From positions 2,080,965 through 2,144,964 of the forward strand of contig OX638295.1 of NCBI GenBank assembly GCA_951812345.1: a stretch of 64,000 nucleotides of DNA, read 5' to 3'. This stretch comes from Rhodothermales bacterium. GTDB taxonomy: Bacteria > Bacteroidota > Rhodothermia > Rhodothermales > VXPQ01. Below, in pieces: positions 1 through 64,000 of this stretch; within the stretch, counting starts at the first letter, position 1; every line of letters begins with the position of its first letter. The notes under the pieces are model-generated. The model saw only the letters and a list, made by a program, of their open reading frames with translations, was not told where the DNA came from and ran no database searches. A program made the position numbers and the translations under genes.

Positions 1-1528
1 ACACATACGATCCGTCCCGCAGCGTCGGAAGCTTCGTGTGGTAATTCGACTCCATGCGCTGCAAGCCCACCTCGTAGAAGGTGTTCTGGTTCAGCGTATG
101 CGTGAACTGCAAGCCCAGCATGTCATGATCGATGTCGCCAATGGGCCATTGTCCGTCCGTGAACAACTCGTCCCCGCGAATGTCGATCTCCCAGATCTGC
201 TTGCCTACGTCGCGGCCTTCGCTCTGCCACCACGGATAGGCCGGGATCTGACCCGTCCACAACTCCGTTCCTCTCGAATTTTCCTGCCAAAGCTGCCCGC
301 GCTGCCGGGTGCCAAGCGCATGCGCCGTCAGTTTCATGCCGGGGCCCACGTTGGAGATCAACTTCACCTGATAGGTATTGTCCGTGTACGCCTGACGGTC
401 CTGCGGATACAGATACGCTGTTTGAGATCCGCGATAGGAAGCAAGGAAGCGCAGGCCGCCGAGATGCTGGCTGATGCCCGGAATCGGGCCGCCGATCGTG
501 ATGTCGGCGTCGTAATCCGGCATCGTAATCTCGTTGCTCTTGCGCCACATGTAGTGCCAGTACTCGATCATGTCCGCTTCGGTCACGTCGAATCCTTCGT
601 CATGCAAACGGCTGATAATGCCTGCCCAACCCGGGAACGGCTTGTACTGCCGTGCTTCGTACGCATCCCAGACGCCTCCCGAACCGTTCAACCGAACCGC
701 TGGATCCAGCACCGGGCGCGCAAACCATGTGTTGCACTCGACATCGGAAGAGGGATAGGAACAACTCGACGGCAACTGGTGATAGGGATCGAACGTCTTG
801 TCCTGGGCCGGCGCAAAACGAATAAGCGCATCCACCGTGTATTCCGTGCGGGAAGGCTCCTTCGTAGCGACGTTCACGATACCGGAGCGCACGTTTCCGT
901 ACTCCGCACTGAACCCGCCTGTCTGCACCTGCACTTCTTCAAGCGACGTATAACTGATGCTGGTCATGGGATCGTTATGGCGACCCGTGCGCATCTGCAA
1001 ACCGTCTACAATAAAGGCAACCTCGTTGAGTCCGCCGCCGCGCACGCGCATGCCCGGCTCGATGCCCGCCTGCAGGTCCAGCACTTCCGAGACGCCTGCT
1101 ACGGGCAGATCCTGAAAATCCTGGGCGCTCAGGTTCGCCACGTTCGCCGAAACGTCCGCCTGCACAATAGGCTGTTCGGCCACGACGACCACTTCGTCAA
1201 GGCCTACCGTTTCTTCCTGAATCTGGAAATTGACCGTGGAGGTGAGGTCCGTACTTACGTGGATCCCTTCCTGTACGGCTGCCGTGTACCCGATGAACGA
1301 TGCGCGTATGTTGTACGTACCGGGGCGCACATTCAGAATGTGGTAGAACCCTTCGGCGTCGGTAACGGCGCCTTGCGTCGTTCCCTCGATCGCGACATTC
1401 ACGCCGGGAAGTGATTCCCCGGTGCCCGCATCGGTTACCTGACCAGCGATCTTGCCTTGCTGCGCCCAGGCGGTAGCCGGAATAAGCAGAGCAAACGTAA
1501 ACAGTAGCTTTGCCAGTCTCATTTTCAT
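1..1528 (-). CDS. TonB-dependent receptor, N-terminal part (runs off left edge)
   Basis: Outer-membrane receptor that would import a substrate using TonB energy. Reading the minus strand from the ATG at 1528 gives an open frame of about 509 codons with no stop before the window edge. It starts with a signal peptide (MKMRLAKLLFTFALLIPATAWA), followed by a carboxypeptidase-regulatory-like beta-sandwich (IAGQVTDAGTGESLPGVNV, residues about 25-110), then a plug domain with FIVDGLQMRTG and GGFSAEYGNVRSG near residues 190-240, and the start of the barrel. A GAGGG ribosome-binding site lies just upstream of the start. The plug is of the general receptor type rather than the longer SusC type, and I see no SusD next to it. 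The substrate is unknown; position suggests a link to the acid-sugar genes to its right. The C-terminal barrel lies outside the window. Confidence 0.9.
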   Translation of the reverse strand, partial: MKMRLAKLLFTFALLIPATAWAQQGKIAGQVTDAGTGESLPGVNVAIEGTTQGAVTDAEGFYHILNVRPGTYNIRASFIGYTAAVQEGIHVSTDLTSTVNFQIQEETVGLDEVVVVAEQPIVQADVSANVANLSAQDFQDLPVAGVSEVLDLQAGIEPGMRVRGGGLNEVAFIVDGLQMRTGRHNDPMTSISYTSLEEVQVQTGGFSAEYGNVRSGIVNVATKEPSRTEYTVDALIRFAPAQDKTFDPYHQLPSSCSYPSSDVECNTWFARPVLDPAVRLNGSGGVWDAYEARQYKPFPGWAGIISRLHDEGFDVTEADMIEYWHYMWRKSNEITMPDYDADITIGGPIPGISQHLGGLRFLASYRGSQTAYLYPQDRQAYTDNTYQVKLISNVGPGMKLTAHALGTRQRGQLWQENSRGTELWTGQIPAYPWWQSEGRDVGKQIWEIDIRGDELFTDGQWPIGDIDHDMLGLQFTHTLNQNTFYEVGLQRMESNYHTKLPTLRDGSYV

Positions 1529-1859
1529 GACCCTCTGAATTGGTGTGGTGGCTGTAACGTTTCAAAAGAGCACTGCGATAGTACGCTCGTGCATTCGCGT
1601 TAGCGCTTGAAATTGAAGGAATACGAAATTCGCCGTTTATCGTGTTGACCGTATGTAAAAAGCGTTTTCGCGTCCGTTTATATAGTAATGGCGATACAGA
1701 GCAGATCATGCACCGCATATTTCCTGCGCGTCAGGTACACACCCGGCATATTGCGGGGGAACGCACGATCAGCGGCATAGGTTACGACATCGTATAAAAT
1801 AAAGCAAGAAGAGAAAATTTTTTTCACCGCTTTTCCACATGTCCCGACCGGACGGCTCG

Positions 1860-1910
1860 TCAATCCACAGGGATGAACAGCGTTTGGACGCCGCGCCGGG
1901 CCGCTCGCCT
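1860..1910 (-). pseudogene. 3' remnant of a zinc alcohol dehydrogenase
   Basis: Minus-strand translation ends RRGVQTLFIPVD followed by TGA, against [12 protein letters not shown] at the end of the intact dehydrogenase at 28883-29917. Nucleotide similarity continues past the stop, including a poly-T tract at the same distance (about 1809-1915 against 28825-28930). No other part of the dehydrogenase is visible. In both places the fragment or gene sits directly upstream of a TonB-receptor-type gene on the minus strand, so the stretch looks like a duplicated junction rather than chance. Confidence 0.6.
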
Positions 1911-1972
1911 CGGCCTGCCGGCCCACCGGTCCTGCAGCGCTCCAGTTTTGCTGACAATACCGCGAACTGCTG

Positions 1973-2069
1973 TTGTATACAGTGTTGGTTTTGAGTACAT
2001 AATATACTATATAGTGTTGATTTTGGGCACATTGTATACAGTGTTGGTTTTGGATACATTGTATACAAT
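1973..2069. repeat. Three imperfect direct repeats centred on TTGTATACA
   Basis: TTGTATACAG occurs at 1973-1982 and 2032-2041, and the fully palindromic TTGTATACAA at 2059-2068. The first two are followed by TGTTGGTTTTG. A degenerate middle unit (TATATAGTGTTGATTTTG) lies around 2010. FCD-type GntR regulators such as UxuR/ExuR recognise this kind of palindrome. A GntR-type regulator is encoded at 10683-11864, so an operator array for the SMP-30 operon is a reasonable inference. Confidence 0.5.
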
Positions 2070-2144
2070 AGAGTCTGAAATGTAAAGGCTTAATTCCGAA
2101 ATCGTTATTTTCTTTCCTCCCCAGCACGGGCTCCTTCTTCCCAT

Positions 2145-3134
2145 ATGGCCTCTTCGTCTCTGAAACTCGATGGCATTTCCTTCGTCGGCGAGGGGTTGCA
2201 CCGGCCTGAATGCGTGCTCTGCACAGGCACAGGTCTGGTCTTTACCGCCGACTGGCGAGGCGGGGTGGCTTGCCTCCGTCCCGACGGCTCGCAAACACTA
2301 TTTGAGGGGATTACAGAGCCCGGCCAGCCGCCCCTCCAACCCAACGGCATCGCCCTCGAACCGGACGGCTCATTTCTCCTGGCCGACCTGAGCGAGGCGC
2401 GGGCCGGCGTATGGCGGCTGCATCCCTCCTCCGGCCTCGTAGACCCCTTCCTTCTAGAACTCGATGGTCAGCCGCTCCCTCCCGTCAACTTCGTGTACCG
2501 GGACGTAGTGGGGCGCGTGTGGATCACGATCAGCACGCGGGTGCAGCCGCGGGCGCGCGACTACCGACCGACGGCCTCCACCGGTTTTATCGTGCTCGTA
2601 GCCGGAGGGCAGGCGCGCATCGTGGCCGACGAGCTTGGCTACACGAACGAGTGCCGGCTCGACCCCAGCGGATCCTGGCTATACGTCAACGAAACCTTTG
2701 CCCGCCGCCTCACGCGTTTTCGCGTTGGGGATGACGGATCGCTCGGAGGGGCCGAAACGGTGACCACGTTCGGGGCCGGCACCTTCCCGGATGGCCTCGA
2801 CTTCGACGTCGAGGGCGGCATCTGGATTACCAGCATCGTCTCTAACCGCATGATTCGAATCGCCCCTGACGGCGAGCAGACGATCGTCCTCGAGGACAGC
2901 GACCGTGATGACCTCGCCGAGGTTGAGGAGGCCTTCCAGGCGGGCGTGATGGACCGCCCTCACCTCGACCGTATCCGGAGCCGGCGCCTGCGGAGCATCT
3001 CCTCGCTGGCCTTCGGGGGACCTGACCTGAGAACCGTCTATCTCGGGTGTCTTCTCGGCGACCGTCTCGCCACCTTCCGCTCTCCCGTGGCGGGCGTGCC
3101 GCCGGTCCATTGGAACTATGATATAGAGGTATAA
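2145..3134 (+). CDS. SMP-30/gluconolactonase family protein
   Basis: Probable sugar-lactone hydrolase with a six-bladed propeller; 329 residues is normal for the family. The metal-binding residues expected of SMP-30 proteins are visible: Glu22 near the N terminus, Asn in TNECRLD and Asp in FPDGLDFD. There is no signal peptide, so it should be cytoplasmic. The dehydrogenase gene that follows starts 6 bases after its stop, making a two-gene operon. The start ATG has no clear Shine-Dalgarno sequence but is the only good one downstream of the GTATAC repeats. Family members act on different aldonolactones; the exact substrate cannot be read from sequence. With OtnK/OtnC nearby, a four- or six-carbon acid-sugar lactone is plausible. 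Confidence 0.85.
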   Translation: MASSSLKLDGISFVGEGLHRPECVLCTGTGLVFTADWRGGVACLRPDGSQTLFEGITEPGQPPLQPNGIALEPDGSFLLADLSEARAGVWRLHPSSGLVDPFLLELDGQPLPPVNFVYRDVVGRVWITISTRVQPRARDYRPTASTGFIVLVAGGQARIVADELGYTNECRLDPSGSWLYVNETFARRLTRFRVGDDGSLGGAETVTTFGAGTFPDGLDFDVEGGIWITSIVSNRMIRIAPDGEQTIVLEDSDRDDLAEVEEAFQAGVMDRPHLDRIRSRRLRSISSLAFGGPDLRTVYLGCLLGDRLATFRSPVAGVPPVHWNYDIEV

Positions 3135-3140
3135 CAGACC

Positions 3141-4235
3141 ATGACCATAGACAACGAGCTGCGTATTGCCGTGCTGCCCGGAGACGGGATCGGGCGTGAG
3201 GTGATGGATGCAGCGTTGACGGTACTGGATGCACTGCAGCAGAAAATCGCCGGACTACACCTCAAGTACGACGTGCTTCCTGGAGGGGCGGCCTACTACC
3301 GCGACAGCGGGGTTGCCCTGCCCGACGAGACCCTTCGCGGGGCCGACGAGGCCGACGCGATCCTCTTCGGTGCGATGGGCCTGCCTGACGTACGCGGCGC
3401 CGACGGCACCGAGATCGTGCCGCAGCTTGACCTCCGGTTCCACTTCAACCTGTACGCCGGTGTACGCCCATACCGCTACCTGCGAGGCACGCCCAGCCCG
3501 CTGGCCGACCCCCGCGCCGAGACGATTGACTTCGTGCTCGTCCGCGAGTCTACCGAGGGCCTCTTCGCGAGCCGCGGCAAAGGGGTGGTCGAGGACGATG
3601 CCGTCGCGCGCGATATGCTGGTCATCACGCGCGCGACCTCGGAGCGGCTCTTCGACTTCGCCTTCCAGCTCGCGGCCCGGCGCAAGGAGCGGGGGCGCCC
3701 CGGCCGGGTCACGTGCGTGGACAAGGCGAATGTGTTCGCCTCCATGGCCTTCTTCCGCAAGATCTTCGATGAGCGGGCAGGCCGCTTTCCCGACCTCGAA
3801 GCCGACCACTGGTACGTCGACGCCATGGCCCTCGAACTGGTGCGGCGCCCCTGGGACTTCGATGTACTCGTCACCGAAAATATGTTCGGCGACATTCTCT
3901 CGGACCAGGCGGCCGCCCTCATCGGGGGGATGGGCTACGCCCCCTCGGGCGACATCGGCGACGACCACGCGCTCTTTCAACCTGCCCACGGCACCGCTCC
4001 AGACATCACCGGACAGGGTAAAGCCAACCCGACCGCCATGATCCTTTCGGTCGCGATGATGCTGGACTGGCTCGGCCGGCAGCACGGCGCCGAGGCCTGT
4101 ACGCGCGCCGCCATTCGTCTCGAAGAGGCCGTCGAACGCGCCTTCGCTGAGCGAGGTCTCCGTACCTGCGAATACGGCGGCCCGGACGGCACGGAAGTCG
4201 TCACTCGGGCCGTTCTGGACGCCCTGGCGACGTAA
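3141..4235 (+). CDS. Isocitrate/isopropylmalate dehydrogenase family protein
   Basis: NAD(P)-dependent hydroxyacid dehydrogenase of the beta-decarboxylating fold, 364 residues, cytoplasmic. Family signatures are clear: VLPGDGIGREV at the N terminus, VRESTEGLFASRG, the metal-binding stretch TENMFGDILSDQAAALIGGMG, and the cofactor-side motif HGTAPDITGQGKANPTA. The sequence around APSGDIGDDHALFQPAHGT resembles a subgroup annotated loosely as tartrate/malate-type rather than true LeuB or Icd. It follows the SMP-30 gene by 6 bases and converges on the OtnC/OtnK/cupin operon. I infer that it may oxidise the acid sugar feeding that pathway, since the usual LtnD-type dehydrogenase is not in this window. 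Substrate unproven. Confidence 0.85.
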   Translation: MTIDNELRIAVLPGDGIGREVMDAALTVLDALQQKIAGLHLKYDVLPGGAAYYRDSGVALPDETLRGADEADAILFGAMGLPDVRGADGTEIVPQLDLRFHFNLYAGVRPYRYLRGTPSPLADPRAETIDFVLVRESTEGLFASRGKGVVEDDAVARDMLVITRATSERLFDFAFQLAARRKERGRPGRVTCVDKANVFASMAFFRKIFDERAGRFPDLEADHWYVDAMALELVRRPWDFDVLVTENMFGDILSDQAAALIGGMGYAPSGDIGDDHALFQPAHGTAPDITGQGKANPTAMILSVAMMLDWLGRQHGAEACTRAAIRLEEAVERAFAERGLRTCEYGGPDGTEVVTRAVLDALAT

Positions 4236-4328
4236 GGAGGGTTCATTCCAGAAAGCTCATCAAAGCCGAGGCGCCTGCGAGGAATGGCGGCGTCCGGTCT
4301 CCGTATGCAGTGCCGGGACAACGAACTC

Positions 4329-4961
4329 TCAGGAAGGGAAGGCGCTGTGCAGCTCGGCGATCTGGTCGTGGGTCAGCAGACGCACGTTATGATCGTGAAG
4401 CAGCAGATAGAGGCGGGCTGTCTGCTCCAGTTCTTCCATGGCGTACGTGGCTCCGTCCAGAGACGTACCAGACACAACGGGGCCGTGGTTGGCCAGCAGC
4501 ATAGCGTGGTGCTCTTTCGCCTGCGCGCGTACGGCCGCAGCGAGGGTCCGGTCGCCTGGTCGGTAGTAGGGCACGAGCGGCAGTTTGCCAACCTTCATGA
4601 CGTAGTACGCCGTGAGGGGGGGCAGCACGTTGTGGGGATCAGCGTCGGCCAGGCACCCGACAGCCACAGAGTGGGTCGAGTGCAGATGCACGATCGCGCG
4701 ATCCTGCGGACGCTCTTCGTACAGGGCCAGGTGAAAAAATGCCTCCTTCGAGGGACGATCCCCTGAAAGCAGTTCGCCGTCGAACGACACTTTTGAGATC
4801 CGCTCAGGGGCGAGCCGTCCCATACAGGTGTTCGTCGGGGTAATGAGAAAACCGTCGTCGAGCCGCACGCTGATGTTGCCCGCACTGCCGTGCGCGAGGC
4901 CCCGTGTGTAGAGCGTTCGGCCGATGTCGGCGATCTGATCGCGCAGCTTATTCTCGTTCAT
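4329..4961 (-). CDS. otnC: 3-oxo-tetronate 4-phosphate decarboxylase (class II aldolase family)
   Basis: Class II aldolase/adducin-fold enzyme. In the established tetronate pathway OtnC decarboxylates 3-oxo-tetronate 4-phosphate to dihydroxyacetone phosphate. Metal-ligand histidines are visible in VHLHSTHSVAVGCL and NHGPVVSGTSL, with the phosphate-binding GSAGNISVR near the N terminus. I chose the ATG giving MNENKLRDQ (4961) because it matches where family members begin; an in-frame ATG at 4979 is possible. Either start overlaps the end of otnK, so the two are translationally linked. Assignment as OtnC rather than another class II aldolase (for example an L-fuculose-phosphate aldolase) rests mainly on the adjoining otnK. 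Confidence 0.85.
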   Translation of the reverse strand: MNENKLRDQIADIGRTLYTRGLAHGSAGNISVRLDDGFLITPTNTCMGRLAPERISKVSFDGELLSGDRPSKEAFFHLALYEERPQDRAIVHLHSTHSVAVGCLADADPHNVLPPLTAYYVMKVGKLPLVPYYRPGDRTLAAAVRAQAKEHHAMLLANHGPVVSGTSLDGATYAMEELEQTARLYLLLHDHNVRLLTHDQIAELHSAFPS

Positions 4962-6243
4962 CGAAAAGGTCAAAGGCATGGGTGAAGAAATCCTCTGCGC
5001 CGAAGTTGCCCGACTTGAGGGCGAGGCACAAGGGCGAGGAGGCGTGGGCGACCGAGGAGGAAGCCGTGATGATCCACGGTACCCCGGGCGCGATCTCCGG
5101 ACCGATACGCAGCGTACGTACGCCGAGGGCTGAAACGACGGCGCCGGAGGTTTCGCCCCCGGCTACCACGAGCCGACGTACGCCTGCGTCGACGAGCCCT
5201 TGGGCGATCCGGGCGAGGACCTGCTCGGTGAGCGCACCCGCCTGTTCCCGTCCGAGCCGTGCTTGCACGGCCGCAACCTCTTCGGGCGATGCGCTGGAGT
5301 AAATAAGCACAGGACCCTCTTCGAGACGTTCGCGCGCCCAGGATAACGCCTCAGAAGCAACGTCGTCCCCTCCCAGGCGGATTGGGTCGACCCGATAGGC
5401 TGGACGCGTCCGTCGCATAGACGCAACCTGTATCCGTGTAGCTTTGGAACAACTGCCGGCTAATACGGCCGCCTGTCCGTCCGTATGCGGTAGGGATGCA
5501 ACGGCATCTATGGAGTCCGACAGGAGGCCGCGCCGCCTGAAGTTCTCCGGCAGCCCCAAGGCCATCCCGGAACCTCCGGTCACGAGCGGCAGATCGGAGC
5601 AAGCCGCTCCGAGCGTCATCAGGTGCTCGTCTCGCAGGGCGTCGAGCAGGGCGCAACAGTGTCCTTCAGCGCGCAGCGCATCCAGGCGTCGCCGTACCGC
5701 CTCGGCTCCACGTCGCACCACGTCATAGGCAACTAGCCCGACAGAACCCCTCATTTGACGCGCAAGCACCCGTACCAGGTTTGCATCCCGCATGGGGGTA
5801 AGCGGGTGGTCGCGCATGCCGCTGTCGGAGAGTAGTTCACGGCCCACGAACAGATGGCCTCGATACACCGTGCGGGCATTTTCGGGAGCCGCAGGGCATG
5901 CCACCGTAAAGTCGCTGCCGAGCGCATCGAGTAGCGCCTCAAGGACTGGACCGATGTTGCCCTCGTCGGTAGAATCAAAGGTCGAGCCGTACTTGAAGAA
6001 GAACTGTCTGGCGCCCGCCGCCTGCAACTGGTTGAGAGCAGCCTGCGCCAGCAGAACGGCCTCTTCAGCCGGGATCGTGCGACTCTTGAGCGCCACTACG
6101 ATCGCATCCGCCTCGGGCAGATCCGTGGGCATCTCGGGCACGCCAATATACTGCACCGTGCGCATGCCATGCCGGACGAGTACGTTTGCCAGATCTGTCG
6201 CTCCAGTGAAGTCGTCCGCGATGCAGCCCAGAAGCAACGGCAT
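4948..6243 (-). CDS. otnK: 3-oxo-tetronate kinase (DUF1537/four-carbon acid sugar kinase)
   Basis: Phosphorylates 3-oxo-tetronate at C4, using ATP, for OtnC. The 431 residues match the family length. The N-terminal domain opens with GCIADDFTGATDLAN, the acid-sugar-binding signature with the paired Asp, and contains FFFKYGSTFDSTDEGNIG. The C-terminal nucleotide-binding domain ends with VVAGGETSGAVVSALG. It sits between the cupin (13-base gap upstream) and otnC (overlap downstream) in one minus-strand operon. DUF1537 also covers D-threonate and D-erythronate kinases; the decarboxylase neighbour favours the 3-oxo-tetronate branch over the PdxA2-type branch. Confidence 0.88.
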   Translation of the reverse strand: MPLLLGCIADDFTGATDLANVLVRHGMRTVQYIGVPEMPTDLPEADAIVVALKSRTIPAEEAVLLAQAALNQLQAAGARQFFFKYGSTFDSTDEGNIGPVLEALLDALGSDFTVACPAAPENARTVYRGHLFVGRELLSDSGMRDHPLTPMRDANLVRVLARQMRGSVGLVAYDVVRRGAEAVRRRLDALRAEGHCCALLDALRDEHLMTLGAACSDLPLVTGGSGMALGLPENFRRRGLLSDSIDAVASLPHTDGQAAVLAGSCSKATRIQVASMRRTRPAYRVDPIRLGGDDVASEALSWARERLEEGPVLIYSSASPEEVAAVQARLGREQAGALTEQVLARIAQGLVDAGVRRLVVAGGETSGAVVSALGVRTLRIGPEIAPGVPWIITASSSVAHASSPLCLALKSGNFGAEDFFTHAFDLFDERE

Positions 6244-6256
6244 GACTTTCCCTCGC

Positions 6257-6643
6257 CTAGATCGTAATAAAATCGCGCTTGGGAGCTGAGAAACTAATGA
6301 GCAGTACGGCCTGTTCCTCCCCGACGTTGATCGCCTGATGCACGAAGTTTCGCGGAATAATCACGGTGTCGCCTGCCCTCAAAGTCTCCATACGGCTGCC
6401 CTCGACAGTATGCTTGATCGTGCCTTGCAAGACGTGTACAACTTCTGAGCATTTGGTATGATAGTGTCTCGGAAGCGCCGCTCCGGGATTAATCTCACAG
6501 CGGCCAACCGACTGCTCAGTCGCCGAACCGACCGCATCGCTTGCAAAGAAAATAATACGCCCCCATTCGTGCTCGCTCGTCTCGGCCGCTTCGGCACGGA
6601 CGACGCCGGCACATACCGCAACCGGCTCAGTATAGTCGTTCAT
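6257..6643 (-). CDS. Small cupin-domain protein
   Basis: 128-residue single-domain cupin, first gene of the cupin-otnK-otnC operon. The cupin metal motifs are visible as ALPRHYHTKCSEVVHVLQG and the second motif around GDTVIIPRNFVHQAINVG. I start at the ATG at 6643 (MNDYTEPVAV); a longer in-frame extension to 6817 has no family-like sequence. Similar small cupins are found in acid-sugar operons, where they may act as isomerases or sugar binders; the reaction here is unknown. Confidence 0.8.
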   Translation of the reverse strand: MNDYTEPVAVCAGVVRAEAAETSEHEWGRIIFFASDAVGSATEQSVGRCEINPGAALPRHYHTKCSEVVHVLQGTIKHTVEGSRMETLRAGDTVIIPRNFVHQAINVGEEQAVLLISFSAPKRDFITI

Positions 6644-7042
6644 GGCAGGTCTTTGTTCAGATGACGTGGAAGTGACGATAGAGGATAGACTTGTTGTGGG
6701 TCCAGGGCGAGAGACGGCAGCAACCTTCGTAGTATGAGGACACCTTGAACAGAGTCGTATCCAGTGTACACACAGAATATGCGGTCGTCTGATTAAATAC
6801 CATTGGCCTGCCCTCATTTTCGGCAGAACTTCGCTTAATGCCTTTTTCCGGCTGGAACGCAGGTCTTGTTGAATTGTTAGTGTACAATGTATACATTCAC
6901 AACTTCAATCTCAACTGACGGCTCAGCCTTCCGCAACCGGGGGCCTGATTCCAGAACGGTGCGTGCCTGATGCGAAAGCGAGTACAAGACAACAAGAAGC
7001 AAGCTCGGCGCCGTGCACTCAGCCAATTAATGGAGACAGCAT
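6644..7042. promoter_or_regulatory. Divergent promoter region with GTAC-centred palindromes
   Basis: This 399-base region lies between the minus-strand cupin-otnK-otnC operon and the plus-strand MFS gene. It contains AATGTATACATT at 6886-6897, next to GTGTAC at 6880-6885, and the palindrome GTGTACAC at 6764-6771. These resemble the repeats upstream of the SMP-30 gene and the motif next to the regulator gene at 11864. I infer operator sites for the same regulator. No gene is visible in the stretch. Confidence 0.45.
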
Positions 7043-8320
7043 ATGAAAGCGGATGAGCCCAGGACGACGCTTATACCAACACGCTACCTGCTCGTCTTCG
7101 GCACCTTCTTGCTGTCGGTGCTGCTGTACATCGATCGGGTCGCCATTTCTGTAGCCGAGTCGAATATCCGGGGGGATCTCGGTTTGACCGAAACACAGAT
7201 GGGGTGGGTCCTTTCCGTCTTTGCGCTCGGCTACGCCCTCTTCCAGACTCCGGCCGGCATCCTGGCCGATCGTTTCGGACCGCGTCGCATTTTGTCAGCA
7301 GTCGTAACGTTCTGGTCGATCTTTACGGCCCTCACGGGTGCTGCCTTCAGCTTCATTTCGCTGCTCATCTACCGGTTCGTTTTCGGCGTCGGCGAGGCAG
7401 GCGCCTTCCCGGGGATAGCACGGGCGGTCTTTTCGTGGATCCCCATGAAAGAGCGCGGCCTCATCCACGGCATCAACTTTTCCGGCTCGCGCCTCGGAGC
7501 CGCCTTCGCCCTGCCGGTGGTGGCCTCGCTCATCGCCACCGTGGGATGGCGAATGACCTTTGTCATCTTCGGCGTCGTCGGCATCGGCTGGGCGGTGTTT
7601 TGGTTCTTCTGGTTCAGCGACGATCCCACGCACCACAAGCGCATCGCCAAAGCGGAACTGGATTACATCCTGGCAAACCGCCAGCAGGCGGACGCGGCGG
7701 ACAAGGCCGGCATCTCGATCGGCGCACTGCTGTCGTCGAAGAACATGTGGCTGGCGATGGGGCAGTATTTCTGCTCCAACTTCACCTTTTTCTTCGCCCT
7801 GACCTGGCTCTTTCCCCACGTCAAGGCCACCTACGGCCTCGACATTGTCGAGGCGGCGTTTTACTCTTCGGCGCCCCTGGTCGCCGGTGCGGTGGGCAAC
7901 TGGTTCTCGGGGTGGCTGGTCGACCGCATCTATGCGAGCGGCCACTGGAGGCTGTCCCGCAGGCTCCCCGCCGCCCTCGGCTTTGCGCTGGCTGCGATCG
8001 GACTCGTGGGCAGCATTTACATGGATACGGTCGGCAGCGCCATCTTCTTCCTGTCGATCGCCATCTTCGGCGCGGACATGACGCTGAGCCCATCCTGGTC
8101 GTTCTGCGTCGACATAGGTCGCAAGAATTCTGGCGCCGTCTCCGGAACGATGAACATGGCCGGCAACATCGGTTCATTCATCACGGCACTGGCCTTCCCC
8201 TACCTCTTTGCATGGACTGCATCGACGACGCCGTTCTTCTTTATCGGCGCCGCCCTCAACCTGGTCGCAATCTTCCTCTGGATGATGATGCAGCCGGAGA
8301 AAAAGCTGGAACAGCGGTAG
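7043..8320 (+). CDS. MFS transporter, anion:cation symporter (hexuronate/aldonate type)
   Basis: Inner-membrane secondary transporter of 425 residues with about 12 hydrophobic segments. The opening RYLLVFGTFLLSVLLYIDRVAISVA and the loop motif GILADRFGPRRILS are typical of the ACS family (GudP, ExuT, tartrate and galactonate carriers). GGAGA lies 9 bases upstream of the ATG. It is transcribed divergently from the cupin-otnK-otnC operon and shares its regulatory region, so it probably imports the acid sugar degraded there. The substrate cannot be told from sequence. Confidence 0.88.
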   Translation: MKADEPRTTLIPTRYLLVFGTFLLSVLLYIDRVAISVAESNIRGDLGLTETQMGWVLSVFALGYALFQTPAGILADRFGPRRILSAVVTFWSIFTALTGAAFSFISLLIYRFVFGVGEAGAFPGIARAVFSWIPMKERGLIHGINFSGSRLGAAFALPVVASLIATVGWRMTFVIFGVVGIGWAVFWFFWFSDDPTHHKRIAKAELDYILANRQQADAADKAGISIGALLSSKNMWLAMGQYFCSNFTFFFALTWLFPHVKATYGLDIVEAAFYSSAPLVAGAVGNWFSGWLVDRIYASGHWRLSRRLPAALGFALAAIGLVGSIYMDTVGSAIFFLSIAIFGADMTLSPSWSFCVDIGRKNSGAVSGTMNMAGNIGSFITALAFPYLFAWTASTTPFFFIGAALNLVAIFLWMMMQPEKKLEQR

Positions 8321-8418
8321 TGGGACAGGAGTCGCACCTGCCTTGGTCGCCAACGCCTTAATCACACCCTGCATTCGGGCTACTCGAAGAAAATAAACAG
8401 CTTCTCGATAGACATCCC

Positions 8419-9495
8419 ATGAAGCCTATGGTCCCCTTTATCCTCACCTCTGGTCTTATCTCTGCCCGTACCCTGCGGGTCCTGATCGTCCTGCTCCTGG
8501 CGGTAGTGCCGGGTTGTGCGCCCGCCCAGGAAACCGAACAAACATCCCCCTGGATGACCGGTAGCTGGCACACCCTTCAAACCGCAGACACTCCCATGCC
8601 GCGCCACGAACATGCGTACGTCGAAGTCGACGGCTTATTCTACCTGATCGGAGGCCGTGGCGATCGCCCGGTACAGGTTTTCGACCCCGTGGCGCAAACA
8701 TGGACCACACGGGGACTGCCCCCGCTGGAAATGCATCATTTCCAGGCCGTCTCTTACAACGGGCTGATCTACATCATCGGGGCCTTTACCGGCGGCTTTC
8801 CCACCGAGACCCCCATCCCGCATATCTATATCTACGATCCTGCCACCGACCAGTGGAAGCAAGGCCCGGAGATACCCGCCCATCGCCAACGGGGCTCAGC
8901 AGGCGTGGTCGTACACCATAACACGTTCTACCTCGTCTCCGGTATTCAGAATGGACACTCCGACGGCCACGTCACTTGGTTCGACGCCTTCGATCCGACC
9001 ACGGGCGCCTGGACAGCGCTTCCGGATGCACCACGCGCGCGCGATCATTTTCAGGTGGCCGTGATCGACGGAAAGTTGTATGCAGCCGGGGGCCGCCGGA
9101 GTTCGCATGCGACGGGCCAAGTCTTTCAACTCACCGAACCGGCGGTGGATGTCTACGATTTTGCGACGGGTGCGTGGTCGACGCTGCCCCCCGCTGAGAA
9201 CCTCCCCACCGAACGAGCGGGCACAACGACCGTTGTATACCACGGCAAGCTCGTTGTCATCGGTGGAGAAAGTGACCAGCCTCCGCCAGCGGAGGGCGCG
9301 CGCCCCCCGGCGCACGACGAGGTGGAGGCCTACGATCCCGAATCCGAAGCGTGGGTTTCCTTGCCGCCGCTGAATCAAGGACGGCATGCCACCCAGGCCA
9401 TCGTGTTCGACGACAATATCTACCTTGTCGCCGGTTCAAGAACCATGGGCGGAACGGAAATCAACTCCCAGGAAGTGTACGCGCTTGCGAATTAG
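8419..9495 (+). CDS. Kelch-repeat lipoprotein
   Basis: 358-residue secreted lipoprotein with lipobox VVPGC (Cys33) after a hydrophobic segment, then about five or six kelch blades. Each blade has a hydrophobic strand, a Gly-Gly pair and a conserved Trp, as in LFYLIGGRGDR, LYAAGGRRSSH, LVVIGGESDQ and IYLVAGSRTMGG. Such propellers bind or modify glycans in galactose-oxidase-like and sialate-mutarotase-like proteins, but I see no catalytic signature. It follows the transporter by 98 bases on the same strand and may be co-transcribed. It converges on the ThuA gene. Confidence 0.8.
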   Translation: MKPMVPFILTSGLISARTLRVLIVLLLAVVPGCAPAQETEQTSPWMTGSWHTLQTADTPMPRHEHAYVEVDGLFYLIGGRGDRPVQVFDPVAQTWTTRGLPPLEMHHFQAVSYNGLIYIIGAFTGGFPTETPIPHIYIYDPATDQWKQGPEIPAHRQRGSAGVVVHHNTFYLVSGIQNGHSDGHVTWFDAFDPTTGAWTALPDAPRARDHFQVAVIDGKLYAAGGRRSSHATGQVFQLTEPAVDVYDFATGAWSTLPPAENLPTERAGTTTVVYHGKLVVIGGESDQPPPAEGARPPAHDEVEAYDPESEAWVSLPPLNQGRHATQAIVFDDNIYLVAGSRTMGGTEINSQEVYALAN

Positions 9496-9530
9496 GGGAC
9501 CTGGAGGCGAGTCCATCCTGCGGTTGGCCC

Positions 9531-10514
9531 TCAACGAACGCTGGTGTGATAAGCGGTAGGGAAATCGTCGGGGAGGGACTGCGTCACTTTTCCGGTTGCG
9601 GCCCATTCGACGCCTCTTTGCAGTATGACGATGAAGCCCACGTTCTGGACAGCAGGGGCGTTGGCGTCTTGATCGGCCCCGACGTGCCCCAAAGTGTTTT
9701 GCAGGACGCGCCCCTGGCCGTAGTCGATGGTGAAAAGGAGCGGCTCGTGGTGGGGCGAAGCATTACGTAAGGTAGGATCGGCAAAGCCAGTGGCGAGAAT
9801 GTTGATGCCTTTGGCCGGGCCACGTAGGCCCGAGTAAACCTCATCATTTGCCTGCAGCCACGTTTCGGGAAGGCCGCGGGTGATGGGATGATTGTGATCT
9901 CGAATCGTAACCAAAAAGTCGTGACGAGGAGGGTGGTAGGCTCCTCCGGGTGAATCATCGTGAACGATGCCGCCGTCCTCCCAGTAGACGCGAGGTCCCC
10001 AGGATTCGTCACGGCTACGCTCGCGACTGGGGTCGTCTGGATTGAGAATCGGGTCGTAGAGTCCAGCGCCGCCCCATCCGCCAATTCCCGTCATGTCCAG
10101 AAACTCAGGCCAGTAGGCGAATGAATTATTCGCCGCGTGAACGGTGACCAGTCCGCCGCCACCCTTAACGTAATCAACGAATGACGCCTTGGTTGATTGA
10201 GACCATTCTGCGCCATCGTAGTCGAGGACGACTACCTGATAGTCGCTCCATTTCGGAGCAAACGATTCCATGTTTTCCCCGAGAGGAGGGGCGACCACCG
10301 TATCGACACTGAAGATTCCGGCAGCGTCTAAGTGTTGGCGAATAGCGGCGCTGGCGCCTTCCCAATTGTGGTATTTGTTGGATTGGCCTGTCACTAGCAT
10401 GACCTTGATTTTCTCGTCAGCGAGGTTGCTGGCGCCGAGTGAAGTAATGACGGCAAAGAAAAGGAGAGTAGTCATCATGACAGGGTTCGGAGGCGGGGTG
10501 AATACTCGCAGCAT
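9531..10514 (-). CDS. ThuA-domain protein, secreted
   Basis: 327-residue protein of the ThuA (trehalose-utilisation-like, class I glutamine-amidotransferase fold) family. Recognisable parts are IKVMLVTGQSNKYHNW, YQVVVLDYDGAEW, GGGLVTVHAANNSFAYWPEF, the HDFLVTIRDHNHPITRGLP segment, and the C-terminal YGQGRVLQNTLGHVGAD. The hydrophobic N terminus looks like a signal peptide; an alternative start at 10478 or 10475 (MMTTLLFF) gives a cleaner one. The family is frequent in polysaccharide-utilisation loci, often beside Gfo/Idh/MocA oxidoreductases such as the one at 15975-17078. Its biochemical role is not settled. Confidence 0.85.
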   Translation of the reverse strand: MLRVFTPPPNPVMMTTLLFFAVITSLGASNLADEKIKVMLVTGQSNKYHNWEGASAAIRQHLDAAGIFSVDTVVAPPLGENMESFAPKWSDYQVVVLDYDGAEWSQSTKASFVDYVKGGGGLVTVHAANNSFAYWPEFLDMTGIGGWGGAGLYDPILNPDDPSRERSRDESWGPRVYWEDGGIVHDDSPGGAYHPPRHDFLVTIRDHNHPITRGLPETWLQANDEVYSGLRGPAKGINILATGFADPTLRNASPHHEPLLFTIDYGQGRVLQNTLGHVGADQDANAPAVQNVGFIVILQRGVEWAATGKVTQSLPDDFPTAYHTSVR

Positions 10515-10682
10515 AAGTATCTATGGTGTGATGAGTTTGGGGTAGCGTCGCGAGGTCTTGGGGTTATTGAGGTCCGGCAATCAATACCGTACAAACTCTC
10601 CGTTAGAGCAAGACGATCAAAAGCTATTGAGTGCAGCGACTAACCAAGGCGTACCCCGTACGGGCGCAGGGCATCCGTTCAC

Positions 10683-11864
10683 TCATAGATGTTCGACAAT
10701 GAAACGGGCACACCCCTGCACTTGCTCTACCAGGGTCTCAATCGGACCAGGCTGCACATGCACAGTGGGGATGAGAACGGAAATCGCTGCGACGATGGTG
10801 TTGCTGATTATTATAGGTACAGCTATAGCCTGGACGCCCTGTTGATACTCCCCATCCTCCCGAGCGAAGCGCTGCTCGCGTATGACCTGCAGCGATTGCA
10901 ACAGGGCTTCTATGTTGGTCATCGTCTTCGGGGTGAACGTTGCAAGGTCGATCTCCCCCAGTAGCTGCCGAATACCCGCCTCGTCCTTGTCCATGAGGAG
11001 TACCTTTCCCGCCGCCGTGGCATGTAGCGGCAGACGGGCGTCGTGGGGAAGCACCACACGGAGCGGCAGGCACCCCTCAGCCTGGTGCACCACGACCGCC
11101 TCCTGCTGGTCATGACAGACCACTATGACCGTCTCTTGGATCTCCTCGACAAGCTCGGAGACGCCCTTTCTAAGAACCTCCATAAAATGATCTGGCAGCG
11201 CTTCGACTGCAGCGAGTTGAATGGAGCGTATTTTCAGGTAACGACCGGATCTGCGGATATGCTGGACCATCGCCCGTTCAGCGAGATCAGCGTCATGCGC
11301 CTCCAGTGCATCGAGGATCGTGAGGTGCTCGGGCAATGTCTCTGCCGGCGGACGCAGCAGACCCTGCGCGAGTGCGATGCTAAGAATCTGGAACGAGTCC
11401 AGAATCTTCGTCAGCATTGGGTCCTCAACGATAGAGGAGAGATAATAGTGGAATTCCTGATCCGCCTTTCGATAGACTGCCCAGTCATCAGGCGTGGTCT
11501 GCTCTACGGCAGAGGTGATGAGCGAGCGCAGATAGGCGATGTGCTGCGGCTTGGCCCGTTCGGCCGCCAATCTGCAGACTAGCCCCTCCAACACGCCACG
11601 TATCTCCCATATGCTCGCCAATTCATCGTGCGTAAACGAGCGCACATAGGCGACGCCGCGCGACGCCATCTCTAAGAATTGTTGTTGGACCAGTGTGGAA
11701 ATCGCCCTGCGAAGAGGTGTACGGCTAATCCCGAGCCGTTCGGCGAGCGATTCCTGGACGATTTGCTCCCCCGGCCTCAGGACACCCTGCACGATCATAT
11801 TCCGGATCTCCTGATAAGCACGTTCGTCGAGCGAAGCATGCCCTGTAGAATTATCTCCTGTCAT
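10683..11864 (-). CDS. Fused regulator: GntR winged helix, FCD domain and IclR effector domain
   Basis: 393-residue transcription regulator. Residues about 13-76 are a GntR winged helix (AYQEIRNMIVQGVLRPGEQIVQESLAERLGISRTPLRRA). Residues 80-210 are an FCD ligand domain with likely metal ligands Asp135, His139, His180 and His202. Residues about 225-393 match an IclR effector domain: LPLHATAAGKVLL, a central TPKTMTN turn, and EYQQGVQAIAVPIIISNTIVAAISV. Each family normally pairs one DNA-binding domain with one sensor, so two different sensors on one protein is unusual. The frame is continuous, with no sign of sequencing error at the junction. Position and GTAC palindromes nearby suggest that it controls the acid-sugar and SusC/D genes; this is inference. 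Confidence 0.85.
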   Translation of the reverse strand: MTGDNSTGHASLDERAYQEIRNMIVQGVLRPGEQIVQESLAERLGISRTPLRRAISTLVQQQFLEMASRGVAYVRSFTHDELASIWEIRGVLEGLVCRLAAERAKPQHIAYLRSLITSAVEQTTPDDWAVYRKADQEFHYYLSSIVEDPMLTKILDSFQILSIALAQGLLRPPAETLPEHLTILDALEAHDADLAERAMVQHIRRSGRYLKIRSIQLAAVEALPDHFMEVLRKGVSELVEEIQETVIVVCHDQQEAVVVHQAEGCLPLRVVLPHDARLPLHATAAGKVLLMDKDEAGIRQLLGEIDLATFTPKTMTNIEALLQSLQVIREQRFAREDGEYQQGVQAIAVPIIISNTIVAAISVLIPTVHVQPGPIETLVEQVQGCARFIVEHL

Positions 11865-11875
11865 TTTGTCGCCAG

Positions 11876-11893
11876 TTGGTACACGTCGTACAC
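11876..11893. promoter_or_regulatory. Candidate autoregulatory operator upstream of the fused regulator
   Basis: Just upstream of the regulator start (11864) the plus strand reads TTGGTACACGTCGTACAC, with two GTACAC units nine bases apart. It resembles the GTATAC and GTGTAC palindromes at 1973-2069, 6764-6897 and 28767-28774. Placement supports autoregulation, but nothing proves binding. Confidence 0.35.
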
Positions 11894-12059
11894 TTTTACC
11901 GTTTTCCGCATTTGGGTATTCTAAGCCGCCTGTTTAGTTCCATCTCGCGAACTCGCATTCCGTACAGGATGAGAGGCTTATGAAGTTCTCGGTTCAAATG
12001 CAAAGCGAACATGGGCTTTTACTCCAAAATCTGTTCAGGGGGAGGGCCGGTGTGGGTAC

Positions 12060-12908
12060 TCAGTCTCGGATGAGGTCGAACGTGTCCGGGTTTGGACCAT
12101 TGCGACCGGCTTCCCCACGGTCAAGCCTCGTGATCAGATCGATATCCACAGGATCCAGTTCAAAGTCGAACAGATCGAAGTTTTCTTCCATCCGCGTCCG
12201 CTTCCCCGTCTTGGGGAAAATGACATCCCCCCGCTGAAGGTGCCACCGTAGCACGACTTGCGCCGGCGTCTTGCCCTCCCTGGCGGCGATCTCGCCGATT
12301 ATGATATCATCGAGCACCTCGCCCTGCTTGAGCGGCGACCACCCCTCAGTGACGATCTGATGCTCGTACCCAAAGGCGCGCACAGCATCGTTAGTGAAAT
12401 AAGGATGCACCTCGATCTGGTTCACTGCCGGCGCTATGTCGGTCTCATCCAGCAGCCGCTTCAAGTGATCAATCTGGAAGTTCGACACGCCAATGGAGCG
12501 AGCGCGGCCATCCCGCTTAAACTCCTCAAGCGTCTTCCATGTCGAAACGAAATCACCACCGTAGAGCGTAGGCAGCGGCCAATGGATCAGGAACAGGTCC
12601 ACATAGTCGAACCCAAGCCTGGCGAGCGTCGCGTCGAAGGCTTTCCGGGCGTCATCGGGGTGATGATACCCATTGTTGAGCTTGCTGGTTACGAAGACTT
12701 CGGTCCGGTCCAGGCCGAAGGCGCGAACGGCCTCGCCCACGCCTTGTTCGTTGCGGTACATCTGGGCCGTATCGAAGTGCCGATATCCGACCTCAAGGGC
12801 TTCGCGCACTGCGGCTGCCGTATTCTCTGGCCTGATTTGGAAGACGCCAAATCCGAGTTGAGGGATGGTATTGCCGTCGTTTAGGGTGATGCCGGGAATT
12901 TCGCCCAT
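12060..12908 (-). CDS. Aldo/keto reductase (2,5-diketo-gluconate reductase type)
   Basis: 282-residue NADPH-dependent carbonyl reductase, cytoplasmic. The AKR catalytic set is present: Asp46 and Tyr51 in HFDTAQMYRNE, Lys76 in VTSKLNN, His109 in LFLIHWPLP. Cofactor-binding residues follow in IGVSNFQ and near the C terminus in FPKTGKRTRMEENFDLFDFEL. The sequence fits the AKR5-like group, which reduces keto-sugars and simple aldehydes. It is the last gene of the minus-strand polysaccharide block, 65 bases downstream of the small glycosidase remnant. Substrate unknown. Confidence 0.88.
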   Translation of the reverse strand: MGEIPGITLNDGNTIPQLGFGVFQIRPENTAAAVREALEVGYRHFDTAQMYRNEQGVGEAVRAFGLDRTEVFVTSKLNNGYHHPDDARKAFDATLARLGFDYVDLFLIHWPLPTLYGGDFVSTWKTLEEFKRDGRARSIGVSNFQIDHLKRLLDETDIAPAVNQIEVHPYFTNDAVRAFGYEHQIVTEGWSPLKQGEVLDDIIIGEIAAREGKTPAQVVLRWHLQRGDVIFPKTGKRTRMEENFDLFDFELDPVDIDLITRLDRGEAGRNGPNPDTFDLIRD

Positions 12909-12973
12909 CGTTTTTTGATTTTGAGGTGTAACTCAGTCGTCCAGCAGACCGACCGATCCACTATCGAGATACG

Positions 12974-13165
12974 TCACTCGTTGGCTGCCGCGCGCACGAG
13001 CGCAACCCAGTCGCTACCGTCGTCGAACGTTACCGTCACGGGGCGCCAGCGCTTGAGTTCACCAGTGACCTGCCCTTCAGACTGGGCGAGCGCAGCGCCC
13101 AACCCACAGGGGTGCGTAAGCCCGAAGAGGCAGAGGAGGGGCATTGCCAGTAGAGTAGGTTTCAT
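12974..13165 (-). pseudogene. Internally deleted copy of the DUF5060 glycosidase (63 residues)
   Basis: The frame encodes a signal peptide (MKPTLLAMPLLCLFGL...), then EGQVTGELKRWRPVTVTFDD, then immediately SDWVALVRAAANE and a stop. The first part matches the mature N terminus of the intact glycosidase at 13917-15905 (EGQVTGELKRWHPVTITFDG) and the last part matches its C terminus (EDWVILVRAR). About 600 central residues are missing and the joint is in frame. It is therefore a collapsed paralogue, probably without enzymatic activity, although the remaining 63-residue exported peptide could still be made. Confidence 0.75.
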
Positions 13166-13238
13166 CGCGTACCTGTGAAAGTGAAGAGTTGAATCGATGG
13201 GGAATGCAAACGATAGTCCCCATGTCAGATCCGCCCTC

Positions 13239-13808
13239 TCAGCGGGTCGGCGTAAGAACCAGGTGCCGCCATCGTCCCCGCGAATAAGCATAGGCCTCAC
13301 CCTCTGGGATCTTCTCGTTCGAATGCGGAATGGATGCTACCCGAATGGTATCGCCCGTGCTGAGCTTGATATCGTTCCATGTGTGCGTGGCGAGGCCAAA
13401 CGGCTCGGTCTCCTCCGGGTTGACGAACTCCCCTACCTGCGTCCTGTTCACAAACAGGCGATAGGTCGACTCACCATCCTCCTCTGGTACGGTCTCGATC
13501 GTCACATCGTATGTGCCAGAAGCTCCATGCCACTGTGTTTGCGCCGCCCCGTATTGATCCGGGTACGTGACGGAGTTTACAGCCAGGACGCCATTGTTCT
13601 CGTCTCTGTAGACCGGGACGTACCCTTCCACCTCCAAGTGTTCGAAGTCTTCTAGCGCAGCGAGCGTGTCGACCGCGAGGACTTCGGATGTCGCCGTGGA
13701 GCCATTCGTCTGCTCCTGCCCACATGCAGCAAACATCAACCCGGCTGTGACAACGACCCACAGGCGCCCTCTAAGCATGCGGCTCTGATGATGGGAGACG
13801 AGATTCAT
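13239..13808 (-). CDS. Lipoprotein with a carbohydrate-binding-like beta domain
   Basis: Up to 189 residues. The start giving MLRGRLWVVVTAGLMFAACG (13778) makes a compact lipoprotein signal; the longer start at 13808 is also possible. The lipobox is FAAC. The rest is a single predicted beta-sandwich (YDVTIETVPEEDGESTYRLFVN, HTWNDIKLSTGDTIRVASIPHSN, YSRGRWRHLVLTP). This pattern resembles domains found at the C termini of some surface glycosidases, so I infer surface glycan binding. It sits 108 bases downstream of the DUF5060 glycosidase gene. No exact family recognised. Confidence 0.7.
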   Translation of the reverse strand: MNLVSHHQSRMLRGRLWVVVTAGLMFAACGQEQTNGSTATSEVLAVDTLAALEDFEHLEVEGYVPVYRDENNGVLAVNSVTYPDQYGAAQTQWHGASGTYDVTIETVPEEDGESTYRLFVNRTQVGEFVNPEETEPFGLATHTWNDIKLSTGDTIRVASIPHSNEKIPEGEAYAYSRGRWRHLVLTPTR

Positions 13809-13916
13809 AAACAGGTGGGATCAAAAGTAAGGGAAGCTCGGGGCGAACTGGCGAAAACAGACGCTATTCTTGCGGGAGTGCAGGCATGAGGAACGAACCG
13901 GACTAATGAGCCGAGC

Positions 13917-15905
13917 CTAGCGTGCCCGTACGAGTATAACCCAGTCCTCTCGCACATCCTCGGGCGGCATCCCGAGGGAGACCATTCCCGGCCCCGCGAC
14001 CTCAACGACGCGGCCACCCTGTATGCGCGGCTGCCTGATCGTGGGGACTGCAGAAAGCACAGTGGCTGGTTCTCGCGAATAGGTCTCCTCGGTTGCCAGA
14101 ACGCGGCCTTGCTGCAGAGCACCGCCCGTGCGCGGGTTATACCATTCGACCGTGAAGGCCCCCTGGTGGTCCTGGAGATTGAGTGTGGACGCCCCTCCGT
14201 CCGGCAGGTAGATAACGTATACCTCACCGGGATCGGTGAAGACGAAATCCTTCTCGCTCCGCGTCAGGTTATTGGCATTATTCATCTCCCAGAACGGGAT
14301 CTCGTTTTCGCGGTAGAAGTCCATAGCGTACCGCGTGTAATTCCACAGCGCGTCCCGGCTGCGCCAGTCCTCGGCATTGAGGTCGTTCTGCTCCTCCCCG
14401 TACCCGAAGTACCACTCGACGCCGTCCCCGCCGGCGGCGATCGTGGCCCAGTATGTCGCCCTGGCTTCGTCCTGATTGTAGTTGTCGTCAAAGTCGTCCG
14501 TCGTCACGCCTAGACCGCCGGTTCCCGCCTCATCGAGCGATACGTTCCATTGTCGGTCGGCATCGTTCGACTGGTTGACGAACCTGGAGACGACTTCGAA
14601 GTTGTGCCACGGCCGCATGCTGTTCGTCTGGACGGACGGACCCTCCAGATATTCATATCCCAGTAGAGGCGTATAGACCTCGTCATACCGATTCGGGTAC
14701 GAATGAATGACGACAGGGTGGTCGTAAGGATCGAGCATATGAATGTACTTCGCATCCGCCTTGGCGTGCGTCTGATCAGGATCATTCAGTTCCAGCATGA
14801 GATCGTGTTCTTCCGCGAGGTTCCAGTTGAGCGCGTGGTGATGGCCGAAGCGGGCGATAAGCTCACGATAGTAAAGCTTGCGCTGCGGGCCTAGTTCGCC
14901 CCCGTCGAGGAGCTGGTCATTCTCCGTCTCATGCGTCTTAACGTGAATAAAGAGGCCGAGACGATCTGCGTGGCTCAGCACGATATTCCACTGCGCCAGC
15001 TTCGAGACGTCATAACGATCCATTTCCGTGTGCGTAATCCACGGCCACACGTTCTTGCCGTCTCCACCCGCCGTTAGGCTCAAAAACGAAAAGGCATTCA
15101 TGCCTTTCCCGGCCAGGTAGTTGAGCGCACCGATGAGCCCCTTGCCCTTCTCCCCCTGCCACGTCGGATCACCCGGCTCCCAGTCCTGCACGTGCGCGCT
15201 GTACGCCTTGAGCGGCGTGGCTCCACGACGATCCCTGTACTGCGTACTGCCCCAGAGCAGAACGTCTCCGTAGCTGTGGTCGAATTCGCCGCTGTGGGTA
15301 TAGGTACCGTCGAAGTCCTTATAGCCCAGTAGCGTCTCGGGAGCGTCGGCCCCGCCTTTCATGAACCACTCGCCGTTGTCGAAGCGCAGGTAACGCTCGC
15401 CCACATAGCGCAGCATCCCCTTGCCCCGAAAGTCACGACCGCTCTTGTCTGTCTCTGCCACAGTAAATGTACCCTGAGCCCCGTCGAAAGCCGTCGCCTC
15501 TCCCGCCGTCGGACTCAGGCTGATCGCCACGTCGTCGCCCTGGCGGAATGAGGCTGTGTAGCTCCACGAGCCCGTCCTTGAGGGCGTAAAGTGCGCGCGC
15601 CACTTGTTGCCGGAGGTGGCGCCGGTCTCGGCGGCGTCGCCGTCGGCGGCGAAGTAGCCGGGCACGACGAGGGCATCCTGGCCGTCTTCGTGGCGGAAGG
15701 CGACGTTGAGGCGGTAGTAGCGGAAGGGGTTGGGTTCGCCGGTCTCGCCGGCGGCGGGGCCGTCGAAGGTGATCGTCACCGGGTGCCAGCGCTTGAGTTC
15801 ACCCGTAACCTGGCCTTCTTGCTGGGCCAGGGCGACACCTGGCCCAATCATGATCAGGGCAAACAGGGTTGCCGGAAGTATTCTTTTTAGCATAGTTCTT
15901 CTCAA
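13917..15905 (-). CDS. DUF5060-domain glycoside hydrolase-like protein, secreted
   Basis: 662 residues with a signal peptide ending around GVALAQQ. Residues about 30-145 form an N-terminal beta domain of DUF5060 type (EGQVTGELKRWHPVTITFDGPAAGETGEPNPFRYYRLNV). A TIM-barrel region of DUF4038-like character follows, with MKGGADAPETLLGY, MNAFSFLSLTAGGDGKNVWPW, ALNWNLAEEHD and VSLDEAGTGG. The Glu residues in LAEEHD and SLDEAG are candidate catalytic acids. The tail is a small beta domain ending EDWVILVRAR. An alternative start lies at 15893. Related proteins act on plant or algal polysaccharides; I cannot assign a linkage. Confidence 0.8.
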   Translation of the reverse strand: MRRTMLKRILPATLFALIMIGPGVALAQQEGQVTGELKRWHPVTITFDGPAAGETGEPNPFRYYRLNVAFRHEDGQDALVVPGYFAADGDAAETGATSGNKWRAHFTPSRTGSWSYTASFRQGDDVAISLSPTAGEATAFDGAQGTFTVAETDKSGRDFRGKGMLRYVGERYLRFDNGEWFMKGGADAPETLLGYKDFDGTYTHSGEFDHSYGDVLLWGSTQYRDRRGATPLKAYSAHVQDWEPGDPTWQGEKGKGLIGALNYLAGKGMNAFSFLSLTAGGDGKNVWPWITHTEMDRYDVSKLAQWNIVLSHADRLGLFIHVKTHETENDQLLDGGELGPQRKLYYRELIARFGHHHALNWNLAEEHDLMLELNDPDQTHAKADAKYIHMLDPYDHPVVIHSYPNRYDEVYTPLLGYEYLEGPSVQTNSMRPWHNFEVVSRFVNQSNDADRQWNVSLDEAGTGGLGVTTDDFDDNYNQDEARATYWATIAAGGDGVEWYFGYGEEQNDLNAEDWRSRDALWNYTRYAMDFYRENEIPFWEMNNANNLTRSEKDFVFTDPGEVYVIYLPDGGASTLNLQDHQGAFTVEWYNPRTGGALQQGRVLATEETYSREPATVLSAVPTIRQPRIQGGRVVEVAGPGMVSLGMPPEDVREDWVILVRAR

Positions 15906-15974
15906 GTGGAGGATGTTAATGGCGCTTCTGCCTCTGAGGAGCGCCTGATTTCGTGTGCAACGGGTCGTGACGCC

Positions 15975-17078
15975 TCAAGCATGCCCTTCAACGTGTATAT
16001 CCAGCAATGCGTGCTGTGCCTCTGGTGCATCTATCCGTACGACCTGGTCGAGGGCGGTCGACTCGTAGCAGGCCTCAACGACACGGAGTGTCTTGAGATA
16101 ATCCGCGCCGCCGCTCTCAAACGGAGTTCCATTAAGAAACCCGTCGACGAAGTGCCGTTGTACGAAATAGCAGCTATCTCCGCCTAAACCACGATCTATA
16201 TGCGGGTATTCGTGATCGTATGCCGGCTGCCCAAGAGGCTTGATACGCATACGGCCATCCGGGTGAAGGCACAAGCTGGCATTACTGGCATCCACGCGCA
16301 TGGTCCCGAAGGTGTACCGTACAGGAGCGCTCGTGTCGAGCTCGTTGTACCTATTGGCATCCAGCACGGCGGTAGCCCCGTTCTCGAAGCCGAACACGAT
16401 CTGTCCACTGTCCTCACCTGCGATCACATCATTCAGACGGCGCAGCCGTGCATAAACCGTTTGCACCTCACCCAATAGAAAGCGGAAGGCGTCAATGAAA
16501 TGCACGCCCGTCTCGAAAACGAAGAGACGGGGGTACTCGCGAAAGTAGGGCTGGCGATCCAGATAAGCATTATCACCCCACCCGTCCCCGGTGCGCATGC
16601 AGAAGGAGATGGAGAAGAGCTCGCCGAGCACGCCCTGGTGATGGAGCCGCTTCACCTCACGGTACCACGGCTGCCAGCGCCAGTTCTCGTGCACCATAAA
16701 ACGTACGCCGGCCCCCTCTACGTTCTGCACGATCTGCTGCGCCTCCTCGTACGTGGGAGCGAGTGGCTTTTGGCAGATCACATGAATGCCAAGCTGGGCT
16801 GCATACGTGCAGAGTTCGAGGTGTGCGTCTGGCTGAGTGATGATGTCCACGAAGTCAGGCTGCTCACGGTCGAGCATCTCTCGGTAGTCGGTATAGGCGT
16901 GAGGAATACCGAACTGCTCGGCTGCCGCCTGGGCCTTTCCCTCATCCAGATCGGCCACCGCTACCAGATCGACTTGCGGGATGCGGCTCCACGCCTCATA
17001 CTGGAAGCGACTGAAGTAACCAGCACCGATCCCCACTCCACGCAACTTAGTACCGGACTGCTCCGAAGATGCTCGCAT
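15975..17078 (-). CDS. Gfo/Idh/MocA family oxidoreductase
   Basis: 367-residue NAD(P)-dependent sugar oxidoreductase. The Rossmann part has VGIGAGYFSRFQYEAW near residue 15 and ADLDEGKAQAAAEQFGI. The catalytic-lysine motif appears as HVICQKPLAPT, where most members have EKP. The C-terminal substrate domain contains HENWRWQPWYREV, FETGVHFIDAFRFLLGE and VDGFLNGTPFESGGADYLKTLRVVEA. No signal peptide, so probably cytoplasmic. It lies 27 bases downstream of a lipoprotein gene and 69 bases upstream of the DUF5060 glycosidase gene, in line with an oligosaccharide-processing operon. Substrate unknown. Confidence 0.88.
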   Translation of the reverse strand: MRASSEQSGTKLRGVGIGAGYFSRFQYEAWSRIPQVDLVAVADLDEGKAQAAAEQFGIPHAYTDYREMLDREQPDFVDIITQPDAHLELCTYAAQLGIHVICQKPLAPTYEEAQQIVQNVEGAGVRFMVHENWRWQPWYREVKRLHHQGVLGELFSISFCMRTGDGWGDNAYLDRQPYFREYPRLFVFETGVHFIDAFRFLLGEVQTVYARLRRLNDVIAGEDSGQIVFGFENGATAVLDANRYNELDTSAPVRYTFGTMRVDASNASLCLHPDGRMRIKPLGQPAYDHEYPHIDRGLGGDSCYFVQRHFVDGFLNGTPFESGGADYLKTLRVVEACYESTALDQVVRIDAPEAQHALLDIHVEGHA

Positions 17079-17105
17079 AAAAACACCAGGTAAGAGTTCA
17101 ACTAC

Positions 17106-18056
17106 TCAGTCGAATGGGTTTTCGAGATGGGCTATAATCGACGCCTTGATTTGCTCATGGCCCATGTTCTTATCCAGGAAGCCAAAAACCGATAGAGCCC
17201 CGGAGCCAGTCAACGCATGTTTGTCGTCTTCCCGGCCGAAGCTGAAGATGACCATGTTCGTAGGCTGCACCCACCCTTCATCGCCCCCTGAGCTTTGGCC
17301 GGTGGCCCCGACATAAAGCACCTGCTCCGCATCCTCATCGACAAAGTAAAAGAAGGGCGAGGGAAAGTTGCGGCCAAATTCCGGATCGAGATAACCCAGG
17401 CCTCCGGCCTCGAAGCGACGCTGTTCTCCGTCCTCGAGGACGTAGTATTGTTTCTCAACGTTCATCTCTCCTGCGACCGGACCCTCGAAGAGGAATGCGT
17501 ACAACGCGCTCGCCTCTATCACTTCAATGACCCCATGGGAGGGGAAAAAATGATACCTGACCCTGTAGTTGTCATTCCAGGACTCCAGGATAAGATGATC
17601 GTCCTCAAGTGGATCGACCCCTTCGATGGGCTCGCCGTTTTCATCGATAAAGCGGGACATTCCGTCACCGCCGCGGCAGGGATGGCCGAACCCGTCAGGG
17701 CCGAAATTGGGCCAGCCTCTCCATTCTCGATTCTCTACGCAGTCATTCCCGATCCAGTCGTTTCCTTCTTCGTCGATAGCCGACGAAAATCCGGTCGCCG
17801 GCTCATGCGTCTCGGCATGTTCCACCTGGAAATACCAAATGCCGTTCGCCGCCTGGATTTTCCAGGTCCTGTAGCCGAGATGCTCCTCGCTCGTTGCTAC
17901 GACGCTGCTCGGATTCGAGCTGGGTAATTCACCTGGTGTGGCAGGTGCGTCGCCTGGCGTGGCAGGTGCACAGGAGGATCCAACCAGACAAGCCGTCAGG
18001 ATCGCGAGCCCTGAGAGCCTCTGGCGAAGACCTTTGATCGACCTACCTGTCTTCAT
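17106..18056 (-). CDS. Lipoprotein of unknown function
   Basis: 316 residues, lipobox VGSSC (Cys29), followed by a short direct peptide repeat APATPGDAPATPGE. The body contains TWKIQAANGIWYFQVEHAETHEPATGFSS, several acidic loops rich in Asp, Gly and Asn, and FYFVDEDAEQVLYVGATGQSSGGDEGW. I do not recognise the family. The acidic loops and surface location would fit a calcium-dependent glycan-binding or hydrolytic protein of the locus. It lies between the DUF6797-like gene (84 bases upstream) and the oxidoreductase gene (27 bases downstream) and is probably co-transcribed with both. Confidence 0.75.
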   Translation of the reverse strand: MKTGRSIKGLRQRLSGLAILTACLVGSSCAPATPGDAPATPGELPSSNPSSVVATSEEHLGYRTWKIQAANGIWYFQVEHAETHEPATGFSSAIDEEGNDWIGNDCVENREWRGWPNFGPDGFGHPCRGGDGMSRFIDENGEPIEGVDPLEDDHLILESWNDNYRVRYHFFPSHGVIEVIEASALYAFLFEGPVAGEMNVEKQYYVLEDGEQRRFEAGGLGYLDPEFGRNFPSPFFYFVDEDAEQVLYVGATGQSSGGDEGWVQPTNMVIFSFGREDDKHALTGSGALSVFGFLDKNMGHEQIKASIIAHLENPFD

Positions 18057-18140
18057 GGTTAGCCCCCTGTATATGTTTGCAGGTCTACGAGCGAAGTGCT
18101 TAGCGTAGCAATGTCGGATTGAGTGCCGTCATCACGCCTC

Positions 18141-20477
18141 TTATTGCTCTGCTCGCTCGTCCGGCACGCGGTTGATGGTATTGTATATATCGTGGTGCAT
18201 TTCCGTTCCATCTGACGCCTTCAGGGTATAGCTGATCGACATGCCCATGACCGGCTGGATATCCGGCATTTCGAGGAATACCGTTTTGCGGTCCTCGGAC
18301 AGCCGAACGGACCGGATCTCCACGGGGTCCGTCCCTTCCTCATCCGGATTTTCCACCGAGTAGCGGGGAGATCCGTAGTCCTCGATCCAACGGTAGTTCC
18401 ACTGCTCGATGTTGTAGTTCCCCACGTTGGTCGCCTCTGTCGGATCGAGTTCGTTACTGAAGCGCAGTTGTAATCCGTCTCCCTTCACATGCAAAGCCAC
18501 GGGCAAGTAGAGCGGCCGACCGGTGTAGCGTACACGGTGTAAGGAGCCTGATTCTTCTCCAATCGATTGCCAACTTGTCAAGCCAGCGACGTAGAGATGT
18601 CCGTCCTCGTGAAATCTTGCCCGCATGGTGCCGGACTTGAATTCGAGCGGAAGATTCAGCAGGCCGCCCTGCATTACGCCTTCGACCTCTTCTGTCAGCA
18701 TCAGGGACAAATTAGCCCTGCCGTAAGAGGTGAGCATGAGGCCGCCCTGCAGTTCTTCGGGCCATGTCTCGCTGGTGATCCATACCGGGGATCCCGTCGA
18801 GTTGTCCACGAAATGAGGGATCCAGACGATGGGTTCTACAGGGTCCTCCGGCACCTCAACGCCATGCGCCGACGGCACGAACCCGTGAAATCCGCCCTCT
18901 TCGATCCGAAGCACGTTGCTCGTAGGCACCCAGTTGCCCTCGTTGTCAGGGTAGACGATAACGCCCTCGGGGCTGATGGCCAGCCCGTTGGGATTACGCA
19001 GGCCCGTGGCCACAACCTCAAGGTCGCGTCCGTCCGGGGATAGTTTGAAGAGTACCCCGTGGTGCGGAGTAATCTCGGCATCGCGAGAAGGCCCCTCGCC
19101 GCGCACTTTGGGCGGCCACGGCGTCGACTTTGCGAAGTAGAAGTTGCCCTGCGCGTCCGTTTCGAGGTTCAGGGTGAACGCGTGGAAATTGGTCGCCGCC
19201 ATGACCTCGTTGTTGAAGTTTTCGTAGAAGTCCGCTTCGCCGTCCTCGTTGCGGTCATGCAGTCGGGTGATTTGGTCCCGTCCCGTCACGTAAATCTGGT
19301 CCTCGACCACCCTGATGCCCAGCGGCTGATTCAACCCGGTGGCAAACCGTTTCCAGCCAAGCGCGCCGAGTGTCTCGTCGATCCTCGAAACCAGCCACAC
19401 GTCTCCGCTCAACGAAGACACTACCGCCCGGCCATCAGACAGAAAGTCCACACCGGACAATCGCAAATACGAATTCCATGGGTTCGGTACTGGAAGGGTG
19501 AGTTCATCTACAACGAAAGGCCCCTCGCCCCTTCTAGTCACGGCCTCTGTTTCCAGAAACTCCCAGCGGGCTGGACCCGGCTGGCGAAGTTCGTCCAGAT
19601 CGCGGACAGTGGCAGGTACTTGTTGAAGATGGGCCGTCATAAAACCAGTATCTGCGCCCGACAGGACCGGGCCAATGCTGAGTTCGAATCGAAGCGGCTG
19701 TTGAAGCGGTGGCAGGTCGAGAATGAGGTGGTGGTCTTCGAGCCTCCACTCCGCCGCCTCGGGGACACCCTGAAACCCGATCAGGCGCGTTTCACCTCCC
19801 ACTCGGACCTGCACATAGCCCTTGGCAGGGGCCAATGCTTCTCTGCCAAGCATTGTGGTACTCCCTTCGGGCGCTTGCAGCACCCGCAGCGACAGGGATT
19901 CCTCGGTCGGGCTCAGGCTGAAGGTGCGTGTGAAGATCGAACGGCCCTGCACCCTCGCGAAACCGGGCAACTCAAGCACGTCGCTATCGCCCACCGCGTA
20001 GGAGAAAACGACCTGGTCTCCGTGGACATACAATCCCTTGTAACGCGCCCAATCCTCCGGCAGCGGACCGTAGGGCCACCGCCGTGGATCATCGAATTCT
20101 CCAGTATGCGTCCACCCCGGCCCCTGGCTGGTGGCAAAATGTAAAAAACCACTCGGGCTGGGAAACTCCTGCAGACTAGTCCGCGCCTCGTACCAGTGAA
20201 GGAGGCCGCCCGTCCATGCACTTGCAACGCGCAGCAGATCGGTATCGAAAGCCATAGTTGCAGGCGAGGCGTCATCTCCCACCTTGACTGCGATGCCTTT
20301 ATAGACCATGATACCGCTTGAGGAAAGCGGATCGTTGGTGATGGTGGTCGATGCAAATGGACCGTGGTCCATTTGATTCATTTGATCCGAATTCCTGAGG
20401 CTGTTCTCGCCCTGCCCTGTAGCAGGGATAACCACACTCAGGCTCGTCAACAACAAAAGAGCGATGATTCGTATCAT
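18141..20477 (-). CDS. DUF6797-type protein with sugar-dehydrogenase-like propeller, secreted
   Basis: 778 residues with a signal peptide (MIRIIALLLLTSLSVVIPATG). Residues about 55-330 resemble the beta-rich DUF6797 region of large secreted dehydrogenases (IMVYKGIAVKVGDDASPATMAFDTDLLRVASAWTGGLL). Residues about 340-650 form a glucose/sorbosone-dehydrogenase-like propeller (GLNQPLGIRVVEDQIYVTGRDQITRLHDRNEDGEADFYENF, GLRNPNGLAISPEG). The C terminus is another beta domain. Many relatives carry a haem-binding CXXCH module; none is present here. It may oxidise a sugar at the cell surface or only bind one. It belongs to the minus-strand polysaccharide block. Confidence 0.8.
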   Translation of the reverse strand: MIRIIALLLLTSLSVVIPATGQGENSLRNSDQMNQMDHGPFASTTITNDPLSSSGIMVYKGIAVKVGDDASPATMAFDTDLLRVASAWTGGLLHWYEARTSLQEFPSPSGFLHFATSQGPGWTHTGEFDDPRRWPYGPLPEDWARYKGLYVHGDQVVFSYAVGDSDVLELPGFARVQGRSIFTRTFSLSPTEESLSLRVLQAPEGSTTMLGREALAPAKGYVQVRVGGETRLIGFQGVPEAAEWRLEDHHLILDLPPLQQPLRFELSIGPVLSGADTGFMTAHLQQVPATVRDLDELRQPGPARWEFLETEAVTRRGEGPFVVDELTLPVPNPWNSYLRLSGVDFLSDGRAVVSSLSGDVWLVSRIDETLGALGWKRFATGLNQPLGIRVVEDQIYVTGRDQITRLHDRNEDGEADFYENFNNEVMAATNFHAFTLNLETDAQGNFYFAKSTPWPPKVRGEGPSRDAEITPHHGVLFKLSPDGRDLEVVATGLRNPNGLAISPEGVIVYPDNEGNWVPTSNVLRIEEGGFHGFVPSAHGVEVPEDPVEPIVWIPHFVDNSTGSPVWITSETWPEELQGGLMLTSYGRANLSLMLTEEVEGVMQGGLLNLPLEFKSGTMRARFHEDGHLYVAGLTSWQSIGEESGSLHRVRYTGRPLYLPVALHVKGDGLQLRFSNELDPTEATNVGNYNIEQWNYRWIEDYGSPRYSVENPDEEGTDPVEIRSVRLSEDRKTVFLEMPDIQPVMGMSISYTLKASDGTEMHHDIYNTINRVPDERAEQ

Positions 20478-20545
20478 GTTTTCGGCAGCGTTACGTACTG
20501 ATGCACCCTCCGGGATCGGAGCCTAAGGGTTCCTGACAAAACCCT

Positions 20546-20661
20546 TCTTGTCATCGCGAAGAGCTTCCGGTGATCCAGGATCACCAGGCGACGTGGCGAT
20601 CTCGTACGGAGAGCACGTCCTTTCGAGATTGCCTCGCCCCCTTCGGGTGCTCGCAATGACC
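20546..20661. repeat. Palindromic REP-like intergenic element
   Basis: The 208-base gap between two minus-strand genes holds a palindromic element. The left arm contains TTGTCATCGCGAAGAGC and GGCGACGTGGCGATCTCG. The right arm contains GAGATTGCCTCGC and GGTGCTCGCAATGACC. This TCATTGCGAG/CTCGCAATGA style is a widespread family of non-coding repeats in many bacterial phyla. It can form a long hairpin and may separate expression of the two genes. Confidence 0.65.
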
Positions 20662-20685
20662 GCTCGGGTGGTTTTCTCAGGAGCA

Positions 20686-22131
20686 TTATTGAGTCAGGTT
20701 CTCGATGAATAGAATAAAGTTCTTGCCGCCGAGTGCGTTGTTGGAGCCCGGCGACCACGGCTTGCCGATGATGTCGAGCCGGCCGTCGCCCGTCAGGTCG
20801 GTACACACCATCTCATGCCCGGCGCCGAGATTCACATCCGAGATCACGTGCTCGGCGAAAACGATAGATCCGTCAAAAGCGGTTGCCAGATTCTCCCAGA
20901 GGAGCCCCAGGGGGCGATCATGTGGCGCCGGCCTGCGGGCGCGGTCCCAGTCCTGCTCGACCGTGACGATATCCAGCCTTCCGTTTCCGGTGAAATCGCC
21001 CACGCACATGCCGTGAATTCCTCCGAGCACCCTCCCGTAATACTGCCATTCGCCAGCGGCATCCTTAAGGAGGGCGCCCCCGGCGACGACGTGGCGGTTC
21101 CAGCGGACGTCGCCGTCTCGATCATTACCCAGGTTCTCCAGCCAGTAGACGCGCCCGCCCACATGCTCGGCATCGACAACGACGATATCGTTGTGGCCGT
21201 CGTCGTTAATGTCGGCCACTATGGTCTGGGTTCCATGCACAAACCCCGCCATACCCGGGATTCCTTCCAGCCGGCCGACGGGAAGTGAGTTAATGGCCGG
21301 CAGATTATGTCCAACCCACTGGATCGGACCCGCATCGCCGGAACGCGGAAGATTCTGGAACCACATATAGCCGATAGCGACATCGATGCGCCCGTCGCCA
21401 TCGATATCTCCTGCACCATCAGGTGCGAGACCCGTGTGCGTTGTTGGAATGGAGATGATGTGGTCTGTCCATTCCTGCGTGGGATCCTCGGGGATCTCGA
21501 ACCAGCGCAGCCCACCGTCGCCACTATCCTTATAGTACAGCATCTCCATGCGCCCGTCACCCGTCAGATCGGCCAGTATCTGGTCGTGCGGCCCGCCCGG
21601 TCCTTCAATGATCGTGAAATCTTCCCATTGCCAGCCGTTCTCCTCATCCTGCGGATTCGGCGAGAGGAACTCACCGTTCGCGAACCCCGGGTTTCTAAGC
21701 CACTGGGTCCCCGTGATGACATCACAGAGCCCGTCGCCGGTAAGGTCGAGTGCGACCGCCCCGACATCCGTCGGCCCGCGGTCGGCCCTGATCTGATAGC
21801 GCGTCCAGCTTCCGTCGTTCTGGCGCTTGAAAATAAAACGGCCCTCGGAGCCACCCACCATATACTCGAGCTGCCCGTCTCCGGTGAAATCACAGAGGTA
21901 CGTCTGCGACGTTGCACCGCGCGGAAAGTCGGGATCGACGAGCCAGGAGCGAAACTGGACCGGGCTCGCATTATGATCGGGATAACGAGGCTGCTGATCT
22001 TCCCGGGGGAAGGTTCCCAGATCCTCCGGAGTGAAATGGACGACGCGCTCTCCCTCCTGGGCAAGGATGGGGGGCGTGCTCAGGGAAAGACACACGCCTG
22101 CAACGAGCAAGGTACATGCGATTCTCTTCAT
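20686..22131 (-). CDS. Secreted FG-GAP/VCBS-repeat propeller protein
   Basis: 481 residues, signal peptide MKRIACTLLVAGVCLSLSTPPILAQ. At least six repeats carry the calcium-binding D-x-[TD]-G-D-G pattern: DFTGDGQLEYM, DLTGDGLCDVI, DLTGDGRMEML, DIDGDGRIDVA, DINDDGHNDIV, DFTGNGRLDIV and DLTGDGRLDII. This is the integrin-like FG-GAP propeller. Proteins of this shape in polysaccharide loci are surface glycan binders or, less often, lyases and hydrolases; I see no catalytic motif. It follows the cupredoxin gene by 107 bases. Confidence 0.85.
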   Translation of the reverse strand: MKRIACTLLVAGVCLSLSTPPILAQEGERVVHFTPEDLGTFPREDQQPRYPDHNASPVQFRSWLVDPDFPRGATSQTYLCDFTGDGQLEYMVGGSEGRFIFKRQNDGSWTRYQIRADRGPTDVGAVALDLTGDGLCDVITGTQWLRNPGFANGEFLSPNPQDEENGWQWEDFTIIEGPGGPHDQILADLTGDGRMEMLYYKDSGDGGLRWFEIPEDPTQEWTDHIISIPTTHTGLAPDGAGDIDGDGRIDVAIGYMWFQNLPRSGDAGPIQWVGHNLPAINSLPVGRLEGIPGMAGFVHGTQTIVADINDDGHNDIVVVDAEHVGGRVYWLENLGNDRDGDVRWNRHVVAGGALLKDAAGEWQYYGRVLGGIHGMCVGDFTGNGRLDIVTVEQDWDRARRPAPHDRPLGLLWENLATAFDGSIVFAEHVISDVNLGAGHEMVCTDLTGDGRLDIIGKPWSPGSNNALGGKNFILFIENLTQ

Positions 22132-22238
22132 GATGCTTCTTCCTGGTTAGGGGGTGTAAATCGTGAAAATCGTCGGCCTCCAACAGCACTTACTGAACCA
22201 CAACGAGGCAGCGCCAGGGTCTGCCTTCCATCCAGGTC

Positions 22239-22763
22239 TCATTCGGTAGAAATCAGCCGCCCTTGCATCATCGTGAAGTGCCCGGAATACGTACAGATAT
22301 AGGGATATACTCCAGGTGATGGGACGGTAAACGTGAGTTCGACCGTATCCCTTGGGTGAGCCAGTTCAGAGTAGGCGATTATACGGTCCATTTCGTCTTC
22401 CGGTATGTAGTTGTTTGCATGGGCTTTGAGCGCGGCAATACCTACAGGCCTGATGTCTCCTTCTTCTTCCACGAATACGATGTTATGCGGGAGGGTCTCG
22501 CTGGCGTTGATGTACCGTATTGTCAACGTCTCGCCGGCTTTTGCTTCGATCTCAGCTACACTATAGCTCAGATCAATCCCGGTCGTTTGGATCTCAACAA
22601 CTCTCCCGGAGTCAGCAGGTACGGAAGGGTCAGACTCAGATGGCTGAATCACACCCGGACCGGGATAAGCCCCGGAACAGGCCATGGCGGGTACGGAGAA
22701 GGCCACCAGCCACATGCCTCGTAGACGAAAATAGTGTTTCCGTTGCTCCACTTGGAAAATCAT
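22239..22763 (-). CDS. Cupredoxin (plastocyanin/azurin-like) lipoprotein
   Basis: 174 residues. Lipobox PAMAC with Cys29, then a cupredoxin domain with type 1 copper ligands visible as His93 (LPHNIVF), Cys157 and His162 (YPYICTYSGH), and Met165 or Met166. It could carry electrons at the cell surface, for example to or from an oxidising enzyme such as the dehydrogenase-like propeller downstream. The ATG at 22763 overlaps the TGA of the DUF3823 gene as ATGA, which supports this start over the later ATG at 22715 and implies translational coupling. Confidence 0.88.
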   Translation of the reverse strand: MIFQVEQRKHYFRLRGMWLVAFSVPAMACSGAYPGPGVIQPSESDPSVPADSGRVVEIQTTGIDLSYSVAEIEAKAGETLTIRYINASETLPHNIVFVEEEGDIRPVGIAALKAHANNYIPEDEMDRIIAYSELAHPRDTVELTFTVPSPGVYPYICTYSGHFTMMQGRLISTE

Positions 22764-23470
22764 GGAGCCGAGATAGTAACTGGGATGCTAAGATTCCATG
22801 CGGATGCCTTATCAGATCGTGCCGCAACACGAATGTGCAAATTACCGCCTCCCCTCTCTTGCGCCATATCCAAAAGGTCAGAATCAAGCGTAACAGTTGC
22901 TGTTCCTGAATTACTATCGAGCGTCAGCTCTCGGGTTTGCCACCTGGGACCATTGCCCGTGTTTACACCCACTTTTGCAACAGTACTCACTAACACAACT
23001 CTTTCTTCCGCCACATGCCCTGCACTCTCTGTTATCTCATAACCGACTGACAGTTGATCACCAGAAATGGTAGCATTTCCGGGCTGAGAAATCGTTAAAA
23101 AGGGAGTAACTGTAATGTTGTGTTCTACAAGATCGCCTGTGAGGTCCAAACGCTGTTCCCCTGGAGCAACGACAGGACCTTCAATCCAAACGGTATAAGC
23201 CTGTGGGTACAAGTGGAGATTGGCATAGGAACCGTCCGCTTGAACTCTGATTTCCGTAGGTAACTGTTCTCCATCCCCTAAGGCAAATACGGTTAACGCT
23301 GTATTTGCTATGTCTCCGGACACCGGATTCCCATTTTGATCCACAACCATACCTCTGAGTTGGCCATCAAAACCAAAATCCGTCACTTGCTCAGAACAAC
23401 CTGAGAAAGCTACCATACAGGTGACCGCTAACACCAACATCGGGATGGGTTTTAGTGTTCTAGCTTTCAT
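22760..23470 (-). CDS. DUF3823-type SusC/SusD-associated lipoprotein
   Basis: 236 residues with lipobox FSGC (Cys25). The N-terminal Ig-like domain (QLRGMVVDQNGNPVSGD... YTVWIEGPVVAPGEQRLDL) and the later beta-strand domain fit DUF3823, a surface lipoprotein family encoded after susD in polysaccharide loci. By analogy it binds glycan at the surface. It lies 62 bases downstream of the SusD gene and its stop overlaps the start of the cupredoxin gene. Confidence 0.8.
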   Translation of the reverse strand: MKARTLKPIPMLVLAVTCMVAFSGCSEQVTDFGFDGQLRGMVVDQNGNPVSGDIANTALTVFALGDGEQLPTEIRVQADGSYANLHLYPQAYTVWIEGPVVAPGEQRLDLTGDLVEHNITVTPFLTISQPGNATISGDQLSVGYEITESAGHVAEERVVLVSTVAKVGVNTGNGPRWQTRELTLDSNSGTATVTLDSDLLDMAQERGGGNLHIRVAARSDKASAWNLSIPVTISAP

Positions 23471-23532
23471 TTGCCTATGCCGTTTTGGTTTTCAAGTTGA
23501 CGGTGGTATCGAAGACAAGCACTCAAACGCCC

Positions 23533-25332
23533 TTAATAACCGGGGTTTTCTACCAATTGTCCTTGCCGATCGATTCGAGCGTTGGTGATCGGATTATAAT
23601 AATGTTCCGGGCGAAACTGGCGCTGGACCTGTTCAGCACCAAAAGGGATGAAGTAAAATTGTCCTGTCTCATGGTGTAGAATAGTCCGAACTCCTTCCAC
23701 CATTTGACCATCCAACATGTCTTGCGCAATTCTCCACCTTCGCAGATCATCCCAGCGATGACCTTCAAATACCAACTCACTCGTTCTTTCTGTTCTGACA
23801 CGTTCGCGAGTTATGCTTGATGCATCCAACGGTATCAAGCCAACCCGGTCTCGCGTGGCGTTAAGATACATGGCCGCACCTGCCGCATTTCCCAATTCGA
23901 ACTCACTCTCTGCCGCGATCAAGTACATCTCGCCCAATCGCAATTCCTTCCAATTGTAAGACTCTGTATCATCCCCTGCCAGTGGGATCTCGTCTACATA
24001 TTTGTAGAGCAACAATCCCGTGGAGGGAAAGAAATGATTAGCCTGCCTTCGGCTGGCTTCTCCAACCGTTGGCGTACCCTGATAATCTATACCATTTTCC
24101 GAGATCACATTGTCTGGGTTGGTCCCCCCCGTTGTCGGATCCAGGCCTTCATAAGACTGGATAGTTACACCCGCATATACGTCACCCTGCAACAGAACTT
24201 GTCCATGTAGTCTCGGATCTTTGTTCGCCCAGGGTGCAGCACCGTCTTCATACAAATGATCCGGTCCTAATGGTGGGTTACTGAATGTACCATCTATATT
24301 TTCGAAGCGCTGTAAATGCCCTAACGTAGGATTTATTTCCGAACCCTGTCCTTCTGAAAGGGGAGTCGGCTGATTTTGATGAGAGAAGGAATGGTCAACT
24401 TCAACGCCATCATACTTCTTTTCAAATATCGCTTCCGCGTTCTCATCCTCAACGAAAACACGCCAGTAATTCCGGGCCTTATCAGAACCTTGAAGCAGCG
24501 AATATTGACCTGAATTGATGACTTCCTGGGCTGCAGTACTCGCCTTCCTGTAGAACTCATCAGCCCGGTTAGCCGGGATACCGACCAGCCCATTTAATTG
24601 AACATCCCCAAACTTGGCAATTGAAGCTGACCAAAGATTCGCCCGCGCTTTATAGGCATAAGCCGTCCAACGATTAACACGGCCGGTTGGTACGGAACTA
24701 TGCGCCAGCATATCGGCCGCAGCTTGCAATTCAGTGTCTATAAAGTCAGCAATCGCTTCTTCCGTGCTTCTTACTACATATTGCTCGGGGATCTCTCCAA
24801 ACGGATCGAGCACCACATCGACCAAAGGCACGCCCCCGTAGCGTCTTTGCATCTTGTAATAGACGGCCGCCCTCAACGTCCGGACTTCGCCTTCAAGCTG
24901 TCTCTTGAAACTATCCCCTACCGGAGCTTCCCGGATACTTTCTATAAAGAAATTCAGATCTCTGATATACTGATAATTCCATAACCCTTCACAATCGTTA
25001 TTTGAATTCATCCCGCCATGTGTTCGGCAACCCACAAAAGCATTTCCTCTCTCAGTGGCCAGATCATGCTCACCGATAACGCCATCAAAAATATCCCCAC
25101 CGTTTGGGTTTGTAAAACCGTTAAAAGGAAATCCTGCGTACAAGTCCGCAACCAACGCCCCTATAAGAGCCTCATCTTGAAATACTTGATCGCCAGGAAC
25201 CCGATCCTGCGGGCTCTCTTCCAGGTCTATGATGCTGTCACAAGACGCCAACAACAGTAAGAGTACCATCAGGAGCGGCAGTCTCCCTTTGTATACGGGT
25301 CGTCTGTTTTGCATAGCGGTAGTCGGTTTCAT
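23533..25332 (-). CDS. SusD/RagB-family outer-membrane lipoprotein
   Basis: 599 residues; lipobox LLASC with Cys31. It caps the SusC barrel and delivers oligosaccharide to it. The SusD TPR-like N-terminal region is evident (TLRAAVYYKMQRRYGGVPLVD, NRWTAYAYKARANLWSASIAKFG), as is the typical C-terminal ELVFEGHRWDDLRRWRIAQDML and the closing RPEHYYNPI segment. The start at 25332 or the next ATG at 25314 would both work. It is 57 bases downstream of susC. Base composition is AT-richer than in flanking genes, as for susC. Confidence 0.93.
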   Translation of the reverse strand: MKPTTAMQNRRPVYKGRLPLLMVLLLLLASCDSIIDLEESPQDRVPGDQVFQDEALIGALVADLYAGFPFNGFTNPNGGDIFDGVIGEHDLATERGNAFVGCRTHGGMNSNNDCEGLWNYQYIRDLNFFIESIREAPVGDSFKRQLEGEVRTLRAAVYYKMQRRYGGVPLVDVVLDPFGEIPEQYVVRSTEEAIADFIDTELQAAADMLAHSSVPTGRVNRWTAYAYKARANLWSASIAKFGDVQLNGLVGIPANRADEFYRKASTAAQEVINSGQYSLLQGSDKARNYWRVFVEDENAEAIFEKKYDGVEVDHSFSHQNQPTPLSEGQGSEINPTLGHLQRFENIDGTFSNPPLGPDHLYEDGAAPWANKDPRLHGQVLLQGDVYAGVTIQSYEGLDPTTGGTNPDNVISENGIDYQGTPTVGEASRRQANHFFPSTGLLLYKYVDEIPLAGDDTESYNWKELRLGEMYLIAAESEFELGNAAGAAMYLNATRDRVGLIPLDASSITRERVRTERTSELVFEGHRWDDLRRWRIAQDMLDGQMVEGVRTILHHETGQFYFIPFGAEQVQRQFRPEHYYNPITNARIDRQGQLVENPGY

Positions 25333-25389
25333 AACGAGAGTACCCTGTTTCGTTGGTTATAAACGTCGGTATTGGGGCTGAATTACGCT

Positions 25390-28300
25390 TTAGAAATCCA
25401 CCTCAATACCGAAATTGAGCATGCGAACCTGTGGGTGATAGTTCCCAAAAAACTGTGCGGGACCCGTATCAATCTCAGGATCAAAGAAATCGATGTCTGT
25501 GAACGTTAATAAATTGGTGCCTCCAACATATACTTTCATCCTGTTCGCACCGAGTACCCCGATAAGGTCTATGGGAAGGGTATAACTGAATTGTAGCTGT
25601 TTGAGGCGTAAGTAGGATCCATTGATAAGAAATATATCTACATCCGGATCGAACCTTCCCGATGCCCTTGGCCACCTTGCCTCCTCCGCACTTACTGGAG
25701 ACAGACCAAAATCATTTTCCGGTACCATTGAATCGTATAGATGGTGCTGAAGAGCAACCCCATTAGCTGGGAACGGCTCCTCATACTCACTCCAGTCAAC
25801 ATTATAGCCGAAAAGAGCAGCACCCTGCCAGAACGTGGACAACTCGAATCCTTTCCAGCCAACACTCAGATCAAATCCGTAATTCAATCTTGGCTCAGTG
25901 CCGGAAGAAGCAAGGTACATATCCGCATCGGTGATCCTTCCATCCCCGTTTCTATCCACGACTCTTGCATCTCCTATCTGAATCGTACGATTTGCTTGAC
26001 CGTCAATATCCGCCCAATTATCGATTTCGTCCTGGGACGTAAAAAGCCCATCCGATTCAAGGTAAAATTGCTGCACAAATTGACTACCATAATGATATCT
26101 CATGTCTTGCGGTGGCCGGCCAATTCTAGTTCCTAATCGCTCGGCTTCTTTATTGACGAAATTTGGCTCGTCTGTAAATTTTATTTCTTCCTCGTGAATT
26201 CCAAGAACACCACCAATCGAATACGTCCAACCGCCTTGAATCGCATTGGTATGGCGTAGACTTAAATCGAACCCTCTGTTTTGAAATTCCTGGAAATTTT
26301 GTAGAGGCAATTCTGCTCCTACGATAGGCGGAACCTCTAATATGCGCCGACCTAATATGTCGAAGCGGTCTCGTTTAAAGACATCAAAGCTGCCTGCTAA
26401 TAACCCATCCCATAAAACGGCGTCTAAACCGAAATTTATGGAGTTCATTTTTTCCCATGTAATATCCGGGTTGGGAATCCCATCACTGGCGATTGTTCGC
26501 AGGACGGTCTTACCATCGAAAACAACAAAATCATCGAACGAATAGGTTTGGAGGAACTGGAAGTTGCCGGCTCCATCAAACCCAAGCCGTCCCCAGGAAG
26601 CCCGAAGCTTTAAGTCCGTCAGGAAATCAAACGTATCACTATTCTGTAAAAAGGATTCTTCTGTTACATTCCATGCCCCGGAAACAGCGGGGAAGAACCC
26701 CCACCGACTATCCTTCGGGAACCGGGCAGAGCCATCATATCTGGCGTTTACTTCAACATTATATTTATCGGCATAACTGTAGCTAATTCTACTAATATGG
26801 CCCATTCTTTTATTCCCTTCTACGAAATCACTATTGAATTGCTGACTCTGAGGCCCTGCGATCAATTGTGGAATCTGGAACTGAAATTGCTCACGTCTTG
26901 CATCAAACCTTCGGAAGTCTTCCTCGATATATTCAAACACATACATACTTCTTAACGTATGATTCGCCCCAAATGAATGATTCCCCTCCAAAAAATACTG
27001 CGCGTTCAACCTTTCGGCCTGAGTACTTCTTCGTACGACCCGTGTATCTCTATTAAGCGCACGGACAAACTCATGCTCTTGCGTCTGGGCATTGAACCGA
27101 AATTCAGGGGCTCTTTTTTGAAACATCTTGTCTTCTATATTAGACTTTTGATAATTAAAAACCGCCCTTGTTCTTAATCCCAAGCCAAGATCATATTCAC
27201 CGCCGAGCTTAACATCAGAAAACTCGTTTATATACTCCAGAGAACCGCCAATATCTGCATCCGCTAAATTCAAAGGATTTACAGTTTGTCCTGCAGGCGC
27301 GCCTCTTGGATTATTTAGATGCCCACCAGGAAGTTCTACTATCGAATGAAATGGACGCCAACGTAGGCTACGGGCGAAAATTCCCTGCCCCTGTGACCAA
27401 TCTGTACCCTCAAATTGGTTCCTTGGACCGTAGAAATCTTGTCGATTAAAACTCATATCAAGGCTAAGATCAAACCGTTCTGTAGCCTCAATATCAACGT
27501 TTCCACGAACAGTATAGCGGTCATAACGAGTATCTGTTTCACCAGTGACATCGCGTTCCATGCCCGTTTGGCCGAACCAGCTCCCGGACACATAATAAAG
27601 TACACGGTCACTTCCTCCTCTGAGAGATAAATTATGAGTCGTCATCGGCGCGTTATCACGAATAGCCAAATCAAACATATCTACACTTGGATAATTTTCA
27701 GGATCTGATCCATCATTAAATTGCCTGAACAGCTCGACCGTCTCATGGGACCAATTAAGATCTCGACCGTTATCAAGAAGCTCGATGTTATACAAGGCCA
27801 TGTGTTGCCAGGAGGGAATCGCGTCGGGGACCACTGTCAAACTTTGAAGACCTACCTCTGCTCTGTAAGATAACTGAATGTCTCCAGGAGTTCCACGTTT
27901 GGTTTCAACAAGGACAACACCATTTCCAGCTCTTGCTCCATAAACAGCTGCGCCTGCAGCATCTCTCAGTATATTTATTTCTGCTATGTCGTTAGGATTC
28001 AAGTCTTCAAAAACCGACTTGTCAACAGGCAATCCATCAACAATAAAAAGAGGTTCGCCAAATCCACGTATATTGATATTAGTCTTATTATCACCAGGTT
28101 GGCCATTCCGATTTTTAATAACAACTCCCGCGACTCGACCTTGCAAGGCCTGCCCTACAGTTGGCGTTGCAACCCTGACTAAATCTTCCGGATTTGCTCT
28201 GCCAATACTTCCGGTTACCTGAGCTCTTCTTTGCTCACCGTACCCGACGACGAGCACATCCCCCAGGCCCGTGACGGTAGGTAGCAGCGCCACATCGACG

Positions 28301-28593
28301 ACGCTTCTTCCCGCTATGGCAACCTCTTGGGTTTCGTAGCCGATAAAGGAAAACACCAGCGTGTCGCTAAGCGAAGGGACTGCGAGTGAATAGCGACCCT
28401 CGCCATCGGTCGCCGTGCCGACGGTCGTGCCCTGGATCGAAACATTCACCCCCGGCAGCGTGGCTCCCGTCTCGCCGTCCACTACACTGCCTTCGACTTC
28501 CGGCATCGATTGACTGCTGGCCGTTGGGGCGAAACCAGCCAGCATAATCATGGAGAGAATGAGGGCTCCAGGGATTTTCGTAAGCGCGTTCAT
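25390..28593 (-). CDS. SusC/RagA-family TonB-dependent outer-membrane receptor
   Basis: 1067 residues. Signal peptide, then a carboxypeptidase-regulatory-like domain (VEGSVVDGETGATLPGVNVSIQG, residues about 33-110), the TonB-box region VLVVGYGEQRR, the plug (INIRGFGEPLFIVDGLPVDKSVFEDLNPNDIAEINILRDAAGAAVYGARAGNGVVLVETKRG) and a 22-strand barrel ending in the aromatic-terminated NFGIEVDF. It transports an oligosaccharide across the outer membrane together with the SusD protein encoded next. It is AT-richer than the flanking dehydrogenase gene, hinting at acquisition by transfer. The glycan is unknown. Confidence 0.95.
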   Translation of the reverse strand: MNALTKIPGALILSMIMLAGFAPTASSQSMPEVEGSVVDGETGATLPGVNVSIQGTTVGTATDGEGRYSLAVPSLSDTLVFSFIGYETQEVAIAGRSVVDVALLPTVTGLGDVLVVGYGEQRRAQVTGSIGRANPEDLVRVATPTVGQALQGRVAGVVIKNRNGQPGDNKTNINIRGFGEPLFIVDGLPVDKSVFEDLNPNDIAEINILRDAAGAAVYGARAGNGVVLVETKRGTPGDIQLSYRAEVGLQSLTVVPDAIPSWQHMALYNIELLDNGRDLNWSHETVELFRQFNDGSDPENYPSVDMFDLAIRDNAPMTTHNLSLRGGSDRVLYYVSGSWFGQTGMERDVTGETDTRYDRYTVRGNVDIEATERFDLSLDMSFNRQDFYGPRNQFEGTDWSQGQGIFARSLRWRPFHSIVELPGGHLNNPRGAPAGQTVNPLNLADADIGGSLEYINEFSDVKLGGEYDLGLGLRTRAVFNYQKSNIEDKMFQKRAPEFRFNAQTQEHEFVRALNRDTRVVRRSTQAERLNAQYFLEGNHSFGANHTLRSMYVFEYIEEDFRRFDARREQFQFQIPQLIAGPQSQQFNSDFVEGNKRMGHISRISYSYADKYNVEVNARYDGSARFPKDSRWGFFPAVSGAWNVTEESFLQNSDTFDFLTDLKLRASWGRLGFDGAGNFQFLQTYSFDDFVVFDGKTVLRTIASDGIPNPDITWEKMNSINFGLDAVLWDGLLAGSFDVFKRDRFDILGRRILEVPPIVGAELPLQNFQEFQNRGFDLSLRHTNAIQGGWTYSIGGVLGIHEEEIKFTDEPNFVNKEAERLGTRIGRPPQDMRYHYGSQFVQQFYLESDGLFTSQDEIDNWADIDGQANRTIQIGDARVVDRNGDGRITDADMYLASSGTEPRLNYGFDLSVGWKGFELSTFWQGAALFGYNVDWSEYEEPFPANGVALQHHLYDSMVPENDFGLSPVSAEEARWPRASGRFDPDVDIFLINGSYLRLKQLQFSYTLPIDLIGVLGANRMKVYVGGTNLLTFTDIDFFDPEIDTGPAQFFGNYHPQVRMLNFGIEVDF

Positions 28594-28882
28594 TGCCGTA
28601 TCAGCGTTTTGTTAGAATAATTCCCGCAGTTTGATAACGAAAGGTTGGCTACGCCACTGCCTGCATTTCTGCAGGGTATGAAGGCCCGGGGGCTTTCGTC
28701 GCTGCCCATGCCCAAGTGGGGCGTGAACAGCACGAACAGCCGTGTTTTTGCAGTGCTGTATTCGGTGTGTACACCGTGTACTGCGCTGGGTATAGTGTAT
28801 GACTTAAGTACCTCAAAGTCAAGGCAAGGATAGAATTTTTTTTATCCCGCTATTTTCCGCCTTCCTTGAGGGAACGACCCCG
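28594..28882. promoter_or_regulatory. susC upstream region with a GTGTACAC palindrome
   Basis: The palindrome GTGTACAC lies at 28767-28774, inside CGGTG...CACCG outer arms, with a second GTGTAC at 28776. The same type of site occurs near the SMP-30, MFS/cupin and regulator genes. A poly-T run at about 28835-28843 follows the dehydrogenase stop and may help end its transcription. No gene is visible. Confidence 0.45.
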
Positions 28883-29917
28883 TCAATCCACAGGGATGAA
28901 CAGCGTTTTGACGCCACGCCGCCGCTCGAACCCCTCGAAGGCCTGCTCCCACTCGGTTACTTCATGGATATCGGTGATGAGCGGCTTCGTGCGCACCTGC
29001 CCGGTTTGCAACAACTGCAACGCGCGCAGCCAGGCGGCGGGTACGCTCGCGTTGCTTCCGGTAACGACAAGCTCCTTGTAGCACACCTGGTCAAGGTCCC
29101 ATGCGACCGGTTTGCCGAAAAGACCGATCTGCACATACCGCCCCCCTCGGCGAACAAGGTCCAGCAACCCCGCAGCGGCAGGTCCTGCGCCCGAGCATTC
29201 GTACACCACGTCGGCCCCCATTCTTTCGGGCGTGATGCCGGCAACGAGCTCCGAAGGATTATCGCGCTGCACGTTTACGATGTGGTCGGCTCCGAACGAG
29301 CGGGCCATGTCCAGGCGGTGCCTGTCGCTGTCCGTGCCGAGCATGACCACCGTCGCACCGGCCGCCTTGATCACCTGCAACGTAAGCAGGCCGATGGCGC
29401 CCGGGCCCGCCACGATCGCTACATCGCCGGGAGACACCGTCGGAGTGCTCGAAACGCCGTGGACCACGCATGCAAGCGGCTCGGTCAGGGCGCCGGCGTG
29501 AAAATCCACATTATCCGGCAAGACATGGATGTTGGAAGCCGGCACGATCACGTACCGGGTGAATCCTCCGTTGACCGCAGAACCGATCGACAGGCGATCA
29601 AGACACAGGTTGGCGCGGCCGGTGCGGCAATAGCGGCATGCGTCACACGTGGAAAAATAGGTCTCGGTCGTTACGCGAAGGCCCGGCGCCAAATGATCCA
29701 CATCGTCTCCGGCATCCACAATTTCCCCCGCCACCTCGTGTCCGAGCACGACGGGAGGCCGCGATGCAAATTCGTCCTTATATATATGCAGGTCCGTGCC
29801 GCAGATACCGGCAGCCTGTACACGAATCTTGACCTGTCCGGGAGCCGGGTCGGGTTCGGGAATATCACGGAGTTCGATATGCCCCACGCCCGGCGCCACC
29901 TTCATTACGGCTTTCAT
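28883..29917 (-). CDS. Zinc-dependent alcohol/sugar-alcohol dehydrogenase
   Basis: 344-residue medium-chain dehydrogenase. Catalytic-zinc motifs are GICGTDLH and GHEVAGEI; the structural-zinc motif is [15 protein letters not shown], four Cys; the Rossmann motif is [14 protein letters not shown] followed by [14 protein letters not shown], whose Asp favours NAD. This fits the threonine-3-dehydrogenase/iditol-dehydrogenase branch, and I expect a sugar or polyol substrate. It is divergent from the IolA-type gene and upstream of susC on the same strand. A copy of its 3' end survives at 1860-1910. Confidence 0.9.
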
Positions 29918-30116
29918 GGCAACCGTTTCGTTCAGCGTCTGTCCACGGGGCGATTGCCCCCGCGCATTGGCCCTTACTTACATACCGCCTGAAAACCGGG
30001 TTCCGTCCTGCCCGACAAGGACGCCTTCGCAAGATATAGATAAAGGAACCCGGAAGCCATTCGCCGGATTTACCCTTTGCGGCGCCGGTTACGCGCTGCG
30101 GGCCTGCCACATTGCT

Positions 30117-30181
30117 TCGTCATTCCTTGCCAGCGGACCCCTCTCAGCCTCTGAGCTTTGCGGACGTAATCAGAGTATCCT
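30117..30181. repeat. Dispersed island repeat, full-length copy A
   Basis: About 65 bases beginning CGTCATTCCTTGCCAGCG and ending TAATCAGAGTATCC, with a small hairpin CTCAG-CCT-CTGAG inside. It matches the copy at 45824-45887 with about five differences. It ends 29 bases before the IolA-type start. On the minus strand it carries AAGGA followed by ATG, as at 45828, but here the following frame stops after 17 codons. Confidence 0.7.
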
Positions 30182-30210
30182 TTTTCATAAAATATTCTCG
30201 CTCTGACGCT

Positions 30211-31686
30211 ATGCCTCCTATTCCGCTCCACCATTATATCGAAGGCGATTGGCGCCTCCGCCGGGAAAGCCGCCTGCTGGATGTGATCAACCCGGCCACT
30301 GCTGTGCCGCTGGCGCGGGTTCCCTTCTCCTCGAAGGAAGAGGTAGACCATGCCGTGCAGGCGGCGCACAAGGCATTCCCTGCATGGCGGGCTACGCCGA
30401 TCACGGAACGTATACAACACCTTTTCCGGCTCAAGCAACTGCTGGAAGAACACGTCGAAGACCTTGCCCGAACCATCACGAACGAATGCGGCAAGACCTT
30501 CCGGGAAAGCCTGGGCGAGCTCCGGCGCGGCATCGAAAACGTGGAGGTGGCCATCGGAACGCCCATACTCATGCAGGGCGTGAACAACGAGGACATTGCG
30601 CGCGGCATCGACGAGCACATGATCCGGCAACCGCTGGGCGTGACCACGGCCATCACCCCGTTCAATTTCCCGGGCATGATTCCCTTGTGGTTTCTGCCCT
30701 ACGCCGTCGCCACCGGCAATTGCTTCATCCTGAAGCCGAGCGAGCGCGTCCCCATGACCAGCGCCCGATTATTCGACCTGATCGACCAATGCGGCTTTCC
30801 GCCGGGTGTGCTGCAACTCGTCCATGGGGGCAAGGACACGGTCGATGCGCTCCTCGATCATCCGCTGGTGCGCGCTGTGAGTTTCGTAGGATCGACGCCG
30901 GTGGCGCGCTATGTCTATGGGAGAGCATCCGCTTCAGGGAAACGCGCCCAGTGCCAGGGAGGCGCCAAAAACCCGGTAGTGATCATGCCGGATGCGGACA
31001 TGGACATGACCACGCAGATCATGGCCGATTCCGCGTTTGGCTGCGCCGGACAGCGCTGCCTCGCCGCTTCCGTAGCCGTAACGGTAGGCAGCGCAGGCAA
31101 GGAATTTACCGAACGGATTGCGGAGGCCGCCGCATCCCGCCGGGTGGGCTACGGTCTGGACGAAGACGCACAAATGGGGCCGGTGATTTCCGAGCAAAGC
31201 AGGAAGCGCATCGAGGGGCTCATCGAAACAGGCGCCAAAGAGGGCGCCCGACTGGTCGTGGATGGCCGGGGCAGGCATGTCGGGGGCTACGAAGACGGGT
31301 ATTTTCTTTTTCCCTCCGTGCTTGCGGACATTCCCCCGGCAAGCACGCTGTCCCGGATCGAAGTCTTCGGCCCGGTGCTGAGTCTCTCCCATGTCGAGAC
31401 CCTCGACGAGGCCATCCGGTTCGTAAATGACCGTCCCTACGGAAACATGGCCTGCATCTTCACAAGCAGCGGAGCGAGCGCCCGGCAATTCCGCCACGAA
31501 GCGGACGCCGGCAACATCGGCGTCAACATCGGCGTGGCCGCCCCGATGGCCTTTTTCCCGTTCAGCGGCTGGAACGAAAGTTTCTTCGGGGACTTGCATG
31601 CGCAGTCCCGGCACGGCGTCGAGTTCTACACACAAACGAAAGTGGTGGTGGAACGCTGGCCGAGCGAATGGACCCGCACCTTCTGA
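30211..31686 (+). CDS. iolA: CoA-acylating methylmalonate/malonate-semialdehyde dehydrogenase
   Basis: 491-residue aldehyde dehydrogenase of the MmsA/IolA group, which converts malonate semialdehyde to acetyl-CoA or methylmalonate semialdehyde to propionyl-CoA. Visible signatures are [20 protein letters not shown], the catalytic Cys283 in GCAGQRCLA, and [20 protein letters not shown], a C-terminal hallmark of this group. The ATG at 30211 ([14 protein letters not shown]) matches the family start; an upstream extension runs through a repeat. It leads a plus-strand operon with the IolC and LacD-like genes, so the inositol role is favoured over valine breakdown. Confidence 0.9.
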
Positions 31687-31710
31687 TTCTCCAATCTCCC
31701 CGGTCAGGGC

Positions 31711-32670
31711 ATGCCCGAACGAACTTTTGACGTTATCAGCCTGGGGCGGCTGGCGATCGACCTGTACGCCGACGAGATCGGCGTGGAACTGTCCCGCGTA
31801 CGGCATTTCAGCGTCTATGCGGGCGGATGCCCCACCAACTTCGCCACCGGCGCGGCGCGACTGGGCCTGCGTGTAGCGATGGCGTCCCGGATCGGCACGG
31901 ACGGCTTGAGTGACGGCCTGGTCGACTTCCTGACGAACGAAGGGGTCGATACCCGGTATGTCGTACGCGATCCGGAGCACTTGACAGGACTGGCTTTTCT
32001 AAGCATCCTCCCTCCTGACACGTTCCCGCTCGTTTACTACCGCCCCGATCCAGCCGACATGCACATGACGGCAGAGGATATCGCCCCCATCGCTTTCGAC
32101 GATACGAAGGGGCTGTTCGTGGCCGGATCCCGGTTCAGCGGCGAACCCGCCCGCAGCACATCGCTGGGCGCTATGGAGCTCGCCCGCGCGGCAGGGGCGG
32201 AAATTATCCTCGATATAGACCGACGGCCCACGCTCTGGGCAGACCTTGACGCCTTCGGCGAACACCTTCGCAAGGCCCTCCCCCTTGTGGACATCGCCAT
32301 CGGGACCGAGGACGAAATCACCGCCGCCGCCGACCGGCCAAGCGTCGAGAAGGCCGTACCCGTACTGCTCGACCTCGTGCAACGCGCCGTCGCCGTAAAG
32401 CGCGGTCAGGACGGTTCGGAAGTGTATGCCAAAGACGGGGGCGTACACCGCGCCGCGCCGTTTTCCGTGGAGGTGCTCAATGTACTTGGCGCCGGAGACG
32501 CCTGGGCCGCCGGATTCGTCTACGCCTTTTTGCAGGGATGGACCTGGGAAAAATGCGCCCGGTTCGGCAACGCTACCGGAGCGATCGTCGTGACGCGCCA
32601 CGCCTGCGCGAACGACATGCCCACGCGCGAAGAAGCCGCTTCCTTTATCGAGGAGCAAGGGGGATTCTAA
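31711..32670 (+). CDS. iolC: 5-dehydro-2-deoxygluconokinase (PfkB family)
   Basis: 319-residue ribokinase-fold kinase. The sequence GGCPTNFATGAARLGLRVAMASRIGTDGLSDGLVDFL and the region FPLVYYRPDPADMHMTAEDI are typical of IolC. The PfkB active-site motif appears as VLGAGDAWAAGF, with Asp as catalytic base. The expected product is 5-dehydro-2-deoxygluconate 6-phosphate. It follows the IolA-type gene by 24 bases and its TAA overlaps the ATG of the aldolase gene. Other acid-sugar kinases are possible, but the neighbours agree with inositol catabolism. Confidence 0.85.
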   Translation: MPERTFDVISLGRLAIDLYADEIGVELSRVRHFSVYAGGCPTNFATGAARLGLRVAMASRIGTDGLSDGLVDFLTNEGVDTRYVVRDPEHLTGLAFLSILPPDTFPLVYYRPDPADMHMTAEDIAPIAFDDTKGLFVAGSRFSGEPARSTSLGAMELARAAGAEIILDIDRRPTLWADLDAFGEHLRKALPLVDIAIGTEDEITAAADRPSVEKAVPVLLDLVQRAVAVKRGQDGSEVYAKDGGVHRAAPFSVEVLNVLGAGDAWAAGFVYAFLQGWTWEKCARFGNATGAIVVTRHACANDMPTREEAASFIEEQGGF

Positions 32671-33677
32671 TGGGGACAGCACCCATTCGGGCAGACCGGA
32701 CAGGCCGGGCAGACCGCAAGGACGAAAGCCATAAGGACCGGCCCGCGGCGCGCCTTGCGATCGAGCAACATTTGACCCGGTGCGCGGGGGAGGCGGGTGT
32801 GTTTACCGTACTCGCCATCGATCACCGGGCCAATCTCGCAGAGGATATGGCGAAGGCGCGGGGCCGCCCGACAAGCAAGCAAGACATGTTGGCGTTCAAA
32901 CGGGCGGCGATCCACGGACTTGCCGGTTCGTACGACGCCGTACTGGCCGATCCGGAGTACGGCTTCCCCGCACTGGCGGACCCTGCACTAACGAACAATC
33001 CCGGCAACCCCGAACGCGAATCCGGCCTCCTTGCCCCCCTGGAGGTCACCAACTACAGCGCGCATCCAAGCCGGCGGGAAACGGTATTCATCGAAAACTG
33101 GGGGGTAGAAGGCATCGTCCGTTCCGGGGGCAATGGCGCAAAATTGCTGCTCTTTTTTCACCCGGAGTCCGCGCGCGCCGCCGCGCAAACGGAAGGGGTC
33201 GACCGGATTGGAGCGGAGTGCCGCGCCCGGGGCCTGCCCTTCTTTCTGGAACCGGTGGCCTGCTCGCTCGACCCCGACCAGCCGCTTTCCAACGAGGAAC
33301 GCATACAGGTCGTAGTAGAAACCGCCCGGCATTTCTCGCAGCGCAGCGTGGATGTGCTCAAGCTGCCGTTCCCTGTGAACCCCGATGCGGACCCGGACGC
33401 CTGGGAACCGGCCCTCCAGGCGCTCGACGCGGCCTGCGCGGTCCCGTGGACGTTGTTGAGCGGGGGCGTACCGTTCGAATTGTTCGCCAAACAGGCGGAA
33501 GCAGCGTGCCGGGCGGGCGCCAGCGGAGTCATCGCGGGGCGGGCCGTCTGGGGCGAAGGCGTAGCGCTGGAAGGCGATGCCCTGGACGATTTCATACAGA
33601 CCACCGCCCGCCAGCGCATGGAAACGCTTGCTGCGCTGTGCAACCGGTACGGGACCCCGTGGCATGACCGGTCGTAA
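32670..33677 (+). CDS. LacD-type class I aldolase
   Basis: 335 residues from the ATG in the TAATG overlap with iolC; the longer in-frame extension upstream is antisense-like filler. Recognisable parts are VFTVLAIDHRANLAEDM, AKLLLFFHPE, LPFFLEPVACSLD, the probable Schiff-base lysine in DVLKLPFPV, and PWTLLSGGVPFELF with SGVIAGRAVWGEG. This is the tagatose-1,6-bisphosphate/sulfofructose-1-phosphate aldolase superfamily. By position it would cleave the IolC product into DHAP and malonate semialdehyde, a job usually done by IolJ (class II) or a DUF2090 domain. That role is inference. Confidence 0.8.
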   Translation: MGTAPIRADRTGRADRKDESHKDRPAARLAIEQHLTRCAGEAGVFTVLAIDHRANLAEDMAKARGRPTSKQDMLAFKRAAIHGLAGSYDAVLADPEYGFPALADPALTNNPGNPERESGLLAPLEVTNYSAHPSRRETVFIENWGVEGIVRSGGNGAKLLLFFHPESARAAAQTEGVDRIGAECRARGLPFFLEPVACSLDPDQPLSNEERIQVVVETARHFSQRSVDVLKLPFPVNPDADPDAWEPALQALDAACAVPWTLLSGGVPFELFAKQAEAACRAGASGVIAGRAVWGEGVALEGDALDDFIQTTARQRMETLAALCNRYGTPWHDRS

Positions 33678-33884
33678 CGCCCCGAACTGCCTGCAACATG
33701 GTATGCGCCCGACAGGTAAGCAGGCGACCCGGAAGCGGACATTGTCATGGCGGCCGGCGCACCGGCTACGCGGGCATTCCCCGACATGCAAAGGATCCTT
33801 CGACGAGGATGACCCGGCGCGCTCGGGCGCGTTGCATCGGGGCAGGCCATTTGCAAAACACCGGCCCTGCGCTCATTTTGCACC

Positions 33885-33901
33885 CTTAATCAGAGTATCC
33901 T
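33885..33901. repeat. Dispersed island repeat, core-only copy
   Basis: CTTAATCAGAGTATCCT, the 3' core of the repeat at 30117-30181, abuts the UxaE start codon. The 225-base gap before it (33678-33902) shows no gene. Confidence 0.65.
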
Positions 33902-33902
33902 A

Positions 33903-35291
33903 ATGTCAATCCGTAACAGAATGGCGACGCAAAACTCCTTCACCATCATCCGGCGCGGCGCAGAACGCTTGCTGCACATCGCCGGAGAGGCGCCGGACGG
34001 ATTCCGGGGCGAGGCCGTCGCAGACGGGCTGCATTGCCCGCTCAATGCCCACAATGCCGACATCCTTCGGAAAGCCCTCCCTTGGACGGCGCCGGAACTC
34101 GTGGGCCTGCGCAAATCGTTCGGGTTCGGAGACCGGCTGGGCATCGCCACGCCCGGACACCTCGACGCCCTCGAAACCATGCCGGAAAGCGGCTTCTTTC
34201 CGGTCCTCCCGCAGCAATCCATGCGTGAAATGGCGCGCGCCCGGCGCAGTCCTCAACAGGTGATGGACGACGTCGCCTGGGCCGTGCTCGAAACCGGATA
34301 CCGGGGCGGGTTCGGCTGCGACGCGGACCACGTCAAGACCGAGGAGGAAATCGACCGGTGCATCGACGCGGGCTTCATCGGCTTCACGCTCGACCCGGGG
34401 CAATATGTGTGCGCCGCCGCCGATACGGACGACGCCGCCGCGCTGCAAAAACATCTGGCCGACCTGCCCTGGGATGTCCTGCAAAGCAATCCGAAGGATC
34501 ATCGCAGGCGCTATGCGACAAGGCAAGCGTCAGGGAATGCGTTCTCCGAAGAGGCCTACCTGCGGGCCGCGGTCAAGTACGGCGCAGCGATTGCGCACAC
34601 GGCCCGGCTCCATGCGCACCTGCGCAGCCGATTCGGCGCAGCCCCCTTCGATCTCGAAGTCTCGGTCGACGAAACGGATACGCCCACCACTCCCGAGCAG
34701 CACCGCTTTATTACGCTGGAGTTGCAGAGGCTCGGAATCGACTTTATCGGCCTTGCCCCCCGGTTCGTCGGGGACTTTTACAAGGGCGTGGATTATGTGG
34801 GCGATGTGGATGCTTTCGACAAGGACTACGCCACGCATGCCGCTATTGCGGAAGAACTCGGCCCCTACAAATTGAGCGTGCATTCCGGCAGCGACAAACT
34901 GGCCATCTACCCGTACATCCAGCGGCGCACGCCGGACTACGTCCACGTCAAAACCTCCGGCACCAGTTGGCTGGAGGCGTTGCGCGTCCTCGCGAAGTGC
35001 GCGCCCGGCCTCTTCCGCCGCATTCTGGATATGGCCGTGGACGGGTACGCCGCGAACCGCCAGAGTTATCATCTCGACGGGCGCACCGAACGGATCCCGG
35101 ACGTGGACGACGGCGCGCTGCCGACGCTGCTCGACGACCATCACGCCCGGCAGGTCGTTCACGTGGCGTTCGGCCCCGTCCTCGAAACACACTACGACGA
35201 AGTGTACGCGGCGCTCGCCGAACACGCCGAGGCGCACCGGGAAGGCGTCCGGCGGCATTTCGAGAAGCATCTGGCGCCGTTTCGGGGGTAG
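33903..35291 (+). CDS. uxaE: Tagaturonate epimerase family protein
   Basis: 462 residues; UxaE-type enzymes interconvert D-tagaturonate and D-fructuronate in a variant hexuronate pathway. Strong family segments are SFGFGDRLGIATPGHLDAL, LPQQSMREMARARRSPQQVMDDVAWAV, GGFGCDADHVKTEEEIDRCIDAGF, EVSVDETDTPTTPEQHRFI, APRFVGDFYKGVDYVGD and SVHSGSDKLAIYPYI. The second ATG at 33921 (MATQNSF) may be the true start, because the first directly abuts a repeat core. It converges with lutC, 10 bases apart. UxaC, UxaB and KDG enzymes are not in the window. Confidence 0.85.
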   Translation: MSIRNRMATQNSFTIIRRGAERLLHIAGEAPDGFRGEAVADGLHCPLNAHNADILRKALPWTAPELVGLRKSFGFGDRLGIATPGHLDALETMPESGFFPVLPQQSMREMARARRSPQQVMDDVAWAVLETGYRGGFGCDADHVKTEEEIDRCIDAGFIGFTLDPGQYVCAAADTDDAAALQKHLADLPWDVLQSNPKDHRRRYATRQASGNAFSEEAYLRAAVKYGAAIAHTARLHAHLRSRFGAAPFDLEVSVDETDTPTTPEQHRFITLELQRLGIDFIGLAPRFVGDFYKGVDYVGDVDAFDKDYATHAAIAEELGPYKLSVHSGSDKLAIYPYIQRRTPDYVHVKTSGTSWLEALRVLAKCAPGLFRRILDMAVDGYAANRQSYHLDGRTERIPDVDDGALPTLLDDHHARQVVHVAFGPVLETHYDEVYAALAEHAEAHREGVRRHFEKHLAPFRG

Positions 35292-35301
35292 CCAGCCCGA
35301 C

Positions 35302-35937
35302 CTACGTAAGCAGCACCGTCAGGCTGCGGGGGCCATGCGCCCCGATTACCAGGGCTTGCTCGATGTCGGCGGTCTTGGACGGACCAGCCACGAACAGCCC
35401 GTAGCCTTCTCTGGCCACATCGAGGCGGTCGTACGCTGCGTGCATGTCCGGCACAATGGCGGTCCTGTCCAGCACAAGCATCAGGTGCTGCGTCAGAAAC
35501 GGGGCAGCCCGCGACCCCATCGCGGATTCGCCCAGCCATACGGCCCCGTTCTCCGCCACGCCGAATGCACCGGGACACACCAGCACGTCAAGCTGCGCCA
35601 TGGTATGCACATCGGTGCCGGGATTCACCTGTTCGAAGGACCATGCCGGAACCGTCGCCGCGATGGAAACAGCCTCCGGAAACCGCTCCCGCACCGCCGC
35701 TTCCACGCCGCCCGTCTCCACGATTTGTACGGTCGCGGCAGCGGCCTCCGCCGAGGCCATGAACCGGGAGATCAAATCGCCGGGTTCGAGATCCCGGACG
35801 CCGGTGATGGAAGGAAGGGGCGAGGCAGGCACTCCGGCGCGGCGCACCGCTTCAAGGATGGCTTTGCGGGCAGGATATCCTTCCTGCGTACCGCTCCCTG
35901 CGCTGCGCGGGGCGTTATGTCGGGGCTTTCGGTTCAT
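35302..35937 (-). CDS. lutC: Lactate utilization protein C (LUD domain)
   Basis: 211 residues. The C-terminal half carries the LUD signature: FGVAENGAVWLGES, RTAIVPDMHAAYDRL and VAGPSKTADIEQALVIGAHGPRSLTVLL. LutABC together oxidise L-lactate to pyruvate. The gene lies 69 bases downstream of lutB on the same strand. The N-terminal 40 residues are variable and basic, so the start is uncertain. Confidence 0.9.
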   Translation of the reverse strand: MNRKPRHNAPRSAGSGTQEGYPARKAILEAVRRAGVPASPLPSITGVRDLEPGDLISRFMASAEAAAATVQIVETGGVEAAVRERFPEAVSIAATVPAWSFEQVNPGTDVHTMAQLDVLVCPGAFGVAENGAVWLGESAMGSRAAPFLTQHLMLVLDRTAIVPDMHAAYDRLDVAREGYGLFVAGPSKTADIEQALVIGAHGPRSLTVLLT

Positions 35938-36006
35938 CTTTTCATCGCCTGTTTTATCACCGGCGCGGGGCTGCGGGAAACACAGCCTCCGGAAGCGTTA
36001 TGGGGT

Positions 36007-37404
36007 TCATTTCTTCCCCCGCTCGGCGGCATACCATTCCCCAAACGACCGGGCGGGAGGTTCCGGAATATCCCGCGCCCGTCCCCAGACGTTCCAGCGC
36101 CCGTAGAGCAGGCGGCGCGGCGCATACCGCAGCAGGCTCCGGGCCAACCGACCCGCCAGCCGGTACCGGGCCGGACGCCGGGTAATCCATCCGGCCATGT
36201 TCATCCCCAGGCGCTTGCCCCGGGAAATATGTCCCTCGCGCGCGGCCTCCTGACGCCACCGGTAGAGCTGGGCATGGATATCGATCTTGACCGGGCATAC
36301 GTCGCTGCACGAGCCGCACAGGGACGAGGCGAACGGCAGCGTAGCGTATTTCTCCATATCCCTGCCGGGCGCCAGAATCGCCCCGATCGGACCGGATGGC
36401 GTGGCCCCGTAGCTATGCCCCCCGCTGCGCCGGTACACCGGGCAGGTGTTCAGACACGCCCCGCACCGTATGCACTTGAGCGAAGCGCGAAAATCCTCCC
36501 GCGCCAGATGGCGCGTGCGCCCGTTATCCACGAGCACGATGTGGAGTTCGCGGCCCGGCGCCGGACGGTGAAAATGCGACGTGTAGATGGACAGGGGCTG
36601 GCCTGTCGCGCTGCGGGACAACAGACGCAGGAAAACGCCGAGATGCTCCGGTTTCGGAATGAGTTTCTCGATGCCCATGCAGGCAATGTGCACCGGCGCC
36701 AGATGCGCCCCGAGGTTCGCATTGCCCTCGTTGGTCACCACCACCAGCCCGCCGGTGGAAGCCACGGCGAAATTAACGCCCGTGATCGCGGCGTCGGCGG
36801 CCAGAAAACGAGCGCGCAGATCCTGGCGCATGGCTCCGGCCAGAAACTGCGGATCGGACGATCCGGCAGGCGTGCCCAGTTCCTCGTGAAACAGTACGGA
36901 AATCTCTTCCCTCCGGACATGTATCGCCGGCGCCACAAGATGGCTGGGAGGCTCTCCCCTGAGCTGCACGATACGTTCTCCCAGATCCGTATCCACGACT
37001 TCGAGGCCGCGCGCTTCGAGATACGGGTTCAGACCGCATTCCTCCGTCAGCATGGACTTGCTCTTGACCACGCGGCGGACATCCCGCGCTTCCAGCAAAT
37101 CGTACACGATACGGTTGTGCGCCTCCGCGTCCGAAGCCCAGTGAACCTGCACCCCGTTCGCTGCGGCGCACTTCTCAAACTCGATCAGGTATTCGTCCAG
37201 CTTCGACAGCGTGTGCTCCTTGATCTGCGAGGCAAGATCGCGCAGCCGCTCCCACCCTTGCACGCCTTCGGAAACCGCATCGCGCTTTTCACGGATGCGC
37301 CAGAGCACGGAATCGTGCCAGGTTGTCTGATCTGCATTCGCAACGAAGCGGGCCGCCCGGCCGGCATGATCGACGGGGCCCGCGTTCTGTGCAGCGTCAT
37401 GCAT
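36007..37404 (-). CDS. lutB: Lactate utilization iron-sulfur protein B
   Basis: 465 residues. An N-terminal LUD-like domain (AGVNFAVASTGGLVVVTNEGNANLG) is followed by two [4Fe-4S] motifs, CIRCGACLNTCPVYRRSGG and CGSCSDVCPVKIDIH, and the typical tail. It passes electrons in lactate oxidation with LutA and LutC. Its start overlaps the end of lutA by 8 bases, showing tight coupling. The length is normal for the family. Confidence 0.93.
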   Translation of the reverse strand: MHDAAQNAGPVDHAGRAARFVANADQTTWHDSVLWRIREKRDAVSEGVQGWERLRDLASQIKEHTLSKLDEYLIEFEKCAAANGVQVHWASDAEAHNRIVYDLLEARDVRRVVKSKSMLTEECGLNPYLEARGLEVVDTDLGERIVQLRGEPPSHLVAPAIHVRREEISVLFHEELGTPAGSSDPQFLAGAMRQDLRARFLAADAAITGVNFAVASTGGLVVVTNEGNANLGAHLAPVHIACMGIEKLIPKPEHLGVFLRLLSRSATGQPLSIYTSHFHRPAPGRELHIVLVDNGRTRHLAREDFRASLKCIRCGACLNTCPVYRRSGGHSYGATPSGPIGAILAPGRDMEKYATLPFASSLCGSCSDVCPVKIDIHAQLYRWRQEAAREGHISRGKRLGMNMAGWITRRPARYRLAGRLARSLLRYAPRRLLYGRWNVWGRARDIPEPPARSFGEWYAAERGKK

Positions 37405-38125
37405 GGCTCATCTCCGCGCTTCCGTTCAGAATCTCGGCCACATGCAACACCCGCAGCGGCATGTCCCGGCGACGGATAAGCCCGTCGAGATGCATCAGGC
37501 AGGACATATCGGCGCCTGTAATAACCTCCACGCCATGCTGCAAATGGTCGTCGAGACGATCCGCGCCCATCCGGACCGAAACCGCCTCCTCCTGCACCGC
37601 GAATATCCCTCCGAACCCGCAACATTCGTCCGGGCGGCGTAAGCCCACCAGTTCCAGCCCGTCTACCATGCCCAGAAGATGCGCCACATGATCGAACGGC
37701 GGCTCGCGACGCTCCGAGGAACTTGCCAGACGCAACCCCCGGAGTCCATGGCAGGATGCATGCAGCCCCACCCGGCCGGAAAAAGACGCATGCAGGCGGT
37801 CCACCTGCAACACTTCCACAAGAAACTGGCACAGTTCGTAATAACGGACGGTTGCCGCCTGTTCGACATGCTCCCTCAGATGCAGCACGCAACTTCCCGA
37901 AGGCCCCACCACGTAATCGAATTCCCGGAAACAGGCCGCCGTGTGCCGGTGCGTCGCCTCGGCGTCCTCCGCGCACCCGGCGTTCGCCATCGGCTGGCCG
38001 CAGCATGTCTGCTCGCGGGGGTACGCCACGTCACAGCCCAGACGCTCCAGCAGTTCGAGCGTCGCCACCGCCACCTGCGGATAGAACTGGTCGATATAAC
38101 AGGGCACGAACAGGCCGATCTTCAT
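37397..38125 (-). CDS. lutA: Lactate utilization protein A (CCG-domain protein)
   Basis: 242 residues from the ATG at 38125 (MKIGLFVPCYIDQFYPQVAVATLELLERLG). Two cysteine-rich CCG domains hold iron-sulfur clusters: CCGQPMANAGC near residue 45 and DECCGFGGIFAVQEEAVS near residue 175. The start ATG overlaps the TGA of rhaEW (ATGA), so lactate made by RhaEW and the lactate oxidase are translated as one unit. A longer frame to 38320 is not used because it reads through the end of rhaEW. Confidence 0.92.
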   Translation of the reverse strand: MKIGLFVPCYIDQFYPQVAVATLELLERLGCDVAYPREQTCCGQPMANAGCAEDAEATHRHTAACFREFDYVVGPSGSCVLHLREHVEQAATVRYYELCQFLVEVLQVDRLHASFSGRVGLHASCHGLRGLRLASSSERREPPFDHVAHLLGMVDGLELVGLRRPDECCGFGGIFAVQEEAVSVRMGADRLDDHLQHGVEVITGADMSCLMHLDGLIRRRDMPLRVLHVAEILNGSAEMSHA

Positions 38126-40284
38126 CGCAGGAACGCCTCCGGCAACCCGCCGTCCACTTGAAGGATCTGCCCGGTGGTTTTGCTCAGACGGCGGCTCGCG
38201 AGCAGGAAAACGGCCTCGGCCTGATCCTCGACACGAATAGCCTGACGGGTAAGCGTACGTTTGGCGTAGAAATCGGCCAGCCGGCGGCGCAGCGTTTCCG
38301 TATCCTCCTGCTCCTCGCAAGGCAACCCGTACCGGGCCAGCGAGGCGATGACGCGATCCCGCGGAAACATGGCGCTCCCATCGAGCACCGTTGCAGGCGC
38401 CACGGCGTTGACGCGAATCTTCGGCGCCAGCCGCATGGCCAGTTCGCGCACGAGATGGTTTGCAGCGGCCTTACTCGTGTCGTATGCAAGGCTTCCCGGC
38501 TTGACGACCACGGCATTGGCGCTCGTCGTCAGCACGAGGCTCCCCGGCAGGTCCTGCGCCGACCATATCCGGGCCGCCTCGTCCGCCACGATCCAGCAGC
38601 CGATCACGTTCACGTCGAACGCGCGGGTCCAGGCCTCATCAGGAATATCGCCCCCGCTATCCGGGGTCGGATACAGTCCGGCCGTGACCACTACATGGTC
38701 TATCCCCCCGCAGGCCAGCACCACTTGATTCAACGCGCTGCACACCGACGCCCGGTCCGTGATATCGGCGCCAAGGGCAAGCACATGGTCCGCGTCCGTG
38801 CAACGCATCATGTCATCCGCCGTAACGCGGGCCGAGCTTGCGTGCAGATCGACCACCGCCACCACCGCGCCCGCATCCGCCAGACGCTGCGCCACCGCAG
38901 CCCCGATCCCGCTGCCTCCCCCCACGACCACCGCCACCTCGCGCGCCAACTCCTTCTCCGGAGGCATGCGCTGCAACTTCGCCTCCTCCAGCGCCCAATA
39001 TTCGATATCGAAGGCTTCCTGCCGGGGCAGCGCCGTATACCCGCCGATCGCTTCCGCGCCGCGCATGACATGTATGGCGGCAGCATAAAACTCCGCGGCA
39101 AGGCCGCTTTCGCGCCTGTTCTTCCCCCACCCGATCATGCCCAGGCCCGGCAGAAGCAACACCGACGGCAGGGCGCTGCGCATTTCCGGAGAATCCGGAT
39201 GGCGGCACGCCTCGTAATAGGCCGCGTAGTCGTCCGCGTAGCCGGCCAACGCCTCGTCGATATGGTCCCGAAACGTGCCGGGGCCCCTGTCCAGGGGATG
39301 CCGGTCCACGTACAACGGTTTGATTTTCGTGCGCAGAAAATGATCGGGGCACGAGGTGCCGAGTTCGGCAAGCCGGGGCGCCTCGCGGGAGTTCACGAAT
39401 TCGAGCACCTCCTTCGACGTATCGACCGTGGCGATCACCTTCCGGTCGCGGCCCAGCCGCCCGCGCAGCCAGGGCAACAGATCGGCCAGTACGGCGCGGC
39501 GCTCCACCTCGGAAAGCGACTCGTACCTTGCGCCTCCGAATGGGGTATTCCCGGCCGTATGCTCGGCTACGAACTGCTCCGCCCGGTCCATCAGGCGAAG
39601 CGTGAGCAGGTAGCATTCCCGGTCGTCGTCGGCCCAATTGATGAGGCCATGGCCGCCCAGCATCACGCCCTTCGCCTCCGGGTATTCCTTACAAACGCGC
39701 TGCATGTCGAGCCCCAGCTCGAATCCGGGGCGCTTCCAGTCCACCCACACCACCTCGTCGCCGTACGCCTCGCGGGTCAACTCGGCGCCGTTGTCCGCCG
39801 TGGCGATCGCGATAGCGGCCACCGGGTGCATGTGATCCACATGCCGGTACGGGACGAATCCGTGCAGGGGCGTGTCGATGCTGGGCGCGCGCCGGTTCAG
39901 ATTGAATACGGCATGCGCATACATTGCAGGCATGGCGTCCTCCGCCTGCGTCTTCAGGCCCCGGTCGGGGAATCGCGCATAGGCCTCCTGCAGGGCAAGC
40001 AGTTTCTGCTGGTACAGGGAAGAAAAGTTTTCCCTGCCGGCAGTCCCCAGATCGCCGCCGGACCCCTTGACCCAGAGCACTTCCACCTCTTCGCCCGTAA
40101 CCGGATCCCGCTCCATGATCTTCGACGACGTGTTGCCGCCTCCGGTGTTCGTGAAGCGCAGGTCGCTGCCCAGCAGGTTTGAGCGATACACGAGGCGGCC
40201 CAGCCCGTCCAGCCGGTCGGCCACGGCCTCGTCCCACTGGTCCTCTACATGCAGAAAATTCAGGGATTGGGAGGGGTTATACAT
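38122..40284 (-). CDS. rhaEW: Bifunctional rhamnulose-1-phosphate aldolase/lactaldehyde dehydrogenase
   Basis: 720 residues. The N-terminal half is a class II aldolase (residues about 1-430: NTGGGNTSSKIMERDPVTGEEVEVLWVKGSGGDLGT, HVDHMHPVAAIAIA, GHGLINWADDDRECYLLTL). The C-terminal half is a short-chain dehydrogenase with VVGGGSGIGAAVAQRLADAGA and the catalytic YDTSK motif. Proteins of this architecture cleave rhamnulose-1-phosphate to DHAP and L-lactaldehyde and oxidise the aldehyde to lactate. Context agrees: rhaB and rhaI lie upstream and lutABC is coupled downstream. Two small plus-strand genes separate it from rhaB, so it needs its own promoter at 40285-40645. Confidence 0.93.
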   Translation of the reverse strand: MYNPSQSLNFLHVEDQWDEAVADRLDGLGRLVYRSNLLGSDLRFTNTGGGNTSSKIMERDPVTGEEVEVLWVKGSGGDLGTAGRENFSSLYQQKLLALQEAYARFPDRGLKTQAEDAMPAMYAHAVFNLNRRAPSIDTPLHGFVPYRHVDHMHPVAAIAIATADNGAELTREAYGDEVVWVDWKRPGFELGLDMQRVCKEYPEAKGVMLGGHGLINWADDDRECYLLTLRLMDRAEQFVAEHTAGNTPFGGARYESLSEVERRAVLADLLPWLRGRLGRDRKVIATVDTSKEVLEFVNSREAPRLAELGTSCPDHFLRTKIKPLYVDRHPLDRGPGTFRDHIDEALAGYADDYAAYYEACRHPDSPEMRSALPSVLLLPGLGMIGWGKNRRESGLAAEFYAAAIHVMRGAEAIGGYTALPRQEAFDIEYWALEEAKLQRMPPEKELAREVAVVVGGGSGIGAAVAQRLADAGAVVAVVDLHASSARVTADDMMRCTDADHVLALGADITDRASVCSALNQVVLACGGIDHVVVTAGLYPTPDSGGDIPDEAWTRAFDVNVIGCWIVADEAARIWSAQDLPGSLVLTTSANAVVVKPGSLAYDTSKAAANHLVRELAMRLAPKIRVNAVAPATVLDGSAMFPRDRVIASLARYGLPCEEQEDTETLRRRLADFYAKRTLTRQAIRVEDQAEAVFLLASRRLSKTTGQILQVDGGLPEAFLR

Positions 40285-40645
40285 GGTGTTGCGAGGGCGA
40301 AGATACTACGCTTGAATCCGCGAAAAAAAATTTTTTTTGGTTTTTTCGGACCGTTTTCGACTTCCGCGGCGCCTGTCACAAGATAAGTCGGAAGCATATG
40401 AATCGCTGCGCAAACGAATGCGCCAAACGGCATAATATCCGCTTCCTTGACGCAATAGAGCAAATGAAACGACTGTCAGAGATATGGCGGGGAAGCGGAT
40501 GCGGTACACGGCCCCGATCGCAGGGCAGCAAAACCGCAAAATCTGCATTTTTCATCCCGTGCTCCTGTAACAATGAGGGCTTGATTCTCGTATATTACGG
40601 TGTGTGGCGAAAACGCAAAGAAGTTGATCCGCAGATCGGGAAGTC
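40285..40645. promoter_or_regulatory. AT-rich divergent region upstream of rhaEW
   Basis: 361 bases between rhaEW (minus) and a small plus-strand gene. It has a striking A-tract/T-tract, eight A then eight T, at about 40322-40338, near where a rhaEW promoter or leader would lie. Short frames here match nothing and I call no gene. Confidence 0.5.
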
Positions 40646-40855
40646 ATGTTAAAACCTAAGGAATTTGAAGGAGGCAATCCCTACGAAAAGGGAACCATTA
40701 AGGTGCCCAATATCGCTAATGAGGACTGGGTACTCCTCCAGATAGAGAGACTTGAACATAGGATTCTCCGCAGAACCATTGCAACGGTGACAACTGCCGC
40801 CGTGACGTTAATCAGTGCGGGCTGGGCTGTTTTCCTGATATGGTTTAACCAGTAA
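40646..40855 (+). CDS. Small single-pass membrane protein, unknown
   Basis: 69 residues with a soluble N-terminal half (MLKPKEFEGGNPYEKGTIKV) and one membrane segment at residues about 44-67 (TIATVTTAAVTLISAGWAVFLIW). A GGGAAG ribosome-binding site precedes the ATG. It lies 28 bases upstream of another small gene on the same strand; both are AT-richer than the rhamnose genes around them and point the other way. I do not recognise a family. Confidence 0.6.
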   Translation: MLKPKEFEGGNPYEKGTIKVPNIANEDWVLLQIERLEHRILRRTIATVTTAAVTLISAGWAVFLIWFNQ

Positions 40856-40883
40856 TAATTGTTTCATCCAACCGGAGGACGCC

Positions 40884-41204
40884 ATGAACATCAACGATGT
40901 GAAACCCGCTGTAAAACTGACAGGCGATGAAGCCGATCTGCTCAAGTACAGATTTGCCCGTGAGGTGATAGCGCGGGATAAAAACGGTGGAGATGAAAAG
41001 GCAAAAATGCTCATCCAGGCAGAAGATTACGCGATAATTCTTGAATTGCATAATGGGAAATTACTCTATAAGGTGACCATCGACGGTAACAATGGCGGAT
41101 ATGTAGGACTCGGCCCTAATTTCGTTCATCGCATAGTACATGATTCTGCCCCAAGTATTAACATGGGCGTCCCGGAACCGGATTATGCATACGCGGGGGC
41201 ATAG
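40884..41204 (+). CDS. Small hypothetical protein
   Basis: 106 residues, acidic to neutral, no signal or membrane segment. CCGGAGGA precedes the ATG, a strong ribosome-binding site. The central AEDYAIILELHNGKLLYKVTIDGNNGGYVGLGPNF looks like a small beta-rich domain. No family recognised. With the preceding small membrane-protein gene it forms a two-gene cassette inside the rhamnose cluster, closed on its right by the inverted repeat at 41286-41350. Confidence 0.6.
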   Translation: MNINDVKPAVKLTGDEADLLKYRFAREVIARDKNGGDEKAKMLIQAEDYAIILELHNGKLLYKVTIDGNNGGYVGLGPNFVHRIVHDSAPSINMGVPEPDYAYAGA

Positions 41205-41285
41205 CCAGATCCCGCAAGCCTAAAGCTCCAATCGCATCCGTCGGCGGAACGGAAATGACGGATGTCCGCTTCGAATACAATCCTC

Positions 41286-41350
41286 TATAGGATACTCTGA
41301 TTAAGTCCGCAAAGCGCTGAGCAAAGCGGTTTTGGTCAGAGTATCCTATA
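41286..41350. repeat. Perfect 15-bp inverted repeat built from two dispersed-repeat cores
   Basis: TATAGGATACTCTGA at 41286-41300 pairs exactly with TCAGAGTATCCTATA at 41336-41350 across a 35-base loop. Both arms carry the core of the island repeat, and the left part extends the match into the loop as CTTTGCGGACTTAATCAGAGTATCC on the minus strand. It lies between two convergent stops (41204 and 41360), so it could end transcription in both directions. Confidence 0.7.
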
Positions 41351-41359
41351 AAACCTGCC

Positions 41360-42760
41360 CTACACAACCTGACTGCCGGGCACATACGTACGCACATTGC
41401 AGGACCGGGCGGACGCCTCGCGCAGGGAAACCCCATGCGGCAAAGCGCCCAGCGTTCTGAGCTGGATCAGCACATTCCCAAGCGCCGTCGCTTCGACGGG
41501 GCCGGCTACCACGGGCCGGTTGCACACCTGCGCCGTCAATGCGCACAGCAGGCTGTTCTGCGACCCCCCGCCCATGAGGTGCAGCACATCAATGCCTTGT
41601 CCCGTTACCCGTTCCAGATCGGCGAGCGCCCGGCGGTAGCTGTCCGCAATACTCTCCACGATCAGGCGGCACAACGCGCCGCGCGAGGCCGGAAGCAGCG
41701 ATCCGTTTTCACGCAGCGCATCCAGCAGACGTTCTTCCATGCCGTCCCGGTGCAGAAAGCGCGGATCCTCCAGATCCACCACAACCCCCATAGAGGGCGC
41801 CGTGCGGGCCTCCTCTTCCAGCGCATCCCACGCCACGCCCCCCCACTCGCGCGCGCATTCCTGCAGCACCCACAACCCGGTCAGGTTCTTCAGCAAACGG
41901 ATGGAACCGTCCAGCCCCGCCTCGTTCGTGAACCCGGCGGCGAGCGCCTCGGGCGTCACCACGGGCGTCGCGCGCTCCACGCCAAAAAGCGACCAGGTCC
42001 CGCAACTGATATAGGCCCATGACACCCCCGGATCGACCGCCGGGGCAGCCGCTACGGCCAGCGCCGTGTCGTGACTGCACGTGGCTATGACAGCGATAGC
42101 CGGATGGCCATGCAAAGGCCCCATAATCGTACCCGACGGAACGATTTCAGGCCACGGGCCGGGATCCAAGCCGAGCGTCCGCATGAGCGGGGCCGCCCAC
42201 TGCCTCGTATGTACATCCATCATCTGCGTGGTGCTTGCCAGCGACACTTCGACAGCCCGCCTGCCCCCAAGCCGGTGGTTGAAATAATCGGCCATGGTGA
42301 GGCAGTGCGCCGCCTGCAAACCTTCTTCGCGGTCGGCCACCAACTGGTACAGCGTGTTGATAGGCAAAAAATAAATGCCGGTGCATTCGTAGATATCCTC
42401 CGGCGGAACCGTTTCGCACACCGTCTCCATCACTCCGTCGAGGCGGTGATCCCGATAGCAATACGGCAAACAAACCGGAGACCCGTCTGCATCGAGCGAC
42501 ACATAATCGACGCCCCACGAGTCGACGGAAACCGATCGGAGTCCGGGCGCTTCGGCAAGCGCCGCTTGCAATCCGATCCCGATCTCCTTCTCGATAGCGT
42601 GGATGTCCCACCGGATATGCCCATCTCCCTCCACGATGGGCGTCTCGAAACGGTGCACTTCCTGCATCTCCATGCGTTCCCCGTCAAACCGGCCCAGCAC
42701 GGCGCGCCCGCTCGCAGCGCCAAGGTCCACGGCAAGCATATGTTGTGTCCGTTTCTCCAT
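41360..42760 (-). CDS. rhaB: Rhamnulokinase (FGGY family)
   Basis: 466-residue sugar kinase phosphorylating L-rhamnulose at C1. The N-terminal phosphate-binding motif is MLAVDLGAASGRAVL, followed by VSVDSWGVDYVSLDADG and the rhamnulokinase-like YIFLPINTLYQL-type region (TGIYFLPINTLYQLVADRE). The catalytic side has CSHDTALAVAAAP and the ATPase domain shows HLMGGGSQNSLLCALTAQVCNRPVVAGPVEATALGN. It is 27 bases downstream of rhaI on the minus strand. Length and motifs are normal. Confidence 0.93.
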   Translation of the reverse strand: MEKRTQHMLAVDLGAASGRAVLGRFDGERMEMQEVHRFETPIVEGDGHIRWDIHAIEKEIGIGLQAALAEAPGLRSVSVDSWGVDYVSLDADGSPVCLPYCYRDHRLDGVMETVCETVPPEDIYECTGIYFLPINTLYQLVADREEGLQAAHCLTMADYFNHRLGGRRAVEVSLASTTQMMDVHTRQWAAPLMRTLGLDPGPWPEIVPSGTIMGPLHGHPAIAVIATCSHDTALAVAAAPAVDPGVSWAYISCGTWSLFGVERATPVVTPEALAAGFTNEAGLDGSIRLLKNLTGLWVLQECAREWGGVAWDALEEEARTAPSMGVVVDLEDPRFLHRDGMEERLLDALRENGSLLPASRGALCRLIVESIADSYRRALADLERVTGQGIDVLHLMGGGSQNSLLCALTAQVCNRPVVAGPVEATALGNVLIQLRTLGALPHGVSLREASARSCNVRTYVPGSQVV

Positions 42761-42787
42761 AGGCGCGCCGGTGTGCTCCGTATCCGA

Positions 42788-44071
42788 TCAGAGGCTTTGC
42801 GGCGGAACGTACGCAGCGCCGGTGCGCGCCTCGGAAACCTGCTCCCGGTACCGCGAGGCCCGGAACGCGGCCACAGGGTCGATGGCGCCCCCAAGGCGTT
42901 TGCGGGCCGCCGCCGCCAGCGCGCCCACATCCGTCTCGTAGGCTTCCCGGAGCGTCTCCTCGGCCATCAGCACATCGTTCGTTTCCTGGTAATGCGCCAG
43001 CGCATCGCGCCGCACGATAAGCGCGCGGGCCCAGGATTTCTGCAGCCGGTCCACCGTTTGCAGCAGCGCCTCGATCGGGTCCTTCACGTTATGACTCTGG
43101 TCGATCATGTACGAAGGACTCGCGGGCAGCGCGCCGTCCGCAAGCGCATCCGCCAATTCATTGAATATAAGAAACAACTGGTAGGGCTTTATGGAGCCGG
43201 CCGTGAGGTCGTCGTCCCCGTATTTCGCATCGTTGAAATGAAAACCGCCCAGCCTGCCCGCCGTGATGAGGCGCGCCACCACCTGCTCGACATTCACATT
43301 CGGGAGATGGTGCCCCAGATCGACCAGGCACGACGCCCGCTCCCCGGTTTCGCGCGCCAGCATGAGCGACGACCCCCAGTCGGACACCACCGTGGCGTAG
43401 AAGGCCGGCTCGAACGGCTTGTGTTCGATGAACAGGTTCCAGTCCGAAGGCATCGCCTCGTACACGTCCGCCAGGCAGTCCCGCACCCGCTCGTAGGCTT
43501 TGCGCAGGTGCGTCTGCCCGGGATAATTGGCCCCGTCGCCGAGCCAGATCGTCAGCGCTTTCGAACCCAGCGCGGCGCCCACGTCGATCGCATGCAGATT
43601 GTGCGCCACCGCCTGTTTGCGCACCGAGGGGTCCGTGTGCTGGAACGATCCGAACTTGTAACTGGACGTTTGCCCGGCCTGATCCTGAAAGGTGTTCGAG
43701 TTTACCGCATCGAATGCCACCCCAAGCGCCGCGGCCTGTTCGCGCAGATCGCGCGGATCGTCGGGTTCGTCCCAGGGAATGTGGAGCGATATCCGCGACG
43801 CCGAGCCGGTGAGCCGGCGCACCACGGACACGTCCTGCATTTTCTCGAATATGTCGCGCGGCTCGCCCCGGCCCGGAAAACGCCCGAACCGCGTGCCGCC
43901 GGTCCCCAGCGCCCACGAAGGCGCCGCCACCTCAAAAGCAGCCACCTGCTCTACGACCGCATCCGGGTCCAGGCCGCGGCGGCGTAACTGCTCGTCGAGA
44001 TGCGCATAGTCGCTGCGCCAGGCTTCGTCGAAGGCCCGGTTCGAAGCGTCGATCGTATCCGGCGTGATCAT
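42788..44071 (-). CDS. rhaI: L-rhamnose isomerase, TIM-barrel RhaI type
   Basis: 427-residue xylose-isomerase-like barrel converting L-rhamnose to L-rhamnulose; the RhaI form, not the RhaA form. Metal-binding regions appear as FIEHKPFEPAFY, ASCLVDLGHHLPNVN and GGFHFNDAKYGDDDLTAGS. NSNTFQDQAGQTSSYKFGSFQHTDPSVRKQAVAHN is typical of this enzyme. It is the third gene of the permease - small membrane protein - rhaI - rhaB run. Nothing unusual in the sequence. Confidence 0.93.
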   Translation of the reverse strand: MITPDTIDASNRAFDEAWRSDYAHLDEQLRRRGLDPDAVVEQVAAFEVAAPSWALGTGGTRFGRFPGRGEPRDIFEKMQDVSVVRRLTGSASRISLHIPWDEPDDPRDLREQAAALGVAFDAVNSNTFQDQAGQTSSYKFGSFQHTDPSVRKQAVAHNLHAIDVGAALGSKALTIWLGDGANYPGQTHLRKAYERVRDCLADVYEAMPSDWNLFIEHKPFEPAFYATVVSDWGSSLMLARETGERASCLVDLGHHLPNVNVEQVVARLITAGRLGGFHFNDAKYGDDDLTAGSIKPYQLFLIFNELADALADGALPASPSYMIDQSHNVKDPIEALLQTVDRLQKSWARALIVRRDALAHYQETNDVLMAEETLREAYETDVGALAAAARKRLGGAIDPVAAFRASRYREQVSEARTGAAYVPPQSL

Positions 44072-44139
44072 GGCGTCAGAATATGAAATACGGGGTGAAA
44101 TACAGGGGTGGGTTACCGGAGATGAAATATGGCCCCCGT

Positions 44140-44316
44140 TCAGGAAGAATCGGCGCGGCCCATCCAGAACGAAGCGGTCGTAAACCAGAGTACGGCGCCC
44201 ACAAGCATAAGCGCCGCATGCGTGCGCCAGGACAGTACGCCCACAAGCACCAGCACCGCCGGAACGACTGTCAGAGCAAGGCCGCTGTACGAAAGGGTTT
44301 TCAAAAGGGCGGTCAT
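44140..44316 (-). CDS. Small two-helix membrane protein next to the permease
   Basis: 58 residues from the ATG at 44316 (MTALLKTLSYSGLALTVVPAVLVLVGV). Two predicted membrane helices are joined by a short loop, ending FWMGRADSS. It lies between the NCS1-type permease (96 bases upstream) and rhaI (68 bases downstream), all on the same strand. Similar tiny proteins can accompany transporters; a subunit or stabiliser of the permease is my inference. Confidence 0.65.
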   Translation of the reverse strand: MTALLKTLSYSGLALTVVPAVLVLVGVLSWRTHAALMLVGAVLWFTTASFWMGRADSS

Positions 44317-44412
44317 CGGCGTATGGTCTCGTATCAAGGCTGCGGACGGCGTACAGCGAAACAACGAATACAGGTGGCGAGGCGGTTATGTCTGCGCGTT
44401 ATGGTCGTGCGG

Positions 44413-45828
44413 TTACGTATGCGCGGCAGGGGACACCCCACCCGATCGTTGCCGGATCGCACTAAGCCCTATAAACAGACCCGTTGCAATGAACCAGCCG
44501 GGCAGACCCAGAAAAAATATATCCCATCCCCAGATCACATGCATAAACCGGCAGGCGCCCAGCGTCCCTATCCACGCCAACGCAGCGGGCCAGTCGAAAG
44601 CGATCCGTTTCCAGCCGGCGTACCCGGAGCGCAGCCCCATCTTCGGCAGGATCCAGAAATCGGCGAAAATCACCGCCCCCATCGGCATCAGAATGAGCCC
44701 GTAGAGCGCCACAAAGTCAAGCAGGCGCATCATCAGCGCGGGAAACAGCGCCGCCACCGTCGTAACCCCTCCCACCGCAAGCGTCACCTTCCAGCGCTTC
44801 CAGTTCGGGGTGATGGTCTGCATGGCCAGCCCGGCGCGGTAAATCGTCGGGTTTGCCGTCGTCCACCCGGCCACCACCACGGCGATCAACCCGGCGACGC
44901 CCGCTCCGAGCCACGCGATCGGGCCGGGCGCCACTTCGCCCCCCTGCTGAATAGCCAGCGCCACCAGCACGCCCGAGGCCACCCAGGCCAGGTAATGCCC
45001 GAGATACATCCCAAAGGCGCTGGCGAAACCATACTGCCATTTTTTGGCGTACCGCAAAATGGTCAGATCCGCCATGCCTATGTGCATGGCCATGTTCGCA
45101 AACCAGGCGAAAAACGTGACATGCCAGAAGGTGAACCGGACGCGGCCTTCCACAGGCACGCCCGTCCATATTTTTTCGTTCGCCACGGTCCGCAGATCCT
45201 CGAAGGACCGCACGCCCAATTCCGGCAACACGGCAAGCCCCGAAGCCAGAAACACGAGCAGCAGCCAGGGCGAAGCGATCTTCGAAAACCGTGCGATTTT
45301 GTCGAACCCGAGTACGGCGAGCACGGTCACCACTCCTCCGACCGCCAGCACCGTCACCACCCATGCCGCGCTGTTGGGATACAGGTCGCTCAGACCCGGC
45401 ATGGGCATATCGAACGGAATGCCCACCGCCGTGGCGGCCACGGAAATCATCGCCCCCGCCAGAAAACAGAACATCAGGGCGTTGACGATATTGTATACGA
45501 ACAGCAGGTTGGGGCCGGTGATCTTCCGCAGATGCCAGTACAGATTCAGCCGGGTCCTCGTAGCGATGGGCGCGCACAGAAAGGCCCACGACAACACGGC
45601 CAGCAAATTTCCCACCAGCAGACCCAGCAGCAAATCGCCCGTGGCTACGCCATGCGCCACGAAAAGCGGCCCGATCACGAACTCGGTGCCCGCCACGTGC
45701 TCGCCCGCGTACAACCCGATAAACCCGCCCGGGCCTCTCAATCGGTCTTCGGAGACCGGCTCCCGGTCGAACTCGTTGATCGCATCGAGGCGCTCGGCAA
45801 GGGTGCTTTTTTGGGAAGAATCCGTCAT
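44413..45828 (-). CDS. NCS1/cytosine-permease-type transporter, candidate rhamnose uptake
   Basis: 471 residues with about 12 membrane helices. The NCS1-like N-terminal signature appears as LYAGEHVAGTEFVIGPLFVAHGVATGDLLLGLLVGN, with later YNIVNALMFCFLAGAMIS and VVAGWTTANPTIYRAG. NCS1 proteins usually move nucleobases, hydantoins or vitamins. This one is first in an operon with rhaI and rhaB and no other rhamnose carrier is visible, so L-rhamnose is the probable cargo, by inference. I start at 45828 (MTDSSQKS); an ATG at 45843 lies inside repeat copy B. Confidence 0.85.
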   Translation of the reverse strand: MTDSSQKSTLAERLDAINEFDREPVSEDRLRGPGGFIGLYAGEHVAGTEFVIGPLFVAHGVATGDLLLGLLVGNLLAVLSWAFLCAPIATRTRLNLYWHLRKITGPNLLFVYNIVNALMFCFLAGAMISVAATAVGIPFDMPMPGLSDLYPNSAAWVVTVLAVGGVVTVLAVLGFDKIARFSKIASPWLLLVFLASGLAVLPELGVRSFEDLRTVANEKIWTGVPVEGRVRFTFWHVTFFAWFANMAMHIGMADLTILRYAKKWQYGFASAFGMYLGHYLAWVASGVLVALAIQQGGEVAPGPIAWLGAGVAGLIAVVVAGWTTANPTIYRAGLAMQTITPNWKRWKVTLAVGGVTTVAALFPALMMRLLDFVALYGLILMPMGAVIFADFWILPKMGLRSGYAGWKRIAFDWPAALAWIGTLGACRFMHVIWGWDIFFLGLPGWFIATGLFIGLSAIRQRSGGVSPAAHT

Positions 45829-45887
45829 TCCTTGCCAGCGCACCCCTCTCAGCTTCTGAGCTTCGCGGATTTAATCAGAGTATCCTT
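45824..45887. repeat. Dispersed island repeat, full-length copy B, overlapping the permease start
   Basis: Matches the copy at 30117-30181 over about 64 bases with five differences, keeping the CTCAG-CTT-CTGAG hairpin and the core TTAATCAGAGTATCC. Read on the minus strand it supplies the permease leader: core, hairpin, AAGGA and the ATG at 45828. Confidence 0.7.
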
Positions 45888-45973
45888 AAGCGAATAGGGC
45901 ATGAGACTCACCTGATCAGGTTTCCGGAACGCTTGTAATTTCGGCCGCAAAAGGCGACATATCAGGGGGGCGT

Positions 45974-46285
45974 ATCCTTATTTATCCCACCAGACACGGA
46001 CAGTTCCCTTCCGGGGCGTTCACGGGTGCGCTCAAGGCGCACGGGGTGCGTATATCCATGGACGGCAAGGGCCGCTGGCTGGACAACGCGTACGTGGAGC
46101 GCCTCTGGCGCAGCCTTAAACAGGAAGAAGTCTACCGGCGCGCGTACGACACGGTGGCCGAGGCCAGAAAAGCAATCGCCGACTACCTGCGCTACTTCAA
46201 CGAAGAGCGCCCGCACCAGGGACTTGACAACCGAACGCCCGACGACGTATTCTATGAACGAAAACCGCTGCCTATAGCGGCATAA
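45974..46285 (+). pseudogene. IS3-family transposase C-terminal remnant
   Basis: The frame reads AFTGALKAHGVRISMDGKGRWLDNAYVERLWRSLKQEEVYRRAYDTVAEARKA... ending RPHQGLDNRTPDDVFYERKPLPIAA. This is the last third of an IS3-family integrase-type transposase, including the region with the final catalytic Glu (VERLWRSLK context). The usual DQGSQFTS segment is degraded to RHGQFPSG and no N-terminal part or ORFA exists. It is a dead fragment. The sequence around 46321-46342 (CTGTCCAGTTTTTACAGACC) could be the element's right end. Confidence 0.8.
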
Positions 46286-46563
46286 CCCGACGCGACAGTA
46301 CACTTAAAACCGCCGGAAAAACTGTCCAGTTTTTACAGACCATTTCTCGGATCGCGCCCTTCGTTCCGGCTATTTCACCGTACGGAATGCCCAACTTGTC
46401 TCGATTTGCCCGACCTCACACCGAGTTTTTTTGATTTGCATACACATTTAAAAAGTTTTTTTGAAAAATACATGGATATTGCGTAAATACTGTATGATCG
46501 TGTAGCATTTCTGGTGAGTTGTCTATGTATGTTGCGCTGGTGTTTTTTCCTCCATATCCCTAA
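46286..46563. other. AT-rich intergenic region after the IS3 remnant
   Basis: 278 bases holding the probable right end of the IS3 fragment and a T-rich stretch (46430-46560) that should contain the promoter of the large secreted-protein gene. I see no gene. Confidence 0.5.
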
Positions 46564-49500
46564 ATGGGTCATTTCATGATTTACCCGGAAACGTATCGCG
46601 AAAGAGGCATCCTCAGCCGTTTTCATCATTCTTCTCACTCGCTCATCGCCCGCCTTGCGGGAGGCGTCCTTACGGTGCTGCTTCTGCTTGCCGGCGGCGT
46701 GGTTACGCATGACGCGCAGGGACAGAACCAGGGGGTGCCTGCTGAGCCCCTTGGAGACAATTTCGTCTTCTTTGTGGACAGCATAAACCCCGACCTTCTC
46801 AGGGTCGAAGGCATCACGGTGGTCAACGATCCGGAAGGCGGCGACAACAGGGTGGCGAGGCTTGCAAATGGGAATTTTTCATATCAGAGATTTTTCTTCG
46901 CAGAAGGACATGATCAGGGCGTTCCCCGCGACATGACGGCCAACCGGGACGCCGGGAATGTCCTTCATTTTCGTATGCTGGTGGATTCGGGCAACCCGAA
47001 CCACGGCTCAAGCGGCGACATAGAAGTCAGGTACCGCCTCTCGGTCCAGTTCGAGGATTACGGACCGGATGACAACGCCGGAGCCGATGTAATTTACAAT
47101 TATCCCTTCCGCCTGCGCTGGTCCATACCGGACAGCATGCGCAACGGGGAATGGCACACGGTATCGCTACAGCTCCCGCCCGCAACCTGGGCCGACCTCG
47201 AAACCGCGAAGACCGCCAACACCATCACGCCCCTGGAAAAAAGGTGGATATACGGCGGCTCGTGGGCAGGATTTCATATCGGGACCGACCTGCAGGGGCC
47301 CAATACCACGCGGGAACCCACTCTGTGGAAAGAATTCGAATGGGACAATGTGGAGTCTGTGGGCATTCAGTGGGACTGGGGCGATGCTGGAGCCACAGGC
47401 GCCCCGATCTACCTGGACGACGTGTATATCGGCCCGGCCGACCTGGACCTTACGGGCCTCCTTACGCCTGAGGAGGCGGCTCCGGCCGTGTCCGGCGTGA
47501 ACTTCAGCGTCGACGGCAACCGGCATGTCATTTCCTGGACCCACAATGCCGCTGCAACCGATATCGCGCAATACAAGGTATACTCCAGCCACAACCCGAT
47601 TACGGATGTAACGGCGCAGGGTGTAGCACTGATCTCGACGATAACAGGGGACCTCACCGCAAATGGCGGAGTGCACACGGTGCGGGCGCAGGGCGACCTG
47701 CCCCATGCCTCTGTCGGCAACGCCATCTACTATGCGGTAACGACCGCGGACGCCTCAGGACTGGAGAAAAAGGACATATCGAACAGTTCCGCTATGCTCG
47801 CTGCTACTTCGTATTCGCCGGTGGTGGTGCAATTGACCGAGGGCCAGGCCGCGACCATCAAGGCCAACATCGCGGCAGAGAACGTAGTGGGCTCAGGCTT
47901 TCCTTCCGGGACCGTGCCGTTCACGGTCAACCAGGCGCATTCGGTACGCACCCTGGGGGGCGACTCTCCCGCCGACAGCGACATCTCCGGATCTTTCCTG
48001 GTGGGGTACTCGGACGCCAATGAAATCTTTATCTATGCCGAGGTCACCGACGATCAGGTGGAAATCTCCCCGGCCGACAGGAATCAGGGGGACACCTGGC
48101 AGGACGACACCATAGAACTCAACTGGGGCAACTACGATGTGCGGGAGGCCGGGGGGTCGATCATGGTCAGTAGTCCGCACAACGACGGCAATAAAGATAG
48201 CGACGACAGGAAACGCGGCGATTACCCCGATTACCAGGTGCGCATATCCGCACACGGCACCGCGGCGTCGGCAGTCGTCAGAAGTATCTCCGACCTGCCC
48301 GGCGGCAGTGGGGCCAAACTGAATTCAGGAAGCGGGGTATACGCGCCCATGGACGGCGGTTACAAGATACTGATAGTTTTGCCTGTGGCCGAGTTCAAAG
48401 ACCCGATCGACCGGGAGAATGCCTTTCCCGGCGCCAACGAGATCCGCTATTCCCCCATGACGCTCACCATAAACGACCGGGACGGGGGCAATCGCGGTCA
48501 CCAAATCACCTGGAGCCTCCGTGCCCTGGAGGCAGGGGACAGCGCCTGGAAAAACCCGGGCGAGTGGCAAACCGTAGCGATGGTCGGGCGCAACTACGTA
48601 GCGGATGCGCCCCAAGCGGAGCCGGAAGGCATACCCCCGGCGCAAACGAAGATTCTTCGCGTGGACGGCGGACCGCTCACGGTGGACCTCGATGCGGCCT
48701 TTGCGAAAAACGATGCGGACTGGACCGTGCATCACTATGTGGTAGACGGCGGAGCCACGGTGAATACCCCCGACTCCTTGTTTGTGGTACCATCGCTGGG
48801 CTGGGTACAACTCGAGGCGGGTATGCTGACCATTAACCCGACAGGACCCGGCGCCTTCAAGATCGCCGTGCAACCCGGGACCGATGCCCCTCTGCCCCTC
48901 AAAGTGGAAATCATGTCGGACGATGCGCCCATGGTGCAGGGTGTATCTTCCGGGGCGCACTACAACGCGCAATCGAACGGCTACGTAGAGACCCTGAATC
49001 TGGCGCTGGGCAGAGAAACGTCGAAAAAACTGGAACTGTTCGGCAAATTCCACGACCCCAACGACATTACCCTGTCGTATAATCACAGCGACGAGCATGT
49101 CGACCTCCGGCCTGTAGTCACCAATCCGGATGTGGTGACCGCGACGTTGTCCGGTTCCATACTTACCATCGCCCTTACGGATCAGGCAAGAGGCGGCGAT
49201 GCGTCGGATATATGGATTTATGCAGTGGATAGCGACAACGAATACGCCCGATTGCGCATTGGCGTAAACGTATCCAGTGCAACCGGACCCTATGTGGCCA
49301 ACGCGCTCGATGACGTACTCATACGTGAGGACGCCACAACCGACGCGAAAGTGTACCTGTTTGGCGCCTTTGGGGACGGCGATGGCGAGGCCCTGACATA
49401 CGAGGTCATCGTGCACGACGACTCGAAGGTGGAAATAGGCGAAAATCCCAAAGTAATTATTACGTCGTACATGCGAACGGATATCGACCTGAGGAACGTC

Positions 49501-50679
49501 GGGCCCAATTCCACAGGCGAAATCACGATCCGTCCGCTCAAAACAGGGAGCGTTACCTTTACGGTGAAAGCCTCGGCCGGGGGTGAATCCGTGGAGGATG
49601 TCTTCAGATTGACGATCGTATCCAGGAATGCGCCGAAGATCAAGACGCAGATTCCTGACCAGGTAATAGACGCCGATGGCGGCCCTGTCAGAATAGACCT
49701 GACGGATGTGGATCCCACAACGGAGGGCGAGCAGCCCGCGTTCGAAGATCCCGACGGGGGCGCATTGACGTATGCGGCGACCTCGAAGAACGCCAGCGTT
49801 GTACGAGCCGGTGCGAGGGGTTTCGTATTAACGCTTACGCCGATTTGGGGCTCCGGCGGGCACACGTACGTTACGGTATCGGCCACGGACGCCAAAGGCG
49901 AAACCTTCCCGCAGACCTTCAAAGTGACCGTCAAGGAGGCCACAAAGCCGATCATCAATCCGGGCGCGAAGTCCATCCTTGCCGCCGGCATCGTGCTGAG
50001 TACGAGCGAAGAGGCGAAGATCTGGAATCTGATGAATCTCGGGGACGCGGATAAGAAAGAGGATTATGTGCCTCTATTTATCGATCCGAATGCCAGATCA
50101 AGCGATCAGCTTCCGGGTGGGTTGTTTTTGGAAATGCCGCTAGATAGGGTGGAAGCCGATCATCGCTACGATAATCTGAGCACGGATAACGACGTGTACA
50201 CGTCTGCCATGCGTATCACGTTGGATCCGTCCAAGGCTACGCTGACGGTCATTCCTATCGCTGCTAACTCGGCGAAAGTGACGATAATAGCAACAGACCG
50301 TGAACTTACCGGGATTCCGGCTACGGTGATGATCACGGTGGTGTCTTGTGATGGCGTGGATATGAGTGCTCCATGCGAGGGCGTTATAACTGGCATCGAA
50401 GGCGAGGAACTGCCGAAGGAAGTTGAGCTTTCGCAGAACTATCCGAACCCGTTCAATCCTCAAACGACCATCGACTACGCTTTGCCGCAGGCGAGCGACG
50501 TGAGCCTGATCGTGTACGACATGCTCGGTCGTGAAGTGGATGTGTTGCTTGACGGTCCGCAGGCCGCAGGTCGGCACACCGTGCGCTTCGGTGCGAACCA
50601 CTTGCCGAACGGCGCCTACGTGTACCGCCTCGTGGCGGCAGACAAGGCCATTACGCGGATAATGGTCCTTCTCAAATAA
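46564..50679 (+). CDS. Giant secreted multidomain protein with CBM9-like and Ig/cadherin-like domains, T9SS-sorted
   Basis: 1371 residues; signal region with hydrophobic LIARLAGGVLTVLLLLAGGVV. Residues about 60-310 are a beta-sandwich (possible carbohydrate-binding domain). Residues about 315-410 resemble fibronectin type III, and 425-660 a family 9 carbohydrate-binding-like domain (IFIYAEVTDDQVEISPADRNQGDTWQDDTIELNW). Several Ig/cadherin-like repeats follow. The end is the T9SS sorting domain (SQNYPNPFNPQTTIDYALP). About the last 690 residues are homologous to the protein at 52145-54544. It should be exported and anchored at or released from the surface, where it would bind glycans. No catalytic motif seen. 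Confidence 0.85.
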   Translation: MGHFMIYPETYRERGILSRFHHSSHSLIARLAGGVLTVLLLLAGGVVTHDAQGQNQGVPAEPLGDNFVFFVDSINPDLLRVEGITVVNDPEGGDNRVARLANGNFSYQRFFFAEGHDQGVPRDMTANRDAGNVLHFRMLVDSGNPNHGSSGDIEVRYRLSVQFEDYGPDDNAGADVIYNYPFRLRWSIPDSMRNGEWHTVSLQLPPATWADLETAKTANTITPLEKRWIYGGSWAGFHIGTDLQGPNTTREPTLWKEFEWDNVESVGIQWDWGDAGATGAPIYLDDVYIGPADLDLTGLLTPEEAAPAVSGVNFSVDGNRHVISWTHNAAATDIAQYKVYSSHNPITDVTAQGVALISTITGDLTANGGVHTVRAQGDLPHASVGNAIYYAVTTADASGLEKKDISNSSAMLAATSYSPVVVQLTEGQAATIKANIAAENVVGSGFPSGTVPFTVNQAHSVRTLGGDSPADSDISGSFLVGYSDANEIFIYAEVTDDQVEISPADRNQGDTWQDDTIELNWGNYDVREAGGSIMVSSPHNDGNKDSDDRKRGDYPDYQVRISAHGTAASAVVRSISDLPGGSGAKLNSGSGVYAPMDGGYKILIVLPVAEFKDPIDRENAFPGANEIRYSPMTLTINDRDGGNRGHQITWSLRALEAGDSAWKNPGEWQTVAMVGRNYVADAPQAEPEGIPPAQTKILRVDGGPLTVDLDAAFAKNDADWTVHHYVVDGGATVNTPDSLFVVPSLGWVQLEAGMLTINPTGPGAFKIAVQPGTDAPLPLKVEIMSDDAPMVQGVSSGAHYNAQSNGYVETLNLALGRETSKKLELFGKFHDPNDITLSYNHSDEHVDLRPVVTNPDVVTATLSGSILTIALTDQARGGDASDIWIYAVDSDNEYARLRIGVNVSSATGPYVANALDDVLIREDATTDAKVYLFGAFGDGDGEALTYEVIVHDDSKVEIGENPKVIITSYMRTDIDLRNVGPNSTGEITIRPLKTGSVTFTVKASAGGESVEDVFRLTIVSRNAPKIKTQIPDQVIDADGGPVRIDLTDVDPTTEGEQPAFEDPDGGALTYAATSKNASVVRAGARGFVLTLTPIWGSGGHTYVTVSATDAKGETFPQTFKVTVKEATKPIINPGAKSILAAGIVLSTSEEAKIWNLMNLGDADKKEDYVPLFIDPNARSSDQLPGGLFLEMPLDRVEADHRYDNLSTDNDVYTSAMRITLDPSKATLTVIPIAANSAKVTIIATDRELTGIPATVMITVVSCDGVDMSAPCEGVITGIEGEELPKEVELSQNYPNPFNPQTTIDYALPQASDVSLIVYDMLGREVDVLLDGPQAAGRHTVRFGANHLPNGAYVYRLVAADKAITRIMVLLK

Positions 50680-50757
50680 GCGACAAGAGAAAGGGCAGGC
50701 GCCTCTCGGCTTATGTCTGGGAAAAGGCCCCCGTTGTCTTGCGGCGACGGGGGCCTT
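50040..50757 (+). repeat. Long inverted repeat, left arm
   Basis: The 3' end of the 1371-residue gene from about 50040, plus its terminator, is nearly identical in inverted orientation to 52070-52790. Shared protein text runs from ADKKEDYVPLFIDPNA to the last residues, with few substitutions. Between the arms lie DUF2400 and the HicA remnant. Confidence 0.85.
50724..50757. terminator. Terminator hairpin after the giant secreted-protein gene
   Basis: AAGGCCCCCGT (50724-50734) pairs perfectly with ACGGGGGCCTT (50747-50757) across TGTCTTGCGGCG. It is related to the hairpin at 52070-52105, part of the long inverted repeat. Confidence 0.8.
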
Positions 50758-50874
50758 GCGTATTCGATGGGGCGGTGAAGGAAAGGCGACGGCATGCTTA
50801 CCGCCGAAGGCAGTGCGTAAGCCCCGTTGCCGGAAAGGGTAGCGGTGCTTTTGATGTACAATAATGCCAACCGG

Positions 50875-51666
50875 TCAATCGGTTTTGCTGAAGTCGGGCG
50901 GGCCGTAAGCGCCTATGCCGAAGAAGGCGAAATCATAGCGCGCAGGATCCTGAACACACAGGCGTCGGCAATTGTCCGTCAACTCGATACAGGCTTTCCA
51001 GTCGTTGCTCTTACGGGTGAGCATACCCAGGCGACGCGCCTCCCGCCCCGAATGCACATCCAGCGGGAGCATGAGTTGCTTTGGCGTAATGCGTTGCCAC
51101 AGGTTCATGTCCACGGGTCCTGGCCGAACCATCCATCGCAGATACATGTTCAGCCGTTTGCAGGCGCTTCCCGTCGCAGGACGTGCAAGGTGTTTCCCCA
51201 GACGCACAGGGGTATCCGGATGCGCGGACAGGACCGCTTCGCTGAATCCCTGTATGGCAGGGCCGACATGGGAGGCGGAGACCGGCAAATGCCGTGCAAA
51301 GAGCTCCTCCATCGTTTCGTACCGGTGCAGCAGGATGCCTACGTTGTGCGTGAACCAGAAAAGATCCTCCGGCTGAAATGTCCGGTGCTTGAACCCGTGC
51401 AGCCGGTCGGCATCTCGTTCCCCATCGAACCCGCGGACGAATGCATAGGGGCGAAAACGCATGCGCTCGCAGAGATCGTTCATTTTCGCCAGCACGGTTT
51501 CCCTGCGGCCCCAGGCCAGCAAAGCAGCATACAGACCGATGACTTCCCGGTCACGCGGATCGTCGAATCCGTGAGGGATAGAAACAGGGTCCCTGTCAAT
51601 AAAGGCTGGCCGTTCGAAATGGCGAACGAGCCGCTCAAGGTAATGATGGGTAGTGCCGGGGGTCAT
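50875..51666 (-). CDS. DUF2400/TIGR02757 family protein
   Basis: 263 residues. Family segments are DPVSIPHGFDDPRDREVIGLYAALLAWGRRETVLAKMNDLC, HGFKHRTFQPEDL, KRLNMYLRWMVRPGPVDMNLWQ, LMLPLDVHSGREARRLGML and DPARYDFAFFGIGAYGPP. The family is common in Bacteroidota and of unknown function; the helix-hairpin-helix-like organisation has suggested a DNA-glycosylase-like fold. Its start lies inside the 3' end of the HicA-like remnant. Apart from its place between the inverted-repeat arms it looks like an ordinary gene. Confidence 0.88.
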   Translation of the reverse strand: MTPGTTHHYLERLVRHFERPAFIDRDPVSIPHGFDDPRDREVIGLYAALLAWGRRETVLAKMNDLCERMRFRPYAFVRGFDGERDADRLHGFKHRTFQPEDLFWFTHNVGILLHRYETMEELFARHLPVSASHVGPAIQGFSEAVLSAHPDTPVRLGKHLARPATGSACKRLNMYLRWMVRPGPVDMNLWQRITPKQLMLPLDVHSGREARRLGMLTRKSNDWKACIELTDNCRRLCVQDPARYDFAFFGIGAYGPPDFSKTD

Positions 51667-51900
51667 GCGGAACAGGACAGCTCCGGATATCGAGTTGCTT
51701 CAGCATGTTGCGAAACGTGCCCACCGCCGGTTCATCTCGCTTGATCGTCGTGCGATGGTTGCCAACGTACAGGATGCTATGACTCCCCTTCCGGGCCGCG
51801 AGCCATAGCGATACCCTTTACCACGTCGTTTGGCATAGCGTCTGGCTCTCTTTAGAAATTCAGTGCCCGTCAAATTCGCACCTTTATGTACGATTGTCAA
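51635..51900 (-). pseudogene. Frameshifted HicA-like toxin gene
   Basis: The first frame gives TGTEFLKRARRYAKRRGKGYRYGSR, then continues out of phase. Shifting frame at the GGAAGGGG run (about 51795-51805) gives KGSHSILYVGNHRTTIK and then TFRNMLKQLDI, the diagnostic GSH...T...ILKQ pattern of HicA. The gene therefore needs one frameshift to encode a full protein. No HicB antitoxin gene is visible beside it. It is either dead or needs recoding; a sequencing indel in the G-run is also possible. Confidence 0.65.
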
Positions 51901-52069
51901 TAGAAGTGCCTTAAAAATGGTGGATCAATGCTCAGAATCACTCAGAAGCCCGATCCCAGTATATATAGATTCATGGTCTGGCCAAATATAACCCCGATTT
52001 TTTCAAAGGGCGTGTCCTGCGGCTTGCACGTTCGCCGGCTGAATTTATCTTGACATCCCTCCAAACACA

Positions 52070-52105
52070 CAAGGTCCCCGCTGCCTTGCGGCAACGGGGA
52101 CCTTG
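52070..52105. terminator. Terminator hairpin after the 799-residue secreted-protein gene
   Basis: CAAGGTCCCCG (52070-52080) pairs with CGGGGACCTTG (52095-52105). It serves the minus-strand gene ending at 52145 and is the partner of the hairpin at 50724-50757. The 244-base gap 51901-52144 holds no other feature I can support. Confidence 0.8.
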
Positions 52106-52790
52106 TTGAGCATAAGCCGAGAGATGATAATTCTCTCTTGTCGCTTATTTGACAAGAACCATTGTGCGCGTAATGGTCTTGTCGCCAGCCACGAGGCGGT
52201 ACACATAGGCGCCGTTCGGCAAGTGGTTCGCGCCGAAGCGAACCGTGTGCCGACCTGCAACCTGCGGACCATCAAGCAACACATCCACTTCACGACCGAG
52301 CATGTCGTACACGATCAGGCTCACGTCGCTCGCCTGCGGCAAAGCGTAGTCGATGGTCGTCTGAGGATTGAACGGGTTCGGATAGTTCTGCGAAAGCTCG
52401 ACTTCCTTCGGCAGTTCCTCGCCTTCGATGCCAACGCCCGAAACGACAGTCACCATCACTTTAACCGACTTTACGTTAAGTTCACGATCTGTTGCTACTA
52501 TCGTCACTTCCGCCGAGTTAGGCGCGATAGGAATAATCGTCAACGTAGCCTCGGACGGATCCAACGTGATACGCATGGCCGACGTGTACACGTCGTTATC
52601 CGTGCTCAGATTATCGTAGCGATGATCGGCTTCCACCCTATCTAGCGGCATTTCCAAAAACAACCCACCCGGAAGCTGATCGCTTGAGCTGGCATTCGGA
52701 TCGATGAATAGAGGCACATAATCCTCTTTCTTATCCGCGCCCGTGAGATTCATCAGATCCCAAACCGATGCGTCGTCGCCCGTTTTCAAC
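52070..52790 (-). repeat. Long inverted repeat, right arm
   Basis: Covers the terminator and about the last 215 codons of the gene at 52145-54544. Near-identical to 50040-50757 in opposite orientation, including long runs of synonymous identity, so the copies are recent or kept alike by gene conversion. Confidence 0.85.
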
Positions 52791-54544
52791 ATGATGCCAC
52801 CAGCAAGAAAAGGCATTACAACCGGATTCACTATCGGCACCGTGGCGCTCTTGACCGTCACTTGGAAATCCTGCGAAGAGGTTTCCCCAAGGTCATTCTC
52901 GGCCGTGACCGTAACGGTAGTGGATTTATCGCCCTCCCGCCACATCGGCGTAATCGTTAGAACGGAGCCTTCAACACTTACCGTGATGATGTCCTCCTCC
53001 TCGTCATCCGCCTTATTTATAACCGCCGAATACATCAGCGGGCTGCCCTTTTTGGGATCAAACGCAGCCGGTGCGCCGTCTTTGTCGCCGTTCAAATCCT
53101 CTAGATCAATCATTATGGCGGCATCGCTTCCTGAGCCCACTTCCTGAGGAGAATCCACTTCCTGAGGAGGAATCGCATTGTCTACGGTCGGCGTACTTGC
53201 GGTTATGATAGTCAAGACGAAGTCATCCTTGACAGATTTGGAATCAGGAAATACCCCGGTGCTGTCGTAACCAAGAGCATTAGTTTCCGGCCGTACGCAC
53301 TTGTCGTAGGTTTGCGGATCGGCATTTTCGTCCCCTGCCGTGAAATCATAATCCGTGCGACACCGAACACCCATATCCGTAGCTTTCACCGTCAATGTGG
53401 CCGATCCCGGAAAAAGCGGGCGCATATCTATGGAAGCACTAGTAGGAGCACTCGGACCGCCCGTTTCATCAGCGTCGTTCGTTATGGTAACCTCCGCAAC
53501 CACGTACTCAGTAATCCAAGTGAAGTTATCACCCTCCTCCCCCACTTTGATCGCGGCATCATCGTCGATAGTGACTTCGTAGATCAATGCCTGTGCATCA
53601 TCAGTAGTCCTGGCGGATAAATCCTCAGGATCAGCAAAACCTTCAGCCAGATCGATGGTGGTAATGTTCGGGTCACCCTGCCGCAGCGCCACGTCCGCAA
53701 GCTCAGTATCAACATACGGATTGGTGGCTGTGCCTACCTCCACTTGGATCCGCTTTCTGGCGTATTCGCCGTCTTTGTCGTGCGCAAACACCCAAACATC
53801 GGTTACGTCGCCCATCATTGCCTTTTCGGTAAGCGTAATCGTCAGTTCATCGCCACTTATATCTGCGGTTACGATCTTTTCACCATCAGACCCGTCAGCC
53901 TTTCCTCTACCAACAGTATCCGCCTTTGCGCTATACTGAAGGAAAATATCATTCGGGTCGCTGAACCATGCACTCACGCCTTCGTAGGTTTGGGACTTGT
54001 CATCCCTAGGGATCAGCCCAAGATCTATCATATCGCTCTGCACGTCCGCATTGGTCGTGATCCCCGCAAGCCTGGGCGCATCGGACGACATGACTTCGAA
54101 GTCGATGTGGGTTTCATTACCGCTCAGATCTCCGGTATGCGCGGCATCCAGGGTGATCGTGAATTTGCCTGCCACAATCGGCGAGACCCTAATGCTGCCT
54201 ATATCAAGACTGACCAAGGCATGGGAGCCAACAACAAACGAAGTCAAGACACCGTCCGAAGTAGGATCTAAGGTAACGGAATCCCCAATCCGGAATTGAT
54301 GCACTAATTGATTGGCATTGCTTGGACCGGTAAGAGTGGAAACAATTATCGGACCGTCTCCCACGCGGAGGATCTTGGACTGCGCCATTGCGGACCCCAC
54401 ACCCAGGAAGCCCGCAAGCAACAGGCAAACCGCAAAGCGGCCGGTGAAAGCGATACCGCTTACGGAAGACCGCAAGCCGTTCCGCGCCCGCGCTTCGGCG
54501 CGAGTGCGGTTGATCGCATTGAATTTCTGAAGCAAGAACGTCAT
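52145..54544 (-). CDS. Secreted Ig/cadherin-like repeat protein, T9SS-sorted
   Basis: 799 residues. A long basic N-region precedes the signal segment GRFAVCLLLAGFLGVGSAMAQ. The body is a series of cadherin/Ig-like beta domains (VMSSDAPRLAGITTN, ISGDELTITLTEKAMMGDVTDVWVFAHDKDGEYARKRIQVEVG, and similar). The C terminus is the T9SS sorting domain. It corresponds to the C-terminal half of the 1371-residue protein at 46564-50679, without that protein's carbohydrate-binding front. Probably a surface adhesin or scaffold; no enzyme motif. Confidence 0.85.
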   Translation of the reverse strand: MTFLLQKFNAINRTRAEARARNGLRSSVSGIAFTGRFAVCLLLAGFLGVGSAMAQSKILRVGDGPIIVSTLTGPSNANQLVHQFRIGDSVTLDPTSDGVLTSFVVGSHALVSLDIGSIRVSPIVAGKFTITLDAAHTGDLSGNETHIDFEVMSSDAPRLAGITTNADVQSDMIDLGLIPRDDKSQTYEGVSAWFSDPNDIFLQYSAKADTVGRGKADGSDGEKIVTADISGDELTITLTEKAMMGDVTDVWVFAHDKDGEYARKRIQVEVGTATNPYVDTELADVALRQGDPNITTIDLAEGFADPEDLSARTTDDAQALIYEVTIDDDAAIKVGEEGDNFTWITEYVVAEVTITNDADETGGPSAPTSASIDMRPLFPGSATLTVKATDMGVRCRTDYDFTAGDENADPQTYDKCVRPETNALGYDSTGVFPDSKSVKDDFVLTIITASTPTVDNAIPPQEVDSPQEVGSGSDAAIMIDLEDLNGDKDGAPAAFDPKKGSPLMYSAVINKADDEEEDIITVSVEGSVLTITPMWREGDKSTTVTVTAENDLGETSSQDFQVTVKSATVPIVNPVVMPFLAGGIMLKTGDDASVWDLMNLTGADKKEDYVPLFIDPNASSSDQLPGGLFLEMPLDRVEADHRYDNLSTDNDVYTSAMRITLDPSEATLTIIPIAPNSAEVTIVATDRELNVKSVKVMVTVVSGVGIEGEELPKEVELSQNYPNPFNPQTTIDYALPQASDVSLIVYDMLGREVDVLLDGPQVAGRHTVRFGANHLPNGAYVYRLVAGDKTITRTMVLVK

Positions 54545-54831
54545 GACTTATGCTCAATGTTTGTTAAAATGACGTGCCACTCTCATAGAGAGTGATCATT
54601 TTGTTATGGGTGGGTGTGTCCAGGCAGGTGTACGCGCTCGGCATGTACCCATAAGGGCACATACCGGTAATGTACGGTATTGCACTCATACTTGTCAAGT
54701 ACAGGCAATGCTTTTTCCAGTGTCAAGTGTAAAGTTCGCTGTCTAAACAAACAGAGTCAACCCCTGTTCCATATTTTTCTTATCTATTTTCCACCGGGGC
54801 CATATACAGGGTTCGAGCGCTACCCACTCCT
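54545..54831. promoter_or_regulatory. Upstream region with 17-bp palindrome
   Basis: CACTCTCATAGAGAGTG at 54578-54594, six-base perfect arms, lies 34 bases upstream of the secreted-protein start at 54544. It has the same layout as CACATCTGTGAGATGTG at 59407-59423. TTGTCAAGTACAGG and TGTCAAGTGTAAAG (about 54694-54733) look like a short direct repeat and may belong to promoter or regulator sites. The stretch contains no gene. Confidence 0.45.
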
Positions 54832-57800
54832 TCATTTCGCCAGAACCATCGTCTGCGTATGCCGTTCCCCGGCGGTTTCGAGCCGGTATACATACGTTCC
54901 ACTGGGGAGTTCCCCCGCACTGAAACGCACCTGATGACGGCCTGCCGGGCGCAATCCGTCCGCCAAGCGGGCTATTTCCCTGCCCAGCAGATCGTATACG
55001 ACCAGGCGAACCATCCCGGTTCGAGGCAAAATATACTCGATAGTCGTCTCCGGGTTGAAGGGGTTCGGGTAATTCCTTGAAAGTTTCACAGAAACCGGCA
55101 ATTCCTCCTGCTCCGCAGCCGTGTATACCGCTCCGTACGGCAGGGGCGGCAGCGAAGGCGTTTCATAACCGGGATCTTCACTCGTTATATATATAACCGT
55201 TTCATAGGGAGGCACGGTGACGTCGAACGCCCCCGTATACGCAGCGGATGTATCCGCAAAAATGTCGTAGTACGGAACCGATCCGGGATTCGACATGGTG
55301 ACATGCGCGCTCGGATCTATCGTCACGGTGCGGGAAACGGACGAAAAATTGACCAGAACCACCGCGTTTTCGTCCACATAGGGGCGCGCGTAGGCATACA
55401 CGCCCCGCGTCGTCAGCGTATGGAGTTGCTGGGAGCCAAAGGCCGGGAACCGGGCGCGGGCATGCGCCAGGCGCTGGTAATGGCGCGCGAATTCGCCGTT
55501 GCGGGGGGTATTCCAGTTCACCGGCGCGCGCCTCGGGTCCGCCCCCGCATGGAAAGCCACCTCCTGCCCCTGGTACACCATCGGTACGCCTGTGGTCGTG
55601 AGCAGGAACCCCGCGAGCGGGAACAGGCGGTCGGGGCTGGAAGCATACTGCGAAGCAATGCGCCGTTCGTCGTGGTTTTCCAGAAAACGGAAGTAGCGGG
55701 CGTTCGGGCCGGGGTAAAAATCGTTGTTGTGCGCATACCGGTCGTACGCGGCGAGGCGTCCGTATGCGCCGCGTATGGCATTATGGTAAAACGGCCAGTC
55801 GTAGCCTGCGTCGATGCCCCCCTCGAAACGGGCGCCGTGCAGAGCGTCGGCGTAGTAGACCTCCGTGCCGCCGCCCGTCCCCACGATCTCGCCAAGCAGC
55901 CAGGCATCCGGCTTCAGGCGTTTCATGAGCGTGCGGATGGGCCGGCCGAAGCGATCCGGCCCGTAGCGCCGCCACGGACCCCAGTACACGTCCAGCCGCC
56001 AGCCGTCGATATCGAATTCGTTCACCCAGAACGCCAGCATATCGAGTATCTCGGCTTGCAGGTCGTCGTTGTTCCAGTCGAGGTTCGCCAGGTCCCCGAA
56101 TCCCTGGTATTTGTAATAATCGGCCCCGGGCTGCCGGACTTCGGGCAGGTTCGGGCCCCGGTTGTCAAGCCCGAGGTTGTGGGGGCTGGGCTCCGTCTGC
56201 AGATAGGCCCCGTACGGACCGCCGTTGCGCAGGCTGGCCACCCAAGGGTGCGCCGGGGATACATGGCTGGGCGTGATGTCGAGGATGACGCGTATGCCGA
56301 GCTGGTGCGCCCGCGCTACGAGGGCCTTGAAATCCCTGTTCGTGCCCAGTCGGGGATCGACGGTGTAGAAGTCTATGATGTTGTAGCCCCCGGAAATCTG
56401 ATTCATCACCTGGTTGTGCATGATCGGCATGAACCAGATGGCGTTGAAGCCCATCTGCGCGATGTAGTCCAGTTCGCCAGTGATTTCGCGGAGGCGGCGA
56501 CCCGGGTTCGCAGGGGTTCCGGAAGCTTCCGGACCGAAACTGAAGGGAAAAACCTCGTAGACCACCGCATTGTGGATCCAGGAGGCGGTTTCCTCGTAGC
56601 GCATTTCCCGCGCCGTACCGTCCTCCTCTATGATGATGGCGATGCGGCGGCGCTCTTTTTCGCCGTCGGATCTGTGGATATCAAGATTCACGTACACTTC
56701 TCCGGGGCCGGCGGCAACGCCGATTATGCCGTTCGGGCCTTTAACCCCCCCCGTTACCTCCGTGGTGTTGAACGGGTCGTTGAAATCGGCGGGGATTTCG
56801 AATTCCAGGGTTACATGGGTGGAATCCCCCGGAACAACCGGGGTAGTAGACGGGGCAATGGAAATATTGAAGGCGTTTCCGGAGCCCGTTACGGACACGT
56901 CGACCAGTTTGCGGTCCAGCGGGTGCAGGCGGCGCTTGATCACGATCGGATCGGAGACGAGCGGGCTCGGGACGGCGCCCCCGTCGGGCTCGAGGCGGAG
57001 CCGGAACGCGTTGTCGCCCAGTTCGAGCGGCGCCGTGACGCGCGCTTCCCCGTCGGTTACGGGGACCGTACCTGTTTCCTCGCCGTTGCGCAGGAGCGTG
57101 GCCTGCGTGATGTTCGGGTCTACGGCGCCGTCGAGGCCTGTGACATGGGCGCGGAGCGAGACTTCCTCCTTGACCGTGGAAAAGGCGGGCCCTACCCACT
57201 CGACCGGTGCGAGGACGCGGCCTATCTCCGCTTCGACGCGGCGGCCCGCCTGGTCGGTGGCCACTATGCGGAACTGTGCGCCGGGAGGAATGCGGCGGGC
57301 GTTTTTGACCCGGAAAACGCCCGTATCGGCGTCGTATTGGTCCAGGCCGTCGGTATATTCGATCCCGTTGATATGGTAGACGATGGAAACGAACGGCTCG
57401 GTGGAGAAGAGTCCGGCGGAAAAGGCCCCGTTGTCGATCTCCTGAGCGGGCTGGAAGATCATGGGGTCCGTAACGGTGAGCACCGAATTGTTGTTGGCCG
57501 CAGGGTTGGACCGGGGATTCAGCGGATCGGTGAGCCAGGAACAGTCCGTGCCGGCGATATTCAGGTGCACCTGCACCTTGTACTCGTAGGTGCTGCCTAT
57601 TTCAAGGGGGATGGTGTACAGCCAGTAGCGCTCGAACCGCACGAACGACATGGCCGAGGCGTGGTCTTCCCGGATGCAGGACGGAGTGTTCGCCTGGTAC
57701 GGAGTCCCCCATCCGTTGAATACGCCGGGGAGAAAAGCGCGCTCCGCCACAACCTGTTCGGGGATGTAGCGGAAGGTGACGGGAAGGGTTTGGCTCCGGA

Positions 57801-58011
57801 TCAGGGCTGGGGGGATGCCCTGACCCGGTACTTGCGGGGGAATCCGAACCAGGGCTGGGGGGATGCCCTGGCCCGAAGGTTGCGAAAAACTCCTCGCGGC
57901 AACAATATACGACAAAGAACCTACCCATAGCAAGGCAAGCGCCATGCCACACAGGCGGAACCGGCAGCCCACCCGAGAGAGGGAACAACGTATATCAGAA
58001 TTACCGCACAC
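54832..58011 (-). CDS. GH13 alpha-amylase-family enzyme, T9SS-sorted
   Basis: 1059 residues. The secretion signal is within MALALLWVGSLSYIVAARSFS; starts at 58011 or 57945 are possible. Two tandem PGQGIPPAL peptides follow. The N-terminal half has starch-binding-like and Ig-like domains. The catalytic barrel spans residues about 480-880: AIWFMPIMHNQ, ILDITPSHVSPAHPW, nucleophile Asp in DGWRLDVYWG, acid/base Glu in LLGEIVGTGG and the third Asp in LENHDERR. A beta domain and the sorting domain (RNYPNPFNPETTIEYILP) close it. It should cleave alpha-glucans outside the cell. The first 11 bases overlap the end of the upstream galactanase gene. Confidence 0.92.
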   Translation of the reverse strand: MCGNSDIRCSLSRVGCRFRLCGMALALLWVGSLSYIVAARSFSQPSGQGIPPALVRIPPQVPGQGIPPALIRSQTLPVTFRYIPEQVVAERAFLPGVFNGWGTPYQANTPSCIREDHASAMSFVRFERYWLYTIPLEIGSTYEYKVQVHLNIAGTDCSWLTDPLNPRSNPAANNNSVLTVTDPMIFQPAQEIDNGAFSAGLFSTEPFVSIVYHINGIEYTDGLDQYDADTGVFRVKNARRIPPGAQFRIVATDQAGRRVEAEIGRVLAPVEWVGPAFSTVKEEVSLRAHVTGLDGAVDPNITQATLLRNGEETGTVPVTDGEARVTAPLELGDNAFRLRLEPDGGAVPSPLVSDPIVIKRRLHPLDRKLVDVSVTGSGNAFNISIAPSTTPVVPGDSTHVTLEFEIPADFNDPFNTTEVTGGVKGPNGIIGVAAGPGEVYVNLDIHRSDGEKERRRIAIIIEEDGTAREMRYEETASWIHNAVVYEVFPFSFGPEASGTPANPGRRLREITGELDYIAQMGFNAIWFMPIMHNQVMNQISGGYNIIDFYTVDPRLGTNRDFKALVARAHQLGIRVILDITPSHVSPAHPWVASLRNGGPYGAYLQTEPSPHNLGLDNRGPNLPEVRQPGADYYKYQGFGDLANLDWNNDDLQAEILDMLAFWVNEFDIDGWRLDVYWGPWRRYGPDRFGRPIRTLMKRLKPDAWLLGEIVGTGGGTEVYYADALHGARFEGGIDAGYDWPFYHNAIRGAYGRLAAYDRYAHNNDFYPGPNARYFRFLENHDERRIASQYASSPDRLFPLAGFLLTTTGVPMVYQGQEVAFHAGADPRRAPVNWNTPRNGEFARHYQRLAHARARFPAFGSQQLHTLTTRGVYAYARPYVDENAVVLVNFSSVSRTVTIDPSAHVTMSNPGSVPYYDIFADTSAAYTGAFDVTVPPYETVIYITSEDPGYETPSLPPLPYGAVYTAAEQEELPVSVKLSRNYPNPFNPETTIEYILPRTGMVRLVVYDLLGREIARLADGLRPAGRHQVRFSAGELPSGTYVYRLETAGERHTQTMVLAK
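57795..57875. repeat. Two 33-bp direct repeats, each a hairpin, early in the GH13 gene
   Basis: Copies at 57795-57827 and 57843-57875, 48 bases apart, each contain CAGGGCTGGGGGGATGCCCTG-type sequence whose CAGGGC and GCCCTG ends can pair. They encode the doubled PGQGIPPAL peptide just after the signal sequence. Confidence 0.6.
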
Positions 58012-59290
58012 GTTTCGGGAGCAAGCTGCTACGCCCTTCAGGAATATCGTAGGTGTAATTCAGGAAGTCAATACCCGGCAGCACTTCGTTGCCTGCGTTG
58101 AAATCGAAAAAGGTTGCGTTCTCCCAATGGGACCCCTTGCCCCAGGGCGTGGAGCAGGATGTGGTAATCCAGGCAGGCTCCCAATAGACCACGCCGCTGC
58201 CGCCGCCATCGAGGACGGCTTGCGTCATATCTATAAGGTACGCCTTCTGCCCTTCGGGCGTGGCGGGATAACCGGGTTCCACGACCTCTCCATCCATGAT
58301 GTTGTTTGCAGAGTCGGCGCCGGCCAAGGTCCATGGATAGGCCGCCTCGACCACCAGCAGGCCGCGGGGCGCAAAGGAGGAAACAAGCGCTTCGATGTAG
58401 CCTGACAATTCCGCCAGCGGGACGGAGGACCATCTGCTGTAATAGGAAATGCCCATTACATCGTACTCCTCGATGCCTGCCCGGGCGGCTTCGGTGAACC
58501 AACTCATGGCGTGTTCGGGCTGCGCCACATGCAGCATGACGTCGATGCGGGTCCCGCGATCCTCCGCCACATCACGCACCGCCCGGATACCGCCCTTCAG
58601 GAGTTTGCTCAACTGCGTCCAGTCGTCGCGGCTGCCGTGAGGCAGTAGAAATCCGGGATTGATTTCGTTGCCGATCTGCACCATTTCAGGGAGCAGGTCA
58701 TCGTCCGCGAGGCGGTCCAACACACCGTAGGTATAGGTATAAACCGAATCCCGCATCCCGTCTATGGTCAATCCCTCCCAGGCGGCGGGCGGAATCTGCT
58801 TGCTCGGGTCGGCCCAGTGATCGGAATAATGAAAATCCAGCAGAATCTGCATACCGGCGTCTTTGGCGCGGCGAATCGTGCGCTGCACGTCGGGAAACGC
58901 GCTGTACCGGTTGGGGGGCGTGTGCCACAAACGAACGCGTACGAGATTGGCGCCCCGCTCGGCAAAAAGGACAAAGGGGTCCACGATCTGTCCGTTTTCG
59001 CGGTACACCCCGCCGCAGTCTTCCATTTCGTTGATGTAGGAGAGGTCGGCGCCCAGAAACACTGGATTATCGGCAGAAACCCTGCGGCGGCCGTCGTCAC
59101 GGGCATTGCCGCGCAAGGGGTCCGCAAGACGATACGGAGCCTGTCCGTCCCTGTCCTGCCGGATGTTATTGTGCCGGGCTGGTAGGTCCTGCCGGAGACG
59201 GTCCTCCGAATCCGGAATCATCAGGGCGCATACCGCCAGCAACACACAGGATGCGAGAAGAAACCAGCCTTTCCCGGCAAGCAAGGACAT
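58001..59290 (-). CDS. GH53 endo-beta-1,4-galactanase, copy without sorting domain
   Basis: 429 residues. The GH53 barrel begins NPVFLGADLSYINEMEDCGGVYRENG. The acid/base Glu is in VQIGNEINPG, the nucleophile Glu in VVEAAYPW. Other family segments are VRVRLWHTPP, LDFHYSDHWADPSKQ and VVYWEPAWI. It should hydrolyse beta-1,4-galactan, such as pectin side chains. The hydrophobic N terminus contains LLASC and could be a signal peptide or lipoprotein signal. It ends shortly after the barrel, lacking the C-terminal sorting domain of its neighbour, and overlaps the GH13 start. Tandem duplicate of 59437-61026. Confidence 0.9.
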   Translation of the reverse strand: MSLLAGKGWFLLASCVLLAVCALMIPDSEDRLRQDLPARHNNIRQDRDGQAPYRLADPLRGNARDDGRRRVSADNPVFLGADLSYINEMEDCGGVYRENGQIVDPFVLFAERGANLVRVRLWHTPPNRYSAFPDVQRTIRRAKDAGMQILLDFHYSDHWADPSKQIPPAAWEGLTIDGMRDSVYTYTYGVLDRLADDDLLPEMVQIGNEINPGFLLPHGSRDDWTQLSKLLKGGIRAVRDVAEDRGTRIDVMLHVAQPEHAMSWFTEAARAGIEEYDVMGISYYSRWSSVPLAELSGYIEALVSSFAPRGLLVVEAAYPWTLAGADSANNIMDGEVVEPGYPATPEGQKAYLIDMTQAVLDGGGSGVVYWEPAWITTSCSTPWGKGSHWENATFFDFNAGNEVLPGIDFLNYTYDIPEGRSSLLPKRVR

Positions 59291-59406
59291 GGCGATCGGT
59301 GACGGGCGAATCAGGATGTGAAGGCGCGCAGAACGCCCAAAAATTCGAAACGCGAATGATGTGGAGGCCGCCTTCCGGCAACCTGTTACACCATCCGCGC
59401 TCGAAT

Positions 59407-59423
59407 CACATCTGTGAGATGTG
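59407..59423. promoter_or_regulatory. 17-bp palindrome upstream of the first GH53 gene
   Basis: CACATCTGTGAGATGTG has six-base arms (seven with one more pair on the minus strand), about 117 bases upstream of the start at 59290. The equivalent CACATCGGTGAGATGTG is at 61264-61280 upstream of the second GH53 gene. The flanking 80 bases are also duplicated. Likely an operator shared by both, by inference. Confidence 0.5.
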
Positions 59424-59436
59424 CGCGTAGTATACC

Positions 59437-61026
59437 TTATTTAAGAAAAATCATGCGCCTTGTCAACATCTGATCAGAAATTTCTATACGATAAATATAC
59501 ATGCCGCTCGGAAGGCCGGAAGCGTCGAACCGCACCCGGTGGGTTCCGGCCTGCCGGACGCCGTCTACAAGAAGCGCTACTTCCCTGCCCAACAGGTCGT
59601 ACACGGCAAGCCGCACCTCCGCCGTCCGGGGCAGCGCATACCCGATCGTCGTTTCCGGATTGAAGGGGTTCGGGTAATTCCCTGAAAGCTCCACGGAAAC
59701 AGGCAGTTCTTCGCGCTCCGCAGACGTGGGATCGGAAGGAACCGGGCCGGTGCGCCCTTCGGGAAAATCGTAGGGATGCTTTATGAAGTCGATGCCCGGC
59801 AGTACTTCGTTGCCTTCGCTGAAATCGAAAAAGGTTGCGTTCTCCCAGTGCGAACCCCTCCCCCAGGGGGTGGAGCAGCGGGTGGTAATCCAGCCCGGCT
59901 CCCAGTACGCCACGCCCCCGCCGCCGCCGTCGAATACCTCCTGCGTCATGTCTGTAAGGTACGCTTTCTGCCCTGCGGGCGTGGCGGGATAGCCGGATAC
60001 CAGGGCATCCCTCCCCAGAATGTTGTTCGCAGGATCGGCGCCGGACAAGGTCCAGGGGTAGCCCGTCTCCACCACCAGCAGGTCTCGGGGCGCGAAAGAA
60101 GACATAAGCGCCTCGATGCGGTCGGACAATTCCGCCAGCGGGACGGTGGACCATAGGCTGTAGTAGGAAATGCCCATCACGTCGTAATCTTCCAGACCCG
60201 CCCGCGCGGCTTCGGCGAACCAGCTCATGGCGTGTTCGGGCTGCGCCACATGCAGCATCACGTCGATGTGGGTTTCGCGCTCCTCGGCCACATCCCGCAC
60301 TGCCCGGATGCCGGCCTCCAGCAGTTTGCGCAACTGCGCCCAGCGGCTGCGGCTGCCGTGGGGCAAGAGAAAACCGGGATTGATTTCATTGCCGATCTGC
60401 ACCATTTCGGGGAGCAGGTCTTCGTCCGCGAGACGGTCCAGCACGCGGCGGGTATAGGCATAGACGGAATCCCGCATCCCGTCTACGGTCAACCCGTTCC
60501 AGGCGGCAGGGGGCACTTGTTTGCGGGGATCGGCCCAGTGATCGGAATAATGAAAGTCCAGCAGCACCTGCATGCCGGCGTCTTTGGCGCGCCGAATCGT
60601 GCGCTGCGCGTCAGGGAAGGCGCTGTACTCGCTGGGAGGCGTGTGCCACAAACGAACGCGCGCGAGATTGGCGCCCCGCTCGGCAAAAAGGACAAAGGGG
60701 TCCACCCTCCGCCCATTTTCGCGGTAGACCCCGCCGCACTCTTCCATCTCGTTGACGTAGGAGAGATCGGCGCCTATAAACACCGGCTCGGCGGCGGAAC
60801 GCCCCGCGCGGCGGCGGAACGCCTCGCCGCGCAAGGAATCCGGGTCGCGCCCGTTCCGGTCCTGCCAGAAGATATTGTGCCGGGCAGGTCGGTCCTGCCC
60901 GGGGCTTCCCTGTATAAATATGTCCTGCCGAAAGCGATCCTCCGCATCCGGGGACGCCAGTGCGCTCGCCGCAAACAAGGCGCACAGCGCCCGAAGAAAT
61001 CGGGACTTTCTGGCGAACGAGGGCAT
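59437..61026 (-). CDS. GH53 endo-beta-1,4-galactanase, T9SS-sorted
   Basis: 529 residues; signal peptide MPSFARKSRFLRALCALFAASALA. A charged linker is followed by the GH53 barrel, with acid/base Glu in VQIGNEINPG and nucleophile Glu in VVETGYPW; the sequence is very close to the copy at 58001-59290. A short linker (PSDPTSAEREELPVSVELS) leads to the sorting domain GNYPNPFNPETTIGYALP. It should act at the cell surface or outside on beta-1,4-galactan. Together with the first copy and shared upstream sequence it forms a tandem duplication of about 1.8 kb. Confidence 0.92.
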   Translation of the reverse strand: MPSFARKSRFLRALCALFAASALASPDAEDRFRQDIFIQGSPGQDRPARHNIFWQDRNGRDPDSLRGEAFRRRAGRSAAEPVFIGADLSYVNEMEECGGVYRENGRRVDPFVLFAERGANLARVRLWHTPPSEYSAFPDAQRTIRRAKDAGMQVLLDFHYSDHWADPRKQVPPAAWNGLTVDGMRDSVYAYTRRVLDRLADEDLLPEMVQIGNEINPGFLLPHGSRSRWAQLRKLLEAGIRAVRDVAEERETHIDVMLHVAQPEHAMSWFAEAARAGLEDYDVMGISYYSLWSTVPLAELSDRIEALMSSFAPRDLLVVETGYPWTLSGADPANNILGRDALVSGYPATPAGQKAYLTDMTQEVFDGGGGGVAYWEPGWITTRCSTPWGRGSHWENATFFDFSEGNEVLPGIDFIKHPYDFPEGRTGPVPSDPTSAEREELPVSVELSGNYPNPFNPETTIGYALPRTAEVRLAVYDLLGREVALLVDGVRQAGTHRVRFDASGLPSGMYIYRIEISDQMLTRRMIFLK

Positions 61027-61031
61027 GGCGA

Positions 61032-61185
61032 CCAGTGGATGATGGACGAGTGGGGGCAGTGGGCGGACAGGGTTGAGCCGGTGGATGGATCAAACGGGGG
61101 CAGTGGACAAGCCGTGTGGGACCGGTAGATGAATCAAACGGGGGCAGTGGGCAGGCCGTGCGGGACCGGTGGATGGGCGAAACGG
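61032..61185. repeat. Tandem repeat of a 44-bp unit
   Basis: Unit at 61078-61121 is repeated at 61122-61165 with four or five changes and begins a third time at 61166-61185 (CCGGTGGATG...). A diverged partial unit lies at 61032-61077. The shared text includes AAACGGGGGCAGTGG. It sits directly upstream of the second GH53 start and is absent from the equivalent place upstream of the first. Confidence 0.75.
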
Positions 61186-61263
61186 AGGCGAGCCTTAAAA
61201 CCCGAAACGCGGATGACGCGGAGGCTGCCTTTCGGCAACCTGACCGCACCACCCGCGCCGGTT

Positions 61264-61302
61264 CACATCGGTGAGATGTGTGCGTAACTCGGTAAGAGTT
61301 AC
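61264..61302. promoter_or_regulatory. Two adjacent palindromes between the starch-binding-like gene and GH53
   Basis: CACATCGGTGAGATGTG at 61264-61280 is the counterpart of the site at 59407. GTAACTCGGTAAGAGTTAC at 61284-61302, arms of seven bases, overlaps the stop codon of the gene ending at 61299 and may end its transcription, though no T-run follows on the minus strand. Confidence 0.45.
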
Positions 61303-63374
61303 TTCATCAGGATCATGCGCCGCGTCAACACCTGGCCGGGCGTTTCGAGGCGGTACAGATACATGCCGCTCGCCAGCCCCGAGCCGTCGAACCGCACCTG
61401 ATAGTTCGCCGCCTGCTGGACGCCGTCCACGAGGGTGGCCACTTCGCGTCCCAGCGTGTCGTAGACCTTGAGCGTCACATGGAGCGCCTGGTCGATGGCG
61501 TACTCGAACGTGGTGACGGGATTGAACGGATTCGGGTAGTTCGCGCCAAGCGTCACCTGCGTGGGCAGTTCGGCGCCCACCGGCTCCACGGAAGTCACGA
61601 TGGCGGGATTCTCCTCGAACGGAAGAAGTCCCTCCTCCTGGTACATATCCGTTTCGAACGTGAACGAGGCGGGCCAGGACCCGTCGTCGTTCGGCACGAT
61701 GTACCGGACCCGGTTCCGGCCCAGATCGCCGAAGCCGCCGCCCTGTTCGCCGCTCTCCGTCCCGGCGTCCGGGTTGATGTACTGGTACTTGTACTGGAGG
61801 CCGCTGTACGTGCCGAGCGCAATGCCGTTGCGGGTAACGCCCCCAATCTGTACGGTGGCCTCATAGACCATGTCCCCGTCGGGATCGAGCAGATACAGCC
61901 GGCCGTCGTTCCGCCAGGCGTCGTCGCCGGTGCGGGGCAGATCCATAGTGAATTTCCAGATTTCGTCATTGAAACTCACCACCACGGAATCCCGCGCGGG
62001 ATCGAACGGATCGGCCGTTACGGGATTCAGCGTCGATTGCATGTCCACGCTCATCGTGAGTTTCACGGAGGCGCCGGGGAAAAGGATGTTGCCGTCCGCA
62101 ATGTCGTTGAAATACTGCACCCCAAGGTCCTGATCTGCGGCGCCTTCGAAAGTGAACAGCCGGTTCGCGCCCGTCCGGGTAATGGGTTCCTCCCAGCCGG
62201 AAACCGGCTCCACGCCGAACTCATTCATGAAGTTCGTATCGTGGAAATTGATGAAGAACTTGTAGCTCAACTCGGCGCCGGAGACCAGCGTAAGCACGAC
62301 CGAGTTTTCGAAGGTCGTCGAACCGGGCTCGCGCAGGAGTTCGCACAAGGTCGGGTCTCCGCACCCCCAGCCGTTGAAATCGCCCCGCACTTCGAGCGAA
62401 TCACCCCGGGCCACATTGTACACATTGATGTCTTCCAGCGGCTTGGTGTCCACGGCGAAGATGACGGAGCCTTCGACAAGCGCCTCCGTGATCGGATCGG
62501 TGTCGGCAAAAGAAGCCCAGTGTAGCGTCGTGTCCGCCATCGGGATAGCGAATTTCCGGTTTTCGGAGGATTCCCATCCGTCCGTCCCTACGACGAATTT
62601 GTACTCCTGCTCTATGCCTGCCGCAGAAACCGGGAAGTAGCCCACGCCCGAGTACAGATCGTAGCCCGGCATCGTGTCGTCGTCGCGCTCTTTGGCGAGT
62701 TTCACGCCCGTCATGGCATCCCAGGTAAGCGGGCCGCCCGTATCGGGGTTGCCCCGGACCTCCACGGTCTGCGCCGCGTCGGTGCGATCGTATCCGGCAG
62801 TGACGCCGCCGTCAGTGTACGCGAACACGCGAAACCAGACCGCAATGCTGTCCGTGCCTGCCGGCTCATAGGGGCGCCACTCGTAGCCGCCTTCTTGATC
62901 CCCGCCGCTCTTGTTGAAAAAGTGCAGGGCCATTTCGATATCGTCCGCGCCCGCCTCGATGATGTGGTTTGCGCCGTCTTCCCAGTCCACGCCCATGTTA
63001 TGGTCCGGGTTGACCAGCGTAGCATAGAACTTGAACTCGAGGCCGTTGTCGTTCGGAAGCTGGAAAGAAACGGACCAGTAGTCGCCCCCAATGTTCATGG
63101 GCCGGAGCGTGGTGGCGTCGTTCCAGTCGATGACATTGCCGTCGGGCAGCGTGTCCGCGCCCTCGACATGCCCATTCGCGTCCGTGAGCGAACCGCGAAC
63201 CTGGATGTCGTTCACGGCGGTGAGCGTGTCCGGCGCCGAGGCCGTATTCAGGTGCAGCGTAACGGTACGCTGCGCAAACGCATCCTGTGCGCCGAAGCCC
63301 ACGGCGAAAGCGAGCATAAGAAAAAGCGCGAAGCCGCGTATGACCCGCGCTTTCGTCGTCGTAAAAACCTGCAT
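61299..63374 (-). CDS. Secreted starch-binding-like multidomain protein, T9SS-sorted
   Basis: 691 residues with a signal peptide (VIRGFALFLMLAFAVGFGAQDAFAQ). At least three or four beta-sandwich domains of starch-binding/AMPK-glycogen-binding style are seen: YWSVSFQLPNDNGLEFKFYA, EQEYKFVVGTDGWESSENRKFAIP, SLEVRGDFNGWGCGDP...ELSYKFFINF and GLQYKYQYINPDAG. The sorting domain (GANYPNPFNPVTTFEYAID) ends the protein. It probably binds alpha-glucan at the surface for the GH13 enzyme encoded downstream. No catalytic residues recognised. Confidence 0.85.
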   Translation of the reverse strand: MQVFTTTKARVIRGFALFLMLAFAVGFGAQDAFAQRTVTLHLNTASAPDTLTAVNDIQVRGSLTDANGHVEGADTLPDGNVIDWNDATTLRPMNIGGDYWSVSFQLPNDNGLEFKFYATLVNPDHNMGVDWEDGANHIIEAGADDIEMALHFFNKSGGDQEGGYEWRPYEPAGTDSIAVWFRVFAYTDGGVTAGYDRTDAAQTVEVRGNPDTGGPLTWDAMTGVKLAKERDDDTMPGYDLYSGVGYFPVSAAGIEQEYKFVVGTDGWESSENRKFAIPMADTTLHWASFADTDPITEALVEGSVIFAVDTKPLEDINVYNVARGDSLEVRGDFNGWGCGDPTLCELLREPGSTTFENSVVLTLVSGAELSYKFFINFHDTNFMNEFGVEPVSGWEEPITRTGANRLFTFEGAADQDLGVQYFNDIADGNILFPGASVKLTMSVDMQSTLNPVTADPFDPARDSVVVSFNDEIWKFTMDLPRTGDDAWRNDGRLYLLDPDGDMVYEATVQIGGVTRNGIALGTYSGLQYKYQYINPDAGTESGEQGGGFGDLGRNRVRYIVPNDDGSWPASFTFETDMYQEEGLLPFEENPAIVTSVEPVGAELPTQVTLGANYPNPFNPVTTFEYAIDQALHVTLKVYDTLGREVATLVDGVQQAANYQVRFDGSGLASGMYLYRLETPGQVLTRRMILMK

Positions 63375-63531
63375 AATCTTGTGTGCTGAGGGAATGATCA
63401 GGTGAATATGACTAAGAGGAGGCGCCGGCTCGACGCTTCCCGAAAAGGTACAGAGGAGAAATTTTACGATTTCATAACGGAATATGCAAATTAAAATACG
63501 GAGGAGGGGTACTGAAGCGAACTTGCCCCCC
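63375..63531. other. Short intergenic gap
   Basis: 157 bases between the PorV/PorQ-like gene and the starch-binding-like gene. It should contain the latter's promoter. No palindrome like those at 59407 or 61264 is seen. Confidence 0.4.
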
Positions 63532-64000
63532 TCAGAACCGCATCGTTACCGTGAAGCGGTTGACGGCGTTGAAGTACTCGTGCTGCTCGAAGGCGTAATC
63601 CACGCCGAAATGAATGGGGGCGAACTCGTACCGCAGTCCGCCGCCGATCGTAAAGGAGCGCACGCTGTTTTCCAGCAGCAGTTCGCTGTACCCGCCCCGG
63701 AACATGATCAGGTCTCCGAGCAAGCCGATCTCCGCGCCCGCATTCAGGTATTGCTCGCTGTTGTTGGGGTTGAGCGCGTCGATGGATAGCGTGAGGCGGT
63801 TGCCGCCGCGCTGGAACACTTCGCCGGACAACCCGATGCGCATGATGAGCGGCAGATCGAAGCGGTCGGTCTTGAGCAGAGCGCGGTTGCTCTCGTTGTT
63901 GCCCCGGTTGTTGGGGTCCACATCCACGCGGGCAAGCAGGTCGTCCCCTCCTATTTGCAGTTTCGTGCCGAAGTTGCTGATGGAAGCCCCAAGGCGAACC
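63532..64000 (-). CDS. PorV/PorQ-family outer-membrane protein, C-terminal part (runs off right edge)
   Basis: The frame stays open from the window edge to the stop at 63532, giving about 156 residues. The sequence LGASISNFGTKLQIGGDDLLARVDV is followed by LPLIMRIGLSGEVFQRGGNRLTLSIDALNPNNSEQYLNAGAEIGLLG, MFRGGYSELLLENSVRSFTIGGGLRYEF and the terminal NRFTVTMRF. It is a beta-barrel fragment of the PorV/PorQ type, which in T9SS organisms shuttles or supports sorting-domain cargo. This fits the five sorting-domain proteins encoded next to it. The N terminus lies outside the window. Confidence 0.8.
   Translation of the reverse strand, partial: VRLGASISNFGTKLQIGGDDLLARVDVDPNNRGNNESNRALLKTDRFDLPLIMRIGLSGEVFQRGGNRLTLSIDALNPNNSEQYLNAGAEIGLLGDLIMFRGGYSELLLENSVRSFTIGGGLRYEFAPIHFGVDYAFEQHEYFNAVNRFTVTMRF

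Follow-up and report, generated by a model that had tools for sequence, protein, structure and literature searches.

A GntR-FCD-IclR_C regulator likely to control a sugar-acid cassette in a Rhodothermales bacterium

Bacterial transcription factors generally combine a domain that binds DNA with one companion domain, and the accessible part of PMC5882156, from which this description is taken, counts 76 different companion domains for the GntR family and 80 for the IclR family. Since both families pair with many domains, an unusual combination has precedents in kind. For regulators with an FCD domain, excerpts of two papers give metal sets of three histidines in Tm0439 and of an asparagine plus three histidines in Ps5454 (both PMC7674646) and in Atu1419 (PMC7797058), and the former excerpt also reports that D-galactonate binding by DgoR (D146, H150, H195) requires a divalent metal. 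The DNA sites of the FadR subfamily, in the available section of PMC4494728, consist of TKGT/ACMA boxes, often with an extra half-site 7–12 nt away. According to the accessible portion of PMC11323563, the GntR-type GlcR and the IclR-type BhcR of Paracoccus denitrificans regulate successive steps of a single hydroxy-acid pathway, glycolate and then glyoxylate. An excerpt of PMC2864759 has the names separately. A sequence-only reading of the locus studied here had stated that it knew of no described example with this domain order; none surfaced in our literature text search either, and the statement holds for open-licence full text, which is what that search covered.

The regulator, P0001, lies within a 64-kb stretch of DNA (the window) from a genome consisting of one contig of 2.8 Mb (G000). 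The frame and its parts are:

10683..11864, minus strand: three-domain regulator P0001, 393 codons (393 aa) in a single frame
11643..11825, minus strand: GntR winged helix, residues 14-74 (PF00392, E 1.9e-15)
11253..11612, minus strand: FCD domain, residues 85-204 (PF07729, E 4.1e-22)
11193..11243, minus strand: linker, residues 208-224
10698..11177, minus strand: IclR_C effector domain, residues 230-389 (PF01614, E 9.1e-32)

The single 393-codon frame at 10683-11864 had already been recognised in the sequence-only reading, which gave no strand; it is present, on the minus strand. The domains proposed there, a GntR wing, an FCD domain with candidate metal ligands and a complete-looking IclR effector domain, all exceeded the Pfam gathering scores: PF00392 reached 56.7 bits at the N-terminus (cut-off 27), PF07729 79.4 bits after the winged helix (cut-off 24.3), which places the FCD domain internally and not at the C-terminus, and PF01614 110.4 bits (cut-off 24), covering model positions 12-172 of 174. 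The PF01614 match falls within residues 225-393, the span in which an IclR effector had been expected, and the two strings by which that domain had been recognised, ATAAGKVLL and GVQAIAVPI, correspond to residues 282-290 and 343-351. The IclR-type HTH (PF09339) scored 18 bits, short of its cut-off of 22, and its match lies inside the GntR wing; the regulator therefore has one DNA-binding domain, and on its PF09339 score it is not classed as an IclR-family member. The candidate metal ligands of the FCD domain are D135, H139, H180 and H202. A search against the sequences of solved structures (E up to 0.1) gave 45 distinct matches, none of which had its best stretch across both effector domains: on the FCD side the stretches ended at or before residue 218, and on the IclR side they started at or after residue 193. 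The closest solved FCD chain was 7xp0, which we take to be PmiR. A single-sequence AlphaFold model of the regulator had a pLDDT of 39.1 and was unusable for the fold. The three-domain GntR-FCD-IclR_C architecture is certain.

The same fusion occurs in G001, a second genome of the same genus (the family is represented by six genomes, G000-G005, all of one genus). The two proteins are equally long (393 aa against 393 aa) and align with 187/393 identical residues (48%) and no gap columns, the G001 frame being stop-free. Identity is 59% in the wing (residues 1-76), 63% in the FCD domain, 29% in the linker and 32% in the IclR domain, which scores 121.3 bits against PF01614 in the G001 homologue; all four candidate metal ligands are kept. 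The neighbours of the G001 gene partly differ from those in the window: the transporter gene is adjacent and divergent, a DUF5060 protein lies beyond it, and an isomerase-like gene is found on the other side. That P0001 arose by an assembly or gene-calling artefact merging a GntR-FCD gene with an IclR gene could be suspected from the presence of full-length matches in just 2 of 244 class genomes. This explanation is nevertheless extremely improbable, given the fusion at 48% identity among partly different neighbours in G001, the absence of an IclR-type HTH between the domains, and the lack of any further IclR_C match (E up to 0.001) in either genome. An assembly join, which the sequence-only reading had named as a danger, was rejected because the second genome has the same join, colinear and stop-free. 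We also rejected an internal start yielding two proteins: within codons 191-240 the only start-type codons (ATG, GTG or TTG) are ATG 199 and ATG 228, neither has a GGAGG-like stretch before it, and residue 228 is not methionine in the homologue.

The GntR-FCD-IclR_C architecture is rare in the class and phylum sampled. The full regulator gave one match in its own genome, and a search for other proteins with the same three-domain order, which had been proposed as a check, returned one further fusion, that of G001. At E up to 1e-35 the regulator was matched in 2 of 114 genomes of the order and in 2 of 394 genomes of a phylum sample; a two-sequence profile (E up to 1e-30) was matched in 7 of 244 genomes of the class, twice over the full length, once in the FCD domain only and four times in the IclR domain only. 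In a phylum sample of 394 genomes, 30 IclR_C matches were listed (E up to 1e-10) from 25 genomes; 28 of the 30 belong to frames of 246-294 aa, and the frames longer than 300 aa are the two fusions only. Within the genus, IclR_C (E up to 0.001) was found in 2 of the 6 genomes, always in the fusion, and G002-G005 had no match at that threshold. These figures describe the window's phylum, in which some genomes are incomplete; other phyla were covered through plasmid records and weak pattern scans. Among 72,556 plasmid records searched, none of the 1556 matching ones had a single locus that covered 80% of the query, and scans of genome and viral contigs for exact short-peptide patterns confirmed no relative, which is a weak negative. 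A match on a Paroceanicella plasmid, covering residues 11-286 in one tblastn piece, was rejected: the alignment crossed a stop codon, and the protein is a 219-aa GntR-FCD protein, not a fusion.

The genes around the regulator point to sugar-acid catabolism:

2145..3134, plus strand: SMP-30/gluconolactonase-like (SGL) protein (PF08450)
3141..4235, plus strand: isocitrate/isopropylmalate/tartrate-type dehydrogenase (PF00180; below every NCBIfam cut-off shown)
4329..4979, minus strand: 3-oxo-tetronate 4-phosphate decarboxylase, OtnC type (NF043034, 328 bits, cut-off 250)
4948..6243, minus strand: 3-oxo-tetronate kinase of the DUF1537 family, OtnK type (NF043035, 617.7 bits, cut-off 350)
6257..6817, minus strand: cupin protein (PF07883)
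7043..8320, plus strand: MFS transporter whose nearest model is that of the D-galactonate transporter subfamily (255 bits, below the cut-off of 395)
13917..15905, minus strand: DUF5060/collagen-bind-2 protein; a protein with these two domains also lies near the G001 fusion
15975..17078, minus strand: Gfo/Idh/MocA-type oxidoreductase
23533-28593: SusC/SusD pair

The cupin gene probably starts at an inner ATG near 6643. The kinase and the decarboxylase exceed the equivalog cut-offs for OtnK (NF043035) and OtnC (NF043034) of a tetronate cassette, and among the scanned neighbours none scored up to the cut-off of a tetronate dehydrogenase or isomerase model. From this gene content we infer a cassette of the tetronate type, and the regulator likely controls it. 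A bigger sugar-acid/deoxysugar island follows at 28883-44071, with a Zn-dehydrogenase, an aldehyde dehydrogenase, a PfkB kinase, an FGGY kinase, a UxaE tagaturonate epimerase (PF16257, 434.7 bits) and a protein that by eye resembles rhamnose isomerase and has no Pfam match at 1e-10. A frame at 38122-40284 on the minus strand joins class II aldolase and short-chain dehydrogenase domains; it presumably resembles rhamnulose-phosphate aldolase/lactaldehyde dehydrogenase proteins.

Upstream of the cassette genes, the window contains TGTnTACA units in tandem with a 9-bp period. The operator-like sites are:

2024-2040 and 2051-2067, plus strand: two operator-like tandems with a spacing of 27 bp, upstream of the genes for the SGL protein and the dehydrogenase
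6756-6772, minus strand: operator-like tandem upstream of cupin-OtnK-OtnC
6879-6897, plus strand: operator-like site (tandem at 6879-6895) upstream of the MFS transporter
11879..11893, minus strand: weak operator-like site GTGTACGACGTGTAC, some 15 bp before the start of the regulator
28757-28782, plus strand: operator-like units that overlap, located before the SusC-type gene

These sites fit the TKGT/ACMA boxes with extra half-sites described for the FadR subfamily. The first two form part of a 27-bp direct repeat (2024-2067) before the gluconolactonase-like gene, with an operator-like tandem in each copy. In the window, 5 tandem matches scored at least 13/16, against 0.017 per dinucleotide shuffle (60 shuffles), and 6 scored at least 12/16, against about 0.35 per shuffle in the same number of shuffles. 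When up to 3 mismatches were allowed, the G001 locus (L003) held 10 tandem matches, where 0.02 would be expected; the best of them, TGTCTACAATGTCTACATT, sits between the divergent regulator and transporter genes, and the counterpart of the window's transporter site agrees with TGTNTACAATGTNTACATT at every position. The regulator's own site, GTGTACGACGTGTAC, shows more than two departures from TGTNTACANTGTNTACA and is missing from the genome-wide rows at up to 2 mismatches; autoregulation through it is a candidate feature.

Genome-wide at up to 2 mismatches, G000 gave 20 rows (13+7), whereas the reversed pattern gave 4. The rows merge to 14 sites, 5 of which lie inside the window (binomial 1e-5); it should be underlined that this value is optimistic and the enrichment partly circular, since the tandem pattern was derived from a window site. 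G001 gave 29 rows against 4 for the reversed pattern, and 12 of the 29 fall within 8 kb around the fusion. Matches and reversed controls in the fusion-less genomes were 4 and 5 in G002, 2 and 4 in G003, 13 and 2 in G004, and 9 and 6 in G005; two of the four fusion-less genomes are thus also raised. No cluster of sites was seen among the G002-G005 rows, G004 being in 670 contigs, which could hide one. The stricter pattern GTNTACRAYGTNTACM was searched in 10 genomes and found 4 times in G000, twice in G001 and once each in G004, G005 and G036, with no match in the other five and none for its reversed control in any of the 10. A perfect TGTTTACAGTGTTTACA tandem lies outside the window and far from the cassette at G000:C1:1450343-1450359. 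A further string, GTCTACAACGTATACA, is shared by three genomes of the genus, at G001:C2:50715, G005:C1:1481406 and G004:C186:9550, and the last two of these genomes lack the fusion; it is perhaps another regulator's site or part of conserved coding sequence. G001 has no FCD protein besides the fusion (E up to 0.001), G000 has the fusion and one other, which could bind similar sites, and FCD matches above the cut-off numbered one each in G003, G004 and G005 and none in G002.

A two-domain relative of the regulator was found through the cassette transporter (7043-8320). Counting G000 itself, 6 of the 244 genomes of the class encode a relative of this transporter at E up to 1e-90. In G184, a genome of a different family of the class that is 76% complete, the contig with the transporter relative encodes a GntR-FCD protein of 216 aa in which IclR_C found no match. 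This protein is 37% identical to the regulator over 202 aa and keeps D135, H139, H180 and H202. Compared with the window, the contig shows 53% identity for the transporter, 52% for the oxidoreductase, 77% for an FG-GAP protein and 37% for the dehydrogenase; its sugar-acid kinase can be placed in the DUF1537-type family only through a weak NCBIfam match (71.6 bits against a cut-off of 450), so that the cassette is considered related and not identical. No tandem was present on the G184 contig at up to 3 mismatches, and its 8 single TTGTnTACAA sites (4.46 expected) are a number reached in 23 of 200 shuffles; the G036 contig L018 had 2 single sites against 0.81 expected. On the transporter contigs of G034, G036 and G241, which are short, no GntR-FCD frame was seen by eye among the listed ORFs of at least 180 aa. 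Because a distant member of the class has a GntR-FCD regulator with a related cassette, the IclR domain was probably joined later, in this genus's lineage, to a GntR-FCD regulator of the cassette; alternatively, the tail may have been lost in the G184 lineage. The best stand-alone IclR proteins of the class are 35-40% identical and come from 6 genomes of one genus in the same order, and no donor of the domain was identified within the class.

With regard to the ligand pockets, the last two candidate FCD histidines of the regulator are 22 residues apart, as in Tm0439, Ps5454 and Atu1419. From the set of an aspartate and three histidines, together with the DgoR precedent, we infer that the FCD domain would hold a sugar acid on a metal. 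In the IclR_C domain, the positions of Asp212, Cys222, Ser239 and Ser241, which we take to be the keto-acid-binding residues of E. coli IclR, are occupied by E336, A346, S362 and L364, leaving Ser239 alone retained of the four; the G001 homologue has E, S, G and T there and keeps none, and KdgR has D, C, S and S. Given these replacements, a keto-acid ligand of the IclR type seems unlikely, and a different ligand is possible. Two pocket-loop stretches (277-290 and 336-343), picked after the alignment was viewed, are identical between the window and G001 fusions at 18/22 positions, against 36/147 in the rest of the domain; the corresponding figures for IclR and KdgR as a control are 8/22 and 42/147. 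Each fusion also shares 12/22 pocket-loop positions with KdgR (35 or 38/147 outside), and the fusions share 11 and 10/22 with IclR (31 and 43/147 outside). The conservation of these loops between the fusions favours a retained IclR_C pocket, but their likeness to KdgR marks the signal as partly a family signature.

Taken as a whole, we give a somewhat better than even chance to a working in which the GntR-FCD-IclR_C transcription factor controls the sugar-acid cassette, and probably itself, with IclR_C either reading a second molecule or coupling dimers. Dimers, or tetramers bridged by IclR_C, would bind the tandem sites and repress the genes for transport, tetronate catabolism and glycan uptake; repression over activation is assumed here from the usual behaviour of such regulators. 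A sugar acid on the FCD metal would lift repression, and IclR_C, appended to a two-domain ancestor, would read a second small molecule or, less likely, merely couple dimers, so that induction could hinge on two pathway states. Its sharper form is a two-input logic gate on one chain: the metal-bearing FCD domain would respond to the sugar acid coming in, IclR_C to another metabolite, either downstream or competing, and the operators would need the combination; we regard this version as a real possibility that falls a little short of even. The sequence-only reading had suggested that two pathway metabolites are integrated, perhaps an acid sugar and a downstream product. The sugar acid has support from context, with OtnK and OtnC above their cut-offs and an operator-like site upstream of their operon, and the integration of two metabolites is plausible: the conserved pocket loops speak for it, and the identity of 32% in the IclR half, compared with 63% in the FCD domain, and the largely replaced keto-acid residues speak against it.

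The same divergence of the IclR half and the same replacements would also fit an IclR_C domain that senses nothing and clamps two FCD dimers together, leaving ligand sensing to the FCD domain. The distribution of the tandems agrees with such a clamp, in that the 9-bp period occurs in both fusion genomes and not on the contig of the two-domain relative, and FCD assemblies beyond one dimer have precedents in the Atu1419 tetramer (excerpt of PMC7797058) and in NanR dimers on GGTATA repeats (excerpt of PMC8012715). Atu1419 and NanR, however, assemble without an IclR domain, and the pocket-loop stretches are the best-conserved part of IclR_C. Moreover, PobR, an IclR member that acts on p-hydroxybenzoate genes, likewise aligns an alanine with Cys222, so the replacements fit a different ligand as well; we consider the clamp unlikely, yet deserving of attention. 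An ordinary GntR-FCD repressor with a passively fused, nearly functionless IclR_C tail would account for the low conservation of the tail and for the tail-less relative in G184. A useless tail of 170 residues should tend to erode, though, and this one is full length, has neither stops nor gaps between homologues that are 48% identical, and scores above 110 bits against IclR_C in each fusion, which leaves a passive tail quite improbable.

If the two-input reading is true, the locus would show a bacterial one-component regulator before and after it acquired a second sensor. The fusion and its two-domain relative form the corresponding pair, on which the effect of adding a sensor is directly measurable, and the fusion could serve as a template for two-input sugar-acid biosensors. 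Among known systems, the FadR-subfamily FCD regulators (DgoR, Atu1419, Tm0439 and 7xp0) resemble the regulator in the winged helix plus FCD domain, in the metal set of an aspartate or asparagine and three histidines, in a GT/AC-type operator (a candidate here) and in the catabolic context of sugar acids or hydroxy acids. The solved chains with a full match to winged helix and FCD are, however, 215-265 aa long and have one effector domain, to which the present regulator adds a second, unrelated one. With the IclR family (KdgR, AllR, IclR and PobR/PcaU) it shares a complete IclR_C domain, the closest solved chain being KdgR (1ysp, E 9.6e-19), but it has no IclR-type HTH above the cut-off and would bind DNA through a GntR wing; in addition, the Cys222 and Ser241 positions are changed in both fusions and Ser239 in one. 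The DUF1537 tetronate pathways are alike in having the kinase and the decarboxylase above the NCBIfam cut-offs, and differ in that the scanned neighbours gave no match up to the cut-off for a tetronate dehydrogenase or isomerase; an isocitrate/tartrate-type dehydrogenase is present. GlcR and BhcR, as far as the accessible text on them goes, are two separate proteins that act on separate gene clusters, whereas here both sensor types are found on one chain.

Follow-up and report, generated by a model that had tools for sequence, protein, structure and literature searches.

The accessible part of PMC3870299 describes L-rhamnose transporters of at least three families, namely RhaT (DMT), the ABC systems RhaFGHJ/RhaSTPQ, and the MFS sugar porter RhaY, and names no NCS1-type L-rhamnose carrier. 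We analyzed a window of 64,000 nucleotides from the genome of a Rhodothermales bacterium, in which a permease gene and a gene for a 58-residue membrane protein lie in a rha operon. Like RhaT, RhaFGHJ/RhaSTPQ, and RhaY, this permease is encoded in rha operons and has L-rhamnose as its proposed cargo, but it comes from an unrelated protein family.

The closest structural counterparts of the permease are CodB (7qoa) and Mhp1 (2jln, 4d1a), in both of which TM1 gives no specific substrate contacts (PMC9379551). The permease resembles them in its predicted 12-TM LeuT-type fold, and its threonine pair on TM8 would be compatible with an Na2 site. By contrast, it is ~15-18% identical to them in structural alignments, has no PF02133 match, carries invariant charged residues at the TM1 break, is encoded beside genes for sugar or polyol catabolism, and has either a proposed small subunit or a fused two-helix extension.

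Small membrane partners of LeuT-fold carriers include MetS with MetP, YhdT with PanF, and DUF4212 or DUF485 proteins with SSS symporters, and the titles of PDB matches pair MAP17 with SGLT1/2. The locus described here shares with these pairs the combination of a tiny membrane protein and a LeuT-fold carrier. To our knowledge, none of MetS, YhdT, DUF4212, DUF485, and MAP17 accompanies an NCS1-type or a rhamnose carrier. A search of the main texts of the open literature gave no account of the permease family as a rhamnose carrier.

RESULTS

Organization of the rha operon

The rha operon runs on the minus strand from position 45828 to ~35302, with the permease gene first (Table 1). The small gene follows after 96 bp, rhaI after a further 68 bp, rhaB after 27 bp, and rhaEW after 1.07 kb; the L-lactate oxidation genes lutA, lutB, and lutC come after rhaEW. 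The rha genes make up the isomerase/kinase/RhaEW pathway, as set out in the accessible part of PMC3870299. As originally predicted, the permease gene is the sole transporter gene within the operon. No Rfam match was found within the operon.

Table 1. Genes of the rha operon, in window coordinates
Feature	Position	Strand	Evidence
NCS1-fold permease, 471 aa, 12 predicted TM helices	44413..45828	-	Translation, model, homologues
58-aa membrane protein gene	44140..44316	-	ORF, aligned homologues, fused homologue
rhaI, L-rhamnose isomerase	42788..44071	-	TIGR02629 E 1.3e-174
rhaB, rhamnulokinase	41360..42760	-	TIGR02627 E 4.8e-123
rhaEW, rhamnulose-1-phosphate aldolase / lactaldehyde dehydrogenase fusion	38122..40284	-	NF006189 above cutoff, 1019.7 bits
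lutA-like (cysteine-rich domain), L-lactate oxidation	37397..38125, start approximate	-	tblastn 57% to related-loci LutA
lutB-like iron-sulfur protein, L-lactate oxidation	36007..37404	-	TIGR00273 E 4.2e-121; PF02589
lutC-like LUD-domain protein	35302..35937	-	tblastn 41% to related-loci LutC

The motif TCAGAGTATCC occurs five times in the window (30170, 33890, 41290-41346, and 45875) against 0.6 occurrences expected. One of these copies lies between rhaB and rhaEW, and another is located upstream of the permease gene. In other loci of the same genus, the motif forms inverted pairs ~243 bp apart (L016 5815-6068, L215 1079-1332, and L218 295-547). This paired spacing speaks for a small mobile element, with the motif probably as its terminal repeat, rather than for a shared operator. 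On the plus strand just upstream of the operon (45992-46285), the translation was recognized by eye as that of a truncated IS3-type transposase, of which the C-terminal part is left (MDGKGRWLDNAYVERLWRSLKQEEVYRR). Positions 46564-50679 of the plus strand encode a protein of 1371 aa and are divergent from the operon; a type IX secretion sorting domain was recognized in this protein, together with a weak CBM9-like match.

Predicted fold and sequence family of the permease

The permease protein gave no Pfam match even at E 10, the models for PF06379 (RhaT), MFS, and ABC transporters included, and no Pfam transporter family was found for its relatives. PF02133 (Transp_cyt_pur) matched none of 14 or 33 permease relatives at up to E 10 and nothing in the whole genome of the window. 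The single NCBIfam match was partial, to CytX (TIGR02358, E 5.6e-12), and its score of 45.5 bits is far below the cutoff of 309.85. A PDB sequence search with the protein or with profiles returned nothing relevant.

An AlphaFold2 model of the permease built from 58 sequences had a pLDDT of 88 and a pTM of 0.87. Its top Foldseek matches were CodB and Mhp1, with VIA Z scores of 37.5 and 31.4, respectively, compared with 26.3 for the next other entry. Because these two proteins are the best structural matches, the predicted fold is NCS1-type (LeuT-type), although none of the described family models covers the sequence. The original label of an NCS1-type permease is supported by the predicted structure and not by the sequence models, with PF02133 absent and CytX below its cutoff; we retain it on the strength of the structural match rather than of Pfam.

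T323 and T324 on TM8 were invariant across all clades. The Na2 ligands of CodB include Thr278 and Thr279, which lie on the corresponding helix (PMC9379551). T323 and T324 may be their equivalents and would then be compatible with an Na2 site. E43, H44, T48, and E49 at the TM1 break and N245, H249, and D254 at the TM6 break were also invariant, and these polar residues are candidates that probably line a sugar site.

Conservation of the small gene beside the permease

The small open reading frame comprises 58 codons from an ATG within a longer open frame, and an alignment of 13 homologues, 55-65 aa in length, supports this start. By analogy with a fused homologue, the protein is predicted to have two TM helices. 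When 13 family members were scanned at up to E 10, none had a significant Pfam or NCBIfam match, and the MetS, YhdT, DUF4212, and DUF485 models were not among the matches listed.

In a profile search, the small gene lay downstream of the permease on the same strand in 92 of 95 permease loci; the remaining three are truncated by the end of the contig. Every clade I locus uncut by a contig end carries it. In Balneolaceae, rhaEW intervenes between the permease and the small gene, and the small gene is still kept. Among 296 Bacteroidota genomes, it was present in 22, all permease positive, and in 0 of the 267 permease-negative genomes. The tiny membrane-protein gene that the original prediction placed after the permease is confirmed, and the pairing is more than chance, since the small gene accompanies the permease gene in different phyla.

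Distribution and association with rhamnose genes

Relatives of the permease at 58-90% identity occur in many phyla. A scan of GTDB contigs yielded at least 428 relatives, and the best 80 of these came from Rhodothermales, Balneolales, Cytophagales, Saprospirales-type lineages, KSB1, Calditrichota, Latescibacterota, Gemmatimonadota, Aminicenantes/Acidobacteriota, and Ignavibacteria, plus single metagenome-assembled genomes labeled otherwise, whose labels may be wrong. The distribution was patchy in Bacteroidota (29/296 genomes), and the permease was present in 58 of 390 genomes of the order containing genome G128. Viral contigs scanned with a clade II protein contained no relative.

Core rhamnose genes (RhaI, RhaB, RhaEW, GH78, GH106, or RhaM) were present in the fetched stretch of 59 of the best 80 loci, and in 33 of the 38 with a stretch of at least 15 kb; many of the 21 loci with no such gene in the fetched stretch are short contigs. 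As an estimate, a background rate of a few per cent would be expected, given one or a few rha clusters per genome. The neighbors counted in the best 80 loci were RhaI (40), RhaB (34), RhaEW (31), GH106 (16), GH78 (13), and rhamnose mutarotase (9), so that alpha-L-rhamnosidases recur near the permease, and LutA, LutB, and LutC were found 18, 17, and 10 times, respectively.

Within Rhodothermales, 15 of 60 genomes carry the permease, counting the window's own genome and one truncated copy, and the whole copies are 75-96% identical. All 15 are among the 20 RhaI-positive genomes, and none is among the 40 RhaI-negative ones (Fisher p 3e-10, kinship ignored). The co-occurrence also holds where the two genes are not adjacent (G011 and G012). 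Five RhaI-positive genomes lack the permease; beside rhaI in genomes of this kind, no substitute transporter was seen in the fetched stretches, some of which end at contig edges and are blurred by antisense ORFs. The neighborhood survey envisaged in the original prediction thus ties this permease clade to rha genes across phyla and nests it in RhaI-positive genomes, with the small protein as a near-constant partner that is fused to the permease in sister clades, as described below.

Sister clades and a fused form

Clade II consists of flavobacterial proteins of ~470 aa that are 52-55% identical to the permease and are encoded in RhaEW-RhaI-RhaB-permease operons. They have neither a separate small gene nearby nor a C-terminal extension, indicating that the small part is not universally needed. 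Clade III proteins (~571 aa, 40% identity) are candidate mannitol/polyol importers: in the loci whose neighbors were checked (L150, L182, and L184), the adjacent genes encode a sugar kinase and a member of the mannitol dehydrogenase family. This clade includes L150-L152, L182, L184, and L186-L191, and two plasmid records annotate its members as hypothetical. Clade G proteins (~570 aa) are encoded on gammaproteobacterial plasmids and publicly annotated as "nucleoside transporter." Their genes lie beside RhaI and RhaEW on Catenovulum and Pseudoalteromonas plasmids and beside sulfatase and uronate genes on the ulvan plasmid pAlt76. The plasmid genes L179-L181 (Alteromonas, Catenovulum, and Pseudoalteromonas) probably encode rhamnose importers. 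The RhaI and RhaEW neighbors of clade G and the mannitol dehydrogenase and sugar kinase of clade III tie the wider family to sugars and polyols, not nucleobases.

Clades III and G share a C-terminal extension of ~100 aa, which the small-protein profile matched over 55 of 55 columns with an hhalign probability of 83-86%. Controls gave at most 7% outside the extension in clades III and G and at most 1.2% for clade I windows, with windows covering part of the extension reaching up to 44%. Taken separately, clade III gave 74%, and the match of clade G was weak (26%). The model of the fused protein showed two confident helices in the extension, at 504-530 and 534-564. Because the match covers the full length of the small protein, the profile comparison indicates that the extension is a natural fusion of the small gene to the permease.

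In the tree, clades III and G grouped together (100/100). Clade II formed one clade with a long stem, nested with modest support among clade I sequences. Persicobacter, whose small gene is a separate one, branched at the base of clades I and II; the root was set at the midpoint, and long branches leave the deep joins uncertain. The simplest history would be one ancestral two-helix module, separate or fused, with a single loss in clade II. A possible specificity marker is P327 on TM8, which precedes T328: all three rhamnose-linked clades (I, II, and G) retain it, and the mannitol-linked clade III has a change there.

Other carriers in the genome and loci

The window's genome has an RhaT-family gene (PF06379) elsewhere, at G000:C1:389644-390630 (L112 9633-10646), beside a ribokinase and SusC. 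The same gene is kept in the congener G003, which is RhaI negative. These neighbors and its presence in an RhaI-negative congener suggest that it is probably a ribose-type carrier, and it was set aside as a true rhamnose carrier; the NCBIfam name RhaT is probably wrong for it. A conventional rhamnose transporter elsewhere under the same regulation would have counted against the original prediction; a gene of the RhaT family does exist, but it is probably a ribose-type carrier. The genome also encodes three MFS sugar porters, nine SSF matches, and five sugar-binding-protein matches, none of them in the rha operon, and another rhamnose route is possible. In three loci (L039, L042, and L079), an RhaT-family gene lies directly downstream of the permease and the small gene, so that two candidate rhamnose carriers are encoded next to each other.

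DISCUSSION

A protein with the predicted shape of a nucleobase importer, paired with a tiny membrane protein and encoded in rhamnose clusters of many phyla, is most likely a sugar importer of an undescribed kind with a small partner subunit. The comparative tests support the original prediction of a rhamnose importer, with the cargo and the subunit role as inferences. We propose, at a probability of roughly 0.7, a two-component importer of L-rhamnose that consists of the permease and, as a dedicated subunit, the 58-aa protein; uptake would probably be coupled to Na+. Imported L-rhamnose would pass to RhaI, RhaB, and RhaEW, and the resulting L-lactate would be oxidized by LutABC. T323 and T324 would form the Na2 site, and the invariant residues at the TM1 and TM6 breaks would line the sugar site. 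The small protein would contact the permease in the membrane and most likely serve its stability, assembly, or gating, and clades III and G would carry this subunit as their C-terminal two-helix extension. The wider family may well be a carbohydrate-specific branch of the NCS1 fold, in which clades I, II, and G would carry L-rhamnose and clade III would carry mannitol or a different polyol. Its members would combine a 12-TM carrier with a two-helix module that is a separate subunit, a C-terminal fusion, or secondarily lost.

The permease might instead import L-rhamnose alone, with the small protein co-inherited for another role such as regulation, quality control, or as an enzyme partner. A small membrane protein encoded next to a transporter can have a regulatory function, and the clade II permeases manage without one in rha operons. 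However, the small gene is strictly nested in permease-carrying genomes, is kept even where rhaEW intervenes, and is fused in two sister clades, so we consider this reading unlikely. Slightly less probable still is that the carrier takes another compound of the pathway, such as a rhamnose-containing disaccharide or glycoside, one rhamnose anomer, or a product such as L-lactate. The recurrence of alpha-L-rhamnosidases and of LutABC would fit such a cargo, as would the adjoining RhaT-family gene of three loci, which would be redundant if both carried free rhamnose. Against it, the window's operon encodes no transporter besides the permease, and the free-polyol pathway encoded beside clade III suggests a monosaccharide-sized cargo.

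An ordinary nucleobase or thiamine-precursor permease that lies in the rha operon by chance would agree with the sub-cutoff CytX match, the only one in NCBIfam, and with the public annotation of clade G. The rha association recurs across many phyla and separate clades, however, and PF02133 is not matched, which makes this explanation very improbable.

An Echinicola vietnamensis protein, Echvi_1617, is reportedly listed as an L-rhamnose transporter in Fitness Browser/GapMind; it may be an orthologue of the permease with mutant-fitness data. If so, rhamnose use would already have genetic support, and even then, as far as our literature search found, the micro-subunit, the gene fusion, and the NCS1 fold of the carrier would be undescribed. 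Rhamnose is absent from the main text of PMC9007349.

Relatives of the permease are publicly annotated as "nucleoside transporter" or hypothetical, so that many of these genomes would seem to lack the inner-membrane step of rhamnose use. If the proposed importer, permease plus small subunit, is correct, it would add a further transporter family to L-rhamnose uptake and suggest that the NCS1 fold has been recruited for sugars. The separate, fused, and lost states of the two-helix module offer a natural series for the role of a micro-subunit in a LeuT-fold carrier. The importer would also fill a gap in the degradation of rhamnose, and probably of ulvan and pectin, in Bacteroidota, Rhodothermales, Gemmatimonadota, KSB1, and others.
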